Virus record (IMG/VR): IMGVR_UViG_3300043395_002348 | Location: 1 to 45,338 of that record | Strand: one strand, 5' to 3' | DNA: 45,338 nucleotides | DNA from: a virus | Part shown: piece by piece, positions 1 through 45,338 of the stretch | How the letters are laid out: each line of letters begins with the position of its first letter | Numbering within the stretch: the stretch's first letter is position 1 | Program-made: the position numbers and the translations under genes | Notes under the pieces: generated by a model | Database searches by the model: none | The model's input: only the letters and a program-made list of their open reading frames with translations | Told to the model about the DNA's origin: nothing

Positions 1-2884
1 GAGCTTCAGTATAAGTTACTGCAGTTGTTCCAGTACCTACGGTCAATGGTGCAAAACGAACATCTGTTGCACTCTTTGGAACAAATACCAAATCGTTATT
101 AAATACTCTATCACCATTAAGGTCACCTGCTACGATGTAAGAGAATGGATTGTTTTGAGAACCTACATATCCTAATGTAAATGTAGTTGCTCCACCATAT
201 TTCTTACCATAATCCAATTTATATCCTAATAAACCTACGATACGATTTCTAACCAAAAATGATGAAGTTGTTAAACCTAAATCGTTATTACCATTAACTG
301 ATAATGCTGATTGCCAACTACCACTTGCAATAGAACCTGCATCCATAAAATCTTTAGCATCTGAAGTTGTGTAGGCTACATAACCCCAAAGACCTTTAGA
401 GATTGGTTTTTCTAATTTGAATGTTGCTGATTTGTTATAAGCACCATCTCTATTAGTTAATACCGCACCCATAGATACGTTATCGTTAATTCTTACACCA
501 GCATCGGTGTTAGCGTATAGGTATCTTTTATCAACACCACCTAAATTACCAACTGGTCTATCAAAGTTTGCATTGTAATAATGAACTGCATTAATAGTTC
601 TGTTGTAAAGTAATTCCACACTTGCTACCAATCCTAAAAATGGTAATTTTTGGTCAATAGCGATATTGTTTTTCCAAACCTGTGGGAATTTGTAATTAGG
701 GTCAGTAAACGCTAAATCAAATGTTGAAGGTAATGTTGGAGTTGAAGGAATAAAGTATTGATTAGGATTTGCAGTAAAACCATAGTTTGTAGCTGCTGTT
801 CCGGATACATCAATAAATCCTGTCAATACACCATTGTTACCAATTTGGTTTGATAAGAATACATAAGGAGGTCTACCGGTAAAGATACCACTACCACCTC
901 TGATTTGTGTTTTCTTCTCACCTTTCACATCATAGTTAAAACCAAAACGAGGTTCTAATAACAATTGTGTTTCAGGTAATACTGATGTATTAAATCTTGT
1001 TACTACACCTTCTGGGTTTTGGAATGCCATAGCAGAAACTGCTTTATTTTCCAAAGCTGTATTTTCTATACCAATGATGTTAGCTCTTAAACCAAAAGTT
1101 AATTTTAAGTTTTTAGAAGCCTCATATTCATCTTGTAGATACAAATCCAAACGATTTGTCTTTAACACCTGCATTGGTTCAATCCCACCAGGTAAAGCTG
1201 AATAACGAAGTTGGAATCTAGCTGGTACAAAAGTTGAAGGTTTACCACCATTTGCTAAAGATTGATTAGCTGCTGTGTAAAAATCTGCCAAGCTATTAAA
1301 GATGTAAACACCATTAGAAGCTGGGTAGAATAAGTTATTTGATTGATATTTTTGGAAATTGAAACCACCAACTACAGTATGTTTTTCAAAATACTTTGTT
1401 AAGTTGTTAGTAACATTGAATGTCCAATAATTCAATTTGTTTGATGGAGTGAATGGGTCAAAACCTACTGAAGTGTAAGTTGTTGAACCATTTCTAATAT
1501 CAATAGTTGGAAATAAATCACTCATATAAGCTCTATCTTCAATTTGTTTATCGTAAGAAACGATTAAGTTATTGAATAAAGTGCTTGATAAGTTAGAGTT
1601 TAATTCCAATACCGCTGAACGAGTATTATCCTGAATAATGTAACCACTATTTTGGAAACTCATTGCGTTAAATTGATTTGTTCTATTACCCGCACCTGCT
1701 GATTGAGAGTTTGAAATATTAATCTCCGCAGATGAATTGTGATGAACATAACGAGCAGTCAATTTGTTCTTATCGTTAATGTTCCAGTCAGTTCTAATCA
1801 AAAACTTTTTAGAAGCGTTTGTATTAGAATAGCCTTCCCAAGGACCTGTTACATAATTGAATTTCTCTTTCATAAAATCGGAAAGAGCTTTCATATCAGC
1901 ATATTTTACTCTACTAATTTGTGTACCAGTTAAAGGAGAACCTTCTGAAATCCAATTGGTTGCAGGTTCAGTTCTTTCGATACTTTCATAGTTACCAAAA
2001 ATGAATAATTTATTTTTGATAATTGGTGCACCTAATCTGAATCCTTGTACTTTCTCATCGAACTTAGCAGCGGTAACCGTAGTACCTCTAGCGTTATCAC
2101 CAACATAAGTAGATGAGTTGTTTCTTTGAGTTTGATAAACACTACCTTCAATTTCGTTAGAACCTGAACGAGTTACCGCATTGATACCAGCACCTGTGAA
2201 ACCACTTTGACGAATATCAAATGGTGCAATGTTCACTTGCAATTGGTCAATCGCATCTAATGAAATAGCGGAAGCACCAGTTCTACCACCTGCTTGTGCG
2301 GATGAACCTAAACCGAAGTTGTTGTTGAATTGAGAACCATCAATTGTGAAGTTATTCAAACGAGAGTCTTGAGCTCCGAAAGAGTTACCACTACCAAATG
2401 GATTGTACTTTGTAATACCATCAATAGTTCTTGCTCCTGTAATTGGAACTGAAGTTAATTCTCTACGTCCGAATTGTTGTGCTGCACCAGTCTTTTCTTT
2501 TGAGAAAATACCATATTTGTTTGCGGTAACTACAACTTCTTTCAATTGTGTTGCTTCTTCAAATAACACAAATTCTACATTCTCAGTTAAACCCAATGAT
2601 GTATTTACATCTTTAAGTTCACCTTTTCTAAATCCAACAAATGATGCATGGATTGTATAGGGCCCACCTACTCTGACTGCCGGAATCACAAACGCACCAC
2701 TCTTATTGGTAACACCATAATAATTTGTACCAGTTGGTTCGTGCATTGCGTGAATCGTAGCGCCAGGGATAGTTTGTCCCTTCTGGTCTTTAACTACACC
2801 AGAAATAGTTGAGGTTGTGATTTGTCCAAACCCCACAAAGACTGTTGATAAAAATACCAACAACATTAACGCTGTTTTTTTCAT
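1..2884 (-). CDS. TonB-dependent receptor, Oar-like (3' end cut by window edge)
   Basis: Outer-membrane beta-barrel receptor of the Oar / carboxypeptidase-regulatory-like type. About 961 residues are visible and the C-terminal strands lie beyond the window. The start MKKTALMLLVFLSTVFVGFGQ-like segment is a signal peptide; residues about 22-105 form a carboxypeptidase-like regulatory domain (ISGVVKDQKGQTIPGA), followed by a plug region (IDGSQFNNNFG, INAVTRSGSNE) and repeated aromatic-ended barrel strands. It would use TonB energy to import or bind a ligand that cannot be told from sequence. It diverges from the phage genes on the other strand and has its own host-type promoter. It carries no phage late-promoter motif, so it may be phage-borne, flanking host DNA or a chimeric join. 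Confidence 0.85.
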   Translation of the reverse strand, partial: MKKTALMLLVFLSTVFVGFGQITTSTISGVVKDQKGQTIPGATIHAMHEPTGTNYYGVTNKSGAFVIPAVRVGGPYTIHASFVGFRKGELKDVNTSLGLTENVEFVLFEEATQLKEVVVTANKYGIFSKEKTGAAQQFGRRELTSVPITGARTIDGITKYNPFGSGNSFGAQDSRLNNFTIDGSQFNNNFGLGSSAQAGGRTGASAISLDAIDQLQVNIAPFDIRQSGFTGAGINAVTRSGSNEIEGSVYQTQRNNSSTYVGDNARGTTVTAAKFDEKVQGFRLGAPIIKNKLFIFGNYESIERTEPATNWISEGSPLTGTQISRVKYADMKALSDFMKEKFNYVTGPWEGYSNTNASKKFLIRTDWNINDKNKLTARYVHHNSSAEINISNSQSAGAGNRTNQFNAMSFQNSGYIIQDNTRSAVLELNSNLSSTLFNNLIVSYDKQIEDRAYMSDLFPTIDIRNGSTTYTSVGFDPFTPSNKLNYWTFNVTNNLTKYFEKHTVVGGFNFQKYQSNNLFYPASNGVYIFNSLADFYTAANQSLANGGKPSTFVPARFQLRYSALPGGIEPMQVLKTNRLDLYLQDEYEASKNLKLTFGLRANIIGIENTALENKAVSAMAFQNPEGVVTRFNTSVLPETQLLLEPRFGFNYDVKGEKKTQIRGGSGIFTGRPPYVFLSNQIGNNGVLTGFIDVSGTAATNYGFTANPNQYFIPSTPTLPSTFDLAFTDPNYKFPQVWKNNIAIDQKLPFLGLVASVELLYNRTINAVHYYNANFDRPVGNLGGVDKRYLYANTDAGVRINDNVSMGAVLTNRDGAYNKSATFKLEKPISKGLWGYVAYTTSDAKDFMDAGSIASGSWQSALSVNGNNDLGLTTSSFLVRNRIVGLLGYKLDYGKKYGGATTFTLGYVGSQNNPFSYIVAGDLNGDRVFNNDLVFVPKSATDVRFAPLTVGTGTTAVTYTEA

Positions 2885-2920
2885 ACGTGTTTTGTTTTGT
2901 TTTAAAATATAACCAAATAA

Positions 2921-2952
2921 AAAAGGGTGTTGATATAATCAGACACCCTTTT
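2921..2952 (-). terminator. Terminator-like hairpin in the leader of the left TonB receptor
   Basis: A perfect 10-bp inverted repeat (AAAAGGGTGT / ACACCCTTTT) with a 12-nt loop. Read on the minus strand it is followed by TTTTTT, the form of an intrinsic terminator, and it lies about 36 nt before the receptor start codon. No minus-strand gene lies between its promoter and this hairpin, so it cannot end an upstream gene. It would stop or attenuate the receptor transcript itself. Read on the plus strand it has only a TTTT run. Confidence 0.65.
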
Positions 2953-3092
2953 CATTACCTAAAATTGAGGTAAATACGATATATGTAGAAATAGTATTGT
3001 TGCTAGCAAACCTATCCGTTTTAGTTTCCACAAGTAACAAATTTATATAACCCATCATTATCTGTAACACCCGAATTTTCGGTAAATTTTCA
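2953..3092 (-). promoter_or_regulatory. Structured 5' leader of the left TonB receptor, possible attenuator
   Basis: About 200 nt separate the predicted promoter from the receptor start, unusually long for this window. On the minus-strand RNA a second hairpin (TTACCT / AGGTAA, 2955-2973) sits just before the terminator-like stem. An upstream GGGTGTT (complement of 3066-3072) is exactly complementary to the terminator 3' arm AACACCC (complement of 2925-2931), so an alternative anti-terminator pairing is possible. I do not recognise a known riboswitch class. Together with the flanking promoters this accounts for the 497-base stretch 2885-3381, which holds no gene that I can see. Confidence 0.35.
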
Positions 3093-3124
3093 CAAATATA
3101 TATAATTTTCCTGACAATTCCAAA
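3093..3124 (-). promoter_or_regulatory. Bacteroidota-type promoter for the left TonB receptor
   Basis: On the minus strand TTTG (complement of 3121-3124), a 20-nt spacer and TATATTTG (complement of 3093-3100) match the Bacteroidota sigma-ABfr consensus TTTG-N19..21-TAnnTTTG. It points towards the receptor start at 2884. Confidence 0.6.
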
Positions 3125-3327
3125 TAAAATGTTAAGAACTTTTTAAAAAAGTAATGTGTCTTAATGTTGGCATACTATTATATTATACTTATTTTTGATA
3201 GACATCATAAAAATACCAAAAAATTCAAAAATAATGGAAAAAAATCACAAAAAAACCCATTTTTTTGGAAAATTTTCATAAAATGTTGATTTTCAATGAC
3301 TTATTTTGGAAAAAAAGTGTAAAAAAA

Positions 3328-3359
3328 TTTGGCTATGTCAAAAAAATTTACTACCTTTA
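3328..3359 (+). promoter_or_regulatory. Bacteroidota-type promoter ahead of the first plus-strand genes
   Basis: TTTG at 3328-3331, a 20-nt spacer and TACCTTTA at 3352-3359, one mismatch from TAnnTTTG. It lies 22 nt before the ATG at 3382 and would start the helicase transcription unit with host RNA polymerase. Confidence 0.55.
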
Positions 3360-3381
3360 GGTAGTAATAAAAATATAGTAT

Positions 3382-3540
3382 ATGAAAAGTATTGAATTAG
3401 CCATAAAAAGGCGTGAAATGATGAAAGATGGAGCTTACGATGGCCGTTTTCGTGAAAAAGTGGTTGTTGATAAGAAGAAAAAAGAGCGTAAAGATTGGGC
3501 TCGTAAGAAATTTACCTTTGATTTTAAAAATTTTAAATAA
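3382..3540 (+). CDS. Small basic hypothetical protein (52 aa)
   Basis: A 52-residue ORF starting at the first ATG after a host-type promoter. The product is highly charged, with a Lys/Arg-rich middle (VVDKKKKERKDWARKK) and an aromatic tail (FTFDFKNFK); there is no signal peptide or membrane segment. It is the first gene of the unit that continues into 3553 and the helicase, 12 nt upstream of the next start. A small basic early protein could bind nucleic acid or a host protein, but no family is recognised and that role is inference. Confidence 0.6.
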   Translation: MKSIELAIKRREMMKDGAYDGRFREKVVVDKKKKERKDWARKKFTFDFKNFK

Positions 3541-3552
3541 AAACCCCTTATT

Positions 3553-3903
3553 ATGAGAAAGACAGAGCAAAAAGCCTTAGATTATTTGAAAAGTAACCCA
3601 ATTGTTGCTAATTTTATCCAAAAAGTGGATGGTGAACGTAAAGCATACTATGAAAAAGCAAATATGCCGAACCAATTCAGACCATTTACCGTTGAAATTG
3701 GTAATAAATTCATCCGTTTATGGACTGGAACAACTTGTTGGGGATTTATTAGTAGAGTTGATGGTGATTTGAAAGGTGCCCCTATTAAAAAAGGTGATTT
3801 GTTGAAAGCCGCAACGTGGAAAGCACCAGCAAAGCACGCTAGAGGTAATATTATTGATGGAACTGCTCAATATGGTGAGTATGGACCATCGTATATAAAA
3901 TAA
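3553..3903 (+). CDS. Hypothetical protein of a type common in T4-like phages (116 aa)
   Basis: Soluble 116-residue protein without signal peptide. It has a central beta-rich part (PFTVEIGNKFIRLWTG, TCWGFISR) and then KKGDLLKAATWKAPAKHARGNI, a Trp-Lys-Ala-Pro pattern I associate with small conserved hypothetical proteins of marine T4-like phages. It sits between the small promoter-proximal gene and the UvsW-like helicase, with only 4 nt before the helicase start, so it is probably co-translated with a recombination/repair gene. Function unknown. Confidence 0.75.
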   Translation: MRKTEQKALDYLKSNPIVANFIQKVDGERKAYYEKANMPNQFRPFTVEIGNKFIRLWTGTTCWGFISRVDGDLKGAPIKKGDLLKAATWKAPAKHARGNIIDGTAQYGEYGPSYIK

Positions 3904-3907
3904 TTGA

Positions 3908-5284
3908 ATGGAATTAAGACCGAATCAGATAGAACCTGTAAAAAAGGGTGTGGATTTCTTTAGAAGTAAGAAGCCGCACCCTTCTATTATTGTTGCCCCT
4001 ACCGCATTTGGTAAAAGTATCGTAATTGCTGAAATAGCGCATCAATTAGGTGAGAAAATCTTAGTTATTCAACCTTCAAAAGAATTATTAGAGCAAAATT
4101 ACAATAAATTCATCAATTTAGGTGGAAAGGCATCAATCTATTCCGCATCAATGAACGAAAAGGAAATTGGTGATGTAACTTATGCCACAATTGGTTCTAT
4201 TGTGAACATAGCTTGGAAATTTTACGAATTAGGTATCAGAAAAGTGATTATAGATGAGTGTGATAGGTTTCCAAGAGAGCCGGATGGTATGTTAAGGAGA
4301 TTTTTGGATGCAGCTAAGATAACGCACGTATTAGGACTAACCGCAACCCCATTAAAGTTACAAACCAATATGGATGAGTGGGGTAAACCATTCTCAAAGC
4401 TGGTTATGCTTACTTCAAAGAGTAAAAAAGGTAACTTCTTTAGAGAAATAATTCACGTTGCCCAAATTAAGGAAATGGTGGATATGAAATTCTGGTCACC
4501 ATTGAAATATGAATCGTATGACTTTGATACTGGTGAGTTAGTTTACAATTCATCAAATGCGGAGTTCACCGATGATAGTATTCGTAGGGCTTACAAACAG
4601 CAAGATATTGGTGGTAAGATAATTAAGAGGATTTCGGAGTTGCCTGAACGAAAGTCAATTCTTATAGCAGTTCCTTCTATTGAGGAAGCAAAGGAACTAT
4701 CAACACGCCTTCCAAGTTGTGAAGCAATCTTTAGTGGAATGGCGGATTTGGACAGAGATAAAATTATATCAGATTTCAAAAGTGGTAAACTAAGGATTAT
4801 TGTCCAAGTTACTATTCTTTCAGTTGGATTTGACCACCCGCAGTTAGATTGTATTATAACGGGCCGCCCAACCGCTTCATTGAGTTGGTGGTATCAGTTT
4901 GTGGGTAGAGTAACTCGTATCCATCCTGACAAAGAAAATGGGCTTGTGATTGATTTTGTGGGTAGTGTACCTAAGTTCGGAAAAGTTGAGGAATTAACCT
5001 TTGAATATGAGGCGCCATTGTGGAAACTATATGGTGAAGAAAAAAAGTTATTAACAGGTATTCCGCTTCACGAAATAGGATTGCACAAACAAAATCAACC
5101 AGACCCACATGCAATAGCAGCACAAGGGCCTGTGGTTAAAATGACATTCGGAAAGTACAAAGATGTGGAAATCCGTAAAATTCCTATTTGGTATCGTAAA
5201 TGGATGCTGGATAATATCAAATGGAATCCGTTCAACATGCATATTAAGCAAGAATTAGTTCGTTTAAAAGAAATAGGAATCTAA
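3908..5284 (+). CDS. uvsW: UvsW-like DNA helicase with a C-terminal FGKYK module
   Basis: Superfamily 2 helicase of the UvsW/SSL2 group, which in T4 unwinds branched DNA and R-loops during recombination-dependent replication. Visible motifs are Walker A APTAFGKS (30-37), DECD (116-119), motif III-like GLTATP (143-148) and motif VI QFVGRVTR (330-337), in the usual order. Its 458 residues are close to T4 UvsW. The unusual part is the C-terminus: residues 411-450 (MTFGKYKDVEIRKIP, then WYRKWML) resemble the DUF3820 module (FGKYKG...IP..YL.W), not expected at the end of UvsW. The ATG at 3908 follows the previous stop by 4 nt. Confidence 0.85.
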   Translation: MELRPNQIEPVKKGVDFFRSKKPHPSIIVAPTAFGKSIVIAEIAHQLGEKILVIQPSKELLEQNYNKFINLGGKASIYSASMNEKEIGDVTYATIGSIVNIAWKFYELGIRKVIIDECDRFPREPDGMLRRFLDAAKITHVLGLTATPLKLQTNMDEWGKPFSKLVMLTSKSKKGNFFREIIHVAQIKEMVDMKFWSPLKYESYDFDTGELVYNSSNAEFTDDSIRRAYKQQDIGGKIIKRISELPERKSILIAVPSIEEAKELSTRLPSCEAIFSGMADLDRDKIISDFKSGKLRIIVQVTILSVGFDHPQLDCIITGRPTASLSWWYQFVGRVTRIHPDKENGLVIDFVGSVPKFGKVEELTFEYEAPLWKLYGEEKKLLTGIPLHEIGLHKQNQPDPHAIAAQGPVVKMTFGKYKDVEIRKIPIWYRKWMLDNIKWNPFNMHIKQELVRLKEIGI

Positions 5285-5293
5285 TCGTTTTTA

Positions 5294-5301
5294 ATATTTA
5301 T
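5294..5301 (+). promoter_or_regulatory. Candidate late promoter ATATTTAT (before 5306)
   Basis: Copy of the recurring ATATTTAT core. Only 4 nt separate it from the ATG at 5306, so if it works as a -10 element the transcript would be nearly leaderless, or would start inside the gene and serve 5548 and 5717. Confidence 0.4.
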
Positions 5302-5305
5302 TAGT

Positions 5306-5548
5306 ATGGGTAAAGTAAAATACTACATACTAAGATATTGGGTATCCGCTTCATTTTTAGTATTAGCATTTTATTTTTATCAACCACAAAATTCAATTAC
5401 ACATTGTTCACCAAATCAATTATGGTTAAGTGAACCAAAAACCCTTTTAGGTTTGGGTGAAATGAGTTGGATGTGGATATTAATGGCTATAGCGCACGGA
5501 GCTAATGCTTGTTATTGTGATATTAAATCATTGTTGAGAAAAAAGTAA
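5306..5548 (+). CDS. Small membrane protein (80 aa)
   Basis: An 80-residue protein with two hydrophobic segments: about residues 8-23 (ILRYWVSASFLVLAFYFY) and about 49-64 (MSWMWILMAIAHGANACYC), followed by a short charged tail ending LLRKK. Probably an inner-membrane protein. The stop overlaps the start of the next small membrane gene (TAATG), which points to translational coupling. No family recognised; phage-encoded small membrane proteins often act in exclusion or lysis timing, but nothing here decides between them. Confidence 0.65.
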   Translation: MGKVKYYILRYWVSASFLVLAFYFYQPQNSITHCSPNQLWLSEPKTLLGLGEMSWMWILMAIAHGANACYCDIKSLLRKK

Positions 5549-5715
5549 TGATTATATCAACCACCATATCAAAGTTTATTAATCTTTTTTTATTGGTGTT
5601 TGGTTTTATTTTCTTTTCGTTTCTTTCTCAGCAATTAAGATATAGATATTATCAATGGGTAGGATTACGAAGTGTGTGGGCTAAAAAAATATTGTTTAAA
5701 AAATTAATAAAATAA
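5548..5715 (+). CDS. Small membrane protein (55 aa)
   Basis: A 55-residue ORF whose ATG shares its A with the stop of the preceding gene (TAATG). Residues about 8-27 form a strongly hydrophobic helix (FINLFLLVFGFIFFSFLS), followed by a basic/aromatic tail rich in Arg, Lys, Tyr and Trp. It is predicted to be single-pass with a positively charged cytoplasmic C-terminus. Tight coupling to 5306 and 5717 supports a real gene despite the small size. Function unknown. Confidence 0.5.
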   Translation: MIISTTISKFINLFLLVFGFIFFSFLSQQLRYRYYQWVGLRSVWAKKILFKKLIK

Positions 5716-5716
5716 A

Positions 5717-5947
5717 ATGTACGTTATTCACAAACAACTTATCCCAACTGACCAAAATATGGGTGACCCTAATTGGGCAAAAAGACAGATTTGGGTTTTA
5801 AAATTAAATCCAAATGATACAATTGATGAATTCGAAAATTTATCAGAAGCAGAATCTAAAAAAAATGAATTATTAAATTCAGACCCAACCGGCCGTATTT
5901 ACAAAATTTCTATTAAAAATGAAGATGGAAGTTTTTCTGACTTCTAG
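5717..5947 (+). CDS. Hypothetical protein (76 aa)
   Basis: A 76-residue soluble acidic protein starting 1 nt after the previous stop. The pattern QIWVLKLNPNDTIDEFENLSEAESKKNEL suggests a small alpha/beta fold with a beta strand and then an amphipathic helix. No signal peptide, no catalytic motif and no known family. It is the last gene before a 203-nt gap (5948-6150) that carries a host-type promoter near its right end and, as far as I can see, nothing else definable. Confidence 0.6.
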   Translation: MYVIHKQLIPTDQNMGDPNWAKRQIWVLKLNPNDTIDEFENLSEAESKKNELLNSDPTGRIYKISIKNEDGSFSDF

Positions 5948-6095
5948 AAAGAATCTGTAGTCCAAGTTTCCAAGTACCTTGCTCCCAGCTTATTTGTCAA
6001 GTAGTCAAGTAGTCCGCTATACATATTGCGGAAAAATTTCAAACGTAAAGAAATGTGGAAAAATTTTTGAAAAAAAATAATAAACATGGTTTTGT

Positions 6096-6126
6096 TTGGT
6101 AGAATCAATTTTTTTTCTTATATTTG
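6096..6126 (+). promoter_or_regulatory. Bacteroidota-type promoter for the nucleotide-metabolism genes
   Basis: TTTG at 6096-6099, a 19-nt spacer and a full TATATTTG at 6119-6126, a complete match to TTTG-N19-TAnnTTTG. It lies 24 nt before the ATG at 6151 and probably drives the Nmad1 and dCMP deaminase genes early in infection. Confidence 0.7.
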
Positions 6127-6150
6127 TGGTTCACCAAATAGTATAATGTT

Positions 6151-6495
6151 ATGAAAGAAGAATCCGCAATAGAGTTTTGTGAGAGAGAATTTCCACAAAT
6201 GATGGATGAGTTTAAGAAAATCCAAGCTGAAATGTATGAAACGTTTTGTAAGAAACAAAGGAACTATGGGCCTGGTAATATATCCGTAGGTACTTCGCTT
6301 CAAACAAAAGAGGATGTTAAACTATCTCTTACTGGTCTTTGGTTTAGAATCAATGATAAGGTTCAAAGATTAAAACAATTAGTAGTATTAGGTCAGCCTG
6401 ATGAAGTTGGTGAATCAGTACAAGACACATATGAAGACCTTTCCGTTTATGGAATTATTGCACAATTAGTACAAAGAGGAAAATGGGCAAAATAA
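6151..6495 (+). CDS. Nucleotide modification associated domain 1 (Nmad1 / DUF1599) protein
   Basis: A 114-residue all-alpha protein matching the Nmad1/DUF1599 pattern: YGPGN near residue 38, then GLWFRINDKVQRLKQL (about 67-82), then DEVGESVQDTYEDLSVYGIIAQ and a terminal GKW. The family was defined computationally as linked to modified-nucleotide and deoxynucleotide metabolism in phages; its exact reaction is not established. It is the first gene after a strong host-type promoter and is followed, with overlap, by a small ORF and the dCMP deaminase, which fits a nucleotide-pool role. Confidence 0.8.
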   Translation: MKEESAIEFCEREFPQMMDEFKKIQAEMYETFCKKQRNYGPGNISVGTSLQTKEDVKLSLTGLWFRINDKVQRLKQLVVLGQPDEVGESVQDTYEDLSVYGIIAQLVQRGKWAK

Positions 6496-6629
6496 AATTT
6501 ACAAAATATGAAGTATGGAATCAAATATACATACTTCCTTATATAAAGATAACACACAGCCGTTTACTTAATGGTGATTTAGAATTAATCATTGGATGGT
6601 TGAAGTGGGAATTTGTATTAGCAATATGA
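6483..6629 (+). CDS. Small overlapping ORF (48 aa)
   Basis: A 48-residue ORF that overlaps the end of the Nmad1 gene by 13 nt and ends in an ATGA overlap with the dCMP deaminase start. It bridges exactly the gap between them, the arrangement expected for translational coupling. The product (ITHSRLLNGDLELIIGWLKWEF) is mixed hydrophobic and aromatic, possibly with one short amphipathic membrane-associated helix. No homologue is recognised. It could be a leader that carries ribosomes to the deaminase start and not a functional protein. Confidence 0.45.
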   Translation: MGKIKFTKYEVWNQIYILPYIKITHSRLLNGDLELIIGWLKWEFVLAI

Positions 6630-7069
6630 ATTGGAAAGAGTATTTTAGAAACATAGCACATCAGGTCAAACTCAAATCAAAAGATGAGAAAACACAAATT
6701 GGTGCCGTAATAGTTGGTACTGATTATGAAATTGTTTCAACAGGATATAACTCCTTTCCTAGAGGTATTGATGATTCAGTTGCTGAAAGACAGGAAAGAC
6801 CTGAGAAGTATTATTGGTTTGAACATGCCGAAAGAAACGCAATTTACAACGCTGCACGAATTGGTGCTATTACAAAAGGTTGTACAATATATCTAACCTG
6901 CGGAACTCCTTGTTGTGATTGTGCTAGGGGTATTATTAACGCAGGTATCTCCAAAGTTTATTTAGAGCCGGGCAAAGCCGGAGCAAAATCACCACATTGG
7001 GATGAACATACGGTTCGTAGTTTACAAATGTTTAAGGAAGCTGGTATAGAGGTAGAATATTACGAATAG
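6626..7069 (+). CDS. Deoxycytidylate (dCMP) deaminase
   Basis: Zinc-dependent deaminase converting dCMP to dUMP, the substrate of thymidylate synthase, which is also encoded here at 15736. The zinc site is clear: HAE (67-69) and PCCDC (95-99), with the N-terminal KDEKTQIGAVIV fold start. I place the start at the ATG giving MNWKEYF, which overlaps the preceding small ORF as ATGA. An upstream in-frame start at 6596 would add ten unlikely residues. The 147-residue length suits the family. Confidence 0.9.
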   Translation: MNWKEYFRNIAHQVKLKSKDEKTQIGAVIVGTDYEIVSTGYNSFPRGIDDSVAERQERPEKYYWFEHAERNAIYNAARIGAITKGCTIYLTCGTPCCDCARGIINAGISKVYLEPGKAGAKSPHWDEHTVRSLQMFKEAGIEVEYYE

Positions 7070-7071
7070 TG

Positions 7072-7079
7072 ATATTTAT
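7072..7079 (+). promoter_or_regulatory. Candidate late promoter ATATTTAT (before 7084)
   Basis: Copy of the recurring core, placed 4 nt before the ATG at 7084, the same distance as the copy before 5306. Its position argues for the ATG at 7084 as start and against the GTG at 7069, which would put the motif inside the coding region. Confidence 0.4.
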
Positions 7080-7083
7080 CCAT

Positions 7084-7992
7084 ATGGATTATATTAGACT
7101 CTTAGACATTACAAACCAATACCCAAACTTACCAAGCTACGTTAGACAAAACGAAAAATTGGTAAACTTATTTGGTCTATACAAAGAAACGAATAAGTTA
7201 GAATTTAAAATGCCATCAATTGAATATATAAAGCCAGTTGATGATTTAAATTTAAGATTAATATTTGGATTTAGAAAAAATATAGAGGATAAAGATATAA
7301 AATATTTTACATCTCAGCAATTTTATTCTGATATGGAAGCTTCAAACATTGAGGGTAATCCGTATTTTTATTTACAATCAAATAAAGTTCAGTTTATTGT
7401 TTTAGTAAATTTAGAAAAATTTATTTCAACATTTGAAAAACTAAAAGAAATTGAAAATAAGCAGGGTATAGATGTTAAAATAAATAATTTTATAAGACAA
7501 GATAGTTCAATTAATTACGAAAGATTAATGAGATATTTTGATTGGGTTTTATCAAAACCATCTTTGGATGAAATAGATACTGATGGTGTAATACCTGCTG
7601 ACAAATTAGCAGAATGGGAGGTTGGTGATTATGACCCGATTATGATGAAATGGTCATTTAATAAAGATAAAGATGCTAAAGCAAAAGAAAATATACAACC
7701 ACCACCTGTAAGTAAATCTACGATTGAAAACTGGAGATTAGTAAGAAAAAGAAATTTAGATAGAAATGGAATGGGTATTTATCCTACTCCAAATGTAAAA
7801 AACTTCAATTCAGGTAAAAAGAATAAGGCTGATAAACGTACAGGTATTATAAACGAAGGTCAAACTTTTACTGGATATAAATACAAAACATTGGATAATG
7901 GATTTGTTATATGGGCACTACAAGGTACGAATGATACAGATCCAACCGGATATGCTTTTCAAGGAAAAGGTGATACTGTAGAAAAGGTTTAA
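7084..7992 (+). CDS. Hypothetical protein (302 aa)
   Basis: A 302-residue soluble protein starting MDYIRLLDITNQYPN. The N-terminal two thirds look mixed alpha/beta with many charged residues; the C-terminal third is Lys/Asn-rich (KKNKADKRTG) and ends in a beta-rich stretch (GQTFTGYKYKTLDNGFVIWALQG). No signal peptide, membrane helix or catalytic motif. A GTG start at 7069 overlapping the deaminase stop is possible and would add five residues. Its late-type motif and position after nucleotide genes give no firm function; not recognised. Confidence 0.7.
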   Translation: MDYIRLLDITNQYPNLPSYVRQNEKLVNLFGLYKETNKLEFKMPSIEYIKPVDDLNLRLIFGFRKNIEDKDIKYFTSQQFYSDMEASNIEGNPYFYLQSNKVQFIVLVNLEKFISTFEKLKEIENKQGIDVKINNFIRQDSSINYERLMRYFDWVLSKPSLDEIDTDGVIPADKLAEWEVGDYDPIMMKWSFNKDKDAKAKENIQPPPVSKSTIENWRLVRKRNLDRNGMGIYPTPNVKNFNSGKKNKADKRTGIINEGQTFTGYKYKTLDNGFVIWALQGTNDTDPTGYAFQGKGDTVEKV

Positions 7993-8004
7993 TATTTTTT
8001 AATT

Positions 8005-8014
8005 ATATTTATAA
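8005..8014 (+). promoter_or_regulatory. Candidate late promoter ATATTTATAA (before 8034)
   Basis: Recurring core with the AA extension, 19 nt before the ATG at 8034, the commonest spacing class of this motif. An AAAAAAGG sequence lies between it and the start codon. Confidence 0.5.
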
Positions 8015-8033
8015 GTAATAAAAAAGGTTGCCG

Positions 8034-8384
8034 ATGGTTAGTCCGAATGTGAAGTGGCAAAAATACCTTAATAGTTCCAACCCTTCTATTAATAGGTATT
8101 TAAACAATTACGGAGATTCACTTCTTCAACAAACATTCCAGCGATTAGCAAACGCTATCAAATCAAAAAAATCTCACATTATTTTATTTCGTTTCAAAGA
8201 TTCCGATATAATTTCAAAAGTATATCAGAGGGACTACATTACTGCTTTAGAAGAATTACTAAATTTATGTGTACGTTTAGAGAAATATGAATTGTGTAGT
8301 GAAATACATTCTCAATTAAAAATTATAAAATTAAAGAAAGCTAGAGGAAAACCAAAAGCAAGGGTTACAAATATTAACCTGTAA
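8034..8384 (+). CDS. Hypothetical protein (116 aa)
   Basis: A 116-residue basic, mostly helical protein (MVSPNVKWQKYLNSS...) ending in a Lys/Arg-rich tail (KLKKARGKPKAR). I chose ATG 8034, preceded by AAAAAAGG at about 6-12 nt, over a TTG two codons upstream. No family recognised. It lies directly before PhoH with an 11-nt gap and is likely co-expressed with it. The basic tail would fit nucleic-acid contact, but that is inference only. Confidence 0.65.
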   Translation: MVSPNVKWQKYLNSSNPSINRYLNNYGDSLLQQTFQRLANAIKSKKSHIILFRFKDSDIISKVYQRDYITALEELLNLCVRLEKYELCSEIHSQLKIIKLKKARGKPKARVTNINL

Positions 8385-8395
8385 AATGTATCAGT

Positions 8396-9250
8396 ATGGC
8401 TAGGAAAAAAGTTAGTGAAGAAGAAGTTGAAAAAGTTGTAGTAAAAGAGTATAAGTTATCTTATCCAAAAGTTATAAAGAAAATCAAATTTAAAACATAT
8501 AATCAGAAAAGATTTTACAAAGCAATAGAACATCCCAATCATAATATTATAATGGGACATGCCTTAGCCGGAGCTGGTAAGACGTATATATCAATACAAA
8601 AAGGTTTAGAGTTATTATTACATCGTTTATCGCATATTGAAAAATTAATTATTATTAATCCAACTGTTGATGTTGGTAGTGAAGATAAGTTAGGCCATTT
8701 GCCTGGCGATTTGATGGAAAAGATTGCCGTACATAATGAATCATCTTTATTCATAATGCACAAAATAATCGGACCTGTTGAAACTAAAAAGTTAATTGAC
8801 CAAGGTAAGATTGAGTTCAGAGTATTAAACTTTCTTAGGGGTATAAACTTTGAAAAGAGTTACATAATTTTAGATGAAGCACAAAATGCATCACCACAAC
8901 AATTAAAAACCCTAATCACTCGTATTTCAGATGATGCTAAATTAGTTATTGAAGGTGACCTTTCACAATGTGATAAATACAAAAACAATGGTTCACCTGC
9001 GTACACAAAAAGTGGATTCTTTGATGTATGGAAACGATTAGCAAAAGTAAAAGGAGTTTATCAGATAGAATTTACAAAAGAGGATTGTATTCGTTCTGGT
9101 ATTGTAAAAAGAGTACTTGAAAGATATGAATTAGAGGAGCAAATTTATTTGGGTGAAAATAACCTTTATGAATTGGACTTCAATTTTAAGCCATTTCCTG
9201 ATGAAGATGAGATGGGAATCATTGAAAATGAAGGTTTTATAACTAATTGA
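8396..9250 (+). CDS. phoH: PhoH-like P-loop ATPase
   Basis: PhoH-family ATPase of 284 residues. Walker A is GHALAGAGKT (54-63), Walker B YIILDEAQN (about 156-164), then the PhoH-typical ITRISDDAKLVIEGDLSQCD and a terminal IVKRVLERY. PhoH proteins are widespread in phages of aquatic bacteria. They relate to RNA helicase-like ATPases and their role in infection is unsettled. Here a charged 30-residue N-terminal extension precedes the core. An intrinsic terminator follows the gene, so it ends a transcription unit. Confidence 0.9.
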   Translation: MARKKVSEEEVEKVVVKEYKLSYPKVIKKIKFKTYNQKRFYKAIEHPNHNIIMGHALAGAGKTYISIQKGLELLLHRLSHIEKLIIINPTVDVGSEDKLGHLPGDLMEKIAVHNESSLFIMHKIIGPVETKKLIDQGKIEFRVLNFLRGINFEKSYIILDEAQNASPQQLKTLITRISDDAKLVIEGDLSQCDKYKNNGSPAYTKSGFFDVWKRLAKVKGVYQIEFTKEDCIRSGIVKRVLERYELEEQIYLGENNLYELDFNFKPFPDEDEMGIIENEGFITN

Positions 9251-9270
9251 TTTTCAATTACTTATAAATA

Positions 9271-9316
9271 GGGGACGTAACTGGTTGATTTTCAACACGT
9301 TATTTCCCCTTTTTTA
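9271..9316 (+). terminator. Intrinsic terminator after phoH
   Basis: GGGGA (9271-9275) pairs with TCCCC (9306-9310), with further pairing of GTAAC/GTTAT and an apical GTTGA/TCAAC hairpin, followed by TTTTTT at 9311-9316. A second small palindrome (TAATTGA/TCAATTA, 9244-9260) overlaps the phoH stop codon. Confidence 0.65.
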
Positions 9317-9317
9317 T

Positions 9318-9349
9318 TTGGAAAATTCGGGTATTTTTCGTATCTTTAC
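9318..9349 (+). promoter_or_regulatory. Bacteroidota-type promoter for the 5'-nucleotidase unit
   Basis: TTTG 9318-9321, 20-nt spacer, TATCTTTA 9342-9349, 22 nt before the ATG at 9372. It begins 1 nt after the T-run of the preceding terminator, so termination and restart are packed together. Confidence 0.55.
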
Positions 9350-9371
9350 TATGTAAACAAATTGAGAGATT

Positions 9372-9851
9372 ATGTCAAAGAAGGTAGTATGGATTGATAT
9401 GGATGGTGTGCTAGTTGATTTCAATGGACACGTTAAAGAAACTATATCAAATAACACATTTTTAAGAGAAGCTTATAAAGGTAGGTATGACCACATACCA
9501 GGTATTTTCAGAAACCCAAAACCAATTGAAGGAGCTATTGAAGCAGTTAAGAAATTGCACGAAAGTGGAAAGTACGAATTGTATATAGCCACCGCAGCAC
9601 CTTGGGGTAATCCAATGAGTGCTATGGATAAACGATTTTGGATTGAAGAACACTTTGGTAGATTGTTCCATAAGAAAATGGCAATTACTCACCTTAAAGG
9701 AATGTTGATAGGTGATTATCTTATTGATGATAGAACAGCAAACGGAGCTGGTGAATTCAAAGGAGAACTTCTTAGATTCGGATGGTCTTATGAAACTGAA
9801 ACTTTTAACGAATATCCAACTTGGGATTCTATACTTAAAAAACTTTTATAA
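9372..9851 (+). CDS. 5'(3')-deoxyribonucleotidase-like HAD phosphatase
   Basis: A 159-residue HAD-superfamily hydrolase of the NT5C/5'-nucleotidase type, which removes phosphate from deoxynucleoside monophosphates. HAD motif I is WIDMDGVLVDF (7-17, nucleophile Asp and general acid Asp), motif II lies in IATAAPWGN, and motif IV is GDYLIDDRTANG. The small size matches phage and mitochondrial deoxynucleotidases. It would help recycle or balance dNMP pools with the dCMP deaminase and ThyA in this window. The stop overlaps the start of a lipoprotein gene (TAATG). Confidence 0.85.
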   Translation: MSKKVVWIDMDGVLVDFNGHVKETISNNTFLREAYKGRYDHIPGIFRNPKPIEGAIEAVKKLHESGKYELYIATAAPWGNPMSAMDKRFWIEEHFGRLFHKKMAITHLKGMLIGDYLIDDRTANGAGEFKGELLRFGWSYETETFNEYPTWDSILKKLL

Positions 9852-10396
9852 TGAAAAAACTCTTAACCCCTATTGTTTGTTTATTATTTATTGCTTGTGA
9901 GAAAAATGAAATACTACCACAACCAAAAGAGTACACATTTACAATTGATTCGGTCTTAACTAAAGATGGAGCTCGCTCTTTACCTTTAGATGCTAATGGA
10001 TTTTATCACCTTCGTTTAATACGAAATGCAAATCAGCAACCGCATAGAATAACAGGTAAAATTTTATTAAATGGTAAAGAACCATATCCTGTTGAAAAAA
10101 TTGAATGGGAAAATAATATGTTTTGGTGGCTTAGAAAAGGTGATACAACAGCAACTATTACGACTGCATATGTAAATTACTTTACAGGTCAATTTACTAT
10201 TGTTAATTTACCACCTATGATTGCTAGTAAAGATGAATTAGTTCCAACCATAAATAAATTTTCTTATAGTGGTACTAACGGAGAAATTAATACAATTATA
10301 TCACCAATATCAGAAATGATAGGCGATACTATGGTAGTAAAAGGTAAACATAGTATTTCAAATAAAATTGTTTTTACTAAAATTATTTTAGAATAA
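9851..10396 (+). CDS. Phage-encoded lipoprotein (181 aa)
   Basis: Residues 1-16 form a lipoprotein signal peptide (MKKLLTPIVCLLFIAC), with the lipidated Cys followed by EKNEILPQPKE. The rest is beta-rich (YTFTIDSVLTKDG, NKFSYSGTNGEINTII) with no catalytic motif. The CEKNEILPQP start resembles the CRKFDE-P-P start of the twin lipoproteins at 25451 and 25815, which suggests a related membrane-attached module. It is unusual to find this between a nucleotidase and a soluble hypothetical gene, overlapped by 1 nt at both ends. Confidence 0.75.
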   Translation: MKKLLTPIVCLLFIACEKNEILPQPKEYTFTIDSVLTKDGARSLPLDANGFYHLRLIRNANQQPHRITGKILLNGKEPYPVEKIEWENNMFWWLRKGDTTATITTAYVNYFTGQFTIVNLPPMIASKDELVPTINKFSYSGTNGEINTIISPISEMIGDTMVVKGKHSISNKIVFTKIILE

Positions 10397-10761
10397 TGAG
10401 AAAAAAAGAAATTAAACTACCAATGACTCCAATAACCGAAGATACATTTATCAGACAGGGTTGGAAAAAAGTAGAAGCTGGTGATGGTATGAATGATGAT
10501 GGTGATGATGAAGGTGGTCATTATTATTGGATTCTACCAATACCAAAATTTAGAGAAGATGAATTTGCACCACTATTAGTTTCAAACGCTACCGATGAAC
10601 AATTGATGTTAAAAGAAATTGGATTAAAGCCAGGTCAATTTTTTATTGAAATATCTGATATGGATGGTTTGGGATTTTGTAGTAGTGAAGAAGAATTAGA
10701 TATACTTTATTCAGCTCTTTGTGGTGAAGATATTGAAGAAAATTTGGAAGATTCAAAATAA
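10396..10761 (+). CDS. Hypothetical acidic protein (121 aa)
   Basis: A 121-residue acidic protein coupled by TAATG to the lipoprotein gene. An Asp/Gly-rich stretch (GMNDDGDDEGGHYYWI, about 30-45) precedes a helical acidic C-terminus (SEEELDILYSALCGEDIEENLEDSK). No signal peptide or membrane helix. The Asp cluster could bind metal but lacks EF-hand spacing. The last 20 bases hold the -33 element of the promoter for the next gene. Confidence 0.65.
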   Translation: MRKKEIKLPMTPITEDTFIRQGWKKVEAGDGMNDDGDDEGGHYYWILPIPKFREDEFAPLLVSNATDEQLMLKEIGLKPGQFFIEISDMDGLGFCSSEEELDILYSALCGEDIEENLEDSK

Positions 10762-10774
10762 ATTCGTATATTTG
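10743..10774 (+). promoter_or_regulatory. Bacteroidota-type promoter for the HD-domain gene
   Basis: TTTG 10743-10746, 20-nt spacer, full TATATTTG 10767-10774. The -33 element lies inside the previous coding region. The ATG at 10779 is only 4 nt past the -7 element, so the transcript should be leaderless or nearly so. Confidence 0.65.
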
Positions 10775-10778
10775 TGTT

Positions 10779-11444
10779 ATGAGAAATTATACAGAACAAC
10801 AACTAAAAGAAAACTATGATAAGTTCATAGGGTTTGTGAAGAAAGCATTCGCTAAACAACCTGAACGTTTAGAAAAGCTTTTGCATATGTATTCCGAAGA
10901 AGAATTAGGAATGGAATTGCTGGTTGCTCCAGCAAGTGGTAGAGCGCACTTTCACTCAGCTTATATTGGTGGATATATGGACCATGTGATGAACGTATGT
11001 AAGAATGCTATTGGAATGATGAAGCAATTCAAAGAAGGTGGTGGTGTTATTGATTTTGAAGTTGAAGAATTATTATTTGCAGCTTTACATCACGACTTAG
11101 GAAAGTTAGGAGATGGTACAAAACCATATTATGTTCCTGAACAAAGTGATTGGCATCGTAAAAACCAAGGTTCTTTATTTACCCAAAATGGAGAATTGCA
11201 CTATATGGATGTAACACACCGAGCTATTTGGTTATTACAAAAATACGGAATAGAATTTACTCAAAAAGAAATGTTAGGTATTATGTTGGCGGATGGATTG
11301 TATAACAAAGCCAATGAGAAGTATTTCATTTCTTATACAGAAGATTTCGCATTAAAAACAGAATTACCTTACTTAATACATTGGGCAGACCATATGAGTT
11401 GCCGATTAGAAAGTAATGAATATAAAAATGGTGTAAAATTTTAA
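10779..11444 (+). CDS. HD-domain phosphohydrolase
   Basis: A 221-residue protein of the HD superfamily. Metal-binding residues are visible as a His in GGYMDHVM (about 68), the HD pair in LHHDLGKLGDG (about 107-108), downstream His residues (MDVTHRAIW) and Asp in IHWADHMSCRLE near the C-terminus. Such proteins hydrolyse phosphate esters, often of nucleotides or cyclic nucleotides; the substrate cannot be told. The adjacent nucleotide genes favour a dNMP or dNTP substrate, while degradation of a defence signalling nucleotide is a less supported option. Confidence 0.8.
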   Translation: MRNYTEQQLKENYDKFIGFVKKAFAKQPERLEKLLHMYSEEELGMELLVAPASGRAHFHSAYIGGYMDHVMNVCKNAIGMMKQFKEGGGVIDFEVEELLFAALHHDLGKLGDGTKPYYVPEQSDWHRKNQGSLFTQNGELHYMDVTHRAIWLLQKYGIEFTQKEMLGIMLADGLYNKANEKYFISYTEDFALKTELPYLIHWADHMSCRLESNEYKNGVKF

Positions 11445-11490
11445 TTACGCTATACTTATATAACGATAGTACCCGGCCGGTATATCAACC

Positions 11491-11515
11491 CTAAATCGCT
11501 CAAAAGAGGATTTAG
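11491..11515 (+). repeat. Inverted repeat between the HD and Hsp20 genes
   Basis: CTAAATC (11491-11497) and GATTTAG (11509-11515) with an 11-nt loop, preceded by the palindrome CCGGCCGG (11473-11480), in a 96-nt gap. There is no T-run, so a terminator is unlikely. It may be an mRNA structure or operator upstream of the hsp20 start. Confidence 0.3.
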
Positions 11516-11540
11516 ATTTAACGCTTAAAAAAGGTAAAAA

Positions 11541-12029
11541 ATGAAAAATCAAATCAATCGTGCTTTCCCTATGGCACCAGCAGTATTTAATAGGGATGAG
11601 TTTTTCGCTCCATTCGATACTCTCTTAGATAGAGTATTTTCAGAAAGTTTTCCAGAGTTTTCAAGAGAATTAGGTGTTCAGCCATTTGGTCAAAACGCAT
11701 ATCCAAAATGTGATATTGTGGATTTTTCCGATAGAATTGAAATCATCGCCGAAATTCCTGGTCTAAGTAAAGACCAAATCACTATTGATGTAGAAGATAA
11801 TATCATCACATTAAAAGGTGAAAAGAACTCTAAGGTAGAAGAAAAAGAAGGTGGTACTTATCTTCGTAGAGAAGTAAAACGTTCTTCATTCCAAAGAACT
11901 TTCACAGCTGATAACAAAATTTTCAATTTGGATAAGTTGAAAGCTAAGTTTGAAGATGGGGTATTGGAACTTACAGTACCAAAAAGAGAAAAGGAACAAC
12001 CTAAGAAAAGGACAATTTCAATAGGGTAA
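11541..12029 (+). CDS. Small heat-shock protein Hsp20
   Basis: A 162-residue alpha-crystallin-type chaperone. The alpha-crystallin domain runs from about 50 to 150: AEIPGLSKDQITIDVEDNIITLKGEK, then REVKRSSFQRTF, then KAKFEDGVLELTVPK, followed by a C-terminal KKRTISIG containing the I-x-I anchor. Hsp20 binds unfolding proteins without ATP. It is frequent in T4-like phages of aquatic bacteria and may help capsid or tail assembly. AAAAAAGG lies before the ATG, and a strong terminator ends the gene, so it is likely monocistronic. Confidence 0.92.
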   Translation: MKNQINRAFPMAPAVFNRDEFFAPFDTLLDRVFSESFPEFSRELGVQPFGQNAYPKCDIVDFSDRIEIIAEIPGLSKDQITIDVEDNIITLKGEKNSKVEEKEGGTYLRREVKRSSFQRTFTADNKIFNLDKLKAKFEDGVLELTVPKREKEQPKKRTISIG

Positions 12030-12045
12030 TCCTAACAAAATATAA

Positions 12046-12075
12046 AAGGGTGGGTATCAAAATCCACCCTTTTTC
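12046..12075 (+). terminator. Intrinsic terminator after hsp20
   Basis: AAGGGTGG (12046-12053) pairs perfectly with CCACCCTT (12064-12071), and a T-rich run follows. A candidate late promoter starts 15 nt further on. Confidence 0.85.
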
Positions 12076-12085
12076 TTTTTATTGA

Positions 12086-12093
12086 ATATTTAT
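12086..12093 (+). promoter_or_regulatory. Candidate late promoter ATATTTAT (before 12119)
   Basis: Recurring core 25 nt before the ATG at 12119, directly downstream of the hsp20 terminator. Confidence 0.55.
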
Positions 12094-12118
12094 TATAACA
12101 AATAAACAAAAAGTTTTT

Positions 12119-12298
12119 ATGAAACCTGAATACAAAATGAGAGCTCAAGAGAATTTAGAAGCAATTGCTAAAAGAGCTAAAGTTATTTCTGAAATGTTAA
12201 ATGGAGAAAGACCAGTTAATCAAGATGAAGCAAAAAGAGTAACTAAAGAAATTGAAAGATTGGTTGAGTTGACACAAAATATTGTAGACTTATCGTAA
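12119..12298 (+). CDS. Small helical hypothetical protein (59 aa)
   Basis: A 59-residue ORF, almost wholly alpha-helical and charged (MRAQENLEAIAKRAKVIS, then RVTKEIERLVELTQNIVDLS), with heptad-like hydrophobic spacing that suggests a short coiled coil. It begins 25 nt after a late-type promoter and ends 4 nt before the membrane protein at 12303, which also carries coiled coils. The two may act together. No family recognised. Confidence 0.6.
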   Translation: MKPEYKMRAQENLEAIAKRAKVISEMLNGERPVNQDEAKRVTKEIERLVELTQNIVDLS

Positions 12299-12302
12299 TA
12301 AA

Positions 12303-13640
12303 ATGAATTGGTTAAAAGTATTAGTTGGATTATCCGCAATCCTAGTTGCCGGATGTGCAGCTTACTTCTCCGTAACAGGATTGGGTGTATTATTCGCAGG
12401 AGCATCACTATCAGTAATGGTAATGGCTGGTGCGTTGGAGTTAGCTAAGTTAGTAGCAGCAACATACCTAAAGCAAGAATGGGATTCCCTTAAAGGATTT
12501 AACAAATGGTATTTAACTATATCAGTTGGTACTTTAATGCTTATCACATCCGCTGGTATCTTTGGTTACCTTTCAAATGCTTTCCAACAACAAAACCTTT
12601 CACTACAAAAAGTGGAAAGGGATATTTCAGTTTATCAAATGCAAATTGATAAGAATGATAAAGAGATTGAAAGATATACAACGCAATTAACAAATCAACA
12701 AAACATTCGTAATTCACAAGAAGCTAACATATCTAAAGTGGTAGAACGAAATGGTTCAACATCACGACTTTCACAAATGGTTCGTAATGCGGATAAAGAG
12801 ATTACAAATATTTCTAAACGTATTGATGAACTTACTATACAAAATAATGTAGCATTAGATTCAATCAATAATATTAAAAATAACAATATTGAATTAGAAA
12901 GAGAAGTAGGTGGATTCCGATTTGTTGCTGAAGCATTTGGTGTCCCACTTAATCAAGTTGTAAAGTTTTTTATATTTGTAATTGTATTAGTATTTGACCC
13001 ATTAGCGGTAGCATTGATTATTGCATTTAATGGATTGTTAATGAAACCAAAAAGAAAAGATGTGATAAAATCATCACAACTTAAAAAAGAATCTCAATTA
13101 TATGAGGTATATGGTGATAAAGAAAAACAAAGAGAAGCTTTGGTTGAAATGATGAAAGCAGATGAAGAAGCAGGATTATACAACGATGATGTTTCAGAAT
13201 GGGATTCTACACTTAACGATGGGTTAGAAGAATTAGATGAAATTAAAAAACCAAACGAAGCATTAGTAGAAGCGGCTCAAAAATATGAGGCTGAAAAAAA
13301 AAATGAAATTGAAACCGCTCCAACAAATGTGGAAAAAAATGAAATAACTGATGAAGAACTTTTAAATCTTAAAGCGGATTATTCTAATAGGGGAATTGAT
13401 TTAGATGGAGATGGTTCTATTGATGGATATGATACTGATGGTGATGGTATGATAGATAGAGTAACAGCTCACCCAAATAGAGCTCCTTTAATTAAAAATT
13501 TGCTTCCATATTATGCTAGACCGGGGTTTGATTGGAATGACCGTAGAAATTGGATAAATGACCAAAATGCGGTTAATTATTGGATAAAAAACATCAAACC
13601 TTCACAATATCCAACTGATTTTACAAGCAAATCATATTAA
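12303..13640 (+). CDS. Coiled-coil membrane protein with Ca-binding-type Asp repeats (445 aa)
   Basis: Residues about 5-60 and 72-92 are hydrophobic membrane segments. Residues about 95-205 form a long coiled coil (QKVERDISVYQMQIDKNDKEIERY...), and a further membrane segment lies near 222-247 (VVKFFIFVIVLVFDPLAVALIIAF). A cytoplasmic-type Glu/Lys region follows, then DLDGDGSIDGYDTDGDGMID (about 358-377), a double EF-hand-like or thrombospondin-3-like calcium motif, and an aromatic tail (PYYARPGFDWNDRRNW). The layout resembles coil-containing membrane proteins seen in T4-like phages, whose function is unknown. The calcium motif recurs in the membrane protein at 26623. Confidence 0.75.
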   Translation: MNWLKVLVGLSAILVAGCAAYFSVTGLGVLFAGASLSVMVMAGALELAKLVAATYLKQEWDSLKGFNKWYLTISVGTLMLITSAGIFGYLSNAFQQQNLSLQKVERDISVYQMQIDKNDKEIERYTTQLTNQQNIRNSQEANISKVVERNGSTSRLSQMVRNADKEITNISKRIDELTIQNNVALDSINNIKNNNIELEREVGGFRFVAEAFGVPLNQVVKFFIFVIVLVFDPLAVALIIAFNGLLMKPKRKDVIKSSQLKKESQLYEVYGDKEKQREALVEMMKADEEAGLYNDDVSEWDSTLNDGLEELDEIKKPNEALVEAAQKYEAEKKNEIETAPTNVEKNEITDEELLNLKADYSNRGIDLDGDGSIDGYDTDGDGMIDRVTAHPNRAPLIKNLLPYYARPGFDWNDRRNWINDQNAVNYWIKNIKPSQYPTDFTSKSY

Positions 13641-13642
13641 TA

Positions 13643-13674
13643 TTTGGTAAATCCAAATAATTTTTGTATATTTG
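13643..13674 (+). promoter_or_regulatory. Bacteroidota-type promoter for the UV endonuclease unit
   Basis: TTTG 13643-13646, 20-nt spacer, full TATATTTG 13667-13674, beginning 2 nt after the previous stop codon and 24 nt before the ATG at 13699. Confidence 0.7.
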
Positions 13675-13698
13675 TATAACAACAAATTATACCAAAAT

Positions 13699-14571
13699 AT
13701 GAATTTAGGATACGCTTGTATCAATATGACAATGGGTAAGAAAGTTACAACTAACCGAGCTATGGTTAAACGTACTTTCCAACAAAAAGGTTTAGATTAT
13801 GTATCAGAACTTGCATTACTCAATGCAAAAGATATTATTAAAATCTTAGAATGGAATAGATTAAATGGTATTAGTTTATTCAGATTATCATCCGCAATTA
13901 TACCTTGGGGTGACCACATTGATATTACACAACTAAAGGATTATAACGAAATTAAGAGAGAGTTAAAGAAAGCAGGTGATTTTGCAAAGTTTCACAACAT
14001 GCGTATTAATTCACATCCTGGTCCATTTGTAGTATTAACTTCACCAAAAGAATCAGTAGTTGAAGGTGCTATTAAAGATTTAGAACTTCATGCTAAGATA
14101 TTTGATTTGATGGGTTTATCTAAAACCCCATTCAACAATATTAACATTCATTGTAACGGAGTTTATGGAGATAAGCAATCTGCTATGGATAGATTTTGTA
14201 AGAACTTCAAAAGATTATCTAAATCAGTTCGTAGCCGTTTGACAGTTGAGAACGATGATAAGGCAACAATGTATTCAGTATTAGACCTTATGTATATTCA
14301 CCAAAAGACTGGTATTCCTATTGTATTCGATTATCACCACCATCAATTTTGTACAGGTGGTTTAACCGAAGAAGATGCACTTAAACTAGCAGCATCCACT
14401 TGGCCTGACGGAATCAGACAAGAAGTACACTATTCTGAATCAAAAGAAGGAAACAAACCACAAGCTCATTCTGACCTTATCAAAGAATTACCAAACGATT
14501 ATGGATTGGATATTGATGTAATGGTTGAGGCAAAGAAAAAAGAATTAGCAATACTACCTTTTATTAAATGA
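13699..14571 (+). CDS. uvsE: UV-damage endonuclease (UvdE/UvsE)
   Basis: A 290-residue TIM-barrel endonuclease that nicks DNA 5' of UV photoproducts. Family signatures are the start MNLGYACINMT, FRLSSAIIPWGDH, INSHPGPFVVL, NIHCNGVYGDK, LTVENDDK and VFDYHHHQF; the conserved His, Glu and Asp residues of the metal site are present. I take ATG 13699; a TTG at 13672 overlaps the promoter -7 element and would add nine residues that do not fit the family. A phage copy would protect its genome in sunlit habitats, an inference that agrees with the other aquatic-phage genes here. Confidence 0.9.
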   Translation: MNLGYACINMTMGKKVTTNRAMVKRTFQQKGLDYVSELALLNAKDIIKILEWNRLNGISLFRLSSAIIPWGDHIDITQLKDYNEIKRELKKAGDFAKFHNMRINSHPGPFVVLTSPKESVVEGAIKDLELHAKIFDLMGLSKTPFNNINIHCNGVYGDKQSAMDRFCKNFKRLSKSVRSRLTVENDDKATMYSVLDLMYIHQKTGIPIVFDYHHHQFCTGGLTEEDALKLAASTWPDGIRQEVHYSESKEGNKPQAHSDLIKELPNDYGLDIDVMVEAKKKELAILPFIK

Positions 14572-14894
14572 TGAATTATATAGCAATATTAACCTTTCAA
14601 ATAATGTTCAATATCTTTAAGGTATTGGAAATTAAATTTACTTATGAAAATCAATTGACAAGATTGATGCTTAATTCAGTATGGATTAACTTAGTATCAC
14701 TTGCTTCAGTTTATTTTTCATTAGATAGTTTATTGAAGGGTGATATGTGGGTACTACCTTTCTATATTGGTGGTAGTGTATTGGGTAAGTGGATAGCAAT
14801 GACACAAATGGATAATTTGGAATCTAAGTTATTCTTTTTCTTCAAAACAAAAACTGAAAAACCTAAAAGAAATGTCCGCACCAAAACTAATTGA
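14568..14894 (+). CDS. Small membrane protein (108 aa)
   Basis: A 108-residue protein overlapping the uvsE stop (ATGATG; ATG 14571 is an alternative start). There are three hydrophobic segments: about 3-20, 36-56 and 61-78 (VLPFYIGGSVLGKWIAM), then a Lys-rich cytoplasmic tail. Probably an inner-membrane protein. It overlaps the next gene by 23 nt. Three segments with a basic tail could suit a holin, but the early-type neighbourhood argues against lysis; function unknown. Confidence 0.65.
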   Translation: MMNYIAILTFQIMFNIFKVLEIKFTYENQLTRLMLNSVWINLVSLASVYFSLDSLLKGDMWVLPFYIGGSVLGKWIAMTQMDNLESKLFFFFKTKTEKPKRNVRTKTN

Positions 14895-15486
14895 TGTAAC
14901 ACCATTTGAACCTTTAGTAATAAAGGCGCATTATGATAATTTTGATTGGAAATCATTAAAGCCGGTGTGTCAAAAAATGATTGATGATACTCCACATGCA
15001 GTTGAGGTGGAAGGAGAAAATGGAAAAAGCTCTGTATATAATAGACAGAATATGCCACAAACTAATTCTGCATTTAAAGAATTTTATAAGTGGTTAGACC
15101 CAATAGTACAGCATATCATTAAAGATGAATGGGGATATGAAAAAACATTCGCATATATCAATGTAAATTCTTGGGTTAATGTTCATAAAAAAGGAGGAAT
15201 AACTTTGGAGCATCATCACGGTCCTTGTATATTAGTTGCAGCAACATATTTACAATTGCCTGAAGATGGTGGTTATATTGAATTTAAAAATCCTATGGAG
15301 TACCCTAAAGGAATGCATCAACATCATAATGTGGATGATTGGGTTTGGAAAAAAGTTCCTGCAAAGACTGGTGATGTTTTATTATTTCCCGGTTGGATTA
15401 GGCATAGAACTGAACATTCAAGAACAAATGAAGAACGTTGGGTATTAACAACAAATTATATGAGTTTAAATAGACCAAATTATTAA
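14872..15486 (+). CDS. 2-oxoglutarate/Fe(II)-dependent oxygenase (TIGR02466-like)
   Basis: A 204-residue double-stranded beta-helix oxygenase. The family pattern is visible as SWVNVHKKGGITLEHHHGP (about 100-118, metal His), a strand with GGYIEFKNPMEYP, and KTGDVLLFPGWIRHRTEHSRTNEERW with distal His and the 2OG-binding Arg. Such phage enzymes hydroxylate unknown substrates. It overlaps the upstream membrane gene by 23 nt. A second enzyme of this type lies just past thyA at 16686, so the two bracket thymidylate synthesis; a nucleotide or DNA substrate is possible but unproven. Confidence 0.75.
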   Translation: MSAPKLIDVTPFEPLVIKAHYDNFDWKSLKPVCQKMIDDTPHAVEVEGENGKSSVYNRQNMPQTNSAFKEFYKWLDPIVQHIIKDEWGYEKTFAYINVNSWVNVHKKGGITLEHHHGPCILVAATYLQLPEDGGYIEFKNPMEYPKGMHQHHNVDDWVWKKVPAKTGDVLLFPGWIRHRTEHSRTNEERWVLTTNYMSLNRPNY

Positions 15487-15488
15487 TT

Positions 15489-15734
15489 ATGGCAAAAGGA
15501 ATATTAGAATTTGATTTGAACGAACCAGATGATATGATGGCACACAAAAGAGCCGTTAAAGCAACTGATATGGCTTTAGCTCTTTGGGAAATTACACACA
15601 ATACTAAAAAAGGATTGGAGTGGAAAATGGATGGTAAAGAAATTGATAAATACGATGCGTTGGATATGGTGTATGAAAAGATATATGAGATATTGGAAGA
15701 ACACAATATTAAATTAGATGATTTAATAAATTAA
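15489..15734 (+). CDS. Conserved phage hypothetical protein next to thyA (81 aa)
   Basis: An 81-residue acidic helical protein. The pattern LEFDLNEPDDMMAHKRAVKATDMALALWEI (about 6-35) followed by a Trp-Lys-containing helix is one I have seen in small conserved proteins of many phages. No enzymatic motif is known. It sits 2 nt after the oxygenase and 1 nt before thyA, so it is very likely co-translated with them. Confidence 0.7.
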   Translation: MAKGILEFDLNEPDDMMAHKRAVKATDMALALWEITHNTKKGLEWKMDGKEIDKYDALDMVYEKIYEILEEHNIKLDDLIN

Positions 15735-15735
15735 T

Positions 15736-16686
15736 ATGATAAACGAATTAGATAGACAATATAAAGAGTTATTAGAAACTATAATCAACTTTGGTGTACA
15801 TAAAACTGATAGAACTGGAACAGGTACTAAATCAGTATTTGGATATACCATCCGCCATAACATGCAAAAAGGATTTCCGATTCTTACCACAAAGAAAGTA
15901 GCATGGAAGCAAGTAACTTCAGAACTACTTTGGTTTCTTACCGGCCAAACTAACATTGCTTTTCTTCATAAGCACAACAATCATATTTGGGATGGTGATT
16001 ATAAAAAGAGTGGAAGAACTGATGGTGAGTTAGGACCTATTTATGGAAAGCAATGGCGCAGATGGGAAAGAGAAATTGTTGATTACAGTGGAATGAAATA
16101 TGAGAGAGAACCAATTGACCAAATAGATGAATTAGTAAGAAACTTAAAAGAAAATCCTGATAGTAGAAGATTGATGGTATCTGCTTGGAATGTAGGTGAA
16201 TTAGACCAAATGGTTTTACCACCTTGTCATTATGGATTTCAATGTTGGACGAGAGAATTAACGTTTAATGAGCGAGTTGAAATTGGTACTAAAACAGGTC
16301 TATGGAAACTTGGGCAAACAATCACACCTTTACATTGTGATTCATTAAGAATCCCAACCAGAGCAATCTCTTTAATGTGGAATCAAAGAAGTGTAGATAC
16401 GTTTTTAGGATTACCATTTAACATTTCCAGCTATGGTTTATTACTTCATATTTTAGCAAACGAATGTGGAATGATACCTGATGAATTGATTGGTAACTTA
16501 GGTGATACGCATCTTTACCTTAATCATATTGAACAAGCTAAAGAGCAAATGGGTAGAACACCATACGAATTACCAACACTTAAAACTGATGTAAAGATTG
16601 ATGGTATTTGTTGTGCATCTCCTGATGATTTTGTATTAGAAGGTTATCAATATCACCCAACTATTAAAGCACCTTTAAGTAACTAA
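15736..16686 (+). CDS. thyA: Thymidylate synthase ThyA
   Basis: Makes dTMP from dUMP and methylene-tetrahydrofolate. Signatures are DRTGTGTKSVFG (25-36), ELLWFLTGQTNI, LGPIYGKQWR, the catalytic Cys164 in LPPCHYGFQ, WNQRSVDTFLGLPFNISSY with the Asn linked to dUMP rather than dCMP choice, and GDTHLYLNH. At 316 residues it is longer than E. coli ThyA (264), mainly from added loops around 86-98 and 175-205. It follows the dCMP deaminase logically (dCMP to dUMP to dTMP) and overlaps the next oxygenase gene by 1 nt. Confidence 0.95.
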   Translation: MINELDRQYKELLETIINFGVHKTDRTGTGTKSVFGYTIRHNMQKGFPILTTKKVAWKQVTSELLWFLTGQTNIAFLHKHNNHIWDGDYKKSGRTDGELGPIYGKQWRRWEREIVDYSGMKYEREPIDQIDELVRNLKENPDSRRLMVSAWNVGELDQMVLPPCHYGFQCWTRELTFNERVEIGTKTGLWKLGQTITPLHCDSLRIPTRAISLMWNQRSVDTFLGLPFNISSYGLLLHILANECGMIPDELIGNLGDTHLYLNHIEQAKEQMGRTPYELPTLKTDVKIDGICCASPDDFVLEGYQYHPTIKAPLSN

Positions 16687-17297
16687 TGGATTATAAAATA
16701 TACGATATATTTCCAACCCCAATAATTAAATTTAATTTAGAAAGAGATTTTTCTAAAGAAGAATTAGATTTTATAAATTCTTGCGAAAAACAATCGCATA
16801 AAAATTTTGGAAATAAATCTAGTAATGATAGTTATATTTTAAAAAATATAGAACTTAAAAATATTAATAACTTTTGTGAAGAATGTTTAAAAGTTTTCTT
16901 TAATAAAATATATAATCCTATTTCACAAACGGAAATATATGTAACACAAAGTTGGTTAAATTGGACATACAAAAACGAATACCACCACACTCACAGTCAT
17001 CCTAATAGTTTAATTAGCGGAGTCTTATATATTAACGCTGATAAAAAATATGATAATATAACTTTTGGAAGAAGTAATTATAAATTGATTGAAATGTATC
17101 CAAAAGAATATAACGATTATAATTCAGATGAAGTAGATTTTAAAGTAAAAACTGGGGAACTTTTATTATTTCCATCACACCTTCAACATAGAGTTAATAC
17201 AACTAAAAATGATAATGTTAGAATTAGTTTAGCATTTAATTCATTTGTGAAAGGAGAGTTTGGGCATATTCAAGCTTTAAATTATTTAGAATTATGA
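16686..17297 (+). CDS. 2-oxoglutarate/Fe(II)-dependent oxygenase (TIGR02466 family)
   Basis: A 203-residue oxygenase that fits TIGR02466 closely: start MDYKIYDIFPTPIIKF, then SWLNWTYKNEYHHTHSHPN and SLISGVLYI (about 96-125) carrying metal His residues, then TGELLLFPSHLQHRVNTT and NVRISLAF with the distal His and the 2OG-contact Arg. The substrate is unknown. It is codon-overlapped with thyA upstream and with a cupin downstream (ATGA), so the three are one translational unit. Its coding is more A/T-rich than thyA. Confidence 0.85.
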   Translation: MDYKIYDIFPTPIIKFNLERDFSKEELDFINSCEKQSHKNFGNKSSNDSYILKNIELKNINNFCEECLKVFFNKIYNPISQTEIYVTQSWLNWTYKNEYHHTHSHPNSLISGVLYINADKKYDNITFGRSNYKLIEMYPKEYNDYNSDEVDFKVKTGELLLFPSHLQHRVNTTKNDNVRISLAFNSFVKGEFGHIQALNYLEL

Positions 17298-17680
17298 ATT
17301 TTGACGTAAAAATACAACACCCAAAAAGAGTAGAAAAGAAATGGGGATATGAATTATGGATTCACAATGATAAAGATTATTGTGGTAAACTTTTGGTATT
17401 CAATAGAAGTGGTGATAAATTTTCAATGCACTATCATATGATTAAAGATGAAACTTGGTATGTTCAAGAAGGAGCATTTCAATTTGATTGGATTGATACT
17501 GAAAATGGTGAGAGATGCTACACTCAAATACAAAAGGGTGATGTAATTGAAATTAAAAAAGGATTACCACATCAACTAACAGCACTTACTGATGAAGCAA
17601 CTATCTTTGAAGTAAGTACCGAACATTTTGATGAAGATAGTTACCGAATATACCGAAACCAACCAAGCGATTTAGAATGA
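17294..17680 (+). CDS. Cupin-domain protein, mannose-6-phosphate isomerase type
   Basis: A 128-residue single cupin. RVEKKWGYELWI is the start typical of phosphomannose-isomerase-like cupins; the metal motif is SMHYHMIKDETWYVQEG (His, His, Glu), and the second motif is GDVIEIKKGLPHQL with a His. It might isomerise or bind a sugar phosphate, or form a regulatory sugar-nucleotide site. With the two oxygenases it makes three double-stranded beta-helix proteins within 2.8 kb. It overlaps both neighbours by 4 nt. Confidence 0.8.
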   Translation: MNFDVKIQHPKRVEKKWGYELWIHNDKDYCGKLLVFNRSGDKFSMHYHMIKDETWYVQEGAFQFDWIDTENGERCYTQIQKGDVIEIKKGLPHQLTALTDEATIFEVSTEHFDEDSYRIYRNQPSDLE

Positions 17681-17865
17681 CAAAAACAATAAAATATTTA
17701 AGAAGTTTGGAAGAAATAAAAAAAGAGTTAGAAGAAAATCCAAATAATATAAGATACTATATGGGTTATATGGGATTCAATAGTGAGGACCCAAACTCAA
17801 TAGATTTTGTAAATAAAAAAATTGAAGAATATAAAAATAAAAAAAATGAAAGTACAAAAAATTAA
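17677..17865 (+). CDS. Small charged hypothetical protein (62 aa)
   Basis: A 62-residue highly charged helical protein (RSLEEIKKELEENPNNIRYYMGYMGF, then KKIEEYKNKKNE) starting in an ATGA overlap with the cupin and overlapping the next gene by 20 nt. No family recognised. A short helical hairpin is plausible. Overlap at both ends supports a real gene. Confidence 0.55.
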   Translation: MTKTIKYLRSLEEIKKELEENPNNIRYYMGYMGFNSEDPNSIDFVNKKIEEYKNKKNESTKN

Positions 17866-18421
17866 CGAAGGTCCTGTTACATCTGATGATGTAAATTTGT
17901 ATAAAGAAAAAATATCTAAACTAAATGGATTTGTTTTTAATGCATCTGATGTAAACATTGATAAAAGAATTATTACAATTCGTTTAGGTGAGGTAGAAGA
18001 TGAACTCACTTTAGTAAATCCAAAACCAATTTCAAAATCAGATAAACCATTGGTCTATTTTGAAAAAGATACATACAAACAAAATAAAGTTAGAAAAACT
18101 ATTCGTTATCCTTGGTTTATTTTAGAAACTGATAATTTAGGTAAAGTTGAATTTAAATCAGATAAAACTGAGTGGAAAGATGCTGATGAATTTTTTGGTG
18201 ATGTAGGATTGGTAGAGGCTGTATTGGTACAAAGAGCATTAGATGCTATTGATGGTATTGATATTACACATCCATCAAGAGCATATTCGGAAACAATTGT
18301 AAAAGATAAAGAACCTGGCCGTAATGAAAGAGTTATGTTGCAGGGACCCAATGGTGAGATGGAATTTGTTAAATCTAAAAAAGTAGATTCGTATCTCTCA
18401 AAAGGTTGGCAGTTAATTTAA
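17846..18421 (+). CDS. Hypothetical protein (191 aa)
   Basis: A 191-residue soluble protein. I chose ATG 17846 (MKVQKINEGPVTS); a TTG at 17822 would prepend a Lys-rich stretch that belongs to the reading of the previous gene. The middle is beta-rich (WFILETDNLGKVEFKSDKTEW), then a helix (GLVEAVLVQRALDAIDGID), and the end GPNGEMEFVKSKKVDSYLSKGWQLI resembles a small module often placed at phage protein C-termini. No catalytic motif; not recognised. Confidence 0.65.
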   Translation: MKVQKINEGPVTSDDVNLYKEKISKLNGFVFNASDVNIDKRIITIRLGEVEDELTLVNPKPISKSDKPLVYFEKDTYKQNKVRKTIRYPWFILETDNLGKVEFKSDKTEWKDADEFFGDVGLVEAVLVQRALDAIDGIDITHPSRAYSETIVKDKEPGRNERVMLQGPNGEMEFVKSKKVDSYLSKGWQLI

Positions 18422-18433
18422 AAATTGTTAGAA

Positions 18434-18676
18434 ATGGCAAAAATGATATTTATCACAGATGACTCAGAAAATAGAGAAGCTTCTAAAATAGAATTTGAAG
18501 TACCAAATGATATGACTATTTGGGAATACAAACGAATATGTGTAAGAATGGCAGGAGCTATGGGTTATGCATCTTTATCAGTTAAGAAAGCATTTGGTCA
18601 TGAATACAAAGATGAATCTGATATAGAAACCACAAAAAAATTACAAGCCTTATATTCGGGCTCATACGCACTATAA
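18434..18676 (+). CDS. Hypothetical protein (80 aa)
   Basis: An 80-residue protein beginning MAKMIFITDD (a TTG at 18425 and an ATG at 18443 are alternatives). It has a predicted beta-alpha-beta layout with TIWEYKRICVRMAGAMGY in the middle. The string ATATTTAT occurs at 18446-18453 inside its first codons, as it does before 7084, but here it is coding. No family recognised. Confidence 0.6.
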   Translation: MAKMIFITDDSENREASKIEFEVPNDMTIWEYKRICVRMAGAMGYASLSVKKAFGHEYKDESDIETTKKLQALYSGSYAL

Positions 18677-18677
18677 T

Positions 18678-18920
18678 ATGGAAGTTAAAACTTTAGGAGA
18701 ATTATTACAAAATCAACAAAATCAAATTCTTTCTCTTACAATTCATATGAATTGTTTAATTGAAGAATTAGATGCATCTGGCTTTTTAGATAGTGATAAG
18801 CTTGATAAACGAATGAAAAAGAAACTTAAAAAACTTCAAGCCATTGCGGATAAATTAAAAGAAAATGAAGAACCACTATCACATATATTCAATTATGGTG
18901 GTACTATTGGAGAAGCCTAA
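18678..18920 (+). CDS. Small coiled-coil hypothetical protein (80 aa)
   Basis: An 80-residue, mostly helical protein (LGELLQNQQNQILSLTIHMNCLIEELD, then KRMKKKLKKLQAIADKLKENEE) with heptad-like leucines, starting 1 nt after the previous stop. Probably a small coiled coil. Function unknown. A host-type promoter starts 2 nt after its stop. Confidence 0.6.
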   Translation: MEVKTLGELLQNQQNQILSLTIHMNCLIEELDASGFLDSDKLDKRMKKKLKKLQAIADKLKENEEPLSHIFNYGGTIGEA

Positions 18921-18921
18921 A

Positions 18922-18953
18922 TTTGGAATTCTCAAAAAAATGTTGTATATTTG
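18922..18953 (+). promoter_or_regulatory. Bacteroidota-type promoter ahead of the late sigma factor
   Basis: TTTG 18922-18925, 20-nt spacer, full TATATTTG 18946-18953, 17 nt before the ATG at 18971. It would let host RNA polymerase make the phage late sigma factor, linking the early and late programmes. Confidence 0.7.
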
Positions 18954-18970
18954 TATATTAATTAAAATTT

Positions 18971-19258
18971 ATGGATTATTTAATTTGGTTTTTACTAATA
19001 ATATTATTACCCGCTTCAATTATATTTAATATCCTTCTAATAATTAGGGGGATTAATATTGTCAAACAAAATGAGCAACTAAGGGATGCTATTGAAGGTT
19101 ATGATGATAGACAAATAAGAACACAAGATAAATTAGAATCAATGCTTCAACAAATGAAAGATATTGATATAAGAGGTTCTTTTGAATCTGATGATGAAGT
19201 TGGAGCTGTGTTTTCCGAACTAAAGGAAACAATTGAAACTTACAAAAATGAAATCTAA
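18971..19258 (+). CDS. Single-pass membrane protein (95 aa)
   Basis: A 95-residue protein with an N-terminal membrane segment (residues about 3-26, LIWFLLIILLPASIIFNILLII) and a charged, helical cytoplasmic part (EQLRDAIEGYDDRQIRTQDKLESMLQQMKDID). It lies 2 nt upstream of the late sigma factor behind the same promoter. That recalls T4-like operons where small accessory genes surround gene 55, but no specific homology is evident. Confidence 0.65.
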   Translation: MDYLIWFLLIILLPASIIFNILLIIRGINIVKQNEQLRDAIEGYDDRQIRTQDKLESMLQQMKDIDIRGSFESDDEVGAVFSELKETIETYKNEI

Positions 19259-19260
19259 AC

Positions 19261-19983
19261 ATGCCGCGTAAAAAGAAAGATAGAGTTTATTTTGGAATGG
19301 ATACTGAAAAAGCCATTATAGAATATAACAAAACAACTGATGTAAAACTTAGAAATAAAATATACGAAGAAAGTATAAAATATCCATTTGAAAAACTTGC
19401 TGAAAACATTCTTAATACATTTAAGTTTTCATACTTTGATGTAAGTAAAGAAGATGTACAAATGGAAGTGGTATCTACTCTAATTGAAAAAATACATATG
19501 TTTCAGGAAGGTAAGGGTAAAGCATTCTCTTACTTTAGTATAGTTGCAAAGAACCACTTAATTCTTAAAAATAATGGTAATTACAAACGTTTCAAAAAAA
19601 CAGCACTTCTTTCCGAAATGCCTGAAAGTTGGAATCCGCCTGATAATTTTGAAGAAGAACAAAAAGGAGATGAATTTGTAGAGTTTAAAGAACTCATGTT
19701 AAAATATTGGGACCAAAATTTGACAAGAGTATTTACAAAGAAAAGAGATATACAAATAGCCGATGCTGTTTTAGAATTATTCAGAAGAAGTAGATATATA
19801 GAAAATTTTAATAAAAAACACTTATATCTTCTTATCAGAGAGATGACAGATTGTAAGACTCACTATATCACAAAAGTGGTAAACGAAATGAAAAAGCATC
19901 AGGTAAAGATGTTAAATGATTATTTGGATTATGGTATGATTACATCCCCAAATAACGATTTTTGGGAAGAAGAATATTTATAA
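19261..19983 (+). CDS. Late-transcription sigma factor, T4 gp55-like
   Basis: A 240-residue sigma-70-related protein that would direct host RNA polymerase to phage late promoters. The sigma region 2-like core is at about 60-105 (VSKEDVQMEVVSTLIEKIHM, then GKGKAFSYFSIVAKNHLI), the part that matches gp55-type phage sigma factors best. The C-terminal half is helical (LLIREMTDCKTHYITKVVNEM) without a full region 4, as in gp55. It starts 2 nt after the membrane protein. The gene ends in ATATTTATAA, itself a copy of the motif proposed here as its target. Identification rests on motif reading, not an alignment. Confidence 0.78.
   Translation: MPRKKKDRVYFGMDTEKAIIEYNKTTDVKLRNKIYEESIKYPFEKLAENILNTFKFSYFDVSKEDVQMEVVSTLIEKIHMFQEGKGKAFSYFSIVAKNHLILKNNGNYKRFKKTALLSEMPESWNPPDNFEEEQKGDEFVEFKELMLKYWDQNLTRVFTKKRDIQIADAVLELFRRSRYIENFNKKHLYLLIREMTDCKTHYITKVVNEMKKHQVKMLNDYLDYGMITSPNNDFWEEEYL
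19974..19983 (+). promoter_or_regulatory. Candidate late promoter ATATTTATAA (before 20003)
   Basis: The core with AA extension overlaps the last three codons of the sigma factor gene (E-Y-L-stop) and lies 19 nt before the ATG at 20003, the same spacing as the copy before 8034. The overlap with coding sequence makes chance more likely than at intergenic copies. Confidence 0.4.
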
Positions 19984-20002
19984 TCTATAAAGGGATTATA
20001 AT

Positions 20003-20368
20003 ATGACAGATTTAGCTTCAATGTTATTACATAGCCGTACACAGGCGCACGTATTTCACCTAAGAGTATCTCCAAGAGGTTTAGCACCACATTTGGGATT
20101 GCAAGAATACTACGAAGGTATTGTAGGATTGGTAGATGGTATTGTAGAACCATATCAGGGAATGGCTGGTTTAATTGAATTTAAAGCCGTTAAGGGAATT
20201 GATAATGATGCTTCTATTGAGAACATAATTTCATATTTTGAAGACTTGATAAAATTCGTTAAAACCGAAAGAAAAAAAGAAGAATTAAACCACAGTTGGA
20301 TTCAGAACGAAATTGATAATGTGGAAAAATTAATATATTCTACCCTTTATAAGCTAAGAAATCTATAA
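20003..20368 (+). CDS. DUF5856-like helical phage protein, possibly ferritin/Dps-like
   Basis: A 121-residue four-helix-type protein: LLHSRTQAHVFHLRV (about 8-22), then LGLQEYYEGIVGLVDGIVEPYQGMAGL (about 32-58) and a Glu/Lys-rich C-terminal helix pair. The pattern of a His-containing helix followed by YYEGIV.LVD...E.Y resembles small Dps/ferritin-like phage proteins (DUF5856). Iron binding is not shown by the sequence, and the assignment is by pattern memory. A strong terminator follows. Confidence 0.6.
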   Translation: MTDLASMLLHSRTQAHVFHLRVSPRGLAPHLGLQEYYEGIVGLVDGIVEPYQGMAGLIEFKAVKGIDNDASIENIISYFEDLIKFVKTERKKEELNHSWIQNEIDNVEKLIYSTLYKLRNL

Positions 20369-20394
20369 TTTAACATTAGAAATAACACTATTTT

Positions 20395-20431
20395 AAGAGT
20401 ATCCAATATTTATGTTTGGATACTCTTTTTT
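20395..20431 (+). terminator. Strong intrinsic terminator closing the metabolic region
   Basis: A 12-bp perfect stem AAGAGTATCCAA (20395-20406) / TTGGATACTCTT (20416-20427) with a 9-nt loop, followed by T's. It marks the boundary between the metabolic region and the envelope cassette. The loop contains ATATTTAT (20406-20413). The 105 nt that follow (20432-20536) hold no clear promoter match. Confidence 0.9.
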
Positions 20432-20536
20432 TATGTGTCCAATTGTTTTTTTAATTAAGTTTCTCTCACTGTTTTATTGATTGTTTCCACAAGTGTTATC
20501 CAACTTGTTATACTAATATAATAAGCTGAAATAATC

Positions 20537-21193
20537 ATGCAATACGTTAAATCTGCGGTTTTGAACTTAAAAGAGTTTTTGTTCAAGACGTTTCTCTTTG
20601 GTGCGCTGGCTTTCATTATTTGTGCCTTCGCGTTTCAAGTATTTATGGTCTTCTTAGAATTAAGTGGAAGACAGGAACAAATAAGACAAATCACAAACGA
20701 ACTTACTACACGCTTAGATGGTAGATGGAGTGATAATCCAAACAATATTTGGTATCAAGAAGAAGACCATATTTGGGTTGAAAATGTTGAAAACCAAGTT
20801 AAAATTGGTAAGTTAGCCGGAAATAGAAATTTAGCATTTGGTGTTAAAAACATCTTAGAAGAATACCTTCAAGAGAAAGGTTATGACTTATCTCCAAATG
20901 CTCCTTATAAATTAAAAGTAAATATTGTTTATTTGGATGTATTAACCACAAAAACAAATATTGCTGTGTTTCATAAAGGGGAAGAAGAAGTTGTAGTAAG
21001 ATTGCAGGGTATCCTATACAAAGATGGAAAGAAAGAAAAAGAAGTTGTTGTAGAGGAAGGCTCTTCAGAAATTTCAATGTCTACACTCATAGTTGACCAA
21101 GGGGGAAAGTTCAACCAAACTTCTCTTAGTAACGCTCTCAAAAAAGCATCTGATAGTTTAATCAAAAAACTATTTGGTAAAAACGCAAAATAA
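20537..21193 (+). CDS. Membrane-anchored protein with a CsgG/YajG-like domain
   Basis: A 218-residue protein with one N-terminal membrane segment (about 15-39, FLFKTFLFGALAFIICAFAF) and a periplasmic domain. The domain (PYKLKVNIVYLDVLTT, then EEVVVRLQGILYKDGKKEKE) has the alternating strands of the CsgG/YajG-like fold, and its end KFNQTSLSNALKKASDSLIKKL closely parallels the end of the CsgG-like protein at 29139. I infer that the two are related. First gene of the envelope cassette; its stop overlaps the next start (TAATG). Confidence 0.65.
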   Translation: MQYVKSAVLNLKEFLFKTFLFGALAFIICAFAFQVFMVFLELSGRQEQIRQITNELTTRLDGRWSDNPNNIWYQEEDHIWVENVENQVKIGKLAGNRNLAFGVKNILEEYLQEKGYDLSPNAPYKLKVNIVYLDVLTTKTNIAVFHKGEEEVVVRLQGILYKDGKKEKEVVVEEGSSEISMSTLIVDQGGKFNQTSLSNALKKASDSLIKKLFGKNAK

Positions 21194-22866
21194 TGAAAAG
21201 AATAATTCTATTAGCAACATTGGTATTATTTAGTTTCTTAGCAGAGGCTCAAATAATAGTAAACCAGTCAATATCAGCTGGCCCATACAAAGTTGGTGAT
21301 ACCCTAACTGTTACTTATACCGTTGATAAAGGAACTACTAAACCAAGATACTTTTGGTTAAGATATTCTTTTAACAATAAAGCACTTACCTATGTATCAA
21401 CTACATGGAATCAGGGTTCACAATCGCAAACATATTATACAAGTTGGAATAATTACGCATTCACTCCAGCAGCTAGTGCAGCAGATACTTCCTTATATGC
21501 TCAATATCAAGCTACACCTTGGGGATATGCTGTAAATAATGATTGGAATGTTGGGCAATTATCAGTTCAAAGAGCTGACCAATCTGTTAATGGTGTAATT
21601 GCAACCCAAAAATATATCCTTAAAGACCAAAACACTTACAATAACATCTTTAAGTTAAATTTATCTTACGCAATTGATAGTTCAACTGGTGCAAATATTC
21701 CTTATGTGAAAACTACAGCTGGTCCAACTTCAATTACTGGTGTGACTGGTAATACTTCTTATTTCAAAGTAAGAGTTCTATTCCCACAAGGATATGACAT
21801 AACCAAACATCAGGCACAATTGATGCAACTTAAATCAGATGGTAGTGGTGAGATAGATTGGACTAAACCAGCAATTGCAAGTAAAGCATTTGATGGTAGT
21901 GGTGAAGCTATATTCACAACCGGTGTAAAAGTTGGTGATAGTTTAGGTGTATGGGTTGGTGGAGCAGTACAACAGGCATTTATGAATAATATTGTGACTG
22001 TAACCGATGCATACAAATCATTCTTAGGTGTTTCTCAAACTGATATAAATGGAACTCCAACTTTCTTTACTAGACCTGTATTAGAAAAGAAAATTGGTTT
22101 AATCACAAAAGATAAAACTACATTTAGTGAGAGTGATTCTTATTTCTCATTCGCTTATGTAATGGGACAAGATGTATCCGCAAAAGCATGGATACCAACA
22201 AACGCAGCGCCTGTTAATGGAGCTGTGAATTACAAATGGCATGCTGGTTTATTAAATCAGAGTTGGTTAGATGGTGTAGCAAAACATAGAGTATATGTAA
22301 CAACCCCAACACAAACTGTAGATGCTGTTTATGCATGGGGTGGTGATTTAGATTGGTCACACTCATCTTCACCTGAAGCTATTGTAGCAAGTATCAACGC
22401 TGGTAACTTTACAAACAAAGCAAACGATTTGACTATTGGTGAAATCAAAACAATGGCAATGACTTCCAATATGAGTAATGTTTACGAACAAGCTAGAATA
22501 GAATCAACTTCATTAAGTGTTGTTTCTAAATTGGAAGGTGGTAAAGTTGTTCTTACTGCTGGTTTAACTAAAGCTGATTTAGCTGGTTTGCAAGTTATTA
22601 TGAACTACGATTCAACAAAACTAACTTTGGATAATGTGATATTTGATGCTGGTTCTACAATCACTAACTTCTCAACAAAAGATGATGGTAGATTAACATT
22701 TGGTTCTATTGACCAACTAAAAACAGCTAGAATTAAAACAGGAACTCCATATAAATTAATCTTCACACCTAAAGTTTCATTAAGCAATACTGCTGGTTTA
22801 TTCTTCTTTGTATTAGCCGATGCGGTAGATGCTAATGGTAAGAAGGTGGAACTAGTAATTGAATAA
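21193..22866 (+). CDS. Secreted protein with dockerin-like and cohesin-like C-terminal modules (557 aa)
   Basis: Signal peptide 1-19 (MKRIILLATLVLFSFLAEA). Residues about 22-140 form a beta-sandwich (VGDTLTVTYTVDKG). Around 270-325 a TVTDAYKSFLG helix and KDKTTFSESDSYFSFAYVMG resemble a dockerin. GGDLDWSHS follows near 390, then a C-terminal cohesin-like sandwich (about 436-557; VVLTAGLTKADLAGLQVIMNYD). The next gene has the same order of modules, so the two are probably paralogues. The product is likely exported to the envelope or surface of the infected cell; if carried on the virion it would be unusual. Overlaps both neighbours by 1 nt. Confidence 0.7.
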   Translation: MKRIILLATLVLFSFLAEAQIIVNQSISAGPYKVGDTLTVTYTVDKGTTKPRYFWLRYSFNNKALTYVSTTWNQGSQSQTYYTSWNNYAFTPAASAADTSLYAQYQATPWGYAVNNDWNVGQLSVQRADQSVNGVIATQKYILKDQNTYNNIFKLNLSYAIDSSTGANIPYVKTTAGPTSITGVTGNTSYFKVRVLFPQGYDITKHQAQLMQLKSDGSGEIDWTKPAIASKAFDGSGEAIFTTGVKVGDSLGVWVGGAVQQAFMNNIVTVTDAYKSFLGVSQTDINGTPTFFTRPVLEKKIGLITKDKTTFSESDSYFSFAYVMGQDVSAKAWIPTNAAPVNGAVNYKWHAGLLNQSWLDGVAKHRVYVTTPTQTVDAVYAWGGDLDWSHSSSPEAIVASINAGNFTNKANDLTIGEIKTMAMTSNMSNVYEQARIESTSLSVVSKLEGGKVVLTAGLTKADLAGLQVIMNYDSTKLTLDNVIFDAGSTITNFSTKDDGRLTFGSIDQLKTARIKTGTPYKLIFTPKVSLSNTAGLFFFVLADAVDANGKKVELVIE

Positions 22867-25451
22867 TGAGAATATTATTAACAATTTTATTATCTTTAGT
22901 AACGATTTTTGGGTTTGGTCAGCAAGTAAACGCACCAGACCCAAAAACGTTTACACTCAATACCGCTGGACAGGATGGTAGTGGATTTTCATTAAGTGGA
23001 TTCAATACATCATCAACACTTCTTTGTGCAGTTGGATTACCAAGCACTGTAGCCGGAACTACATTCTATTTTACAACAACTACCGGTGTAACTGCATCAA
23101 GTGGTTATACAATGAGTGGAAACAAAACCCGTATTTCATTTACAGGTACTCAAGCTAACATAAATGCTGTTTTGGCATCAATGAAAATTAATACCGGTAG
23201 CACAACTGGTAATGTAAACATATCAGTATCCGCAACAATAAACCCAACTGGTTATTTCTACAACCCAAACAATGGACACTTTTATAGACCTATATCAACC
23301 GGTGCAAACTTTGCTAATGCAATTACTCTTTCATCACAACAAACCTTCAAAGGACAGACTGGATATCTTGTAACAATTACGTCTAATGATGAAGATTTGT
23401 TTATATTCAATAATGTACCACAATCAAATATATGGTTTGCCGCAGATGATAGAACAACCGAAGCTAGATGGGTTATAAGTGCTGGACCTGAAGCAGGAAC
23501 ATTACTTCGTATTGGAAATGCAAGCGGAACAAATCAACAAAATGTTTATAATAACTGGGCTAATGGTGAACCAAACGATTGGGGTGGTAACGAAGATGCT
23601 GCTGTAACAAAATGGGGTGGTGGATTTCAATGGAATGACCTTTCAGTTGCAAATGTTAATGCTTATGTAGTTGAATTTGGAACTTGGACTAACCCTGATG
23701 ACCAAACATTTACTGAATTTTATTCTAATAGTGTTATTCATTCAAACGGCCCAACATTAACAAATATGTTTAATTTTAACTTTGGTTCAAACATAACTGA
23801 AACAAACTTTTCTGCAAAACTAAATAAAAGAAATGATGCCACTTCACAATGGGTAAGCGCTGGAAACTTTGTTGGATTAAATGGTGTTGGTAGAGTTATT
23901 CTCACATCACAATTAGATACCGCAAAAGTTTATACAACAGCAATCCAAGCTACAACACAAAACGATATGACAGCATATTCAACTGCTGATATTGGTAAGA
24001 TATATAAAATGACAATTACAGGTGCACAGGGTGGTGGATGGGGAACTGATATATACACAAATGATTCATATATTCCAGCTATGGCAGTGCATGCTGGTGT
24101 AATAACAATTGGACAAACAAAAGAAGTTTATATACAAATAGTTGAGGGATTGAATGATTATCCAGCATCAACCCGTAATGGTATAACAACAATGGCATGG
24201 GGAGCATGGGGATTGAGTTACAAATTTGTATCAGAACCATCTTCATATAGAGCATTAACCGCAGCTGGACAAGTTGAATGGTGTGTGTTATATGATTACG
24301 ATGCATCAAATCAAAGATATAGAGTTGGTATTGATAAAAGAGAATTTACAGGAACAAATGTATCATCTAATTCAGTAACAAGACTTAAACTATTTGATTT
24401 ATGGGATGGGCCGGTAACTTTCAAATCAGATGATGGAACTTGGGCAGAGTATTGGATTAATACATCAACACAATTTAATTTTGCAGGTTCATCATTTGCT
24501 TCCAGCATCAGACAAGGAAATGGTTTTTGGGGATTGAGTGCAGAATTTAGTTTTGCTGTTAATGGTGCATACAAACAACATAAATTAGTAATGAACGATT
24601 ACGATTCAGTACAATTAAAAACTCTTTATGGTAGTATTGTAACTGTATCGGATGTTTACTTAGCATTTAAAGAATTATCAAATGGTGGTATAATGGGTAA
24701 TCAAAGTGGTAATGAATTTGGATATGGTATTCAATTCAAAAATGCGGATGTTAATGATGATAATATATTCAACGAAGCAGATTGTTTTGCATTACTACAA
24801 GATTTAACCGGAGCTAAAAACTTAGTTAGTAGTTACAAATTAGAAAATACTATGAAGATTATTTTAGATTCAACATATGCAACTATTGGTAAATCTAATT
24901 GGCAACAATTCCCATCTTATTTAGGAAAAGAATATCCATTCGCTTTATCAGATGGTAAAATAAATTACACATATAATCTTGCCGTAACTTGGAAAGGTGA
25001 TGTAAACCTATCACATTCGGCAACACCACCTTCAAATGGTATTACAACAATGTCTGCAAACTTTGGAATGAAAACTCAAACAACTCTACCAACGGCATAT
25101 ACTATTTCTGAAATTAAAGGTGATAGTCTAATAGCTTATATTAAGTTCAATCCTAATATGAATGAAATAGTTGGTACTCAATTTAGAGTAAACTATGATA
25201 ACACTACTTTAAAGTACACAGGAACTTATTTTAAAACCACAGGTTCGCCTATAAACTTTGGGACAGATAAAGGTTCATATATTAACTTAGGTTCTATAAA
25301 CACATCTGGTGAACTTCTGGATGGGTCTACCGAATACCGATTAGTTTTTAAATTAAACAAACAAATTCCTAACTCTTTGGGTTTATTATCTATATCTTCA
25401 AATGAAGCTGTAAACGTAAAAGGAGCTAGTGTTCAAATAAAAATACAATAA
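22866..25451 (+). CDS. Secreted multidomain protein: C-type lectin, LCCL, dockerin-like, cohesin-like (861 aa)
   Basis: Signal peptide 1-19. A C-type lectin-like domain spans about 128-274 with the carbohydrate motif EPN (235-237) and WND (256-258), the mannose/glucose-type pattern. An LCCL-like domain spans about 380-458 (GGWGTDIYTNDSYIPAMAVH, AGVI, NGITTMAWGAWG). A dockerin-like loop DVNDDNIFNEADCFALLQDL lies near 627-647, GDVNLSHS near 715, and a cohesin-like sandwich runs from about 750 to the end. It probably binds glycans at the cell surface or on the virion. Tandem to its shorter relative at 21193 and overlapped by 1 nt on both sides. Confidence 0.75.
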   Translation: MRILLTILLSLVTIFGFGQQVNAPDPKTFTLNTAGQDGSGFSLSGFNTSSTLLCAVGLPSTVAGTTFYFTTTTGVTASSGYTMSGNKTRISFTGTQANINAVLASMKINTGSTTGNVNISVSATINPTGYFYNPNNGHFYRPISTGANFANAITLSSQQTFKGQTGYLVTITSNDEDLFIFNNVPQSNIWFAADDRTTEARWVISAGPEAGTLLRIGNASGTNQQNVYNNWANGEPNDWGGNEDAAVTKWGGGFQWNDLSVANVNAYVVEFGTWTNPDDQTFTEFYSNSVIHSNGPTLTNMFNFNFGSNITETNFSAKLNKRNDATSQWVSAGNFVGLNGVGRVILTSQLDTAKVYTTAIQATTQNDMTAYSTADIGKIYKMTITGAQGGGWGTDIYTNDSYIPAMAVHAGVITIGQTKEVYIQIVEGLNDYPASTRNGITTMAWGAWGLSYKFVSEPSSYRALTAAGQVEWCVLYDYDASNQRYRVGIDKREFTGTNVSSNSVTRLKLFDLWDGPVTFKSDDGTWAEYWINTSTQFNFAGSSFASSIRQGNGFWGLSAEFSFAVNGAYKQHKLVMNDYDSVQLKTLYGSIVTVSDVYLAFKELSNGGIMGNQSGNEFGYGIQFKNADVNDDNIFNEADCFALLQDLTGAKNLVSSYKLENTMKIILDSTYATIGKSNWQQFPSYLGKEYPFALSDGKINYTYNLAVTWKGDVNLSHSATPPSNGITTMSANFGMKTQTTLPTAYTISEIKGDSLIAYIKFNPNMNEIVGTQFRVNYDNTTLKYTGTYFKTTGSPINFGTDKGSYINLGSINTSGELLDGSTEYRLVFKLNKQIPNSLGLLSISSNEAVNVKGASVQIKIQ

Positions 25452-25801
25452 TGAAGTGGATTAAAATTATACTATTGTGTTGTGTGGTTTCTATAATCTC
25501 TTGTAGGAAATTTGATGAAATGCCAACACCACCAAAAGTTGAAGATATATTTTCTGTAAAAGAATTATCAGTATCGGATGGTCAAGATATTAAATTTAGT
25601 TTGCAAGCAGATGGTATATACACATTAACACTTACTGATAACACAACCGAACAGGTTGTAATGAGAGAAAAAATAGTTGGTAAAATTGGAGTAAATTCCT
25701 TAAAAATGTGGACAAAATCGTTACAATCAAAATATTTATATTTATCACTTGAAGATGAAAGTGGTAAACAAATAGGTAAAACGTTACTTTTAATAAACTA
25801 A
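25451..25801 (+). CDS. Lipoprotein A of a tandem pair (116 aa)
   Basis: Lipoprotein signal peptide ending SIISC, lipidated Cys18 followed by RKFDEMPTPPKVE. The mature part is a small beta-sandwich (IKFSLQADGIYTLTLTDN, then YLYLSLEDESGKQIGKTLLL) resembling the fold of T9SS C-terminal sorting domains. The next gene has the same Cys-RKFDE-x-P start and the same kind of fold, so the pair arose by duplication. Coupled by TAATG to the lectin gene; possibly an anchor or partner for it. Confidence 0.75.
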   Translation: MKWIKIILLCCVVSIISCRKFDEMPTPPKVEDIFSVKELSVSDGQDIKFSLQADGIYTLTLTDNTTEQVVMREKIVGKIGVNSLKMWTKSLQSKYLYLSLEDESGKQIGKTLLLIN

Positions 25802-25814
25802 TAAATTAGAAAAA

Positions 25815-26186
25815 ATGAAAAAAGTAATTATATTCTTATTTGGTGTACTAATTTTCGCTGGATGTAGAAAGTTTGATGAGTTTCCAATTCCACAACCTAC
25901 ACCAAATTCAGAACTAAAGATAGAAGGAGCAGCTGGTTTAAAATTACAATCAGTATTCGTAACTTCTGAGGTTGCAATAAATGTAAAATTGGAAAACGCT
26001 GGAAACGTTACTATTAAGATTTTTGATATAGCTAATAGAGTTGTATCAAAAGAAACAATGTACGCAAATTCTGGTGATAATATACTAAAGGTATATACTA
26101 ACGCTTTTCCATCATCCGCATACCGTATTGGTTTGTATGATGCAAATGGTAAGATGATAGGTATTACTGATTTCAATAAGTTATAA
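25815..26186 (+). CDS. Lipoprotein B of a tandem pair (123 aa)
   Basis: Lipoprotein signal peptide ending IFAGC, then CRKFDEFPIPQPTP. The C-terminal part (NVTIKIFDIANRVVSKETMY, then SSAYRIGLYDANGKMIGI) matches the strand pattern of Bacteroidota T9SS type-A sorting domains. A lipoprotein with such a domain is odd, because T9SS cargo normally has a Sec signal and a terminal sorting domain, not a lipobox. Here the fold may simply be a small partner-binding sandwich. Confidence 0.75.
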   Translation: MKKVIIFLFGVLIFAGCRKFDEFPIPQPTPNSELKIEGAAGLKLQSVFVTSEVAINVKLENAGNVTIKIFDIANRVVSKETMYANSGDNILKVYTNAFPSSAYRIGLYDANGKMIGITDFNKL

Positions 26187-26214
26187 TAATTGTAAATTTA
26201 AAATTAAAACAATT

Positions 26215-26526
26215 ATGTCAGAAGAATTAGAGCAATCAAACGATGGCACTTGGTCAGGTTTGAAAAAGACTATTATTGGTGTTGTAACAACAGCAGTTAT
26301 GGGCTTAGGAACTTGGGGTGTTACCCAAATCACAGGTGGTGGGGATGAACCAGCTCCAGCTCAAGCAGCACCGGTAATCAACATTACAAACTCAAACCAA
26401 CAATCTCAAGCAGCAAGTGGTGGTACAACTAAAGTTATCGAAAGAGAAAAAGTTGTAGAAAAACCAGCAGCACCTGTTAAAAAGAAAGAGGGTGATGAGT
26501 TTAAAGAAAAAGCTCCTGAGTGGTAA
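26215..26526 (+). CDS. Single-pass membrane protein with Pro/Ala-rich tail (103 aa)
   Basis: A 103-residue protein: a short charged N-terminus, a membrane segment at about 18-40 (TIIGVVTTAVMGLGTWGVTQI), then an Ala/Pro/Gln low-complexity periplasmic part and a Lys/Glu-rich end (KVIEREKVVEKPAAPVKKKE). N-in topology is likely. It is followed without a gap by a tiny membrane ORF and by another membrane protein, so this stretch is a run of membrane genes. A spanin or holin-accessory role is possible but unsupported by any motif. Confidence 0.65.
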   Translation: MSEELEQSNDGTWSGLKKTIIGVVTTAVMGLGTWGVTQITGGGDEPAPAQAAPVINITNSNQQSQAASGGTTKVIEREKVVEKPAAPVKKKEGDEFKEKAPEW

Positions 26527-26636
26527 TAGATTGGTATAAGATTGGAGTAACCGCATTTTTCGTGCTCTTTTTTATATGGGCAGGAATACATGCAGATAGA
26601 CAAAGAATAAAAAACGAAAAAGATGGCAGAAAATAA
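26520..26636 (+). CDS. Tiny membrane protein (38 aa, GTG start)
   Basis: An ORF starting at GTG overlapping the previous stop and ending 14 nt into the next gene. The product is one hydrophobic helix (WYKIGVTAFFVLFFIWAGIH) with a basic tail (ADRQRIKNEKDGRK), a typical single-pass topology. The overlaps at both ends and the clean topology make it plausible, but it has no homologue that I recognise and the GTG start is not certain. Confidence 0.4.
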   Translation: MVIDWYKIGVTAFFVLFFIWAGIHADRQRIKNEKDGRK

Positions 26637-27285
26637 TCAACCACCAAGTGGTTTTAAAGATTTATTAAATAGTATGATGAAACGCAGATGGTGGATTACT
26701 GCGTTAGTACTAGGTGGATTTATGTTTATTATGGCAGGGATGTTCTTTGCTATATTTAATAAATCTGCAATAGAAGGAGAGTGGAAAGAACTTTTACTTT
26801 TATTGTTAGGAGCTTTCATTGGTTCTTATGGTAAAATCATTGATTATTGGTTTAGTGATACCGATAAAGATAAAATGTTAGTTCAAAAAATGGATGAGGA
26901 AGATGGTACATCATTAAGCAACACAGCTGATATGCCTGTAACTCCACCAAATAACACTCCATTAATTCCAGACGCATTTGTACAAGCTGCAAATCATGCA
27001 CATGAAATCAATTTGATTGAAGCTAACAAACCAAAGGAAGAAAAAGCAGTTGATGTAGTAGAAACAAAACCAGCTCCTAAAGCACAACCAAGAACAGGCG
27101 TAGAAGTAGATGAAGATGGTGATGGAACTATGGACGGTATTGATTTTGATGGTGATGGTAAGATAGATGTATATTTCGCACATAGACAATGTGAACACAT
27201 TTGGGGAGATTCCGATAACGATGGTGACTTGGAATGTTTGAAATGTGGAAAGATAAAAGATGAAGATGCTGAACAAGCAGGCTAA
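26623..27285 (+). CDS. Membrane protein with Ca-binding-type repeat and Cys pairs (220 aa)
   Basis: Two membrane segments (about 24-47 WITALVLGGFMFIMAGMFFAI and about 58-72 LLLLLLGAFIGSYG), a Pro-rich linker, then VDEDGDGTMDGIDFDGDGKI (about 166-185), an EF-hand or thrombospondin-3-like double loop. A C-terminal C-x10+-C/C-x2-C arrangement (QCEHIWGDSDNDGDLECLKC) may form a small zinc ribbon. It shares the calcium pattern with the protein at 12303. The acidic loops would face the cytoplasm or periplasm depending on topology; unknown function. Confidence 0.7.
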   Translation: MAENNQPPSGFKDLLNSMMKRRWWITALVLGGFMFIMAGMFFAIFNKSAIEGEWKELLLLLLGAFIGSYGKIIDYWFSDTDKDKMLVQKMDEEDGTSLSNTADMPVTPPNNTPLIPDAFVQAANHAHEINLIEANKPKEEKAVDVVETKPAPKAQPRTGVEVDEDGDGTMDGIDFDGDGKIDVYFAHRQCEHIWGDSDNDGDLECLKCGKIKDEDAEQAG

Positions 27286-27321
27286 TAGGTTACAATAAAA
27301 GTAACATTAAATTAAAGAAAA

Positions 27322-27588
27322 ATGGGATTTATTAAAGACCTTTTCAAAGACAACAACGATATTAATGAGAAATCAGTAGTTGGTTTCCTATCGTTCACAA
27401 TGATGGTTATAGCTTTGTTTGTAGACCTTATCACAGGATGGATGGGTAAGGAACTTTTGATTAACGAATACATCTTCAACGGATTTTTGGTTATCACTTT
27501 AGGTTCTTTCGGCATCGCTTCAGTTGATAAATACATCAACAAAAAAGCTGATGGGAAGAAAGAAAGTTCCGAAGAAGAACTAGGATAA
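27322..27588 (+). CDS. Possible holin-like two-segment membrane protein (88 aa)
   Basis: An 88-residue protein with a charged N-terminus (MGFIKDLFKDNNDINEK), two hydrophobic helices (about 19-39 VVGFLSFTMMVIALFVDLIT and about 50-66 IFNGFLVITLGSFGIASV), and a Lys/Glu-rich tail. The size, two-helix topology and charged tail fit a class II holin or a phage holin superfamily member. No endolysin is adjacent; cell-wall peptidases of this window lie in the tail operon. Other roles for a small membrane protein are equally open. Confidence 0.5.
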   Translation: MGFIKDLFKDNNDINEKSVVGFLSFTMMVIALFVDLITGWMGKELLINEYIFNGFLVITLGSFGIASVDKYINKKADGKKESSEEELG

Positions 27589-27591
27589 TTG

Positions 27592-27657
27592 ATATTTCCT
27601 TTAACTGTAGGAAGGGCGGAAATATTTTAAGGGGAGAACATAGTTTCTCCCTTTTTT
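27592..27657 (+). terminator. Double hairpin with intrinsic terminator, fused to a late promoter
   Basis: A first palindrome, ATATTTCC (27592-27599) / GGAAATAT (27618-27625), is followed by GGGAGAA (27632-27638) / TTCTCCC (27645-27651) and a TTTTTT run (27652-27657). The T-run passes straight into ATATTTAT. Confidence 0.75.
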
Positions 27658-27665
27658 ATATTTAT
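27658..27665 (+). promoter_or_regulatory. Candidate late promoter ATATTTAT (before 27681)
   Basis: Recurring core starting at the base after a terminator T-run, 15 nt before the ATG at 27681. Confidence 0.55.
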
Positions 27666-27680
27666 ATTAAATAAAATGTT

Positions 27681-27884
27681 ATGGCTCTACCCTGTCCTTC
27701 TTGCAGAAAACCAATTGATTTAACGCTAGAATTTATTATCAAACATCCAGTTTCAGCTTGTCCGCATTGTGAAACTATTTTGGATTTTAGTGTAAATGAT
27801 GAGATAAAGAACAAATATAATGAGGCTATTGCCGAAATTGAAAAAGTAAAGAAACAATACCAAGGAATGGTAAAGTTTGGATAA
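27681..27884 (+). CDS. Zinc-ribbon protein (67 aa)
   Basis: A 67-residue protein with CPSC (5-8) and CPHC (32-35), two knuckles that form a zinc ribbon, followed by a helical tail (NKYNEAIAEIEKVKKQYQGM). It may bind nucleic acid or act as an adaptor. It has its own late-type promoter on both sides, so it may be a single-gene unit placed before the DUF2589 pair. Confidence 0.7.
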   Translation: MALPCPSCRKPIDLTLEFIIKHPVSACPHCETILDFSVNDEIKNKYNEAIAEIEKVKKQYQGMVKFG

Positions 27885-27909
27885 TTAGTAGGGTTTATCA
27901 GATTTTAAG

Positions 27910-27917
27910 ATATTTAT
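27910..27917 (+). promoter_or_regulatory. Candidate late promoter ATATTTAT (before 27961)
   Basis: Recurring core 43 nt before the ATG at 27961, the longest spacing in the set, in the intergenic gap after the zinc-ribbon gene. Confidence 0.5.
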
Positions 27918-27960
27918 GTTCAAACAAGTTACAAAAACTAAATAAAAAAATTAATAATTT

Positions 27961-28575
27961 ATGGCAGGTATCGCAGACCAATTCGCAGGTCTTCCTATTG
28001 AAGACTTGATTGTTTCACCGATTGTTGGTATGGCAAAAGGTCAAGCAAAACTGAACGAAGTAACTTGGAAATACATCTCAGAAGTAGCTTTCGTAACAGA
28101 TGAAAAAACTAAGAAAACTAAAGCTCGTTCTTTAGATGTAGAAATGAACAGAGTTGTAACCGATGGTGCAACAGGACAACAAACACTTCAAAAGGTGTAC
28201 AGTAAAGTTCCAATGTTACCATTAGTTCCACTTCCTTCATTAGCAATCACTTCAGCGGATATTGAATTCGCTATGGAAGTTAAAACTTCTGAATCAGAAA
28301 AAAGTGATGTAAAAACTGAAAGCAGTGTTGAAGTATCTGCTGGTGGTAGATTTTGGGGTATGAGCTGGAATGCAAAAATTTCTGGTAAAGTAGCTACAAA
28401 CAAAGAGAACACTAGAAGTACTGACAACTCAGCAAAGTATAATGTAAAAGTACACGCTGAACAATTACCAGCAACTGAAGGTATGTTGAAATTATCAGAT
28501 TACCTAACTCAAATGTTAGAACCATCTTTAATTCCACTTACTGATGACCCAGCGCAAGGTGGTGGTAAGAAGTAA
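27961..28575 (+). CDS. DUF2589-family protein (204 aa)
   Basis: The start (IADQFAGLPIEDLIVSPIVGMA) followed by a helix (KGQAKLNEVTWKYISEV) is the DUF2589 signature. The middle is a beta-rich core (LVPLPSLAITSADIEFAMEV, then SVEVSAGGRFWGMSWNAKIS). DUF2589 proteins occur in bacteria and some phages and have no assigned role. It is paired with a second protein of similar design at 28604. Neither has a signal peptide, so they stay in the cytoplasm or enter the virion. Confidence 0.8.
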   Translation: MAGIADQFAGLPIEDLIVSPIVGMAKGQAKLNEVTWKYISEVAFVTDEKTKKTKARSLDVEMNRVVTDGATGQQTLQKVYSKVPMLPLVPLPSLAITSADIEFAMEVKTSESEKSDVKTESSVEVSAGGRFWGMSWNAKISGKVATNKENTRSTDNSAKYNVKVHAEQLPATEGMLKLSDYLTQMLEPSLIPLTDDPAQGGGKK

Positions 28576-28603
28576 TAATAAAAAACAATAAAGGTTACAA
28601 TAT

Positions 28604-29080
28604 ATGGCAAGATTAAATGTAGAGGAACTTGTAGGCGGTCTCTTAGAGGCCGCTATGGTTTCTCAAGGTATAAGTGAAAGACAGCATATTAATGCTCTCC
28701 GAAACTATTTCAATGAAGATGGTACACCCAAAACCACTACCTTTAATATAGGTGGTAAGGATTTGGTTGTACCTCTTTATATTTTAGCAGACCACTCATC
28801 CATTGGATTAGATGAATTAGATATTGAGTTTACTTGTAGACTCATATTTGGTGATGAAGATAAAGATGTATCCAGTCTTAAAAAATCTCTTTTGGGATTG
28901 TTTAAGAAAAAAGGATACGAACACAATATCAAAGGTATTGAGGTTGATTCTGGGTTTAATCCAAATGAAACTGGTATGGCTAAAATAAAGGTTAAGTTTA
29001 AGGCTGATGAGAAACCAGAAGCCGTAAGTAGACTCATTGATGAATATATCAAAAATTTGGAAGACCCAAATGTAAAATAA
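28604..29080 (+). CDS. DUF2589-associated protein (158 aa)
   Basis: A 158-residue protein beginning with a helix (LNVEELVGGLLEAAMVSQGI), followed by strands (VVPLYILADHSSIGLDELDIEF, then MAKIKVKFKADEKPEAVSRLID). The sequence VPL..L..H.SI.LDELDIEF parallels the VPLPSLAITSADIEF of the preceding gene, so the two share a core fold and likely form a complex. No enzymatic residues are evident. A strong terminator follows. Confidence 0.7.
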   Translation: MARLNVEELVGGLLEAAMVSQGISERQHINALRNYFNEDGTPKTTTFNIGGKDLVVPLYILADHSSIGLDELDIEFTCRLIFGDEDKDVSSLKKSLLGLFKKKGYEHNIKGIEVDSGFNPNETGMAKIKVKFKADEKPEAVSRLIDEYIKNLEDPNVK

Positions 29081-29084
29081 ATTA

Positions 29085-29114
29085 AGGGGAGAACGATTGT
29101 TTCTCCCTTTTTTT
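29085..29114 (+). terminator. Intrinsic terminator fused to a late promoter
   Basis: GGGAGAA (29087-29093) pairs with TTCTCCC (29101-29107) with a 7-nt loop, then TTTTTTT (29108-29114). The next base starts ATATTTAT. Nearly identical to the element at 27631. Confidence 0.8.
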
Positions 29115-29122
29115 ATATTTAT
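29115..29122 (+). promoter_or_regulatory. Candidate late promoter ATATTTAT (before 29139)
   Basis: Recurring core 16 nt before the ATG at 29139. It is the nearest candidate promoter for the CsgG-like gene, the small gene at 29875 and the TonB receptor. Confidence 0.55.
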
Positions 29123-29138
29123 TAAAAATTATGTATGT

Positions 29139-29867
29139 ATGAAAAAATTATTCGTATTATTCGCTATATTGTTGATTACGAGTGGTGTCAATGTCCTAAC
29201 TGCTCAAACAATAGGAACTACAAAGACAGAAGAATTTAAGGCTGACTTTGAAAAGAAAAAGGATATATCCGCTTACTTAGATTATGAAGGACCTAAAAAG
29301 TATATTCAAATCTTAAAGTGTGGTATTGGTGAGGAAGTGTACGAAATGTACCCTGAATTAAAAGAGAAAAGAGTTGGATTAGGTGTTGCAAATATCGTAT
29401 TGGAGTATTTGGACAACCTTAATCGTTTTGAGTTTACCGAAGATAAGACTGAAATTAAAAACAGAATGGTTGCTCAGTTCAAAGCATCAAACGCTGGTAT
29501 TTCCGAAAACAAAATTGAAGGTAGAGGAAACATTAAGTTAGCACACTACTTTGTTGAGATTGAAGTATATGATTATTCAGTATCAGAAGATGAAACTATT
29601 AACTTAAAAGATGGTATCAAAGATAATATGGTAACTCGTTTAGGTTTACAGGTTCGTTTCACAAATGCTGAGACTGGTGCAATTATTGCAGCATCTGGTT
29701 TGGGTGAAGCAAAAACAACTAGAGAACTTACTTTAGTATCAGATGCTTCAGTAGACCCAATTAAGTTTAACCAATCAACTATTAGTATCTCAACTAAAAA
29801 AGCATTGGATGTGGCTTGTGCAAACATTTTGGACAAGTTAATTAAAAAAGGAGTATTCCCAAAATAA
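29139..29867 (+). CDS. CsgG-like secreted/outer-membrane protein (242 aa)
   Basis: Signal peptide 1-23 (MKKLFVLFAILLITSGVNVLTA). I start at 29139: a TTG at 29097 lies in the terminator stem and would hide the signal peptide. The body matches the CsgG/FlgO-type fold: VGLGVANIVLEYLDNLNRFE, HYFVEIEVYDYSVSE, LGLQVRFTNAETGAIIAASGLGEAK, then a C-terminal helix (KKALDVACANILDKLIKK). CsgG forms the curli secretion channel, but phage copies lack the partner curli genes. No lipobox is seen, unlike E. coli CsgG. It precedes the TonB receptor. Confidence 0.75.
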   Translation: MKKLFVLFAILLITSGVNVLTAQTIGTTKTEEFKADFEKKKDISAYLDYEGPKKYIQILKCGIGEEVYEMYPELKEKRVGLGVANIVLEYLDNLNRFEFTEDKTEIKNRMVAQFKASNAGISENKIEGRGNIKLAHYFVEIEVYDYSVSEDETINLKDGIKDNMVTRLGLQVRFTNAETGAIIAASGLGEAKTTRELTLVSDASVDPIKFNQSTISISTKKALDVACANILDKLIKKGVFPK

Positions 29868-29874
29868 TTTAAGT

Positions 29875-30000
29875 ATGGCAAACTCAAAACCTAAACCAGT
29901 TCCTATGAGAAGCCGTAGGAGTGGTGTTAAAAAAATGAAATTAATCAAACAAAACTTAGAAGTAATTAAAAAGGTTGAGAAAGAGTTAAAGATTTCTTAA
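29875..30000 (+). CDS. Small basic protein (41 aa)
   Basis: A 41-residue ORF starting 7 nt after the CsgG-like stop, with a very basic N-terminus (KPKPVPMRSRRSGVKKMK) and an amphipathic helix (LIKQNLEVIKKVEKELKIS). It may bind nucleic acid or a membrane. It ends 21 nt before the hairpin that covers the TonB-receptor start. Function unknown; size makes it uncertain, though the clear stop and start spacing support it. Confidence 0.5.
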   Translation: MANSKPKPVPMRSRRSGVKKMKLIKQNLEVIKKVEKELKIS

Positions 30001-30021
30001 TATTAATTTAACCCTTTTAGA

Positions 30022-30084
30022 AAAACGCTTTCATAGTTATTGAGGAACTAACTAAAATAACTCTATGAGAGCGTTTCTTTTTTT
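30022..30084 (+). promoter_or_regulatory. Terminator-like hairpin covering the TonB-receptor start codon
   Basis: AAACGCT...CATAGTTAT (30023-30040) pairs with ATAACTCTATGAGAGCGTTT (30057-30076) with one small bulge and one mismatch. CTTTTTTT follows (30077-30084). The receptor ATG (30065-30067) lies inside the 3' arm and the T-run encodes the signal-peptide leucines and phenylalanines. It can act as an intrinsic terminator, a translation-blocking hairpin, or both. Confidence 0.65.
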
Positions 30085-32542
30085 ACTGTTACTATTTCCA
30101 TTTGTAACATATTCGCAAGTAACAATTAAAGGTGTTACAAAATCTAAATCCGAAAACATTTATTTTTCGCATATAAGTTTTAAGCATTCGGATGGGAGTG
30201 TATATTCTACCATATCAAATGAAAATGCTGAATATAAAATAAATCTTAAAGAAGGTTTATACAATATTAAAGCAACTTATATTGGATATAAAGAATATAC
30301 AAATCAAATTAATATAACATCTGATATAACTTTTGATATAGTATTTGAACAATCCGAAACACAATTATCAGAAGTAGTTGTAAGAAGCCTTCCACAAAAA
30401 GTAACTGAAGTTTCCGTAGTTAGAACTATTAGAAATAGTAATGTTGTATCCGATGGATTATCTATTGAGTTTATTAGAAAAACTCCCGATAGAAATTTAG
30501 GTGATGCACTTAAAAGAGTAAGTGGTGTAACAATACAAAACGATAAGTTTGTATTAGTTAGAGGATTAGCAGACCGTTACAATTCCGCATGGTTAAATAA
30601 AACACCACTGCCATCAACAGAGCCAGACAGAAGAGCATTTTCTTTTGATATAATTCCAACATCACTAATTGATAACATTATAGTTGCTAAATCAGCATCC
30701 GCAAATTTACCTGGCGATTGGGCAGGTGGATTAGTACAAGTTTCAACAAAAGAAGTATCCGATAACTTTTTTAATATCTCATTGGGAAGTGGTTGGGGCT
30801 CGGTTTCTACTTTTAGAGATTTTAAGTTAGTTCAAGCTACCGATTTCCCTTCCACATTCCCATCAACATATGGATACCGAATTAGTGGAAATGGTGATAA
30901 GAGAGCATACACAAAATTATTTAATAATCCATCAACTAAAACATTACAATCAATACCTAACTTAAATGGTGGACTTTCATTTGGTATAAAAAGAGGCAAA
31001 TGGAATTCTCTTTTTAGTTCAACAATCAGAAATTCATTTGTATTAAATTATATTGAAAGAAAAGATTATCAATCATCAACTGAATTAGCTTATGATTACA
31101 AAGATACTTTATTTACAAAAAGATTTTCCGCAAATGGTTTACTTAACTTAACTTATTTAGGAGATAATCGTTATAGCTGGAAAACATTAGTTAATTATCA
31201 GGAAGATGATACATACTTAACGCGTAATGGTGATAACTTTGATAATGTTCAGAATGTTAAAAGTACATCATCAAACCACCTTAATACAATTGTAATAAAT
31301 TCTCAGTTTGATGGTAAGATTAAAACATTAGATTTTAATTTAGGATACAATCATATCTTTAGAGAACAACCTGATTACAGAGTTAATCCAATTACAAAAT
31401 CATTAGGTATTAATGAGCATTATTCAACTGCATGGAGAGATACATATCGTTTTTGGAGTGTAATGGATGAAAATTCTTTTAATGGTAATATCAATAAAGA
31501 ATTTGGTAAGGTTAAGTTAGGTGGTGGTTATCTAAAAAAGATTAGAGGATTTAACGCTAGAGTATTTCGTTATCTATCAACCGATATGTTAGATGAAATA
31601 ACAAACAATACCGATAGATATACAGCCGATTTTGATTTAGGTTCTCTTTACTCAATGTATGAAGATGAATTTGGTAAATGGAAATTAAACGCTGGATTGA
31701 GAGGTGAATATAACTTATTTGATGTACAAACAGCAGATTTTAGTGGACAAAAAATAAATGTAGATAGAGAGTATATGGATGTTCTTCCTTCAGTAAACCT
31801 TTCATATAATGAAGAAAAAAGTAAGTATAGATTTTCATTAAGTAAAACATTAGCAAGACCTGAATTTAGAGAAGTAGCTAATTTTGCTTATTATGATTTT
31901 GTTAGAAACGCACAAATATTAGGAAACTCAAAGTTAGAAAAATCTGACATTTATAATGTAGACCTTAAATACGAATGGTATCCAAAAATAGGTGAGAATA
32001 TTTCAATATCCGCATTTGGTAAAAACTTTATTAAACCAATTGAACAAATTGTAGCAGATGGTTCAGTTCCATCAAATTTACTTCTAACATATTCTAATCC
32101 AAATTCAGCTGTTTTGTATGGTATGGAATTAGAAGTTCGTAAAAAGATAAATGGTTGGTTTGATTTCTATACAAACGCTTCGGTGATGAATTCAGAAGTA
32201 GAAGTGAATAGTGTGAAAAGACAATTACAGGGGCAATCAAATTATGTATTAAACGCGGGAGTGAACATTCACAAAAAGAACAATACTATCAACTTAACTT
32301 ATAATAGAGTTGGTGATAGAATTTCAGCAGTAGGATTTCAGGGTTATCCTGATATTTTTGAAAATAGTAGAGATGTTATTGATATAACATTCTTACATAA
32401 ACTTTCGAAAGGAGAAATAAAGTTGGCAATAGGTGATGTACTTGCGCAACCATCAATCTATTATCAAAAGTTACAAAAAAGAAATCTAATTAAAACAAAT
32501 AACGAACAAACAATTTCGTTATCATTAAATTTAACATTATGA
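30065..32542 (+). CDS. TonB-dependent receptor, complete (825 aa)
   Basis: Outer-membrane receptor. Signal peptide 1-17 (MRAFLFLLLLFPFVTYS); carboxypeptidase-regulatory-like domain about 20-100 (VTIKGVTKSKSENIYFSHIS); plug about 120-240 (RVSGVTIQNDKFVLVRGLAD and ANLPGDWAGGLVQVSTKE); barrel strands to the C-terminal TISLSLNLTL, a typical last strand. The substrate is unknown. The gene overlaps the downstream surface lipoprotein by 4 nt (ATGA), the arrangement of a host transporter pair, yet lies among phage genes with late-type promoters. Its start codon lies in a strong hairpin. Confidence 0.88.
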   Translation: MRAFLFLLLLFPFVTYSQVTIKGVTKSKSENIYFSHISFKHSDGSVYSTISNENAEYKINLKEGLYNIKATYIGYKEYTNQINITSDITFDIVFEQSETQLSEVVVRSLPQKVTEVSVVRTIRNSNVVSDGLSIEFIRKTPDRNLGDALKRVSGVTIQNDKFVLVRGLADRYNSAWLNKTPLPSTEPDRRAFSFDIIPTSLIDNIIVAKSASANLPGDWAGGLVQVSTKEVSDNFFNISLGSGWGSVSTFRDFKLVQATDFPSTFPSTYGYRISGNGDKRAYTKLFNNPSTKTLQSIPNLNGGLSFGIKRGKWNSLFSSTIRNSFVLNYIERKDYQSSTELAYDYKDTLFTKRFSANGLLNLTYLGDNRYSWKTLVNYQEDDTYLTRNGDNFDNVQNVKSTSSNHLNTIVINSQFDGKIKTLDFNLGYNHIFREQPDYRVNPITKSLGINEHYSTAWRDTYRFWSVMDENSFNGNINKEFGKVKLGGGYLKKIRGFNARVFRYLSTDMLDEITNNTDRYTADFDLGSLYSMYEDEFGKWKLNAGLRGEYNLFDVQTADFSGQKINVDREYMDVLPSVNLSYNEEKSKYRFSLSKTLARPEFREVANFAYYDFVRNAQILGNSKLEKSDIYNVDLKYEWYPKIGENISISAFGKNFIKPIEQIVADGSVPSNLLLTYSNPNSAVLYGMELEVRKKINGWFDFYTNASVMNSEVEVNSVKRQLQGQSNYVLNAGVNIHKKNNTINLTYNRVGDRISAVGFQGYPDIFENSRDVIDITFLHKLSKGEIKLAIGDVLAQPSIYYQKLQKRNLIKTNNEQTISLSLNLTL

Positions 32543-33744
32543 AAAAACTATTAGGAATTATTTTATTATTAGGATTATTTAGTTGTAGTAAAGATTTGGG
32601 TGGAGTAGATGATAGACCAATCAATGTACCACTTACAACAACACTTAGTGGAACTTATCAAGAAACTATCACACTAACCGCAGATAAAGTGTGGACATTA
32701 AAAGGATATGTTTATATCACAAATGGTTCTCGACTTATCATTCAGCCAGGTACAACAATTGTATCTGACATTGCTGAAAAGGGTGCATTAGTAATTGAAA
32801 GAGGTGCACAAATTATAGCAGATGGTACACCAACAAAACCAATAGTATTTACTTCAGGCAAACCGGAAGGTCAAAGAGCACCTGGTGATTGGGGTGGTAT
32901 TGTAATTTTAGGATTAGCACCAACAAATAGGTCAACTTATCCAACAATTGAAGGTGGTATTGGTAGAGTGTATGGTGGTGAATTACCAAATGATAATAGT
33001 GGAATACTTCGTTATGTAAGAATTGAATACGCTGGTATTGCGGCAATGCCAAACTCTGAAATCAACGCACTAACATTGGGTGGTGTTGGTAGTGGTACAA
33101 TCATTGAAAATGTTCAAACTATTTACGCTAACGATGATGCATTTGAATTCTTTGGTGGAACTGTATCACCTAAAAATCTATACGCATATGCAACTGCAGA
33201 TGATGATTACGATTTTGATTTTGGATACATCGGAAGTGTAACAAATAGTGTAGCAAAGAGAGACCCACAATTCGTAGATAATGGTGATGCTGGAAATGGT
33301 GTAGAATGTGATAACGATGGAACAGGCTCAACCGCACAACCTTTTACACATCCTAAATTAAATGGTATGATTCTTATTGGACCATTTGATGCAACCGCAT
33401 TATCAAATCATAATTTTGGTTTAAGATGGAGACGTGCAACTCAATTTACAATGACAAATTCAAAAATATTAGGTTATCAAAAAGGTGGTTTCTCTATCGA
33501 AAGTAACGAAACAGCACAGGCATATAAGGATGGGGTTTCTAAATTCTTAAACAATGAAATCCAAACATTTGACCCACTACAAAACTTTAGGTCAACATCA
33601 TCAGTATTTACTGCAGCTCAAATGAAAACAAAAGCATTGGGTGAAGGGAATGTGGAAAAAACTTACACAAAAGCTGAAATGGATGTATTATCTAAACCTT
33701 TATGGATTAATGGTTGGACTAGATTCCCAGCAAAGGGATTTTAA
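32539..33744 (+). CDS. Surface lipoprotein partner of the TonB receptor (401 aa)
   Basis: Lipoprotein signal peptide with lipidated Cys at 16 (LLGLFSC), then SKDLGGVDD. The mature part has a right-handed parallel beta-helix pattern (LKGYVYITNGSRLIIQPGTT, ALVIERGAQIIADGT, PIVFTSG), then GDWGGIVILG and YVRIEYAG. Bacteroidota often pair this kind of lipoprotein with a TonB receptor, where it probably acts as a substrate-capturing lid or surface component. Translational coupling to the receptor by ATGA supports a joint role. A terminator follows. Confidence 0.8.
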   Translation: MKKLLGIILLLGLFSCSKDLGGVDDRPINVPLTTTLSGTYQETITLTADKVWTLKGYVYITNGSRLIIQPGTTIVSDIAEKGALVIERGAQIIADGTPTKPIVFTSGKPEGQRAPGDWGGIVILGLAPTNRSTYPTIEGGIGRVYGGELPNDNSGILRYVRIEYAGIAAMPNSEINALTLGGVGSGTIIENVQTIYANDDAFEFFGGTVSPKNLYAYATADDDYDFDFGYIGSVTNSVAKRDPQFVDNGDAGNGVECDNDGTGSTAQPFTHPKLNGMILIGPFDATALSNHNFGLRWRRATQFTMTNSKILGYQKGGFSIESNETAQAYKDGVSKFLNNEIQTFDPLQNFRSTSSVFTAAQMKTKALGEGNVEKTYTKAEMDVLSKPLWINGWTRFPAKGF

Positions 33745-33768
33745 TTCATTGTTAAAGAAAAAATTAAA

Positions 33769-33793
33769 GGGGAGTATTAAACTCCCTTTTTTT
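33769..33793 (+). terminator. Intrinsic terminator fused to a late promoter
   Basis: GGGAGT (33770-33775) pairs with ACTCCC (33781-33786) with a 5-nt loop, followed by seven T's (33787-33793) that run directly into ATATTTAT. Third copy of the composite element. Confidence 0.8.
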
Positions 33794-33803
33794 ATATTTA
33801 TAA
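33794..33803 (+). promoter_or_regulatory. Candidate late promoter ATATTTATAA (before 33826)
   Basis: Recurring core with AA extension, 22 nt before the ATG at 33826. The start is preceded by AAAGGAGG, the clearest Shine-Dalgarno sequence in the window and unusual for Bacteroidota, where strong ones are rare. Confidence 0.6.
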
Positions 33804-33825
33804 GTAACTAAAAAAAGGAGGACTT

Positions 33826-34650
33826 ATGAAAAAGATTTTATTCTTAATAATGTTACTACCAATGGTGGCATTTTCTCAAGTATCCTCTTGGAGAAGCAAT
33901 CCACCACAACAAAGAATATCAACACCATCCGTTCAAGGACAGAGAAGTGATATTAGTATGTGGAGAAATGATGGACCGAGAGAATTTAACAGGCCACAAC
34001 AAACAAAGCCAGGTTCAAACATAATCATCAACAACAATCCGTGGTTGTGGGATAATTGGGGTTGGGGTTGGAATAGATGGGGTATGTGGGGAGCACCTGC
34101 ATTTGGTTGGAACTTTTGGCAACCATCATTTTATTGGAATGATTGGGGTTATCGCCAACCACAAAGAATATATGTTTACGAAGATGGTAAGAGAGATACC
34201 ATTAGAGGAAAGAAACCAATTATCAGTTTTGGTTTGCATAAAACAACCGATAAACAAATTGGTGGTTTCTTTACAATAGGTAATAGAGGATATTTTGTAA
34301 TGGATTTCAGTTCAACTTATGAAATAGACCGTTCAACTTTTTTCCCATATGGAACTATTGATAAAGTAGATTTTCCATTAATAAATGATTTAATTAAAAA
34401 AAGAAGTTTGTACTTAGGAGCAGGTAAGAGATTTGGTAGAACTGGTGTACATGCTATGTTAGGTTTTGGAAAAGAAATTGTAAGATATAGAGGTAAAGAT
34501 AGATTGGGTGAAATCACTTTCCCTAGAGCTTACAACGAGTTTTCATCAATAAAAGTTGGAGCAATGCATGATTTCAAAAACTTTACTTTGAAATTTGACC
34601 ACGAACCAATTAGAGGTTATTCACAATTCGGAATCGGTCTAAATTTCTAA
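33826..34650 (+). CDS. Trp/Gly-rich secreted outer-membrane-type protein (274 aa)
   Basis: Signal peptide 1-17 (MKKILFLIMLLPMVAFS). Residues about 60-110 are very rich in Trp, Gly and Asn (WLWDNWGWGWNRWGMWGAP, then FGWNFWQPSFYWNDWGY). The C-terminal half shows alternating beta strands ending SQFGIGLNF, typical of an outer-membrane barrel. It may be a surface or barrel protein with an aromatic plug or linker. No known family recognised. The strong ribosome-binding site suggests high expression. Confidence 0.7.
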   Translation: MKKILFLIMLLPMVAFSQVSSWRSNPPQQRISTPSVQGQRSDISMWRNDGPREFNRPQQTKPGSNIIINNNPWLWDNWGWGWNRWGMWGAPAFGWNFWQPSFYWNDWGYRQPQRIYVYEDGKRDTIRGKKPIISFGLHKTTDKQIGGFFTIGNRGYFVMDFSSTYEIDRSTFFPYGTIDKVDFPLINDLIKKRSLYLGAGKRFGRTGVHAMLGFGKEIVRYRGKDRLGEITFPRAYNEFSSIKVGAMHDFKNFTLKFDHEPIRGYSQFGIGLNF

Positions 34651-34654
34651 ATTT

Positions 34655-36118
34655 TTGAAAGCATTAAAAGGTTTACTATTTTTAATATTCATATTTTGTC
34701 TCAGCTGGAAAGCTAGTGGACAGATATACACACAAACGTATGTAGACAAGTGTAGTGGTGAAGTAAAAATCGCCACTACAACTATGTCTAACGGATTCGC
34801 AACGGTTTCATTCTATAATCAGGTTAAAACATTTACACCTGCCGAAGTTCAAAGTGGAGCAGTTCAAGTTTGGGTAAACGCAACTTATGCTGCATACTCA
34901 ACTATGGCATGCCCAACTAATCAGGTTGTTCAGCAGACAGTAACACAGGCAGTATCACAAGCAACAGCACAAGCTGCAAATGCAGCAGCATCTGCTGCAA
35001 GTTCTGCAGCTAGTTCCGCGGCTTCATCAGCAGCAAGTTCAGCAGCTTCATCATCTGCATCATCAGCGGCAAGTAGTTCAGCATCATCTGCGGCATCTTC
35101 ATCGGCAAGTGCTGGAGCTGCAAGTAGTGGAGCATCCGCATCAACTTCATCTACACCGCCTGCAAGTTCATCTTCAAGCAGTAGTAGTTCATCTTCATCA
35201 TCCAGCGGTTCATCATCGTCTGGTGGTTCTTCTGGTGGTGGTTCTTCCGAACAAAAATCTGAAACAAAGACAGAAACAAAGAGTGAGCAGAAGCAAGAGC
35301 AGAAGCAAGAAGAACAAAAGCAAGAGCAAAAACAGGAAGAGAAAAAAGAAGAAACTAAATCGGAAGAAAAGAAAGAGGAAAAGAAGGAAGAGTCTAAAGA
35401 AAAAAAGGAAGAAAAGAAAGAGGAGAAAAAAGAAGAAAAGAAAAAAGGTAAAGTTCAAGCCTTAAACCCAATGATACTTTCATCTGATTTGGCAGGTATG
35501 CAAGGACCTGACCAAAAGGTATCTATGATGATGAGTGTTGGTATCTCTAAATCATCTCTAATGGGTGATAAATCATATTCTGCTACCGCACTTATATGGA
35601 GTACCTTAGACCAATATGCGGTGAGTGGTGGTATGACTAAGATGGATTTTGAAGAAGGTAAACTAAATGGTATCCACTCTTATTCAGCAACATTCGCATA
35701 TCTAAAAGGAACTTGGATGGCGATGCAAGGATACACTTATATCAAACCACATCCAAAATATGGCACATATGGTATGAATGCAGGTCTTATTCATTTGGTT
35801 ATGAGAAATTCTGAAAACACCGGATACAACTATTCCCTTATGACTTCTTTTGTAGGATTTTGGACTAAACCATATCAGGTCAACAAAAAAACCACATTAT
35901 CTCCATCAGTATTTGTAATGAACCAACCAATTAGTTATAATACAAACACTTTAGCAACTATGGTTAATCGTTCACCCGGCTTCATTCTGGGAACTGATTA
36001 CGCATATAAGATAAGTAGAAGGTTTGCTTTTGGAGCATCCTACAAAGCAGTTATAGGATTATCACCGAACTTTAATTTGATGCATAACATTCAGATTGGT
36101 TCAAAATTAGCATTCTAA
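34655..36118 (+). CDS. Outer-membrane-type protein with Ser/Ala and Lys/Glu low-complexity regions (487 aa)
   Basis: The TTG start at 34655, 4 nt after the previous stop, is supported by the signal peptide directly after it (MKALKGLLFLIFIFCLS). A small N-terminal domain (about 25-90) leads to a Ser/Ala/Gln tract (about 95-200), then a long Glu/Lys/Gln coil (about 205-270). The C-terminal 215 residues form a beta-barrel-like domain (KVSMMMSVGISKSSLMG ... NIQIGSKLAF). The layout suggests a barrel anchored in the outer membrane with an extended periplasmic or surface arm. Slipped-strand length variation is likely in the tracts. Function unknown. Confidence 0.65.
   Translation: MKALKGLLFLIFIFCLSWKASGQIYTQTYVDKCSGEVKIATTTMSNGFATVSFYNQVKTFTPAEVQSGAVQVWVNATYAAYSTMACPTNQVVQQTVTQAVSQATAQAANAAASAASSAASSAASSAASSAASSSASSAASSSASSAASSSASAGAASSGASASTSSTPPASSSSSSSSSSSSSSGSSSSGGSSGGGSSEQKSETKTETKSEQKQEQKQEEQKQEQKQEEKKEETKSEEKKEEKKEESKEKKEEKKEEKKEEKKKGKVQALNPMILSSDLAGMQGPDQKVSMMMSVGISKSSLMGDKSYSATALIWSTLDQYAVSGGMTKMDFEEGKLNGIHSYSATFAYLKGTWMAMQGYTYIKPHPKYGTYGMNAGLIHLVMRNSENTGYNYSLMTSFVGFWTKPYQVNKKTTLSPSVFVMNQPISYNTNTLATMVNRSPGFILGTDYAYKISRRFAFGASYKAVIGLSPNFNLMHNIQIGSKLAF
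34970..35430 (+). repeat. Low-complexity coding repeats (Ser/Ala then Lys/Glu)
   Basis: About 34970-35260 consists of imperfect GCAAGTTCA/GCATCATCA-type codon repeats for Ala and Ser; about 35260-35430 has AAAGAGGAA-type repeats for Lys and Glu. The antisense and alternative frames stay open here only because of base composition. Confidence 0.7.
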
Positions 36119-36125
36119 TATTTAT
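36118..36125 (+). promoter_or_regulatory. Candidate late promoter ATATTTAT (before 36146)
   Basis: Recurring core 20 nt before the ATG at 36146, overlapping the previous stop by one base. It would drive the whole unit of tagged head proteins. Confidence 0.55.
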
Positions 36126-36145
36126 ACATACAAAAACACTGTCTT

Positions 36146-36802
36146 ATGAAAAAATACGTTAATTTTAAAAACATTGCTATCGTAGCATTGGTAATTTGGA
36201 TTTTATTACAATGGTTTAACCCAGGTGGGGTAATGCCAGGTGGAAGAACTATCAGAATTGATGGTAAAAAATATGAAGTTATAAAACACACAATTGATAC
36301 TGTAGAAGTTGAAAAGGTAAAAGTGGTAACTAAAAAGGGTAAAGATATTGTACATGAAGTAATTGATGTAGATACTTTAGTTCTTAAAGAAATGGTAAAT
36401 GTAGATAGCGCAGCTATTCTTAAAGATTACTTAGCTAAAATCGTTTACAAAGATACATTGATATTAGATGGTGGTTTGGGAACTATCGCTCTTACCGATA
36501 CTATCACAAAGAATAGAATTTTAGGTAGAACTTGGGATGCTAAAGTTAAAGAAAGAATTATCAAAGAAGAACTTATTGTTAAAGAGCCTGCAAAGAATCA
36601 AGTATATTATGGTTTGAACGCTGGATTTAACAAAGCAGATTATGTATCAGCAGTTGGAGCCGGTGTAATTCTTAAAACTAAGAAAGATAAAATTTATCAA
36701 TTAGGAATTGGTGTAAACAATAGAACTACCGATGGAACTAATGGTTCATTCTCTCCTTACGTTGGATTTGGAACTTATTGGAAGATTAAAGTTAAAAAAT
36801 AA
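36146..36802 (+). CDS. Membrane-anchored protein upstream of the tagged genes (218 aa)
   Basis: One membrane segment (about 8-24, NIAIVALVIWILLQWF) and then an extracytoplasmic part with charged strands (VEVEKVKVVTKKGKDIVHEV) and a C-terminal beta-rich region (YYGLNAGFNKADYVSAVGAG ... YVGFGTYWKIKVKK) that resembles a small barrel or stalk. It does not carry the tag of the following genes. It opens the operon and its stop overlaps the next start (TAATG). Confidence 0.65.
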   Translation: MKKYVNFKNIAIVALVIWILLQWFNPGGVMPGGRTIRIDGKKYEVIKHTIDTVEVEKVKVVTKKGKDIVHEVIDVDTLVLKEMVNVDSAAILKDYLAKIVYKDTLILDGGLGTIALTDTITKNRILGRTWDAKVKERIIKEELIVKEPAKNQVYYGLNAGFNKADYVSAVGAGVILKTKKDKIYQLGIGVNNRTTDGTNGSFSPYVGFGTYWKIKVKK

Positions 36803-37074
36803 TGATTAAGTTAAATAACCTTAATGAAGCATCTGAAATAGAGATGAACGAACTAAAACCAACTGAACAAAAGCAAGTTCAAGCTTTTGCTAAAATTGTT
36901 GGTGGAAAGATAGTAACAATTTGGAGTGGTATTCATGGAAAAATTGTAGATATAGAAGCGGATGGTAATTTTGGTAGTGGATATAGATGGGATGCTGATG
37001 TACTTAAAAAATTAATAGCACTTAAAATTCGTTGGGTAGAAGCTGATGGGGATAATCTTTCAATAGCATTTTAA
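36802..37074 (+). CDS. Tagged small protein 1: candidate internal head protein (90 aa)
   Basis: Begins MIKLNNLNEASEIE: a version of the shared N-terminal tag one residue shorter (L7-N8-E9). If the prohead protease cleaves after L-x-E, about 81 residues remain, a small alpha/beta domain (FAKIVGGKIVTIWSGIHGKI, then ALKIRWVEADGDNLSIAF). The pattern follows T4 internal proteins, which carry a ten-residue capsid-targeting sequence ending in Glu. No known fold or enzyme. Coupled by TAATG to the upstream gene; 1 nt separates it from the next. Confidence 0.65.
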   Translation: MIKLNNLNEASEIEMNELKPTEQKQVQAFAKIVGGKIVTIWSGIHGKIVDIEADGNFGSGYRWDADVLKKLIALKIRWVEADGDNLSIAF

Positions 37075-37075
37075 T

Positions 37076-37324
37076 ATGATAAAGTTAAAGCAATTATTAA
37101 CCGAAGGTAAATGGTCAAAGATTATGGCAGGTGTTCGTAAAGGTTCTCAATCAGGACCTTGGACAATTGTAATAATCCAAAACAAAAAAGTAATTCACCA
37201 AGAGCCTGTAAAGTATAGAGATGCTATTCCTGCATCTTACGAAGCTATGAAACGTAAGTTCAGAAATGCAAATTTGGGAATTGAAGATAATTCAGGTCAA
37301 ATTGTATATCAAGAAAAAATATAA
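37076..37324 (+). CDS. Tagged small protein 2: candidate internal head protein (82 aa)
   Basis: Begins MIKLKQLLTE|GKWSK, the full consensus tag with Glu at position 10, just as in T4 internal proteins (L8-T9-E10). The remaining 72 residues are basic with beta strands (GPWTIVIIQNKKVIHQEPV) and a helix (DAIPASYEAMKRKFRNA). A basic packaged protein could ride with DNA and be injected. Stop overlaps the next start (TAATG). Function unknown. Confidence 0.65.
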   Translation: MIKLKQLLTEGKWSKIMAGVRKGSQSGPWTIVIIQNKKVIHQEPVKYRDAIPASYEAMKRKFRNANLGIEDNSGQIVYQEKI

Positions 37325-37638
37325 TGATACTACTAAGAGATATAATGGCTGAAGACCTTCGTAAGTGGTTTGGTAAAGGTAAAACTGGTTCTACTACTGG
37401 TGGGGGTTGGGATAGATATAACTCTAAAGGTGAGAAGGTAGGTAAGTGTGGAGATAGTAAAGCAGGTGATGCATACGCAGCTTGTTTATCAAAGGAAAAG
37501 GCAGCTAAGTTAGGACCTGATGGTAGAGCTGCATTTGTAAAAAGAAAAAGAGCAGCACAATCTAAAGCAGGAGATGCTAAGAAAGGTGGTGAAAAATCAA
37601 AAGGACAAAAACCAACATTTGTAAAAACTGGAGCATAA
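37324..37638 (+). CDS. Tagged small protein 3: Gly/Lys-rich, WDRYNSKG-type (104 aa)
   Basis: Begins MILLRDIMAE|DLRK (M8-A9-E10). The body DLRKWFGKGKTGSTTGGGWD, RYNSKGEKVGKCGDS, AYAACLSKEKAAKLG belongs to a conserved small phage protein type with two Cys and a Lys/Gly-rich, probably disordered, end (KGGEKSKGQKPTFVK). Very basic, so DNA contact in the head is plausible. Overlaps both neighbours by 1 nt. Confidence 0.65.
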   Translation: MILLRDIMAEDLRKWFGKGKTGSTTGGGWDRYNSKGEKVGKCGDSKAGDAYAACLSKEKAAKLGPDGRAAFVKRKRAAQSKAGDAKKGGEKSKGQKPTFVKTGA

Positions 37639-38252
37639 TGATACGTTTATCTGACATATTTGTAAAAAATAAAGAAACTGGAAAAAAGTACGATGTTAAA
37701 AAAGTAAATCCAGAAAAGCATGAATTTGCTTGGGATTTTAGGGGTAGTAAAGAAAACCCAAATCCTTTTCAAAAAGAAAAACCAAAATCTAAATTAAAAG
37801 AAGAACAACCACATCAAAAAGAAATGATTGATGGTATTGTTGAAATGCTAGTTCAGGTTAAAGATATAGATAACCGCAAACAAATGGCATTGGATAGATT
37901 AAGAGATTTTAAAAAAGAAGGAATTGAAGTAAACGCTGATGAGTTTATGGAAAGATGCGGACTTGGTGAGATGAATGAGAAATGGAGTGCAAAATATAAA
38001 AAATCTATCAATTGTTCTAATCCAAAGGGATTTTCACAAAGAGCACATTGTCAAGGTAGAAAGAAGCATGAAGTTATTGAAGAAGCAATGCAATTATTCT
38101 TAGAAAAGAATTGTCCAACTGACCCAGCTAAATGGTCAGCATCTAAAGCAGCAGCAAAAAGAAAGTTTGATGTATATCCTTCAGCTTACGCAAACGGATG
38201 GGCTGCAAAAAATTACAAATCAAAAGGTGGGGGTTGGAAAACCTGTAAATAA
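37638..38252 (+). CDS. Tagged-type protein 4 with two Cys-rich phage motifs (204 aa)
   Basis: Begins MIRLSDIFVKNKETG: the tag has its first seven residues but K at position 10, so the cleavage glutamate is missing. The body has a helical middle (QKEMIDGIVEMLVQVKDI), then KWSAKYKKSINCSNPKGFSQ and RAHCQGRKK, and at the end KWSASKAAAKRKFDVYPSAY ANGWAAKNYK (written in two parts), resembling DUF5872-type virion-associated motifs. It may be packaged without cleavage or be structural. TAATG coupling on both sides. Confidence 0.65.
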   Translation: MIRLSDIFVKNKETGKKYDVKKVNPEKHEFAWDFRGSKENPNPFQKEKPKSKLKEEQPHQKEMIDGIVEMLVQVKDIDNRKQMALDRLRDFKKEGIEVNADEFMERCGLGEMNEKWSAKYKKSINCSNPKGFSQRAHCQGRKKHEVIEEAMQLFLEKNCPTDPAKWSASKAAAKRKFDVYPSAYANGWAAKNYKSKGGGWKTCK

Positions 38253-38485
38253 TGATAAGTTTAAAATCCTTACTTAAAGAAGAAAAAGAGTTCATCATTT
38301 GGGGAGTTCCTCCTGGCGAAAGAGATGAAGTTGTAGCATATACAAAAGCTAAGAGTATGCCTGAAGCTAAGAAAGTAATGGATATTCTCAAACAAAAGCA
38401 TGGTTTGACAAAATTGAGAGTTCAAGTTATAGACCTTTCACAAACATACGATTTAAAAAAAGCATTTAGTAGTACTGTAAGATGA
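38252..38485 (+). CDS. Tagged small protein 5: candidate internal head protein (77 aa)
   Basis: Begins MISLKSLLKE|EKEF, a perfect tag with L8-K9-E10. The remaining 67 residues look like a compact alpha/beta domain: FIIWGVPPGERDEVVAYTKA, then helix KSMPEAKKVMDILKQKHG, then LTKLRVQVIDL. It recalls a small ferredoxin-like fold. Function unknown. Overlaps the next gene by 4 nt. Confidence 0.65.
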   Translation: MISLKSLLKEEKEFIIWGVPPGERDEVVAYTKAKSMPEAKKVMDILKQKHGLTKLRVQVIDLSQTYDLKKAFSSTVR

Positions 38486-39051
38486 TAAGATTAACCAAAA
38501 TATTAAAAGAAGGTATTTTATCTGATGTACTTACATTTGCTTTAGTTAATGGAGCAATTTGGGCAATATCCCAAGTTATCAGGTCTTTTAGAAACAAATC
38601 AGAATACAAAAAATTTGAAAGTGAACCTCACATAAAATGGTTAGATAGACTGGGTGTTAATGAAAATTTTAATAAATTTGTTTATCATACAATTAAAAAT
38701 GACAAAAAATTAAAAGAGTTTGATTCAAAATTATCAAAGGCAACCAATGGTGGGGCAAAAACAAATATCCAAACTGCTAAATACAAATACGAAAAAGAAA
38801 TTGTAAAAAAATGGTTAGATAGTGATATTGCACAAAAAGAATTAGATAAAGTTTTTGAAGAAATATACCCTGATTTAACAAAAGATAGTGATATTCCTGG
38901 TAATGGTGTAAAATTTACTTGGACATTTCCTCAATGGAAAAGTATTATCACAAAAAATGCAACTAAAGAATGGGCAGATGTTCTCAACGATGGTACTACA
39001 AAAAAGTTTATAAATCAATTTGCTAAAAAACAAGGTTTGGAATTAATATGA
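38482..39051 (+). CDS. Tagged protein 6: candidate internal head protein (189 aa)
   Basis: Begins MIRLTKILKE|GILSD, perfect tag with L8-K9-E10. Directly behind the tag is a hydrophobic stretch (about 14-32, VLTFALVNGAIWAISQVI) that could insert in a membrane or a hydrophobic pocket, followed by a basic, mostly helical body (FRNKSEYKKFESEPHIKWLD ... AKKQGLELI). A packaged protein that can meet the host membrane after injection is one reading. No family recognised. ATGA overlap with the Ntn hydrolase gene. Confidence 0.65.
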   Translation: MIRLTKILKEGILSDVLTFALVNGAIWAISQVIRSFRNKSEYKKFESEPHIKWLDRLGVNENFNKFVYHTIKNDKKLKEFDSKLSKATNGGAKTNIQTAKYKYEKEIVKKWLDSDIAQKELDKVFEEIYPDLTKDSDIPGNGVKFTWTFPQWKSIITKNATKEWADVLNDGTTKKFINQFAKKQGLELI

Positions 39052-39854
39052 TAAACGAATGTATTATTGTATCAAAAGAAGTTGGAGATAAGTTTATCCT
39101 TGCTAAAAATAGGGATAGAGCTTACAAACCAAAATTAGAAATCGTACACGAACTAATTGATGGGGTGGAAGTTGCATATATACATGATATGATTACCGAT
39201 TGGAGTGAGGGATTAAATGAATTTGGTATTGGTATCGTAAACTCCGCATTGCTTGTTGGACATGATGAAGCTGAAAAGAAATTAGTAAAGAAAGCAGGTA
39301 AACCTTCTAAGGATGGTAAAAAGATTAGAACTGCACTTTCACAAAAAACATTAAAAGAAGCTATTAAAGCTGCACTTAAAACCGATGGTGGTATAAATGG
39401 ACATACATTTGTATCTTCACCTAAACATATGGTTAGTATAGAGAAAACCTCAAAACACAAACCAGATGTAAAACTACATAATATATTGCATCCAGTGGTT
39501 AGAACTAATCATGGACATTTGTTTACCGATGCTGGATATACTAATGGTGAAAAATACCTTTCTTCTAAAATGAGAAAAATATCTGCTGAAAAAACTATTG
39601 ATAAAGTAAAAGATTGGGAAGAAATTGCACAAGCTATGAGAAAGGAATACTTTCCAAAAGAATCTCAATTGAATATGAGAAGACAGGCTAAGGATATGTT
39701 TACATCTTCTCAAACTGTAATGAATCTTACTGATAGAATATTAGATGTAGAATACTTTTTCGATAAGGTAGAATCATTTGAAGGGGTTAATAATAAGCTT
39801 CCAAAAGATTACCAACCTAAGATAAAAATACAGGTTAGGAAACTTGAATCCTAA
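39048..39854 (+). CDS. Cys-Ntn hydrolase (C45/AAT-type) with Cys at position 5
   Basis: A 268-residue protein with the hallmarks of N-terminal-nucleophile Cys hydrolases: Cys5 in MINECIIVSK, KNRDR (about 19-23), then DWSEGLNEFGIGIVNSAL (about 51-68), RTNHGHLFTDAGYTNGE (about 152-168) and SSKMRKIS. These act on amide bonds (acyl-transferases, amidases, peptidases); the substrate is unknown. The nucleophile must be the first residue. Here MINE must be removed first, and I2-N3-E4 fits the L/I-x-E rule of T4 prohead protease. Ends the tagged operon. Confidence 0.72.
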   Translation: MINECIIVSKEVGDKFILAKNRDRAYKPKLEIVHELIDGVEVAYIHDMITDWSEGLNEFGIGIVNSALLVGHDEAEKKLVKKAGKPSKDGKKIRTALSQKTLKEAIKAALKTDGGINGHTFVSSPKHMVSIEKTSKHKPDVKLHNILHPVVRTNHGHLFTDAGYTNGEKYLSSKMRKISAEKTIDKVKDWEEIAQAMRKEYFPKESQLNMRRQAKDMFTSSQTVMNLTDRILDVEYFFDKVESFEGVNNKLPKDYQPKIKIQVRKLES

Positions 39855-39869
39855 CTTTTCCTGATATAC

Positions 39870-39878
39870 ATATTTATA
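39870..39878 (+). promoter_or_regulatory. Candidate late promoter ATATTTATA (before 39902)
   Basis: Recurring core, 23 nt before the ATG at 39902, at the head of the baseplate hub unit and 15 nt after the Ntn hydrolase stop. Confidence 0.55.
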
Positions 39879-39901
39879 GACGTACAATAAATAACAAAAG
39901 T

Positions 39902-40294
39902 ATGTCAACAGATTTCGAAATATTCAAAGGAAAGAATCTGAGTTCTCTATTTGAGGACATTTACAATAATCAGGTTTCTAAAAAACAAAAAATAAGCTCT
40001 TTAATAGAAGAATTAAAGAAAATGATTAAACATGCGGGTGATGTTGCATCAGTAGGTCCAATATTGCAAGGTTTAATTGATAGTTCGGTAAAGAATGATG
40101 ACCAATTGGTAAAATTAGCATCAATTGTACAAAAGATTGTAGCAGCAGAAAAGAAAACCGAAGGGCAGGATGGATTCTTAACTGAATTTGAAAAGAATCA
40201 ACTTCTTAGAGAGCTAGAAGAAACTAAGCAAGAAGTAGAAAGAGTGGATGATTTGGAGTTTGAACTAGATGAATTAAAAAAATCAATAAAGTAA
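39902..40294 (+). CDS. Coiled-coil protein opening the baseplate operon (130 aa)
   Basis: A 130-residue helical protein: FEIFKGKNLSSLFEDIYNNQ, then VSKKQKISSLIEELKKMIKH, a middle helix with GPILQGLIDSS, and a C-terminal acidic coiled coil (LLRELEETKQEVERVDDLEFEL). It precedes the gp5-like spike by 1 nt, as a small helical gene often does in T4-like baseplate operons. It may be an assembly factor or wedge component; no exact T4 equivalent is claimed. Confidence 0.65.
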   Translation: MSTDFEIFKGKNLSSLFEDIYNNQVSKKQKISSLIEELKKMIKHAGDVASVGPILQGLIDSSVKNDDQLVKLASIVQKIVAAEKKTEGQDGFLTEFEKNQLLRELEETKQEVERVDDLEFELDELKKSIK

Positions 40295-40295
40295 A

Positions 40296-41531
40296 ATGGC
40301 ATTATTTTCAGGAAGAGTAGGTACTAATAATTCTGTTTCGCAAAGAAATACAGCACCATTTGATTCTAAATTGGGTTTTGTTTATGAAGTAATTTTAGAT
40401 GAAACTAATGAATATGCTAAACAAAAAGAAGTATATGCATCTTATATTGGAGCAATACGATTTAGAACAAGAGAAATGTCAGTAACATCTGATATTGACC
40501 TACCAATAGCATTTCCTTTTGATAAAAATATAAAAAATTTACCAGTTAGAAATGAAATAGTAGAAATTATAAAAATACAAGGTGGACATTATTATTATAG
40601 AAAAATTGGTGTTGGATATAACCCATCTCTTGTAGCAGAAGAGAATGCAATATCATCGGAATTTGCAAAAGAAAATCAACTGCAAAATAGTGCCGATGGA
40701 TATAATACTGTTTCCGCAACAAATACTCCAAACGCAACTAATACCGAAAGTAAAACAAATGGTTTTGGTAAATATTATCAACCAAAAAAATATCTTCATA
40801 ATTTAAAACTATATGAAGGAGATTTGTTAATTGAAGGTAGATTTGGAAACACTATAAGATTATCAGGGTATAATAACCCAGAAAATAAATATGCACCGTC
40901 TTTAATTATAAGAAATAGAGAAAGTGGAATTAGTCTTACAGACAAATATGATGAAAAACAAAGTGTAGAAGAAGATTTTAATAGAGATGGTAGCATTATA
41001 GCTATGACATCTGAACAATTTGAACTTCCATTTACACCTGGAACTTTATCTGATAAAGGTTCAACTGATTTTGAAACAAAACCAGCATCGTTTTCAGATT
41101 ATCCAACTAAATTAATTGGAGACCAAATATTGATAAATTCTGGAAGAATAATTCTTTCTTCTAAAAATGCAGAAATGATGTTCTTTTCTAAAAAGAATTA
41201 TGGATTTATTTCTGATGGTGGATTATCAATAGATAATAAACTAGGTATGGATGTTACTGTTGGTGATAATATTAACTTTGTAACTAATGATAGAGATGTT
41301 GTCTTTTATACTGGGAAAGGTTCTATATTTTTAGGAAATGACCAATTAGAGCCGTTAGTAAAAGGAACTAAATTAGTAAATATTTTATCAGAACTTATTG
41401 ATGCTATTACTCAGCAAGTATTTCTTACACCATCGGGCCCAACCGCAGAAGGACCTACAAATATTTCTCAGTTTGGAAATATTAAATCAAAACTTAACGA
41501 TATACTAAGTAAATTAAATCAAACTGCATAA
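40296..41531 (+). CDS. gp5-like baseplate hub / central spike protein (411 aa)
   Basis: The N-terminal part (LGFVYEVILDETNEYAKQKE, YIGAIRFRTREMSV, PVRNEIVEIIKIQ) fits an OB-fold as in T4 gp5. The C-terminal part (KLIGDQILINSGRIILSSKN, AEMMFFSKKN, LGMDVTVGDNINFVTNDRDV) shows the repeated short strands of a trimeric beta-helix spike. T4 gp5 carries a lysozyme between these; none is seen here, and the cell-wall hydrolases are instead separate genes just downstream. Coupled by TAATG to the Ala-rich protein. Confidence 0.75.
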   Translation: MALFSGRVGTNNSVSQRNTAPFDSKLGFVYEVILDETNEYAKQKEVYASYIGAIRFRTREMSVTSDIDLPIAFPFDKNIKNLPVRNEIVEIIKIQGGHYYYRKIGVGYNPSLVAEENAISSEFAKENQLQNSADGYNTVSATNTPNATNTESKTNGFGKYYQPKKYLHNLKLYEGDLLIEGRFGNTIRLSGYNNPENKYAPSLIIRNRESGISLTDKYDEKQSVEEDFNRDGSIIAMTSEQFELPFTPGTLSDKGSTDFETKPASFSDYPTKLIGDQILINSGRIILSSKNAEMMFFSKKNYGFISDGGLSIDNKLGMDVTVGDNINFVTNDRDVVFYTGKGSIFLGNDQLEPLVKGTKLVNILSELIDAITQQVFLTPSGPTAEGPTNISQFGNIKSKLNDILSKLNQTA

Positions 41532-42169
41532 TGCCAAAAACAACTATTATACCAACTACCCAAGCTGATTTACAAAATACGATTCAACAGCAAAATCAAC
41601 AAACGCAACAATTAGCATCTCAGGCACAGCAAGCAGCTTCTCAGGGACAACAATTAGTTCAGCAAGTAAGTTCTCAATTAACTGGACAAGCTGGTGCTTT
41701 AGTAGGACAAGCTGGTGCTTTAGTGGGACAGGCTGGTGCTTTAGCAGGACAAGCTGGTGCTTTAGCAGGACAAGCTGGTGCAGCCGCAGCAGCCGCACAA
41801 GCAGCTGCACAAGCAGCGGCGGCAGCTGCACAAGCGGCAGCTGCACAAGCTGCAGCACAAGCTGCAGCAGCGGCAGGTGCAGTAACAGGAGCAATTTCAG
41901 CTATTAAAGGATTTAAATTACCAAAGTTACCTAAAGTAAGAGAATTTAAACCAAAAAAACTTAAAAAACCAAAATTGTTTTCTAACAAAGATAAACTAGC
42001 TAAAATAAAAAGTATAAAAGTACCGGAAATACCTAAAGTACCAAACATACCAAAGTTGGATACCTCTGGATTATCAAATGCAGTTTCACAAGCTAAATCA
42101 GTAGCACAATCGGCAGTATCACAAGCACAATCATCAATACCAAATATAAGTAATATTACAAATAAATAA
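41531..42169 (+). CDS. Ala/Gln-rich repeat protein of the baseplate operon (212 aa)
   Basis: A Gln-rich coil (about 12-50), then five near-identical heptads GQAGALV/A (about 52-84), an Ala/Gln helix (about 85-120), and a basic Pro/Lys tail (FKLPKLPKVREFKPKKLKKP; IKVPEIPKVPNIPKL). It likely forms a long helix or fibre-like rod linked to the spike. The DNA repeat makes copy-number change likely. Starts in TAATG overlap with the spike gene. Confidence 0.7.
   Translation: MPKTTIIPTTQADLQNTIQQQNQQTQQLASQAQQAASQGQQLVQQVSSQLTGQAGALVGQAGALVGQAGALAGQAGALAGQAGAAAAAAQAAAQAAAAAAQAAAAQAAAQAAAAAGAVTGAISAIKGFKLPKLPKVREFKPKKLKKPKLFSNKDKLAKIKSIKVPEIPKVPNIPKLDTSGLSNAVSQAKSVAQSAVSQAQSSIPNISNITNK
41684..41782 (+). 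repeat. 21-bp tandem repeat encoding GQAGAL(V/A)
   Basis: Four full 21-bp units and one partial unit (GGACAAGCTGGTGCTTTAGTA type) at 41684, 41705, 41726, 41747 and 41768, differing by one to three bases. The low divergence suggests recent expansion by slippage. Confidence 0.85.
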
Positions 42170-42172
42170 AAT

Positions 42173-43456
42173 ATGTCTTGGGCATTATTTAAAGCTAATA
42201 TATTAAAATACGCAAACAATCCAAATACTTTGCCTGATTTACAAAGAGTGGCAAAACTTTGGACTACTGAATATGATGCTGCAATAAAAAGAGGATATGA
42301 TACAGTTAATTTTGTAAAAGTAAAGCAAGGTAATACTAAGTTAATGGAGGAGCTTGTTTACGCAGCTTTATTAAAAGGACAAACATCAAAACAACCTTAT
42401 GATTTAGTTGGAGAATTAGGAAAGGCAGTTCAGGCATATTGGACCGGTGCGGTATTAAATGAAGTACCAATCCCATTCATACCAGCAGTTGGAGCTATTT
42501 CAAATATTGCAGTAACATCAAATGTTGTTATTAACGTTGGAACATGGACTCCACCACAACAGGTTTTAGCAGCACCACAGCAAGACCCACCACCCAGTGT
42601 TAAAGATGATTTGGAAAAATACAAAGAAAGTCAAAAAACTTTTGATGAAATTTTTAAAACAACAATCGTTGTTTATGATGATAGATTACCAACACCAACA
42701 CAAATACAACAAAGTGTAATTCAGTATAAACAAGAAGTAGGATTAGAACAAGGAGTTGATGCAGGTACATCTGATGTTACTACAGATGATACACCAAAAA
42801 GAAAAATAGATCCTGTAAGGGGGGATAAAAAATTATTTGATGCGGTTGCAAATGGAATATGGCCTGCAATTGGAGAATATGGAAATTTTGAAGTAGATAT
42901 TCCAACTACATCTAAACAACCTTGGTATAAAAGTGGAACTAAAAAGTTTCCTTTAACTTCTCAATTAACAACTTCAGCTGAAATAAATGAATATTTACAA
43001 AAAACAGGTGGTAAAGGTGTTAGGGTTTGGTTTAAGGTAAATCCAAAATATCTTCAACAAAATTGTGCTAAAATAACAGTACCAACTGCTAGTGGAAGCT
43101 CCACAGTATTAGTTCACAAACAATTAAAAGCAGTTGTAGAACCTGCTTTTTCAAAAATCAAACAAAAAGGATTGGAAAAATATATTAAAAATTGTGGTGG
43201 TGGACTAGCTCTTAGAAATGTAACAGATGGAACACGCTTATCAAATCATAGCTGGGGATTGGCAATTGATATGAATACCGATATATATCCTTTTGGTTAT
43301 AAATTTGCGGCAGATGGCATATATTCTGGTAGAACAAAAGTTAGAGATTTTAATGAGTTTGATTTGGGATTTTTAGAAGTTGCAAAAATTTTTCAAAATG
43401 AGGGGTTAACGTGGTTAAAAAATAATGACCCGATGCACGTATCAATTTATGAATAA
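42173..43456 (+). CDS. Tail-associated M15-type peptidase (427 aa)
   Basis: The C-terminal domain is an M15/VanY-like zinc peptidase, with ligands His359 and Asp366 in NHSWGLAIDMN and His422 in DPMHVSIYE, as in D-Ala-D-Ala carboxypeptidases and phage endolysins. It would cut peptidoglycan stem peptides. The N-terminal 140 residues are helical (ILKYANNPNTLPDLQRVAKL) and end in a Pro/Gln linker, probably a baseplate-docking part. Its place between the spike repeat protein and a second peptidase, not near a holin, points to DNA entry and not to lysis, though it could serve both. Confidence 0.8.
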   Translation: MSWALFKANILKYANNPNTLPDLQRVAKLWTTEYDAAIKRGYDTVNFVKVKQGNTKLMEELVYAALLKGQTSKQPYDLVGELGKAVQAYWTGAVLNEVPIPFIPAVGAISNIAVTSNVVINVGTWTPPQQVLAAPQQDPPPSVKDDLEKYKESQKTFDEIFKTTIVVYDDRLPTPTQIQQSVIQYKQEVGLEQGVDAGTSDVTTDDTPKRKIDPVRGDKKLFDAVANGIWPAIGEYGNFEVDIPTTSKQPWYKSGTKKFPLTSQLTTSAEINEYLQKTGGKGVRVWFKVNPKYLQQNCAKITVPTASGSSTVLVHKQLKAVVEPAFSKIKQKGLEKYIKNCGGGLALRNVTDGTRLSNHSWGLAIDMNTDIYPFGYKFAADGIYSGRTKVRDFNEFDLGFLEVAKIFQNEGLTWLKNNDPMHVSIYE

Positions 43457-43467
43457 ATGTAATTAGT

Positions 43468-44517
43468 ATGTCAATAATAAGTCCTACAAAAAATACATCT
43501 TTAATAATAGATGATTTTATTCAATACGCAACGCAACACCTAACAACAGTTAGCGGAATAGTAAATACGGTATCGTTATATCCTACAATACCAACACCAA
43601 CTCCTGCACCTGGAGTTTTAAATTGGACAGGTTATACAGTACCACCAGCTGCACCAACACGTACTCCAACACAAGAGTTATACGATAAGATAGATTGGAG
43701 TAAAACAGATTTAGACCCTAATGACCCAGAAGTACAAGATATCATAAATCCAAATCTAAATAAAATAGATGCAATTGCAATAGAATATAAAAGATATCAA
43801 GCATCAAACCCTACTGAATTTAAAGACTCTAATTCGGAAGAAGAATCTTCAAATGCAGCAAGTCAGGTAAATCAGATAAAAGCAGAAAAATTAAACCAAA
43901 TTTTAATTAACCAAGGTATTGTAAAATTAGAACCAGCAGAGAATATAAAATCTGGATATAAGAATTTAGATGAATTATTACAAAAAGCTGGACAATGGGC
44001 TAGAACTCTTGGTAAAAACCCTAAAGTAAAATATGAAAACTTAAAAAGTGGTTATATAAAAGGTGTTCATGGGTTGTGTCCACAAGGTACACAAGCGGTA
44101 GTAGCTGCTTTAACTGGTGTAAAAGGACTAGGTCAAATTAGTGGAAATGCTGATTGGTTTTCATTCAAAAATCCGTCAACTGGAGGTGGTACATCATCTT
44201 TTGCAAACTCAATTGGTGGAAAAGCTTATTATGAGGATAAGAAAAGGATAGTAGTTCCTAGTGCCTCAAATGGTAGTCCTGATTTTTCTAAATCTTATAT
44301 AGGAAATCCAGCAGAATGGCAAATTGGGGATATAATTGTTATGGGTTATACAAATAATAAACCATACGGTCATATTCAGGTGTGGACAGGTTGGAATTGG
44401 GTTAGTGATTTTACACAAAGGAGTATTCAAAAAAACCATGTAGATACTAATACAATAGCATTATGGAGATTGAATCAAAATGGAAAAGCAGCAGTACAAT
44501 CTCAAAAAAATGTATAA
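43468..44517 (+). CDS. Tail-associated Cys/His peptidase, CHAP or NlpC/P60-like (349 aa)
   Basis: The C-terminal domain (about 190-340) has the order Cys then His: Cys204 in GLCPQGTQAVVAAL, WQIGDIIVM (284-292) and His302 in PYGHIQVWTGWN. This is the pattern of CHAP/NlpC/P60 amidases or endopeptidases that cut peptidoglycan peptides. The N-terminal half is Pro/Thr-rich, then acidic and helical, likely a linker and docking arm. It is adjacent to the M15 peptidase, so the baseplate may carry two different cell-wall activities. Confidence 0.75.
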   Translation: MSIISPTKNTSLIIDDFIQYATQHLTTVSGIVNTVSLYPTIPTPTPAPGVLNWTGYTVPPAAPTRTPTQELYDKIDWSKTDLDPNDPEVQDIINPNLNKIDAIAIEYKRYQASNPTEFKDSNSEEESSNAASQVNQIKAEKLNQILINQGIVKLEPAENIKSGYKNLDELLQKAGQWARTLGKNPKVKYENLKSGYIKGVHGLCPQGTQAVVAALTGVKGLGQISGNADWFSFKNPSTGGGTSSFANSIGGKAYYEDKKRIVVPSASNGSPDFSKSYIGNPAEWQIGDIIVMGYTNNKPYGHIQVWTGWNWVSDFTQRSIQKNHVDTNTIALWRLNQNGKAAVQSQKNV

Positions 44518-44539
44518 ATCCCAAAAATAAACGAATTAA

Positions 44540-44549
44540 ATATTTATAA
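44540..44549 (+). promoter_or_regulatory. Candidate late promoter ATATTTATAA (before 44569)
   Basis: Recurring core with AA extension, 19 nt before the ATG at 44569, with AAGGA just before the start codon. It would drive the gp25 wedge unit. Confidence 0.55.
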
Positions 44550-44568
44550 ACATAACAAATAAGGACTT

Positions 44569-45036
44569 ATGAATACTGATAAATTATTACAAGCCATTCA
44601 AATCTTAGTTAAAGAGGAACTTAAACAACAACTTCCTACTCTTATTAAGGAAGCAGTAAGGTCTGAAATGAAAAAGGTATTAGCTGAACAAAAGCAACCT
44701 AAAAGTACTGGATTAAGTATGGCTAAGGCTATTTTGGGTGATGATGAACCTAAAGTGGCCGAAACAAAAACTTACACTAAAAACCCAATGATTAACCAAA
44801 TCCTAAATGAAACTAGAGCCGCAGTATCAAATGATGGTGGATATAGAACAATGAGTTTTGGACAAGGTGATATGGGTTCAATTGTAGGTAGAACTGCAAT
44901 AGCTGAAAAAATGGGTTATGGTGATTTCGCTGGTGGTGGACAAAAAACTGGATTGGGTGTACAAACCGGCGTAGCAGAATTAGACAAAGCTTTCAATAGA
45001 GATTATTCTGAGCTTGTTAAAAGATTTAAGAAGTAA
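44569..45036 (+). CDS. Structural or assembly protein before gp25 (155 aa)
   Basis: A 155-residue protein with an N-terminal amphipathic coil (LLQAIQILVKEELKQQLPTL, then IKEAVRSEMKKVLAEQKQ) and a Gly-rich, probably flexible, C-terminal half (MSFGQGDMGSIVGRTAIAEK, GYGDFAGGGQKTGLG). The sequence resembles small helical virion-associated or chaperone proteins that precede gp25 in T4-like phages. Its stop overlaps the gp25 start (TAATG), so the pair is co-translated. Confidence 0.65.
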   Translation: MNTDKLLQAIQILVKEELKQQLPTLIKEAVRSEMKKVLAEQKQPKSTGLSMAKAILGDDEPKVAETKTYTKNPMINQILNETRAAVSNDGGYRTMSFGQGDMGSIVGRTAIAEKMGYGDFAGGGQKTGLGVQTGVAELDKAFNRDYSELVKRFKK

Positions 45037-45338
45037 TGGCAATCCTATTAGGTAAAAAAAGAGTATTAGATACCAAAGAGTATAATGATTATGCTATTGG
45101 TATTACACTGCCATTACAAATAGGAAATTCCGCTTTTAATCAATCGTACACAACAACAGAGCAATTGAGAACAAACATAAAAAGTTTGTTACTTACTAAA
45201 AAATATGAAAGAATAATGCAACCAAATTTAGGTAGCGGTTTGCAAGAACTTCTTTTTGAACAAAATACAGAAGATTTACCAGATAGAATAGAGCAAACTA
45301 TAAACGATTCAATAAACAATTGGTTACCATATGTTTCA
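45036..45338 (+). CDS. gp25-like baseplate wedge protein (3' end cut by window edge)
   Basis: The first 101 residues match the GPW/gp25 family, a T4 baseplate wedge subunit with a lysozyme-like fold: YAIGITLPLQIGNSAFNQSY, TTTEQLRTNIKSLLLTKKYE, RIMQPNLGSGLQELLFEQ and then EDLPDRIEQTINDSINNWLPYV. The conserved R/ERIMQP-x-G-S/G-L-x-LLFE motif is clear. The gene runs off the window, so only the C-terminal end is missing. It indicates that the wedge operon (T4 gp6-like and onward) lies to the right. Confidence 0.9.
   Translation, partial: MAILLGKKRVLDTKEYNDYAIGITLPLQIGNSAFNQSYTTTEQLRTNIKSLLLTKKYERIMQPNLGSGLQELLFEQNTEDLPDRIEQTINDSINNWLPYVS

Follow-up and report, generated by a model that had tools for sequence, protein, structure and literature searches.

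A phage-encoded pair of predicted exported proteins combining lectin, cohesin-like and dockerin-like modules

Results

Protein B and its module set

What would a virus do with a predicted exported lectin that also carries LCCL, dockerin-like and cohesin-like parts? The question is raised by protein B (22866..25451; 861 aa, ATG start), encoded in the window, by which we mean the whole stretch of 45,338 nucleotides analysed from IMG/VR record IMGVR_UViG_3300043395_002348; all features below lie on the plus strand unless stated otherwise. A preliminary description had assigned a C-type lectin, LCCL, dockerin-like and cohesin-like modules to this protein, and had proposed that it binds glycans as a surface or virion protein and is linked to the product of the neighbouring gene at 21193, here called protein A. 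All four modules were borne out by Pfam, PDB profile, fold and conservation evidence, and the peptides WGTDIYTNDSYIPAMAVHAG and NGITTMAWGAWG quoted for the LCCL domain were found in the open reading frame. Since dozens of divergent records preserve the whole B family, these module calls are not due to chance. Structure prediction, suggested earlier as a check, gave an AlphaFold model of B that matches lectins in the PDB and, next behind them, cohesins (2jh2_A, TM-score by target 0.66).

Two further beta domains were delimited. The N-terminal one (residues 19-128; 22920..23249) belongs to no named family and was modelled with a pLDDT of about 80-94 over most of its length, and a PDB profile search returned no convincing sequence relative. 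The middle beta domain (residues 459-578; 24240..24599), likewise with no sequence relative in a PDB profile search, occurs in two diverged versions among relatives, which are 28-73% identical to the window version, and between loci L025 and L026 one version is swapped for the other.

The interchangeable head of protein B

The C-type lectin domain of B (residues 128-276; 23247..23693) was recognised by its fold, by Pfam in homologues and by a conserved motif. The Pfam family Lectin_C (PF00059) reaches E 0.018 and 16.2 bits on the window protein, below the cut-off of 22.6, and is matched by 48 of 59 B homologues (E ≤ 0.01). Residues 128-281 of the AlphaFold model were matched to DC-SIGNR (1sl6_D) with a Z of 16.4 and an rmsd of 2.2 over 124 residues. 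The EPN and WND motifs noticed previously are present, with an acidic residue between them: E235, P236, E243, W256, N257 and D258 are found in 55 of 59 aligned B proteins and N237 in 57, and the four that deviate from the set have PA14-type heads. Among distinct lectin-type B proteins the EPN-E-WND set is found in 86 of 87, the sole miss being an open reading frame with its N-terminal end cut off. In mannose-binding protein these residues serve as calcium-2 and sugar ligands, and the glycan binding proposed earlier stands, judging from the motifs, as a likely activity of the B head.

The LCCL domain (residues 362-460; 23949..24245) is an optional module. On the window protein PF03815 scores 43.7 bits (E 3.3e-11), where its curated cut-off is 22.6, and LCCL is present in 11 of the 59 aligned B proteins and in 25 of 104 distinct ones. 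A profile made from the 11 copies retrieved the cochlin LCCL domain 1jbi as best PDB chain (E 2.8e-4), followed by the yeast LCCL-like protein Rxt3; glucocorticoid-receptor rows in the same search, which span a zinc-finger stretch, were regarded as chance matches. In animals, LCCL domains use disulfides; none of the 11 aligned phage copies contains a cysteine. Within the 25 records searched, LCCL is confined to B, in three of them. On the tree of A (70 rows, with L005, whose B is broken, and the cut L018 left out) the distribution of LCCL requires 10 changes, 8 of them forced by well-supported branches, and L036 and L052 have A proteins that are 97% identical, yet the B of one has LCCL and that of the other does not.

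The head of B is therefore modular: it is either a calcium-type lectin, to which LCCL may be added, or a PA14 domain. The DD motif is kept in 15 of 15 PA14-type B proteins, and calcium-mediated hexose binding by D-cis-D PA14 domains is described in PMC6650083. Two unrelated calcium-sugar folds, the EPN-E-WND lectin and the DD-motif PA14 head, thus exchange at the same place in B.

Protein A and the shared tail

Protein A (21193..22866; 557 aa) is identified as the predicted exported partner of B from its open reading frame, from homologues that adjoin B in IMG/VR and from its double cohesin fold. The special link between the two products suspected before is seen in their last ~270 residues, over which the dockerin-cohesin tails are paralogous (profile-profile hhalign, E 8e-22), A having cohesin folds of its own. 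Its first cohesin-fold domain (residues 20-187; 21250..21753) was modelled with a pLDDT of about 90 over most of its length, the model being weak outside these residues. Nearly all of the best 50 structure matches of the N-terminal domain (residues about 18-186) are cohesins, and comparison with the cohesin-like 2jh2_B gave a VIA Z of 13.4 and an rmsd of 2.4 over 130 residues.

The dockerin-like part of B (residues 579-722; 24600..25031) contains the invariant motif GDVNxSHS and one complete 12-residue calcium loop, whose positions D628/[ND]630/[DN]632/D639 are conserved in all 59 proteins and which is followed by a helix (residues 637-648 in the model). B does not have a tandem loop-helix pair; a second GDVN-type motif lies 84 residues past the first loop and not in tandem order. 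The PDB profile search listed several dockerins along with a serine protease (8x39/8x3a), and dockerin PF00404 is found in 8 of 59 B homologues at E ≤ 0.01, which is weaker than for cohesin. The corresponding part of A (residues 262-395; 21976..22377) aligns with that of B but has a degenerate calcium loop and low model confidence; D272, D315 and D385 are present in 31 of 31 proteins.

The C-terminal cohesin-like domain of B (residues 738-861; 25077..25448) was recognised by Pfam, with PF00963 in 30 of 59 homologues (E ≤ 0.01), and by PDB profile, with the scaffoldin B cohesin 4ums as best match (E 0.0056). That of A (residues 436-557; 22498..22863) follows from Pfam and from the hhalign match to the B tail; Pfam Cohesin is found in 14 of 31 A members (E ≤ 0.1), and in several records it is placed at the C-terminal end of A. 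The curated PF00963 cut-off is passed in 15 of 25 records, the window itself scoring 14.4 against 24.1 bits. A and B may bind each other through these cohesin and dockerin parts.

Export signals and neighbouring genes

Both proteins begin with a signal peptide, cleaved by prediction before Q20 in A (21193..21249) and before Q19 in B (22866..22919), and this glutamine is invariant (31 of 31 aligned A and 59 of 59 aligned B). In a wider scan, 81 of the 82 A proteins and 77 of the 79 B proteins showed a signal followed by [AGSC]Q, and the two B proteins lacking this pattern start at TTG and have a normal signal; the background was 154 of 1181 other open reading frames of 100 aa or more, and 16 for reversed proteins. 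In Bacteroidetes, most Sec/SPI substrates are reported to follow the Q-rule, a trait of this group (PMC5837995, PMC10653852). From the invariant Q, A and B are predicted to be exported by Sec and cleaved by signal peptidase I, and a Bacteroidetes-type host is suggested. The earlier proposal of a virion protein fared less well, since these signals point to Sec export and not to cytoplasmic tail assembly. A signal peptide by itself takes a protein no further than the periplasm, which counts against display of A and B on the cell surface. No NCBIfam match to a type IX C-terminal sorting domain was found on A or B, though the nearest BFVD protein bears a type IX sorting-domain name.

Almost all genes between 20537 and 36802, among them the TonB-dependent receptor gene at 30065, start with a signal peptide, a lipobox or a membrane segment, and later genes (e.g. 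that at 40296) do not. Upstream of A lies a gene for a membrane-anchored protein (20537..21193), which tblastn matched in all 82 loci and which has a Lipoprotein_16 match at E 4.2e-5, just under the cut-off. Downstream of B are two small lipoproteins, each in 65 of 82 loci: the first (25451..25801) has a lipobox pattern in 56 of 67 homologues and the second (25815..26186) in 52 of 66, the latter resembling weakly a T9SS-sorting-like/DUF3244 Ig fold (TIGR04183 at E 4e-4, below cut-off). Several homologues of the second read C-X-K-(D/E)2, such as CYKDDL and CSKEDI, and the CRKFDE of the window is not a strict match; C-X-K-(D/E)2 is reported in PMC5080379 as the minimal surface-export signal of Capnocytophaga. 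Three small proteins with hydrophobic segments, predicted to be membrane proteins (26215, 26623 and 27322; 26215..27588), follow in 62, 58 and 36 of 82 loci respectively.

Viral origin and distribution

The A-B pair recurs in large phages. It is present in 25 of 25 IMG/VR records, which were picked because A is present and 12 of which have a T4-type Gp23 capsid gene, and host origin or contamination of the window was rejected on this ground together with the genome scans below. Each of these records encodes exactly two tail-bearing proteins, with no third elsewhere in the genomes, and A is adjacent to B for 72 of 74 B-like open reading frames whose locus holds an A-like one; five more have no A in view. 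Profiles of B and A found no relative in 84,980 bacterial and archaeal genomes, in a scan by short conserved patterns in which absence is not proof, and tblastn of both against 50,697 phage records gave no match, PA14-type B giving a single 27%-identical PA14 stretch. The thymidylate synthase has its nearest annotated isolate record in a Flavobacterium phage (47% identity). Diversification of B by a diversity-generating retroelement was ruled out, as the reverse transcriptase PF00078 is found in 0 of 25 records, most of which are fragments.

Literature searches for a phage protein with an LCCL domain and a C-type lectin, or one joining signal peptide, C-type lectin and dockerin, found none; among the papers listed on phage cohesin/dockerin, Bacteroidetes and jumbo phage, judged by titles and abstract starts, none dealt with such a phage protein, and that on phage-encoded lectins and superinfection exclusion was unrelated. 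We found no description of a phage lectin-scaffold pair of this type in the literature searched.

Discussion

The explanation that we favour, and hold to be rather likely, is that A and B form a complex, encoded by the phage and exported through Sec, that binds glycans in a calcium-dependent manner and is destined for the envelope or surface of an infected Bacteroidetes-type host. After export, the shared tails and the extra cohesin of A would hold the two together by homotypic or cohesin-dockerin-like contacts; A would serve as the scaffold, B would be the exchangeable binder, and the complex might be kept at the outer membrane with the aid of the two adjacent small lipoproteins. The leading use, and the least certain step, would be to shield glycans on the surface of the infected cell itself, leaving rival phages unable to find their receptor; environmental glycan capture and adhesion are close alternatives. 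More tentatively, A would be a two-cohesin scaffoldin, and B a lectin that bears dockerin and cohesin parts and whose CTLD, LCCL or PA14 heads can be exchanged; the two could polymerise through calcium-dependent cohesin-dockerin contacts into a cellulosome-like adhesion coat on the infected cell, with sugar specificity evolving by head exchange, which would make this the first virus-made scaffoldin system.

Phage receptor-binding domains with a C-type lectin fold do exist, such as Mtd and other targets of diversity-generating retroelements, and the swapping of modules in B resembles the way in which receptor-binding proteins vary. B could be a virion fibre or decoration protein directed at glycans of the host or of environmental mucus, and A its adaptor in the particle, and weak virion-type PHROG matches in genes downstream within the window would agree with this. 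We nevertheless consider it unlikely, given the invariant Q-rule signal peptides, the lipoproteins and membrane proteins that neighbour A and B, and the PHROGs search, in which B had no family and A only a tail-collar match at an E-value of 0.37. A virion role thus fits poorly, and coating or re-equipping the surface of the infected cell is probably the better reading. Exported, multivalent, calcium-dependent binders would also build up outside the cytoplasm until lysis, and once freed might attach to new virions or to debris and glue the progeny onto particles or adjacent cells, as an aid to dispersal or aggregation; contact with virions being purely conjectural, this seems the most improbable of the alternatives.

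Feeding of the phage's TonB-dependent receptors has a better claim, although it too is doubtful. Here A and B would capture surface polysaccharide for a Sus-like auxiliary uptake during infection, which would suit heads whose motifs predict hexose-type glycan binding. The window has two such receptor genes, one at 30065..32542 (Plug and OMP_b-brl_3 above cut-off) and one at 2-2884 on the minus strand, with copies in 8 and 10 of the 25 related records respectively, those of the first being 75-84% identical in other records. For a SusC-type gene of a phage, a megaphage paper (PMC9723777) proposes that it raises the uptake of carbohydrate. Against this, the A-B pair is in all 25 records (picked for A) and the receptor genes, being in only part of them, are not tied to it; NCBIfam places the 30065 receptor in a general TonB family and not in SusC, and no glycoside hydrolase was found among the window proteins scanned with Pfam.

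Compared with known systems, our favoured complex shares with cellulosomal and non-cellulosomal cohesin-dockerin proteins (Clostridium perfringens 2jh2; Acetivibrio and Pseudobacteroides scaffoldins) the cohesin fold in A, the C-terminal cohesin-like domains of both proteins and one canonical dockerin calcium loop in B. It differs in being phage-borne, in having the second dockerin loop out of canonical order and no attached enzymes, and in joining cohesin and dockerin-like parts in one chain. With mannose-type animal C-type lectins (DC-SIGNR, MBP, CEL-I) B has in common the fold and the EPN / E / WND calcium-2 ligand set, but its domain lacks cysteines and in the window falls below the Pfam cut-off. 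The likeness to cochlin and factor C LCCL (PF03815) lies in the Pfam score, the 1jbi profile match and a conserved VHAG core, whereas the phage copies lack the disulfide cysteines and cover only profile positions 36-92 of 96. The alternative PA14 head has the DD motif of PA14 adhesin heads (RTX adhesins, Epa/Flo) but sits on a phage-encoded dockerin-cohesin tail. Mtd-type phage receptor binders combine a C-type lectin fold with diversity-generating retroelements; B shares the fold as a phage protein, but keeps its calcium-sugar site, has a signal peptide and varies by module exchange, with reverse transcriptase absent from the 25 records. Phage genes for outer-membrane receptors are also known from megaphages (Mar_Mega_1, LR745206; PMC9723777), and LR745206 holds a 26%-identical relative of the 30065 receptor; the terms lectin, adhesin and signal peptide are absent from the main text of that paper.

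Large phages of Bacteroidetes-type hosts thus appear to carry a gene block for exported or surface proteins, with the lectin-scaffold pair in every related record searched. With heads, tails and signal peptides as defined parts, A and B lend themselves to direct tests of glycan specificity, of superinfection exclusion and of how cohesins and dockerins assemble in a virus. Should the two be displayed on infected cells, a lytic-type jumbo phage would prove to rebuild the binding properties of its host's surface with animal-lectin-like and cellulosome-like modules.

Module composition of A and B

The linear record of 45,338 bases, which is the entire IMG/VR entry, has PHROG matches to a DNA helicase, PhoH, thymidylate synthase and an endolysin-type protein and is, on sequence grounds, phage DNA. 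Two of its ORFs on the plus strand, A (21193-22866, 557 residues) and B (22866-25451, 861 residues), share one base. B begins with a signal peptide (residues 1-18) and a beta domain of no named family (19-128), followed by a C-type lectin (128-276) recognised by structure superposition and Foldseek, an LCCL domain (362-460; Pfam 43.7 bits against a cut-off of 22.6), a second beta domain (459-578), a dockerin-like part (579-722) and a cohesin-like domain (738-861), the last detected by Pfam in 30 of 59 homologues and matching a scaffoldin B cohesin at E 0.0056 in a PDB profile search. In the structure model (mean pLDDT 79.8, pTM 0.63) the lectin superposed on DC-SIGNR with Z 16.4 and rmsd 2.2 over 124 residues, and the top Foldseek match of the model was CEL-I (E 1.5e-6). 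The top PDB match of the LCCL profile was cochlin (1jbi, E 2.8e-4). Unlike their animal relatives, both the lectin and the LCCL domain lack the characteristic cysteines.

The one complete calcium loop of the dockerin-like part was kept in 59/59 homologues, as were the G, D, N, S, H and S of a second motif, GDVNxSHS, which sits out of tandem order relative to the loop. As these elements do not form tandem repeats, "dockerin-like" is the proper label.

A carries a cohesin fold at residues 20-187 (Z 13.4 to 2jh2_B), with pLDDT near 90 across most of the domain and cohesins making up nearly all of its top 50 structure matches; outside this fold the model is weak (mean pLDDT 65.8). Over its last ~300 residues A is a paralogue of the corresponding part of B (hhalign probability 99.4, E 7.8e-22, 270 columns); besides a GGD[LM][DN]xSHS-type motif, this stretch contains the C-terminal cohesin-like domain. 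Searching for this shared tail in 25 whole related records, chosen for having A, returned exactly two places in every record, A and B. The pair is found again in records as long as 287 kb, and 12 of the 25 encode a T4-type capsid protein Gp23.

The C-type lectin, LCCL, PA14 and cohesin parts are all of known kinds, and no description of a phage protein with this module set was found in the literature searched. A related phage protein (BFVD A0A6J5M064, Foldseek E 2.8e-14), named "Secretion system C-terminal sorting domain", is already in public databases. The sequences themselves are therefore no novelty, but as far as we have seen they are undescribed.

Export signals

A glutamine lies at the end of a typical signal peptide in all 59 aligned B proteins (Q19) and all 31 aligned A proteins (Q20), both numbered as in the window protein. 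A broader pattern scan found signal and Q in 81/82 A and 77/79 B, against a background of 154 matches among 1181 other ORFs of at least 100 residues, and 16 once these were reversed. The two missed B proteins have TTG starts and a normal signal, and the missed A (locus L021) was called as an ORF without its start. According to PMC5837995 and PMC10653852, Q at the cleavage site is specific to Bacteroidetes and holds for most Sec substrates of signal peptidase I. By eye, a leader of this kind precedes Q in seven window proteins: A, B, 29097, 30065, 33826, 34655 and 2-2884 (minus strand). Small lipoprotein-like products are encoded at 25451, 25815, 32539 and 9851.

Head types and module exchange

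Scanning IMG/VR with A gave 101 relatives, of which the best 80 were used, and with the tail alignment 225, again using the best 80. The loci yielded 149 B-like ORFs, 104 of them distinct: 62 with a lectin but no LCCL, 25 with both, 15 without a lectin and two cut. Heads without a lectin are PA14 domains, detected by Pfam in 4 of 59 aligned members (24.9 bits against a cut-off of 24 in locus L072). EPN-type lectins have mannose-type sugars as ligands, and EPN-E-WND is kept in 86/87 lectin-type B, the sole miss running off its contig. The DD motif is kept in 15/15 PA14-type B; PA14 domains of the D-cis-D type, according to PMC6650083, use calcium to bind fucose, glucose, mannose and GlcNAc. Two folds that are not related but share their calcium chemistry therefore swap at one site, and we take this as the strongest sign that the head of B binds glycans.

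Modules were mapped onto a tree of A with 70 rows, from which L005 and L018 had been removed for their broken or truncated B. Explaining the distribution of LCCL takes 10 changes, and well-supported branches force 8 of these; the PA14 head takes 4. The A proteins of L036 and L052 are 97.1% identical, yet their LCCL status differs. Between the B proteins of L036 and L040, identity is 97-100% over most of the sequence past residue 281 and, for the larger part of the lectin region, 68-80%; between those of L025 and L026 it is 97-100% at residues 81-400 and falls to 33-58% over a good part of the middle domain. B thus changes through recombination of whole modules while A remains steady. Variation by a diversity-generating retroelement was ruled out because reverse transcriptase was found in none of the 25 records.

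In L005 (7682-9467) either mutation or assembly error has broken B into two ORFs of 397 and 209 residues; L004, with an identical A, has an intact B. An additional 217-residue ORF without a Pfam match lies between A and B in L052 (7655-8308), and likewise in L053.

Surrounding genes

The order 20537, A, B, 25451, 25815, 26215, 26623 is mostly kept, with insertions in some loci. Matches were found in 82/82 loci for 20537 and A, 80/82 for B, 65/82 for 25451 and 25815, 62/82 for 26215 and 58/82 for 26623; contig ends truncate many of the loci. A small stand-alone lipoprotein is encoded at 25815-26186, and it weakly resembles T9SS sorting, DUF3244 and FlgD Ig-like domains. Some of its homologues have C-X-K-(D/E)2, given in PMC5080379 as the minimal surface-export signal of Capnocytophaga; the CRKFDE of the window protein is similar but departs from that signal.

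A full TonB-dependent receptor (30065-32542) overlaps by 4 bases a 401-residue lipoprotein gene (32539-33744); the receptor occurs in 8/25 related records, and the 634-kb phage LR745206 encodes a relative that is 26% identical to it. A second gene, receptor-like by eye and with signal peptide and Q (2-2884, minus strand), is cut by the left end of the window; it has matches in 10/25 related records, the window among them; of the others, eight are 74-89% identical and one 38%. TonB-dependent receptors have already been noted in megaphages, as PMC9723777 reports. The exported protein at 34655-36118 (leader by eye) contains long stretches of low complexity, rich in Ser/Ala and Lys/Glu, and its C-terminus resembles, by eye, an outer-membrane beta-barrel end with terminal Phe. 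Adjoining DUF2589 paralogues (27961-28575 and 28604-29080; E 2.9e-30 and 1.9e-13) have no signal peptides, though they lie within the block of exported proteins.

Possible role of the A-B pair

Beyond the leaders, folds, motifs, pairing and module exchange that we observed, A and B would be exported, with cleavage just ahead of Q, and would come together once they have left the cytoplasm. They could be joined through their common tails and the extra cohesin fold of A and held by lipoproteins or the outer membrane, with the head of B binding glycans with calcium. The preliminary description had allowed B to be a virion protein; this role is disfavoured because both proteins carry leaders. Among possible purposes we place masking of receptors on the infected cell first, with glycan capture that would serve the TonB-dependent receptors in this block close behind in likelihood. 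Purpose is the least certain part of our reading; receptor masking is preferred because the head has diversified as expected of a partner tracking changing host glycans.

Follow-up and report, generated by a model that had tools for sequence, protein, structure and literature searches.

Seven consecutive plus-strand genes at positions 36802-39854 of the window, a 45,338-nucleotide stretch of viral DNA, very probably form the head-cargo cassette of a T4-like phage, whose products would be targeted to the prohead, cleaved, packaged and injected. Comparative evidence strongly supports the prediction, made from sequence, that the N-terminal tag of this operon is a T4-type cleavable capsid-targeting sequence. 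The analysis computed the tag pattern, its conservation, the occurrence of a prohead protease in relatives, the placement of polyprotein junctions and the N-terminal-nucleophile (NTN) hydrolase fold of the seventh product.

In the mechanism that we propose, the operon would be a late-gene cassette encoding head cargo. A segment of about ten residues, M-I-x-L-x-x-[LI]-[LIM]-x-E, would dock the cargo on the scaffold core through residues 4 and 7 during prohead assembly; a gp21/S77-type prohead protease would cleave behind [LIM]-x-E, releasing small, mostly basic bodies in the head, and the freed bodies would enter the next cell along with the DNA. If this is right, virion cargo could be read from the genomes of uncultured T4-like phages, many 'hypothetical' late genes would become candidate injected proteins, and a signal described chiefly in coliphage T4 would extend to a large aquatic phage group. 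Tagged enzymes seen, unexplained, in cyanophage virions would also be accounted for, and exact mature N-termini, a cargo polyprotein strategy and a protease-activated enzyme would be predicted.

The operon, its tag and the T4 signal

All seven open reading frames (ORFs) of the initial annotation are present at their coordinates, the six tagged genes occupying 36802-39051 and the seventh 39048-39854. Their description as consecutive, overlapping genes beginning with M-I is nearly exact: the spacing is -1 to -4 nt, with a single exception, a gap of +1 nt between 37074 and 37076. The M-I-x-L-x-x-[LI] start ascribed to six of them was confirmed in the ORF translations, as was the Glu at position 10 in four tags and at position 9 in one. 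The tags read MIKLNNLNE (gene 1, 36802-36828), MIKLKQLLTE (gene 2, 37076-37105), MILLRDIMAE (gene 3, 37324-37353), MIRLSDIFVK (gene 4), MISLKSLLKE (gene 5, 38252-38281) and MIRLTKILKE (gene 6, 38482-38511). Residues 8-10 are [LIM]-x-E in four of these, L-N-E stands at 7-9 in one, and gene 4, which starts at 37638, has Lys at position 10. Gene 7 begins MINE-C and lacks the tag. The putative Bacteroidota host is proposed on the sole basis of cultured relatives, phages of Flavobacterium and Chryseobacterium.

For IPIII of T4, residues 4 and 7 are the main determinants of targeting and residues 8 and 10 those of processing; gp21 cleaves after L/I-X-E, and an Asp at position 10 stops processing, not targeting (PMC9026906). 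The residues conserved in the operon tag (4, 7, 8 and 10) are these same targeting and processing positions. T4 IPI, IPII, IPIII and Alt likewise bear a signal of about ten residues in which positions 4 and 7 are hydrophobic and positions 8-10 read [LI]-x-E (PMC9026906, PMC3012670). As in the window, this signal stands on unrelated, mostly small basic proteins, the T-even internal proteins having diverse bodies and a constant tag (PMC3012670), and a gp21-family protease occurs in both phage groups. Unlike in T4, the tagged genes of the window lie in one operon and follow MIxLxx[LI][LIM]xE rather than the MKTYQEFIAE of T4, bodies found in single genes also turn up in polyproteins, the exchange taking place at the cut site, and one of the products is zymogen-like; the window proteins, unlike the T4 ones, are known from genes alone.

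A protease search of the 45-kb window found none; since the window is a fragment, this absence is uninformative. The initial annotation had let its proposal depend on a gp21-type protease, and the family (PF03420) was found over the cut-off in 11 of 11 related records above 54 kb, where it sits in a head cluster that also holds terminase, portal, scaffold and major capsid protein. The capsid protein of one relative (G001) has LLDE-ATQ before its mature region, which corresponds, by eye, to FLTE-AEI of T4 gp23. A tagged gene (49773-50210) also lies within the head cluster of this relative, between terminase and portal.

The 4/7/8/10 geometry is shared by cyanophage virion enzymes, although their tags read MKxFxxFLxE and their genes are scattered. 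In S-CREM2, whose authors make no mention of a targeting sequence, virion proteins identified by mass spectrometry include a SAM hydrolase (MKDFDSFLEE), a kinase (VKRFDAFLTE), a cytidylyltransferase (MKNFSSFLTE) and ORF13 (MKDLHSFLTE) (PMC10665884). The NMNAT of S-SCSM1, annotated as a virion protein, starts MKSFLQFLKE (PMC9602691), and cluster T4-GC190, whose S-SM1 protein starts MKKFSAFLNE, is listed among experimentally determined virion proteins (PMC3037559). With the pattern fixed earlier, three of the six detected S-CREM2 proteins were tagged (p=0.14). With the pattern widened after the detected proteins had been seen, the count was five of six versus 38/189 (p=0.002), and the widened pattern, unchanged, gave 1/3 on part of S-SCSM1 (p=0.37). 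The link between tag and virion in cyanophages thus consists of supporting cases, not proof, and is significant only with the widened S-CREM2 pattern. A literature search of incomplete coverage brought up no work dealing with such sequences in flavophages or in cyanophages.

Predicted cargo bodies and polyprotein junctions

The bodies behind the tags had been described as unrelated, and the relatives bear this out: the tag, sought on other genes of related phages, was found before 32 unrelated first-domain families. Flavobacterium phage immuto (host Flavobacterium sp. LMO8), one of the relatives, carries tags on genes such as 24569 (MIKLIDLLTE), 103366 (MISIYNILKE) and 112261 (MRLLELLRE). These families were obtained by clustering first domains, whole-body single-linkage having been discarded because fusions had merged families. 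In a model of the 36802-37074 product, residues 1-10 form a coil of mean pLDDT 51 and the remaining blocks reach 76-92, so that the tag lies outside any shared fold. A shared fold as the cause of the tag, the alternative raised in the initial annotation, did not come true and was ruled out on the 32 families and on the low-confidence coil of this one model.

Longer proteins contain the same bodies as well. Gene 1 (36802..37074, 90 aa) has a predicted cut after L-N-E, giving a tag of 9 residues and an 81-aa body that is also found within a 200-aa fusion (L122 2261), directly behind INE. The body of gene 2 (37076..37324, 82 aa), which starts GKWSKIM, stands behind ESIMTE in L122 2865 and behind VESVNE in L099 234, and the basic body of gene 3 (37324..37638, 104 aa), starting DLRKWFGKGK, is preceded by (V)MKE in cyanophages S-BM3 and Sf-CH8. 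Likewise, the body of gene 5 (38252..38485, 77 aa) lies inside G002 51218-51763, behind ITLKSFLKE, and that of gene 6 (38482..39051, 189 aa) inside G001 7192-7959, behind KLSEILKE.

Gene 4 (37638..38252, 204 aa) retains the targeting half of the tag with Lys instead of Glu at position 10, and its sequence reads as a three-module polyprotein. Each of its downstream modules is found singly with a full tag elsewhere, as MIKLSNLLKE-EQPHQ in L087 and L092 and as MIKLTDIINE-KWSQ in L084. The first predicted internal cut, L-K-E at residues 53-55 (37794..37802) before EQPHQKEM, is the exact tag end of L087 5497, and the second, M-N-E at residues 112-114 (37971..37979) before KWSAKYKK, is that of L084 9122. 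Loss of the Glu at position 10 would block removal of the tag, not targeting, and cleavage would occur at the internal LKE and MNE. These internal sites, and the interchange of bodies with polyproteins, go beyond the initial annotation.

Where bodies recur within longer proteins, [LIVM]xE, a weak motif that chance alone produces roughly once in 60 residues, was found within 2 residues at 36 of 49 junctions (background 8.1%), in most of the 36 with no offset at all (background without offset 1.7%). Six of the 13 unmatched junctions are caused by a false tag, an in-frame start within a large protein (G005 19600). Junctions of this kind cross phyla: cyanophages have (V)MKE-DLRxWFGKGK, and the methylophage Melnitz has MDE-AKSS. 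Bodies would pass from genes with their own tags into polyproteins and back, usually joined at the cut site. Together with the tag geometry, the relatives' protease and the cyanophage virion proteins, the junction cut sites lend strong support to the cleavable T4-type targeting sequence that the initial annotation had proposed; its reading as a whole, which included injected host-takeover or anti-defence effectors, is partly supported. Polyvalent proteins of phages and plasmids are also multi-domain invasion proteins, some of which are cleaved and end up in phage heads (P1 DarA, DdrB), but their splitting is proposed to be the work of a built-in MPTase peptidase domain, whereas the operon sites fit a prohead protease (PMC5512222). 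Scans of the window operon and of the fusions yielded no peptidase family and no MPTase domain.

It is possible, if rather unlikely, that the tag is a signal for head targeting and cleavage and that the bodies then stay in the head as DNA-condensing or structural proteins rather than acting as effectors. Of the seven mature proteins predicted, six are basic (pI 9.2-10.1), as would suit such a role, and T4 internal proteins touch DNA through lysines (PMC3012670). Moreover, searches of the seven proteins against profile libraries returned almost nothing above cut-off, and no known anti-defence family was matched in Pfam and PHROG. However, the presence and absence of bodies turns over fast among loci, which, with the 32 body types, suits effectors better. 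Some bodies are also enzyme-like: besides the NTN hydrolase, they include an NMNAT and a tagged protein of a relative with a weak DHH-phosphoesterase match (L001 1589-2998), for which a sequence search gave no solved relative.

The seventh gene and its predicted propeptide

Gene 7 (39048..39854, 268 aa) is predicted to encode an NTN cysteine hydrolase in zymogen form. Its model (pLDDT 76.7, pTM 0.81) matched PDB entry 2x1c in Foldseek at E 9.7e-9 (prob 1.00), and each of the 35 fold hits with E <= 0.001 is an NTN hydrolase or a related acylase, the best folds being acyl-CoA:isopenicillin N acyltransferase, choloylglycine hydrolase, penicillin V acylase and NAAA. By the fold of this model, the product is an NTN hydrolase. 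The fold search alone succeeded: no Pfam family scored above cut-off (best relevant match AAT, E 0.15), and a gene-7 profile found no match among PDB sequences. The protein resembles cysteine NTN hydrolases in fold and in the Cys that opens the first strand, and differs from them in having no Pfam family above cut-off and a propeptide that ends in a prohead-protease-type site.

This propeptide, M-I-N-E (39048..39059), has I-N-E at P3-P1, and the predicted nucleophile, Cys5 (39060-39062), follows directly. Among relatives, Glu at P1 and Ile, Leu or Val at P3 precede the Cys in 89 of 89 loci, with 16 propeptide variants of 4-11 residues and an invariant Cys; the homologue in Chryseobacterium phage MA9V-2 (47% identity) reads FINE-C. 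The [ILV]-x-E ahead of the predicted catalytic Cys is an observation beyond the initial annotation. Since the propeptide ends in this motif at the predicted nucleophile, the prohead protease should expose the N-terminal Cys and would activate the hydrolase during head maturation.

Autoprocessing is common among NTN hydrolases, and a tentative alternative, which we consider doubtful, is that the propeptide of gene 7 removes itself in the same way, the Glu before the Cys serving catalysis and not recognition by a protease. An invariant Glu in a propeptide that otherwise varies would agree with this; yet P3 is always Ile, Leu or Val across the 16 propeptides, which fits a prohead protease site, and the P3/P1 pattern persists at the distance of MA9V-2. 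Activation by the prohead protease is part of a wider proposal that we hold to be evenly balanced, namely that T4-like phages of several phyla pool head-cargo modules and that the prohead protease splits the polyproteins and arms the NTN zymogen inside the particle only.

Neighbourhood and statistics of the tag

Tail and baseplate genes adjoin the operon, and genes downstream of it have weak virion- and lysis-type PHROG matches. The tag, by itself a short amphipathic segment, might in such surroundings serve to dock the proteins at a different late step of assembly (tail, baseplate or chaperone), the Glu at its end being coincidental. We consider this very improbable, as it leaves unexplained why [LIVM]xE is conserved where polyprotein modules join and [ILV]xE ahead of the gene 7 Cys, why a tagged gene lies in the head cluster of G001, and why the tag matches the targeting sequence of T4.

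The tag is more frequent than chance would allow. A general pattern (hydrophobic residues at 4 and 7, Glu at 9 or 10) was met by 5 of 64 window ORFs versus a mean of 0.5 after permutation of residues 2-13, and none of 300 shuffles reached 5. In related genomes, internal Met residues used as a control matched in 47 of 4058 cases (1.2%), and crAss001 gave 1 match (1.4 expected). Among ORFs picked by MIxL alone, residue 10 is Glu in 65%, versus 4.8% in other ORFs. A chance, start-codon or composition effect in an AT-rich genome, where M-I-K-L is common and Glu frequent (the window has 32% GC, and 9.5% of the ORFs in relatives begin with MI), is therefore rejected as next to impossible, being contradicted by the shuffles, both controls, the Glu enrichment and the retention of the tag across diverged loci.

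The 133-kb relative G009 has just 4 tagged ORFs, no excess over shuffles, and some gene-7 loci have no tagged operon upstream (e.g. L055-L062). Upstream of gene 7 the tag occurs in 68 of 237 distinct ORFs versus 2 of 467 downstream, a comparison that is not phylogenetically independent and in which many of the 237 come from loci without the operon. The control scan of T4 gave 6 matches (1.8 expected), including IPII, IPIII and gp24.

A shared N-terminal tag in the operon

The window (45,338 bases, 32% GC) carries an operon of seven plus-strand ORFs (36802-39854; genes 1 to 7 starting at 36802, 37076, 37324, 37638, 38252, 38482 and 39048), with neighbours spaced by -4 to +1 nt. Six of the seven start with M-I-x-L-x-x-[LI]; residues 8-10 are [LIM]-x-E in four ORFs, one has L-N-E at residues 7-9, gene 4 has K10 instead of E10, and gene 7 starts with MINE-C. 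The initial annotation's account of the seven genes and their tags is correct. Immediately upstream, a 218-aa protein (36146-36802) with an N-terminal membrane-like segment (QWFNPGG) has no PHROG match, and its counterpart is kept at many loci.

The operon feature is real and is best read as a T4-type capsid-targeting system in uncultured T4-like phages, which form a large group, the tag being very likely a targeting-and-cleavage signal. Packaging of the T4 internal protein IPIII requires its first 10 residues only, residues 4 and 7 mainly deciding targeting and residues 8 and 10 processing; aspartate at 10 blocks processing but keeps targeting, and gp21 cleaves after L/I-X-E (PMC9026906). The tag in the window keeps those same positions 4, 7, 8 and 10. 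Gene 4 still has positions 4 and 7, and further in, its residues 53-55 read L-K-E and 112-114 read M-N-E; its post-LKE body directly follows a complete tag in two relatives (MIKLSNLLKE-EQPHQ), as does its post-MNE body in one other (MIKLTDIINE-KWSQ).

Tag frequency was compared with chance using a general pattern (positions 4 and 7 hydrophobic, position 9 or 10 E) and, as control, each genome's own ORFs with residues 2-13 shuffled. The window has 5 matches versus 0.5 expected, a count reached in 0 of 300 shuffles; related records G001, G002, G015 and G016 lie above every shuffle, and crAss001 (1 match versus 1.4 expected) shows no excess. In T4 the scan picks up IPII and IPIII, and also the vertex protein gp24, which its annotation describes as a gp21 substrate. 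Position 10 is E in 65% of ORFs picked by MIxL alone versus 4.8% of others. At 89 loci around gene 7 homologs, tagged ORFs amount to 68 of 237 upstream versus 2 of 467 downstream; since the loci counted are related by descent, and some of those counted upstream lack the operon, we prefer body diversity as a measure, with 32 first-domain families found behind the tag.

Predicted cut sites, prohead protease and virion proteins

When untagged bodies were mapped within other proteins, [LIVM]-x-E lay no more than two residues from where the body was mapped to begin in 36 of 49 junction contexts (background 8.1% within two residues, 1.7% at the exact position), and six failures were traced to a single false ORF start. 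These junctions involve bodies from gene 1 (INE-ASEV), gene 2 (MTE-GVWSKIM, VNE-GNWSKIM), gene 4 (LKE-EQPHQ, MNE-KWSA), gene 5 (FLKE-EKEFIIWG) and gene 6 (ILKE-GILQD). Outside the group, two cyanophages, S-BM3 and Sf-CH8, have the gene 3 body preceded by (V)MKE, and in S-BM3 this body is fused to the FDVYPSAYANGWAAK module, which ends gene 4; in methylophage Melnitz, another module of the operon pool is preceded by MDE. The adjoining 103-aa protein of Sf-CH8 begins MKSYKQFMSE, which comes close to the T4 signal MKTYQEFIAE. Junction mapping and these cross-phage cases together indicate that the same bodies serve as single tagged proteins or within polyproteins, the seam keeping the predicted cut site.

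The gp21-type protease for which the initial annotation suggested a search is present in related phages: its family, PF03420, has no match in the window, which is a fragment, and scores above cut-off in 12 of 29 related records, including 11 of 11 longer than 54 kb. In G001 and G002 the gene lies within a T4-like head cluster that also carries tagged genes, and the G001 major capsid protein, compared by eye, has LLDE-ATQ where T4 gp23 has FLTE-AEI. The closest protease among cultured relatives is that of Microcystis phage Mel-JY01.

In the head cluster of the relatives, the tagged protein is an NMNAT. Three head-cluster ORFs of 782-1301 aa (L029 6026-8374, equivalent to G001 45026-47374; L034 9267-11801; L085 5512-9417) combine the tag, an NMNAT domain and more modules with [LIVM]xE in between, and are probably, from their sequence, cargo polyproteins. 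Among the further modules, G001 and L085 each carry a DUF5661 domain, and one module has a KTDGQ motif resembling, by eye, a ligase active site. The 'prohead protease' of Chryseobacterium phage MA9V-1 (L188 3502-7545, 1347 aa), with a weak S77 domain at 37-148 (25.9 bits, cut-off 27) and 38 [LIVM]xE sites, many INE-S, looks like a protease-scaffold polyprotein.

Tagged proteins also occur among those detected by mass spectrometry in the virion of the T4-like cyanophage S-CREM2 (PMC10665884), a paper whose text makes no mention of targeting sequences: a SAM hydrolase (MKDFDSFLEE), a kinase (VKRFDAFLTE), a cytidylyltransferase (MKNFSSFLTE), ORF13 (MKDLHSFLTE), ORF136 (MQTFSMFFSE) and a Cas9-like nuclease (L182 7704-10313), whose tag-like RFASFMAE-A is internal, at 18-25 (...LRFASFMAE). 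The association between tag and detection reaches p=0.002 when the pattern is widened in the light of the detected proteins; the earlier pattern gave p=0.14, and part of S-SCSM1 gave p=0.37, so we count these proteins as cases. The S-SCSM1 NMNAT, annotated as a virion protein, begins MKSFLQFLKE, and an S-SM1 protein begins MKKFSAFLNE; the latter belongs to cluster T4-GC190, whose place among the structural proteins of cyanophage virions is reported as experimentally determined (PMC3037559).

Gene 7, a probable N-terminal-nucleophile hydrolase

The AlphaFold2 model of gene 7 (pLDDT 76.7, pTM 0.81) matches cysteine N-terminal-nucleophile (NTN) hydrolases, best acyl-CoA:isopenicillin N acyltransferase (E 9.7e-9, probability 1.00), and also choloylglycine hydrolase, penicillin V acylase and NAAA (each probability 1.00). 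Cysteine NTN hydrolases require a free N-terminal Cys. Before the Cys of gene 7 and its homologs, E stands at P1 and I/L/V at P3 in 89 of 89 loci, even though propeptides of 4-11 residues occur in 16 versions. The loci were retrieved with two patterns, one holding E-C, so that E was partly selected; the other, DKFILAK, could retrieve non-E variants, and P3 is absent from both. The homolog in Chryseobacterium phage MA9V-2 (47% identity) has FINE-C. Removal of the propeptide through autoprocessing is possible; our inference is that cleavage by the prohead protease frees the nucleophile, making gene 7 a probable protease-activated NTN hydrolase. To the known T4 system this would add such an enzyme, together with cargo gathered in one operon and an exchange of bodies, at the cut site, that involves both tagged genes and polyproteins.

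Body functions, host and further repeats

The initial annotation had proposed a cleavable T4-type tag on effectors: geometry, the protease in relatives and the junction cut sites support the tag, and chances are roughly balanced that the bodies act as effectors. The main rival is that they are DNA-associated architecture; the predicted mature proteins are basic in six of the seven genes. The set of bodies turns over fast, however, which agrees with effectors. Family searches of the operon genes gave almost nothing over cut-off; tagged proteins of relatives include NMNAT and a weak DHH-phosphoesterase match, the latter in a 469-aa protein (L001 1589-2998; E 0.0004, under the Pfam cut-off) whose sole phage-collection matches are two huge uncultured phages.

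The cultured relatives include Flavobacterium phage immuto and Chryseobacterium phages, but also the Microcystis phage Mel-JY01; the host is likely to be a member of the Bacteroidota. Phage immuto has two more repeated N-terminal motifs on differing proteins, several near the head cluster (MKKQILSEQF[KR]RMQxLAGIITES and MEN(T)FDLKKFLVEN[KR]LTxNS; L050 25061-25456, L045 1265-1729, L050 1803-2318, L052 4806-5354, L045 8222-8521), which may be additional tags. In Mel-JY01, three related tagged genes lie in close proximity (L047 10276-12718), starting MIKLKSLLQE, MIKLKSLLKE and MIKLMSLVTE, followed by [IT]ISDRVWH[LV]T.
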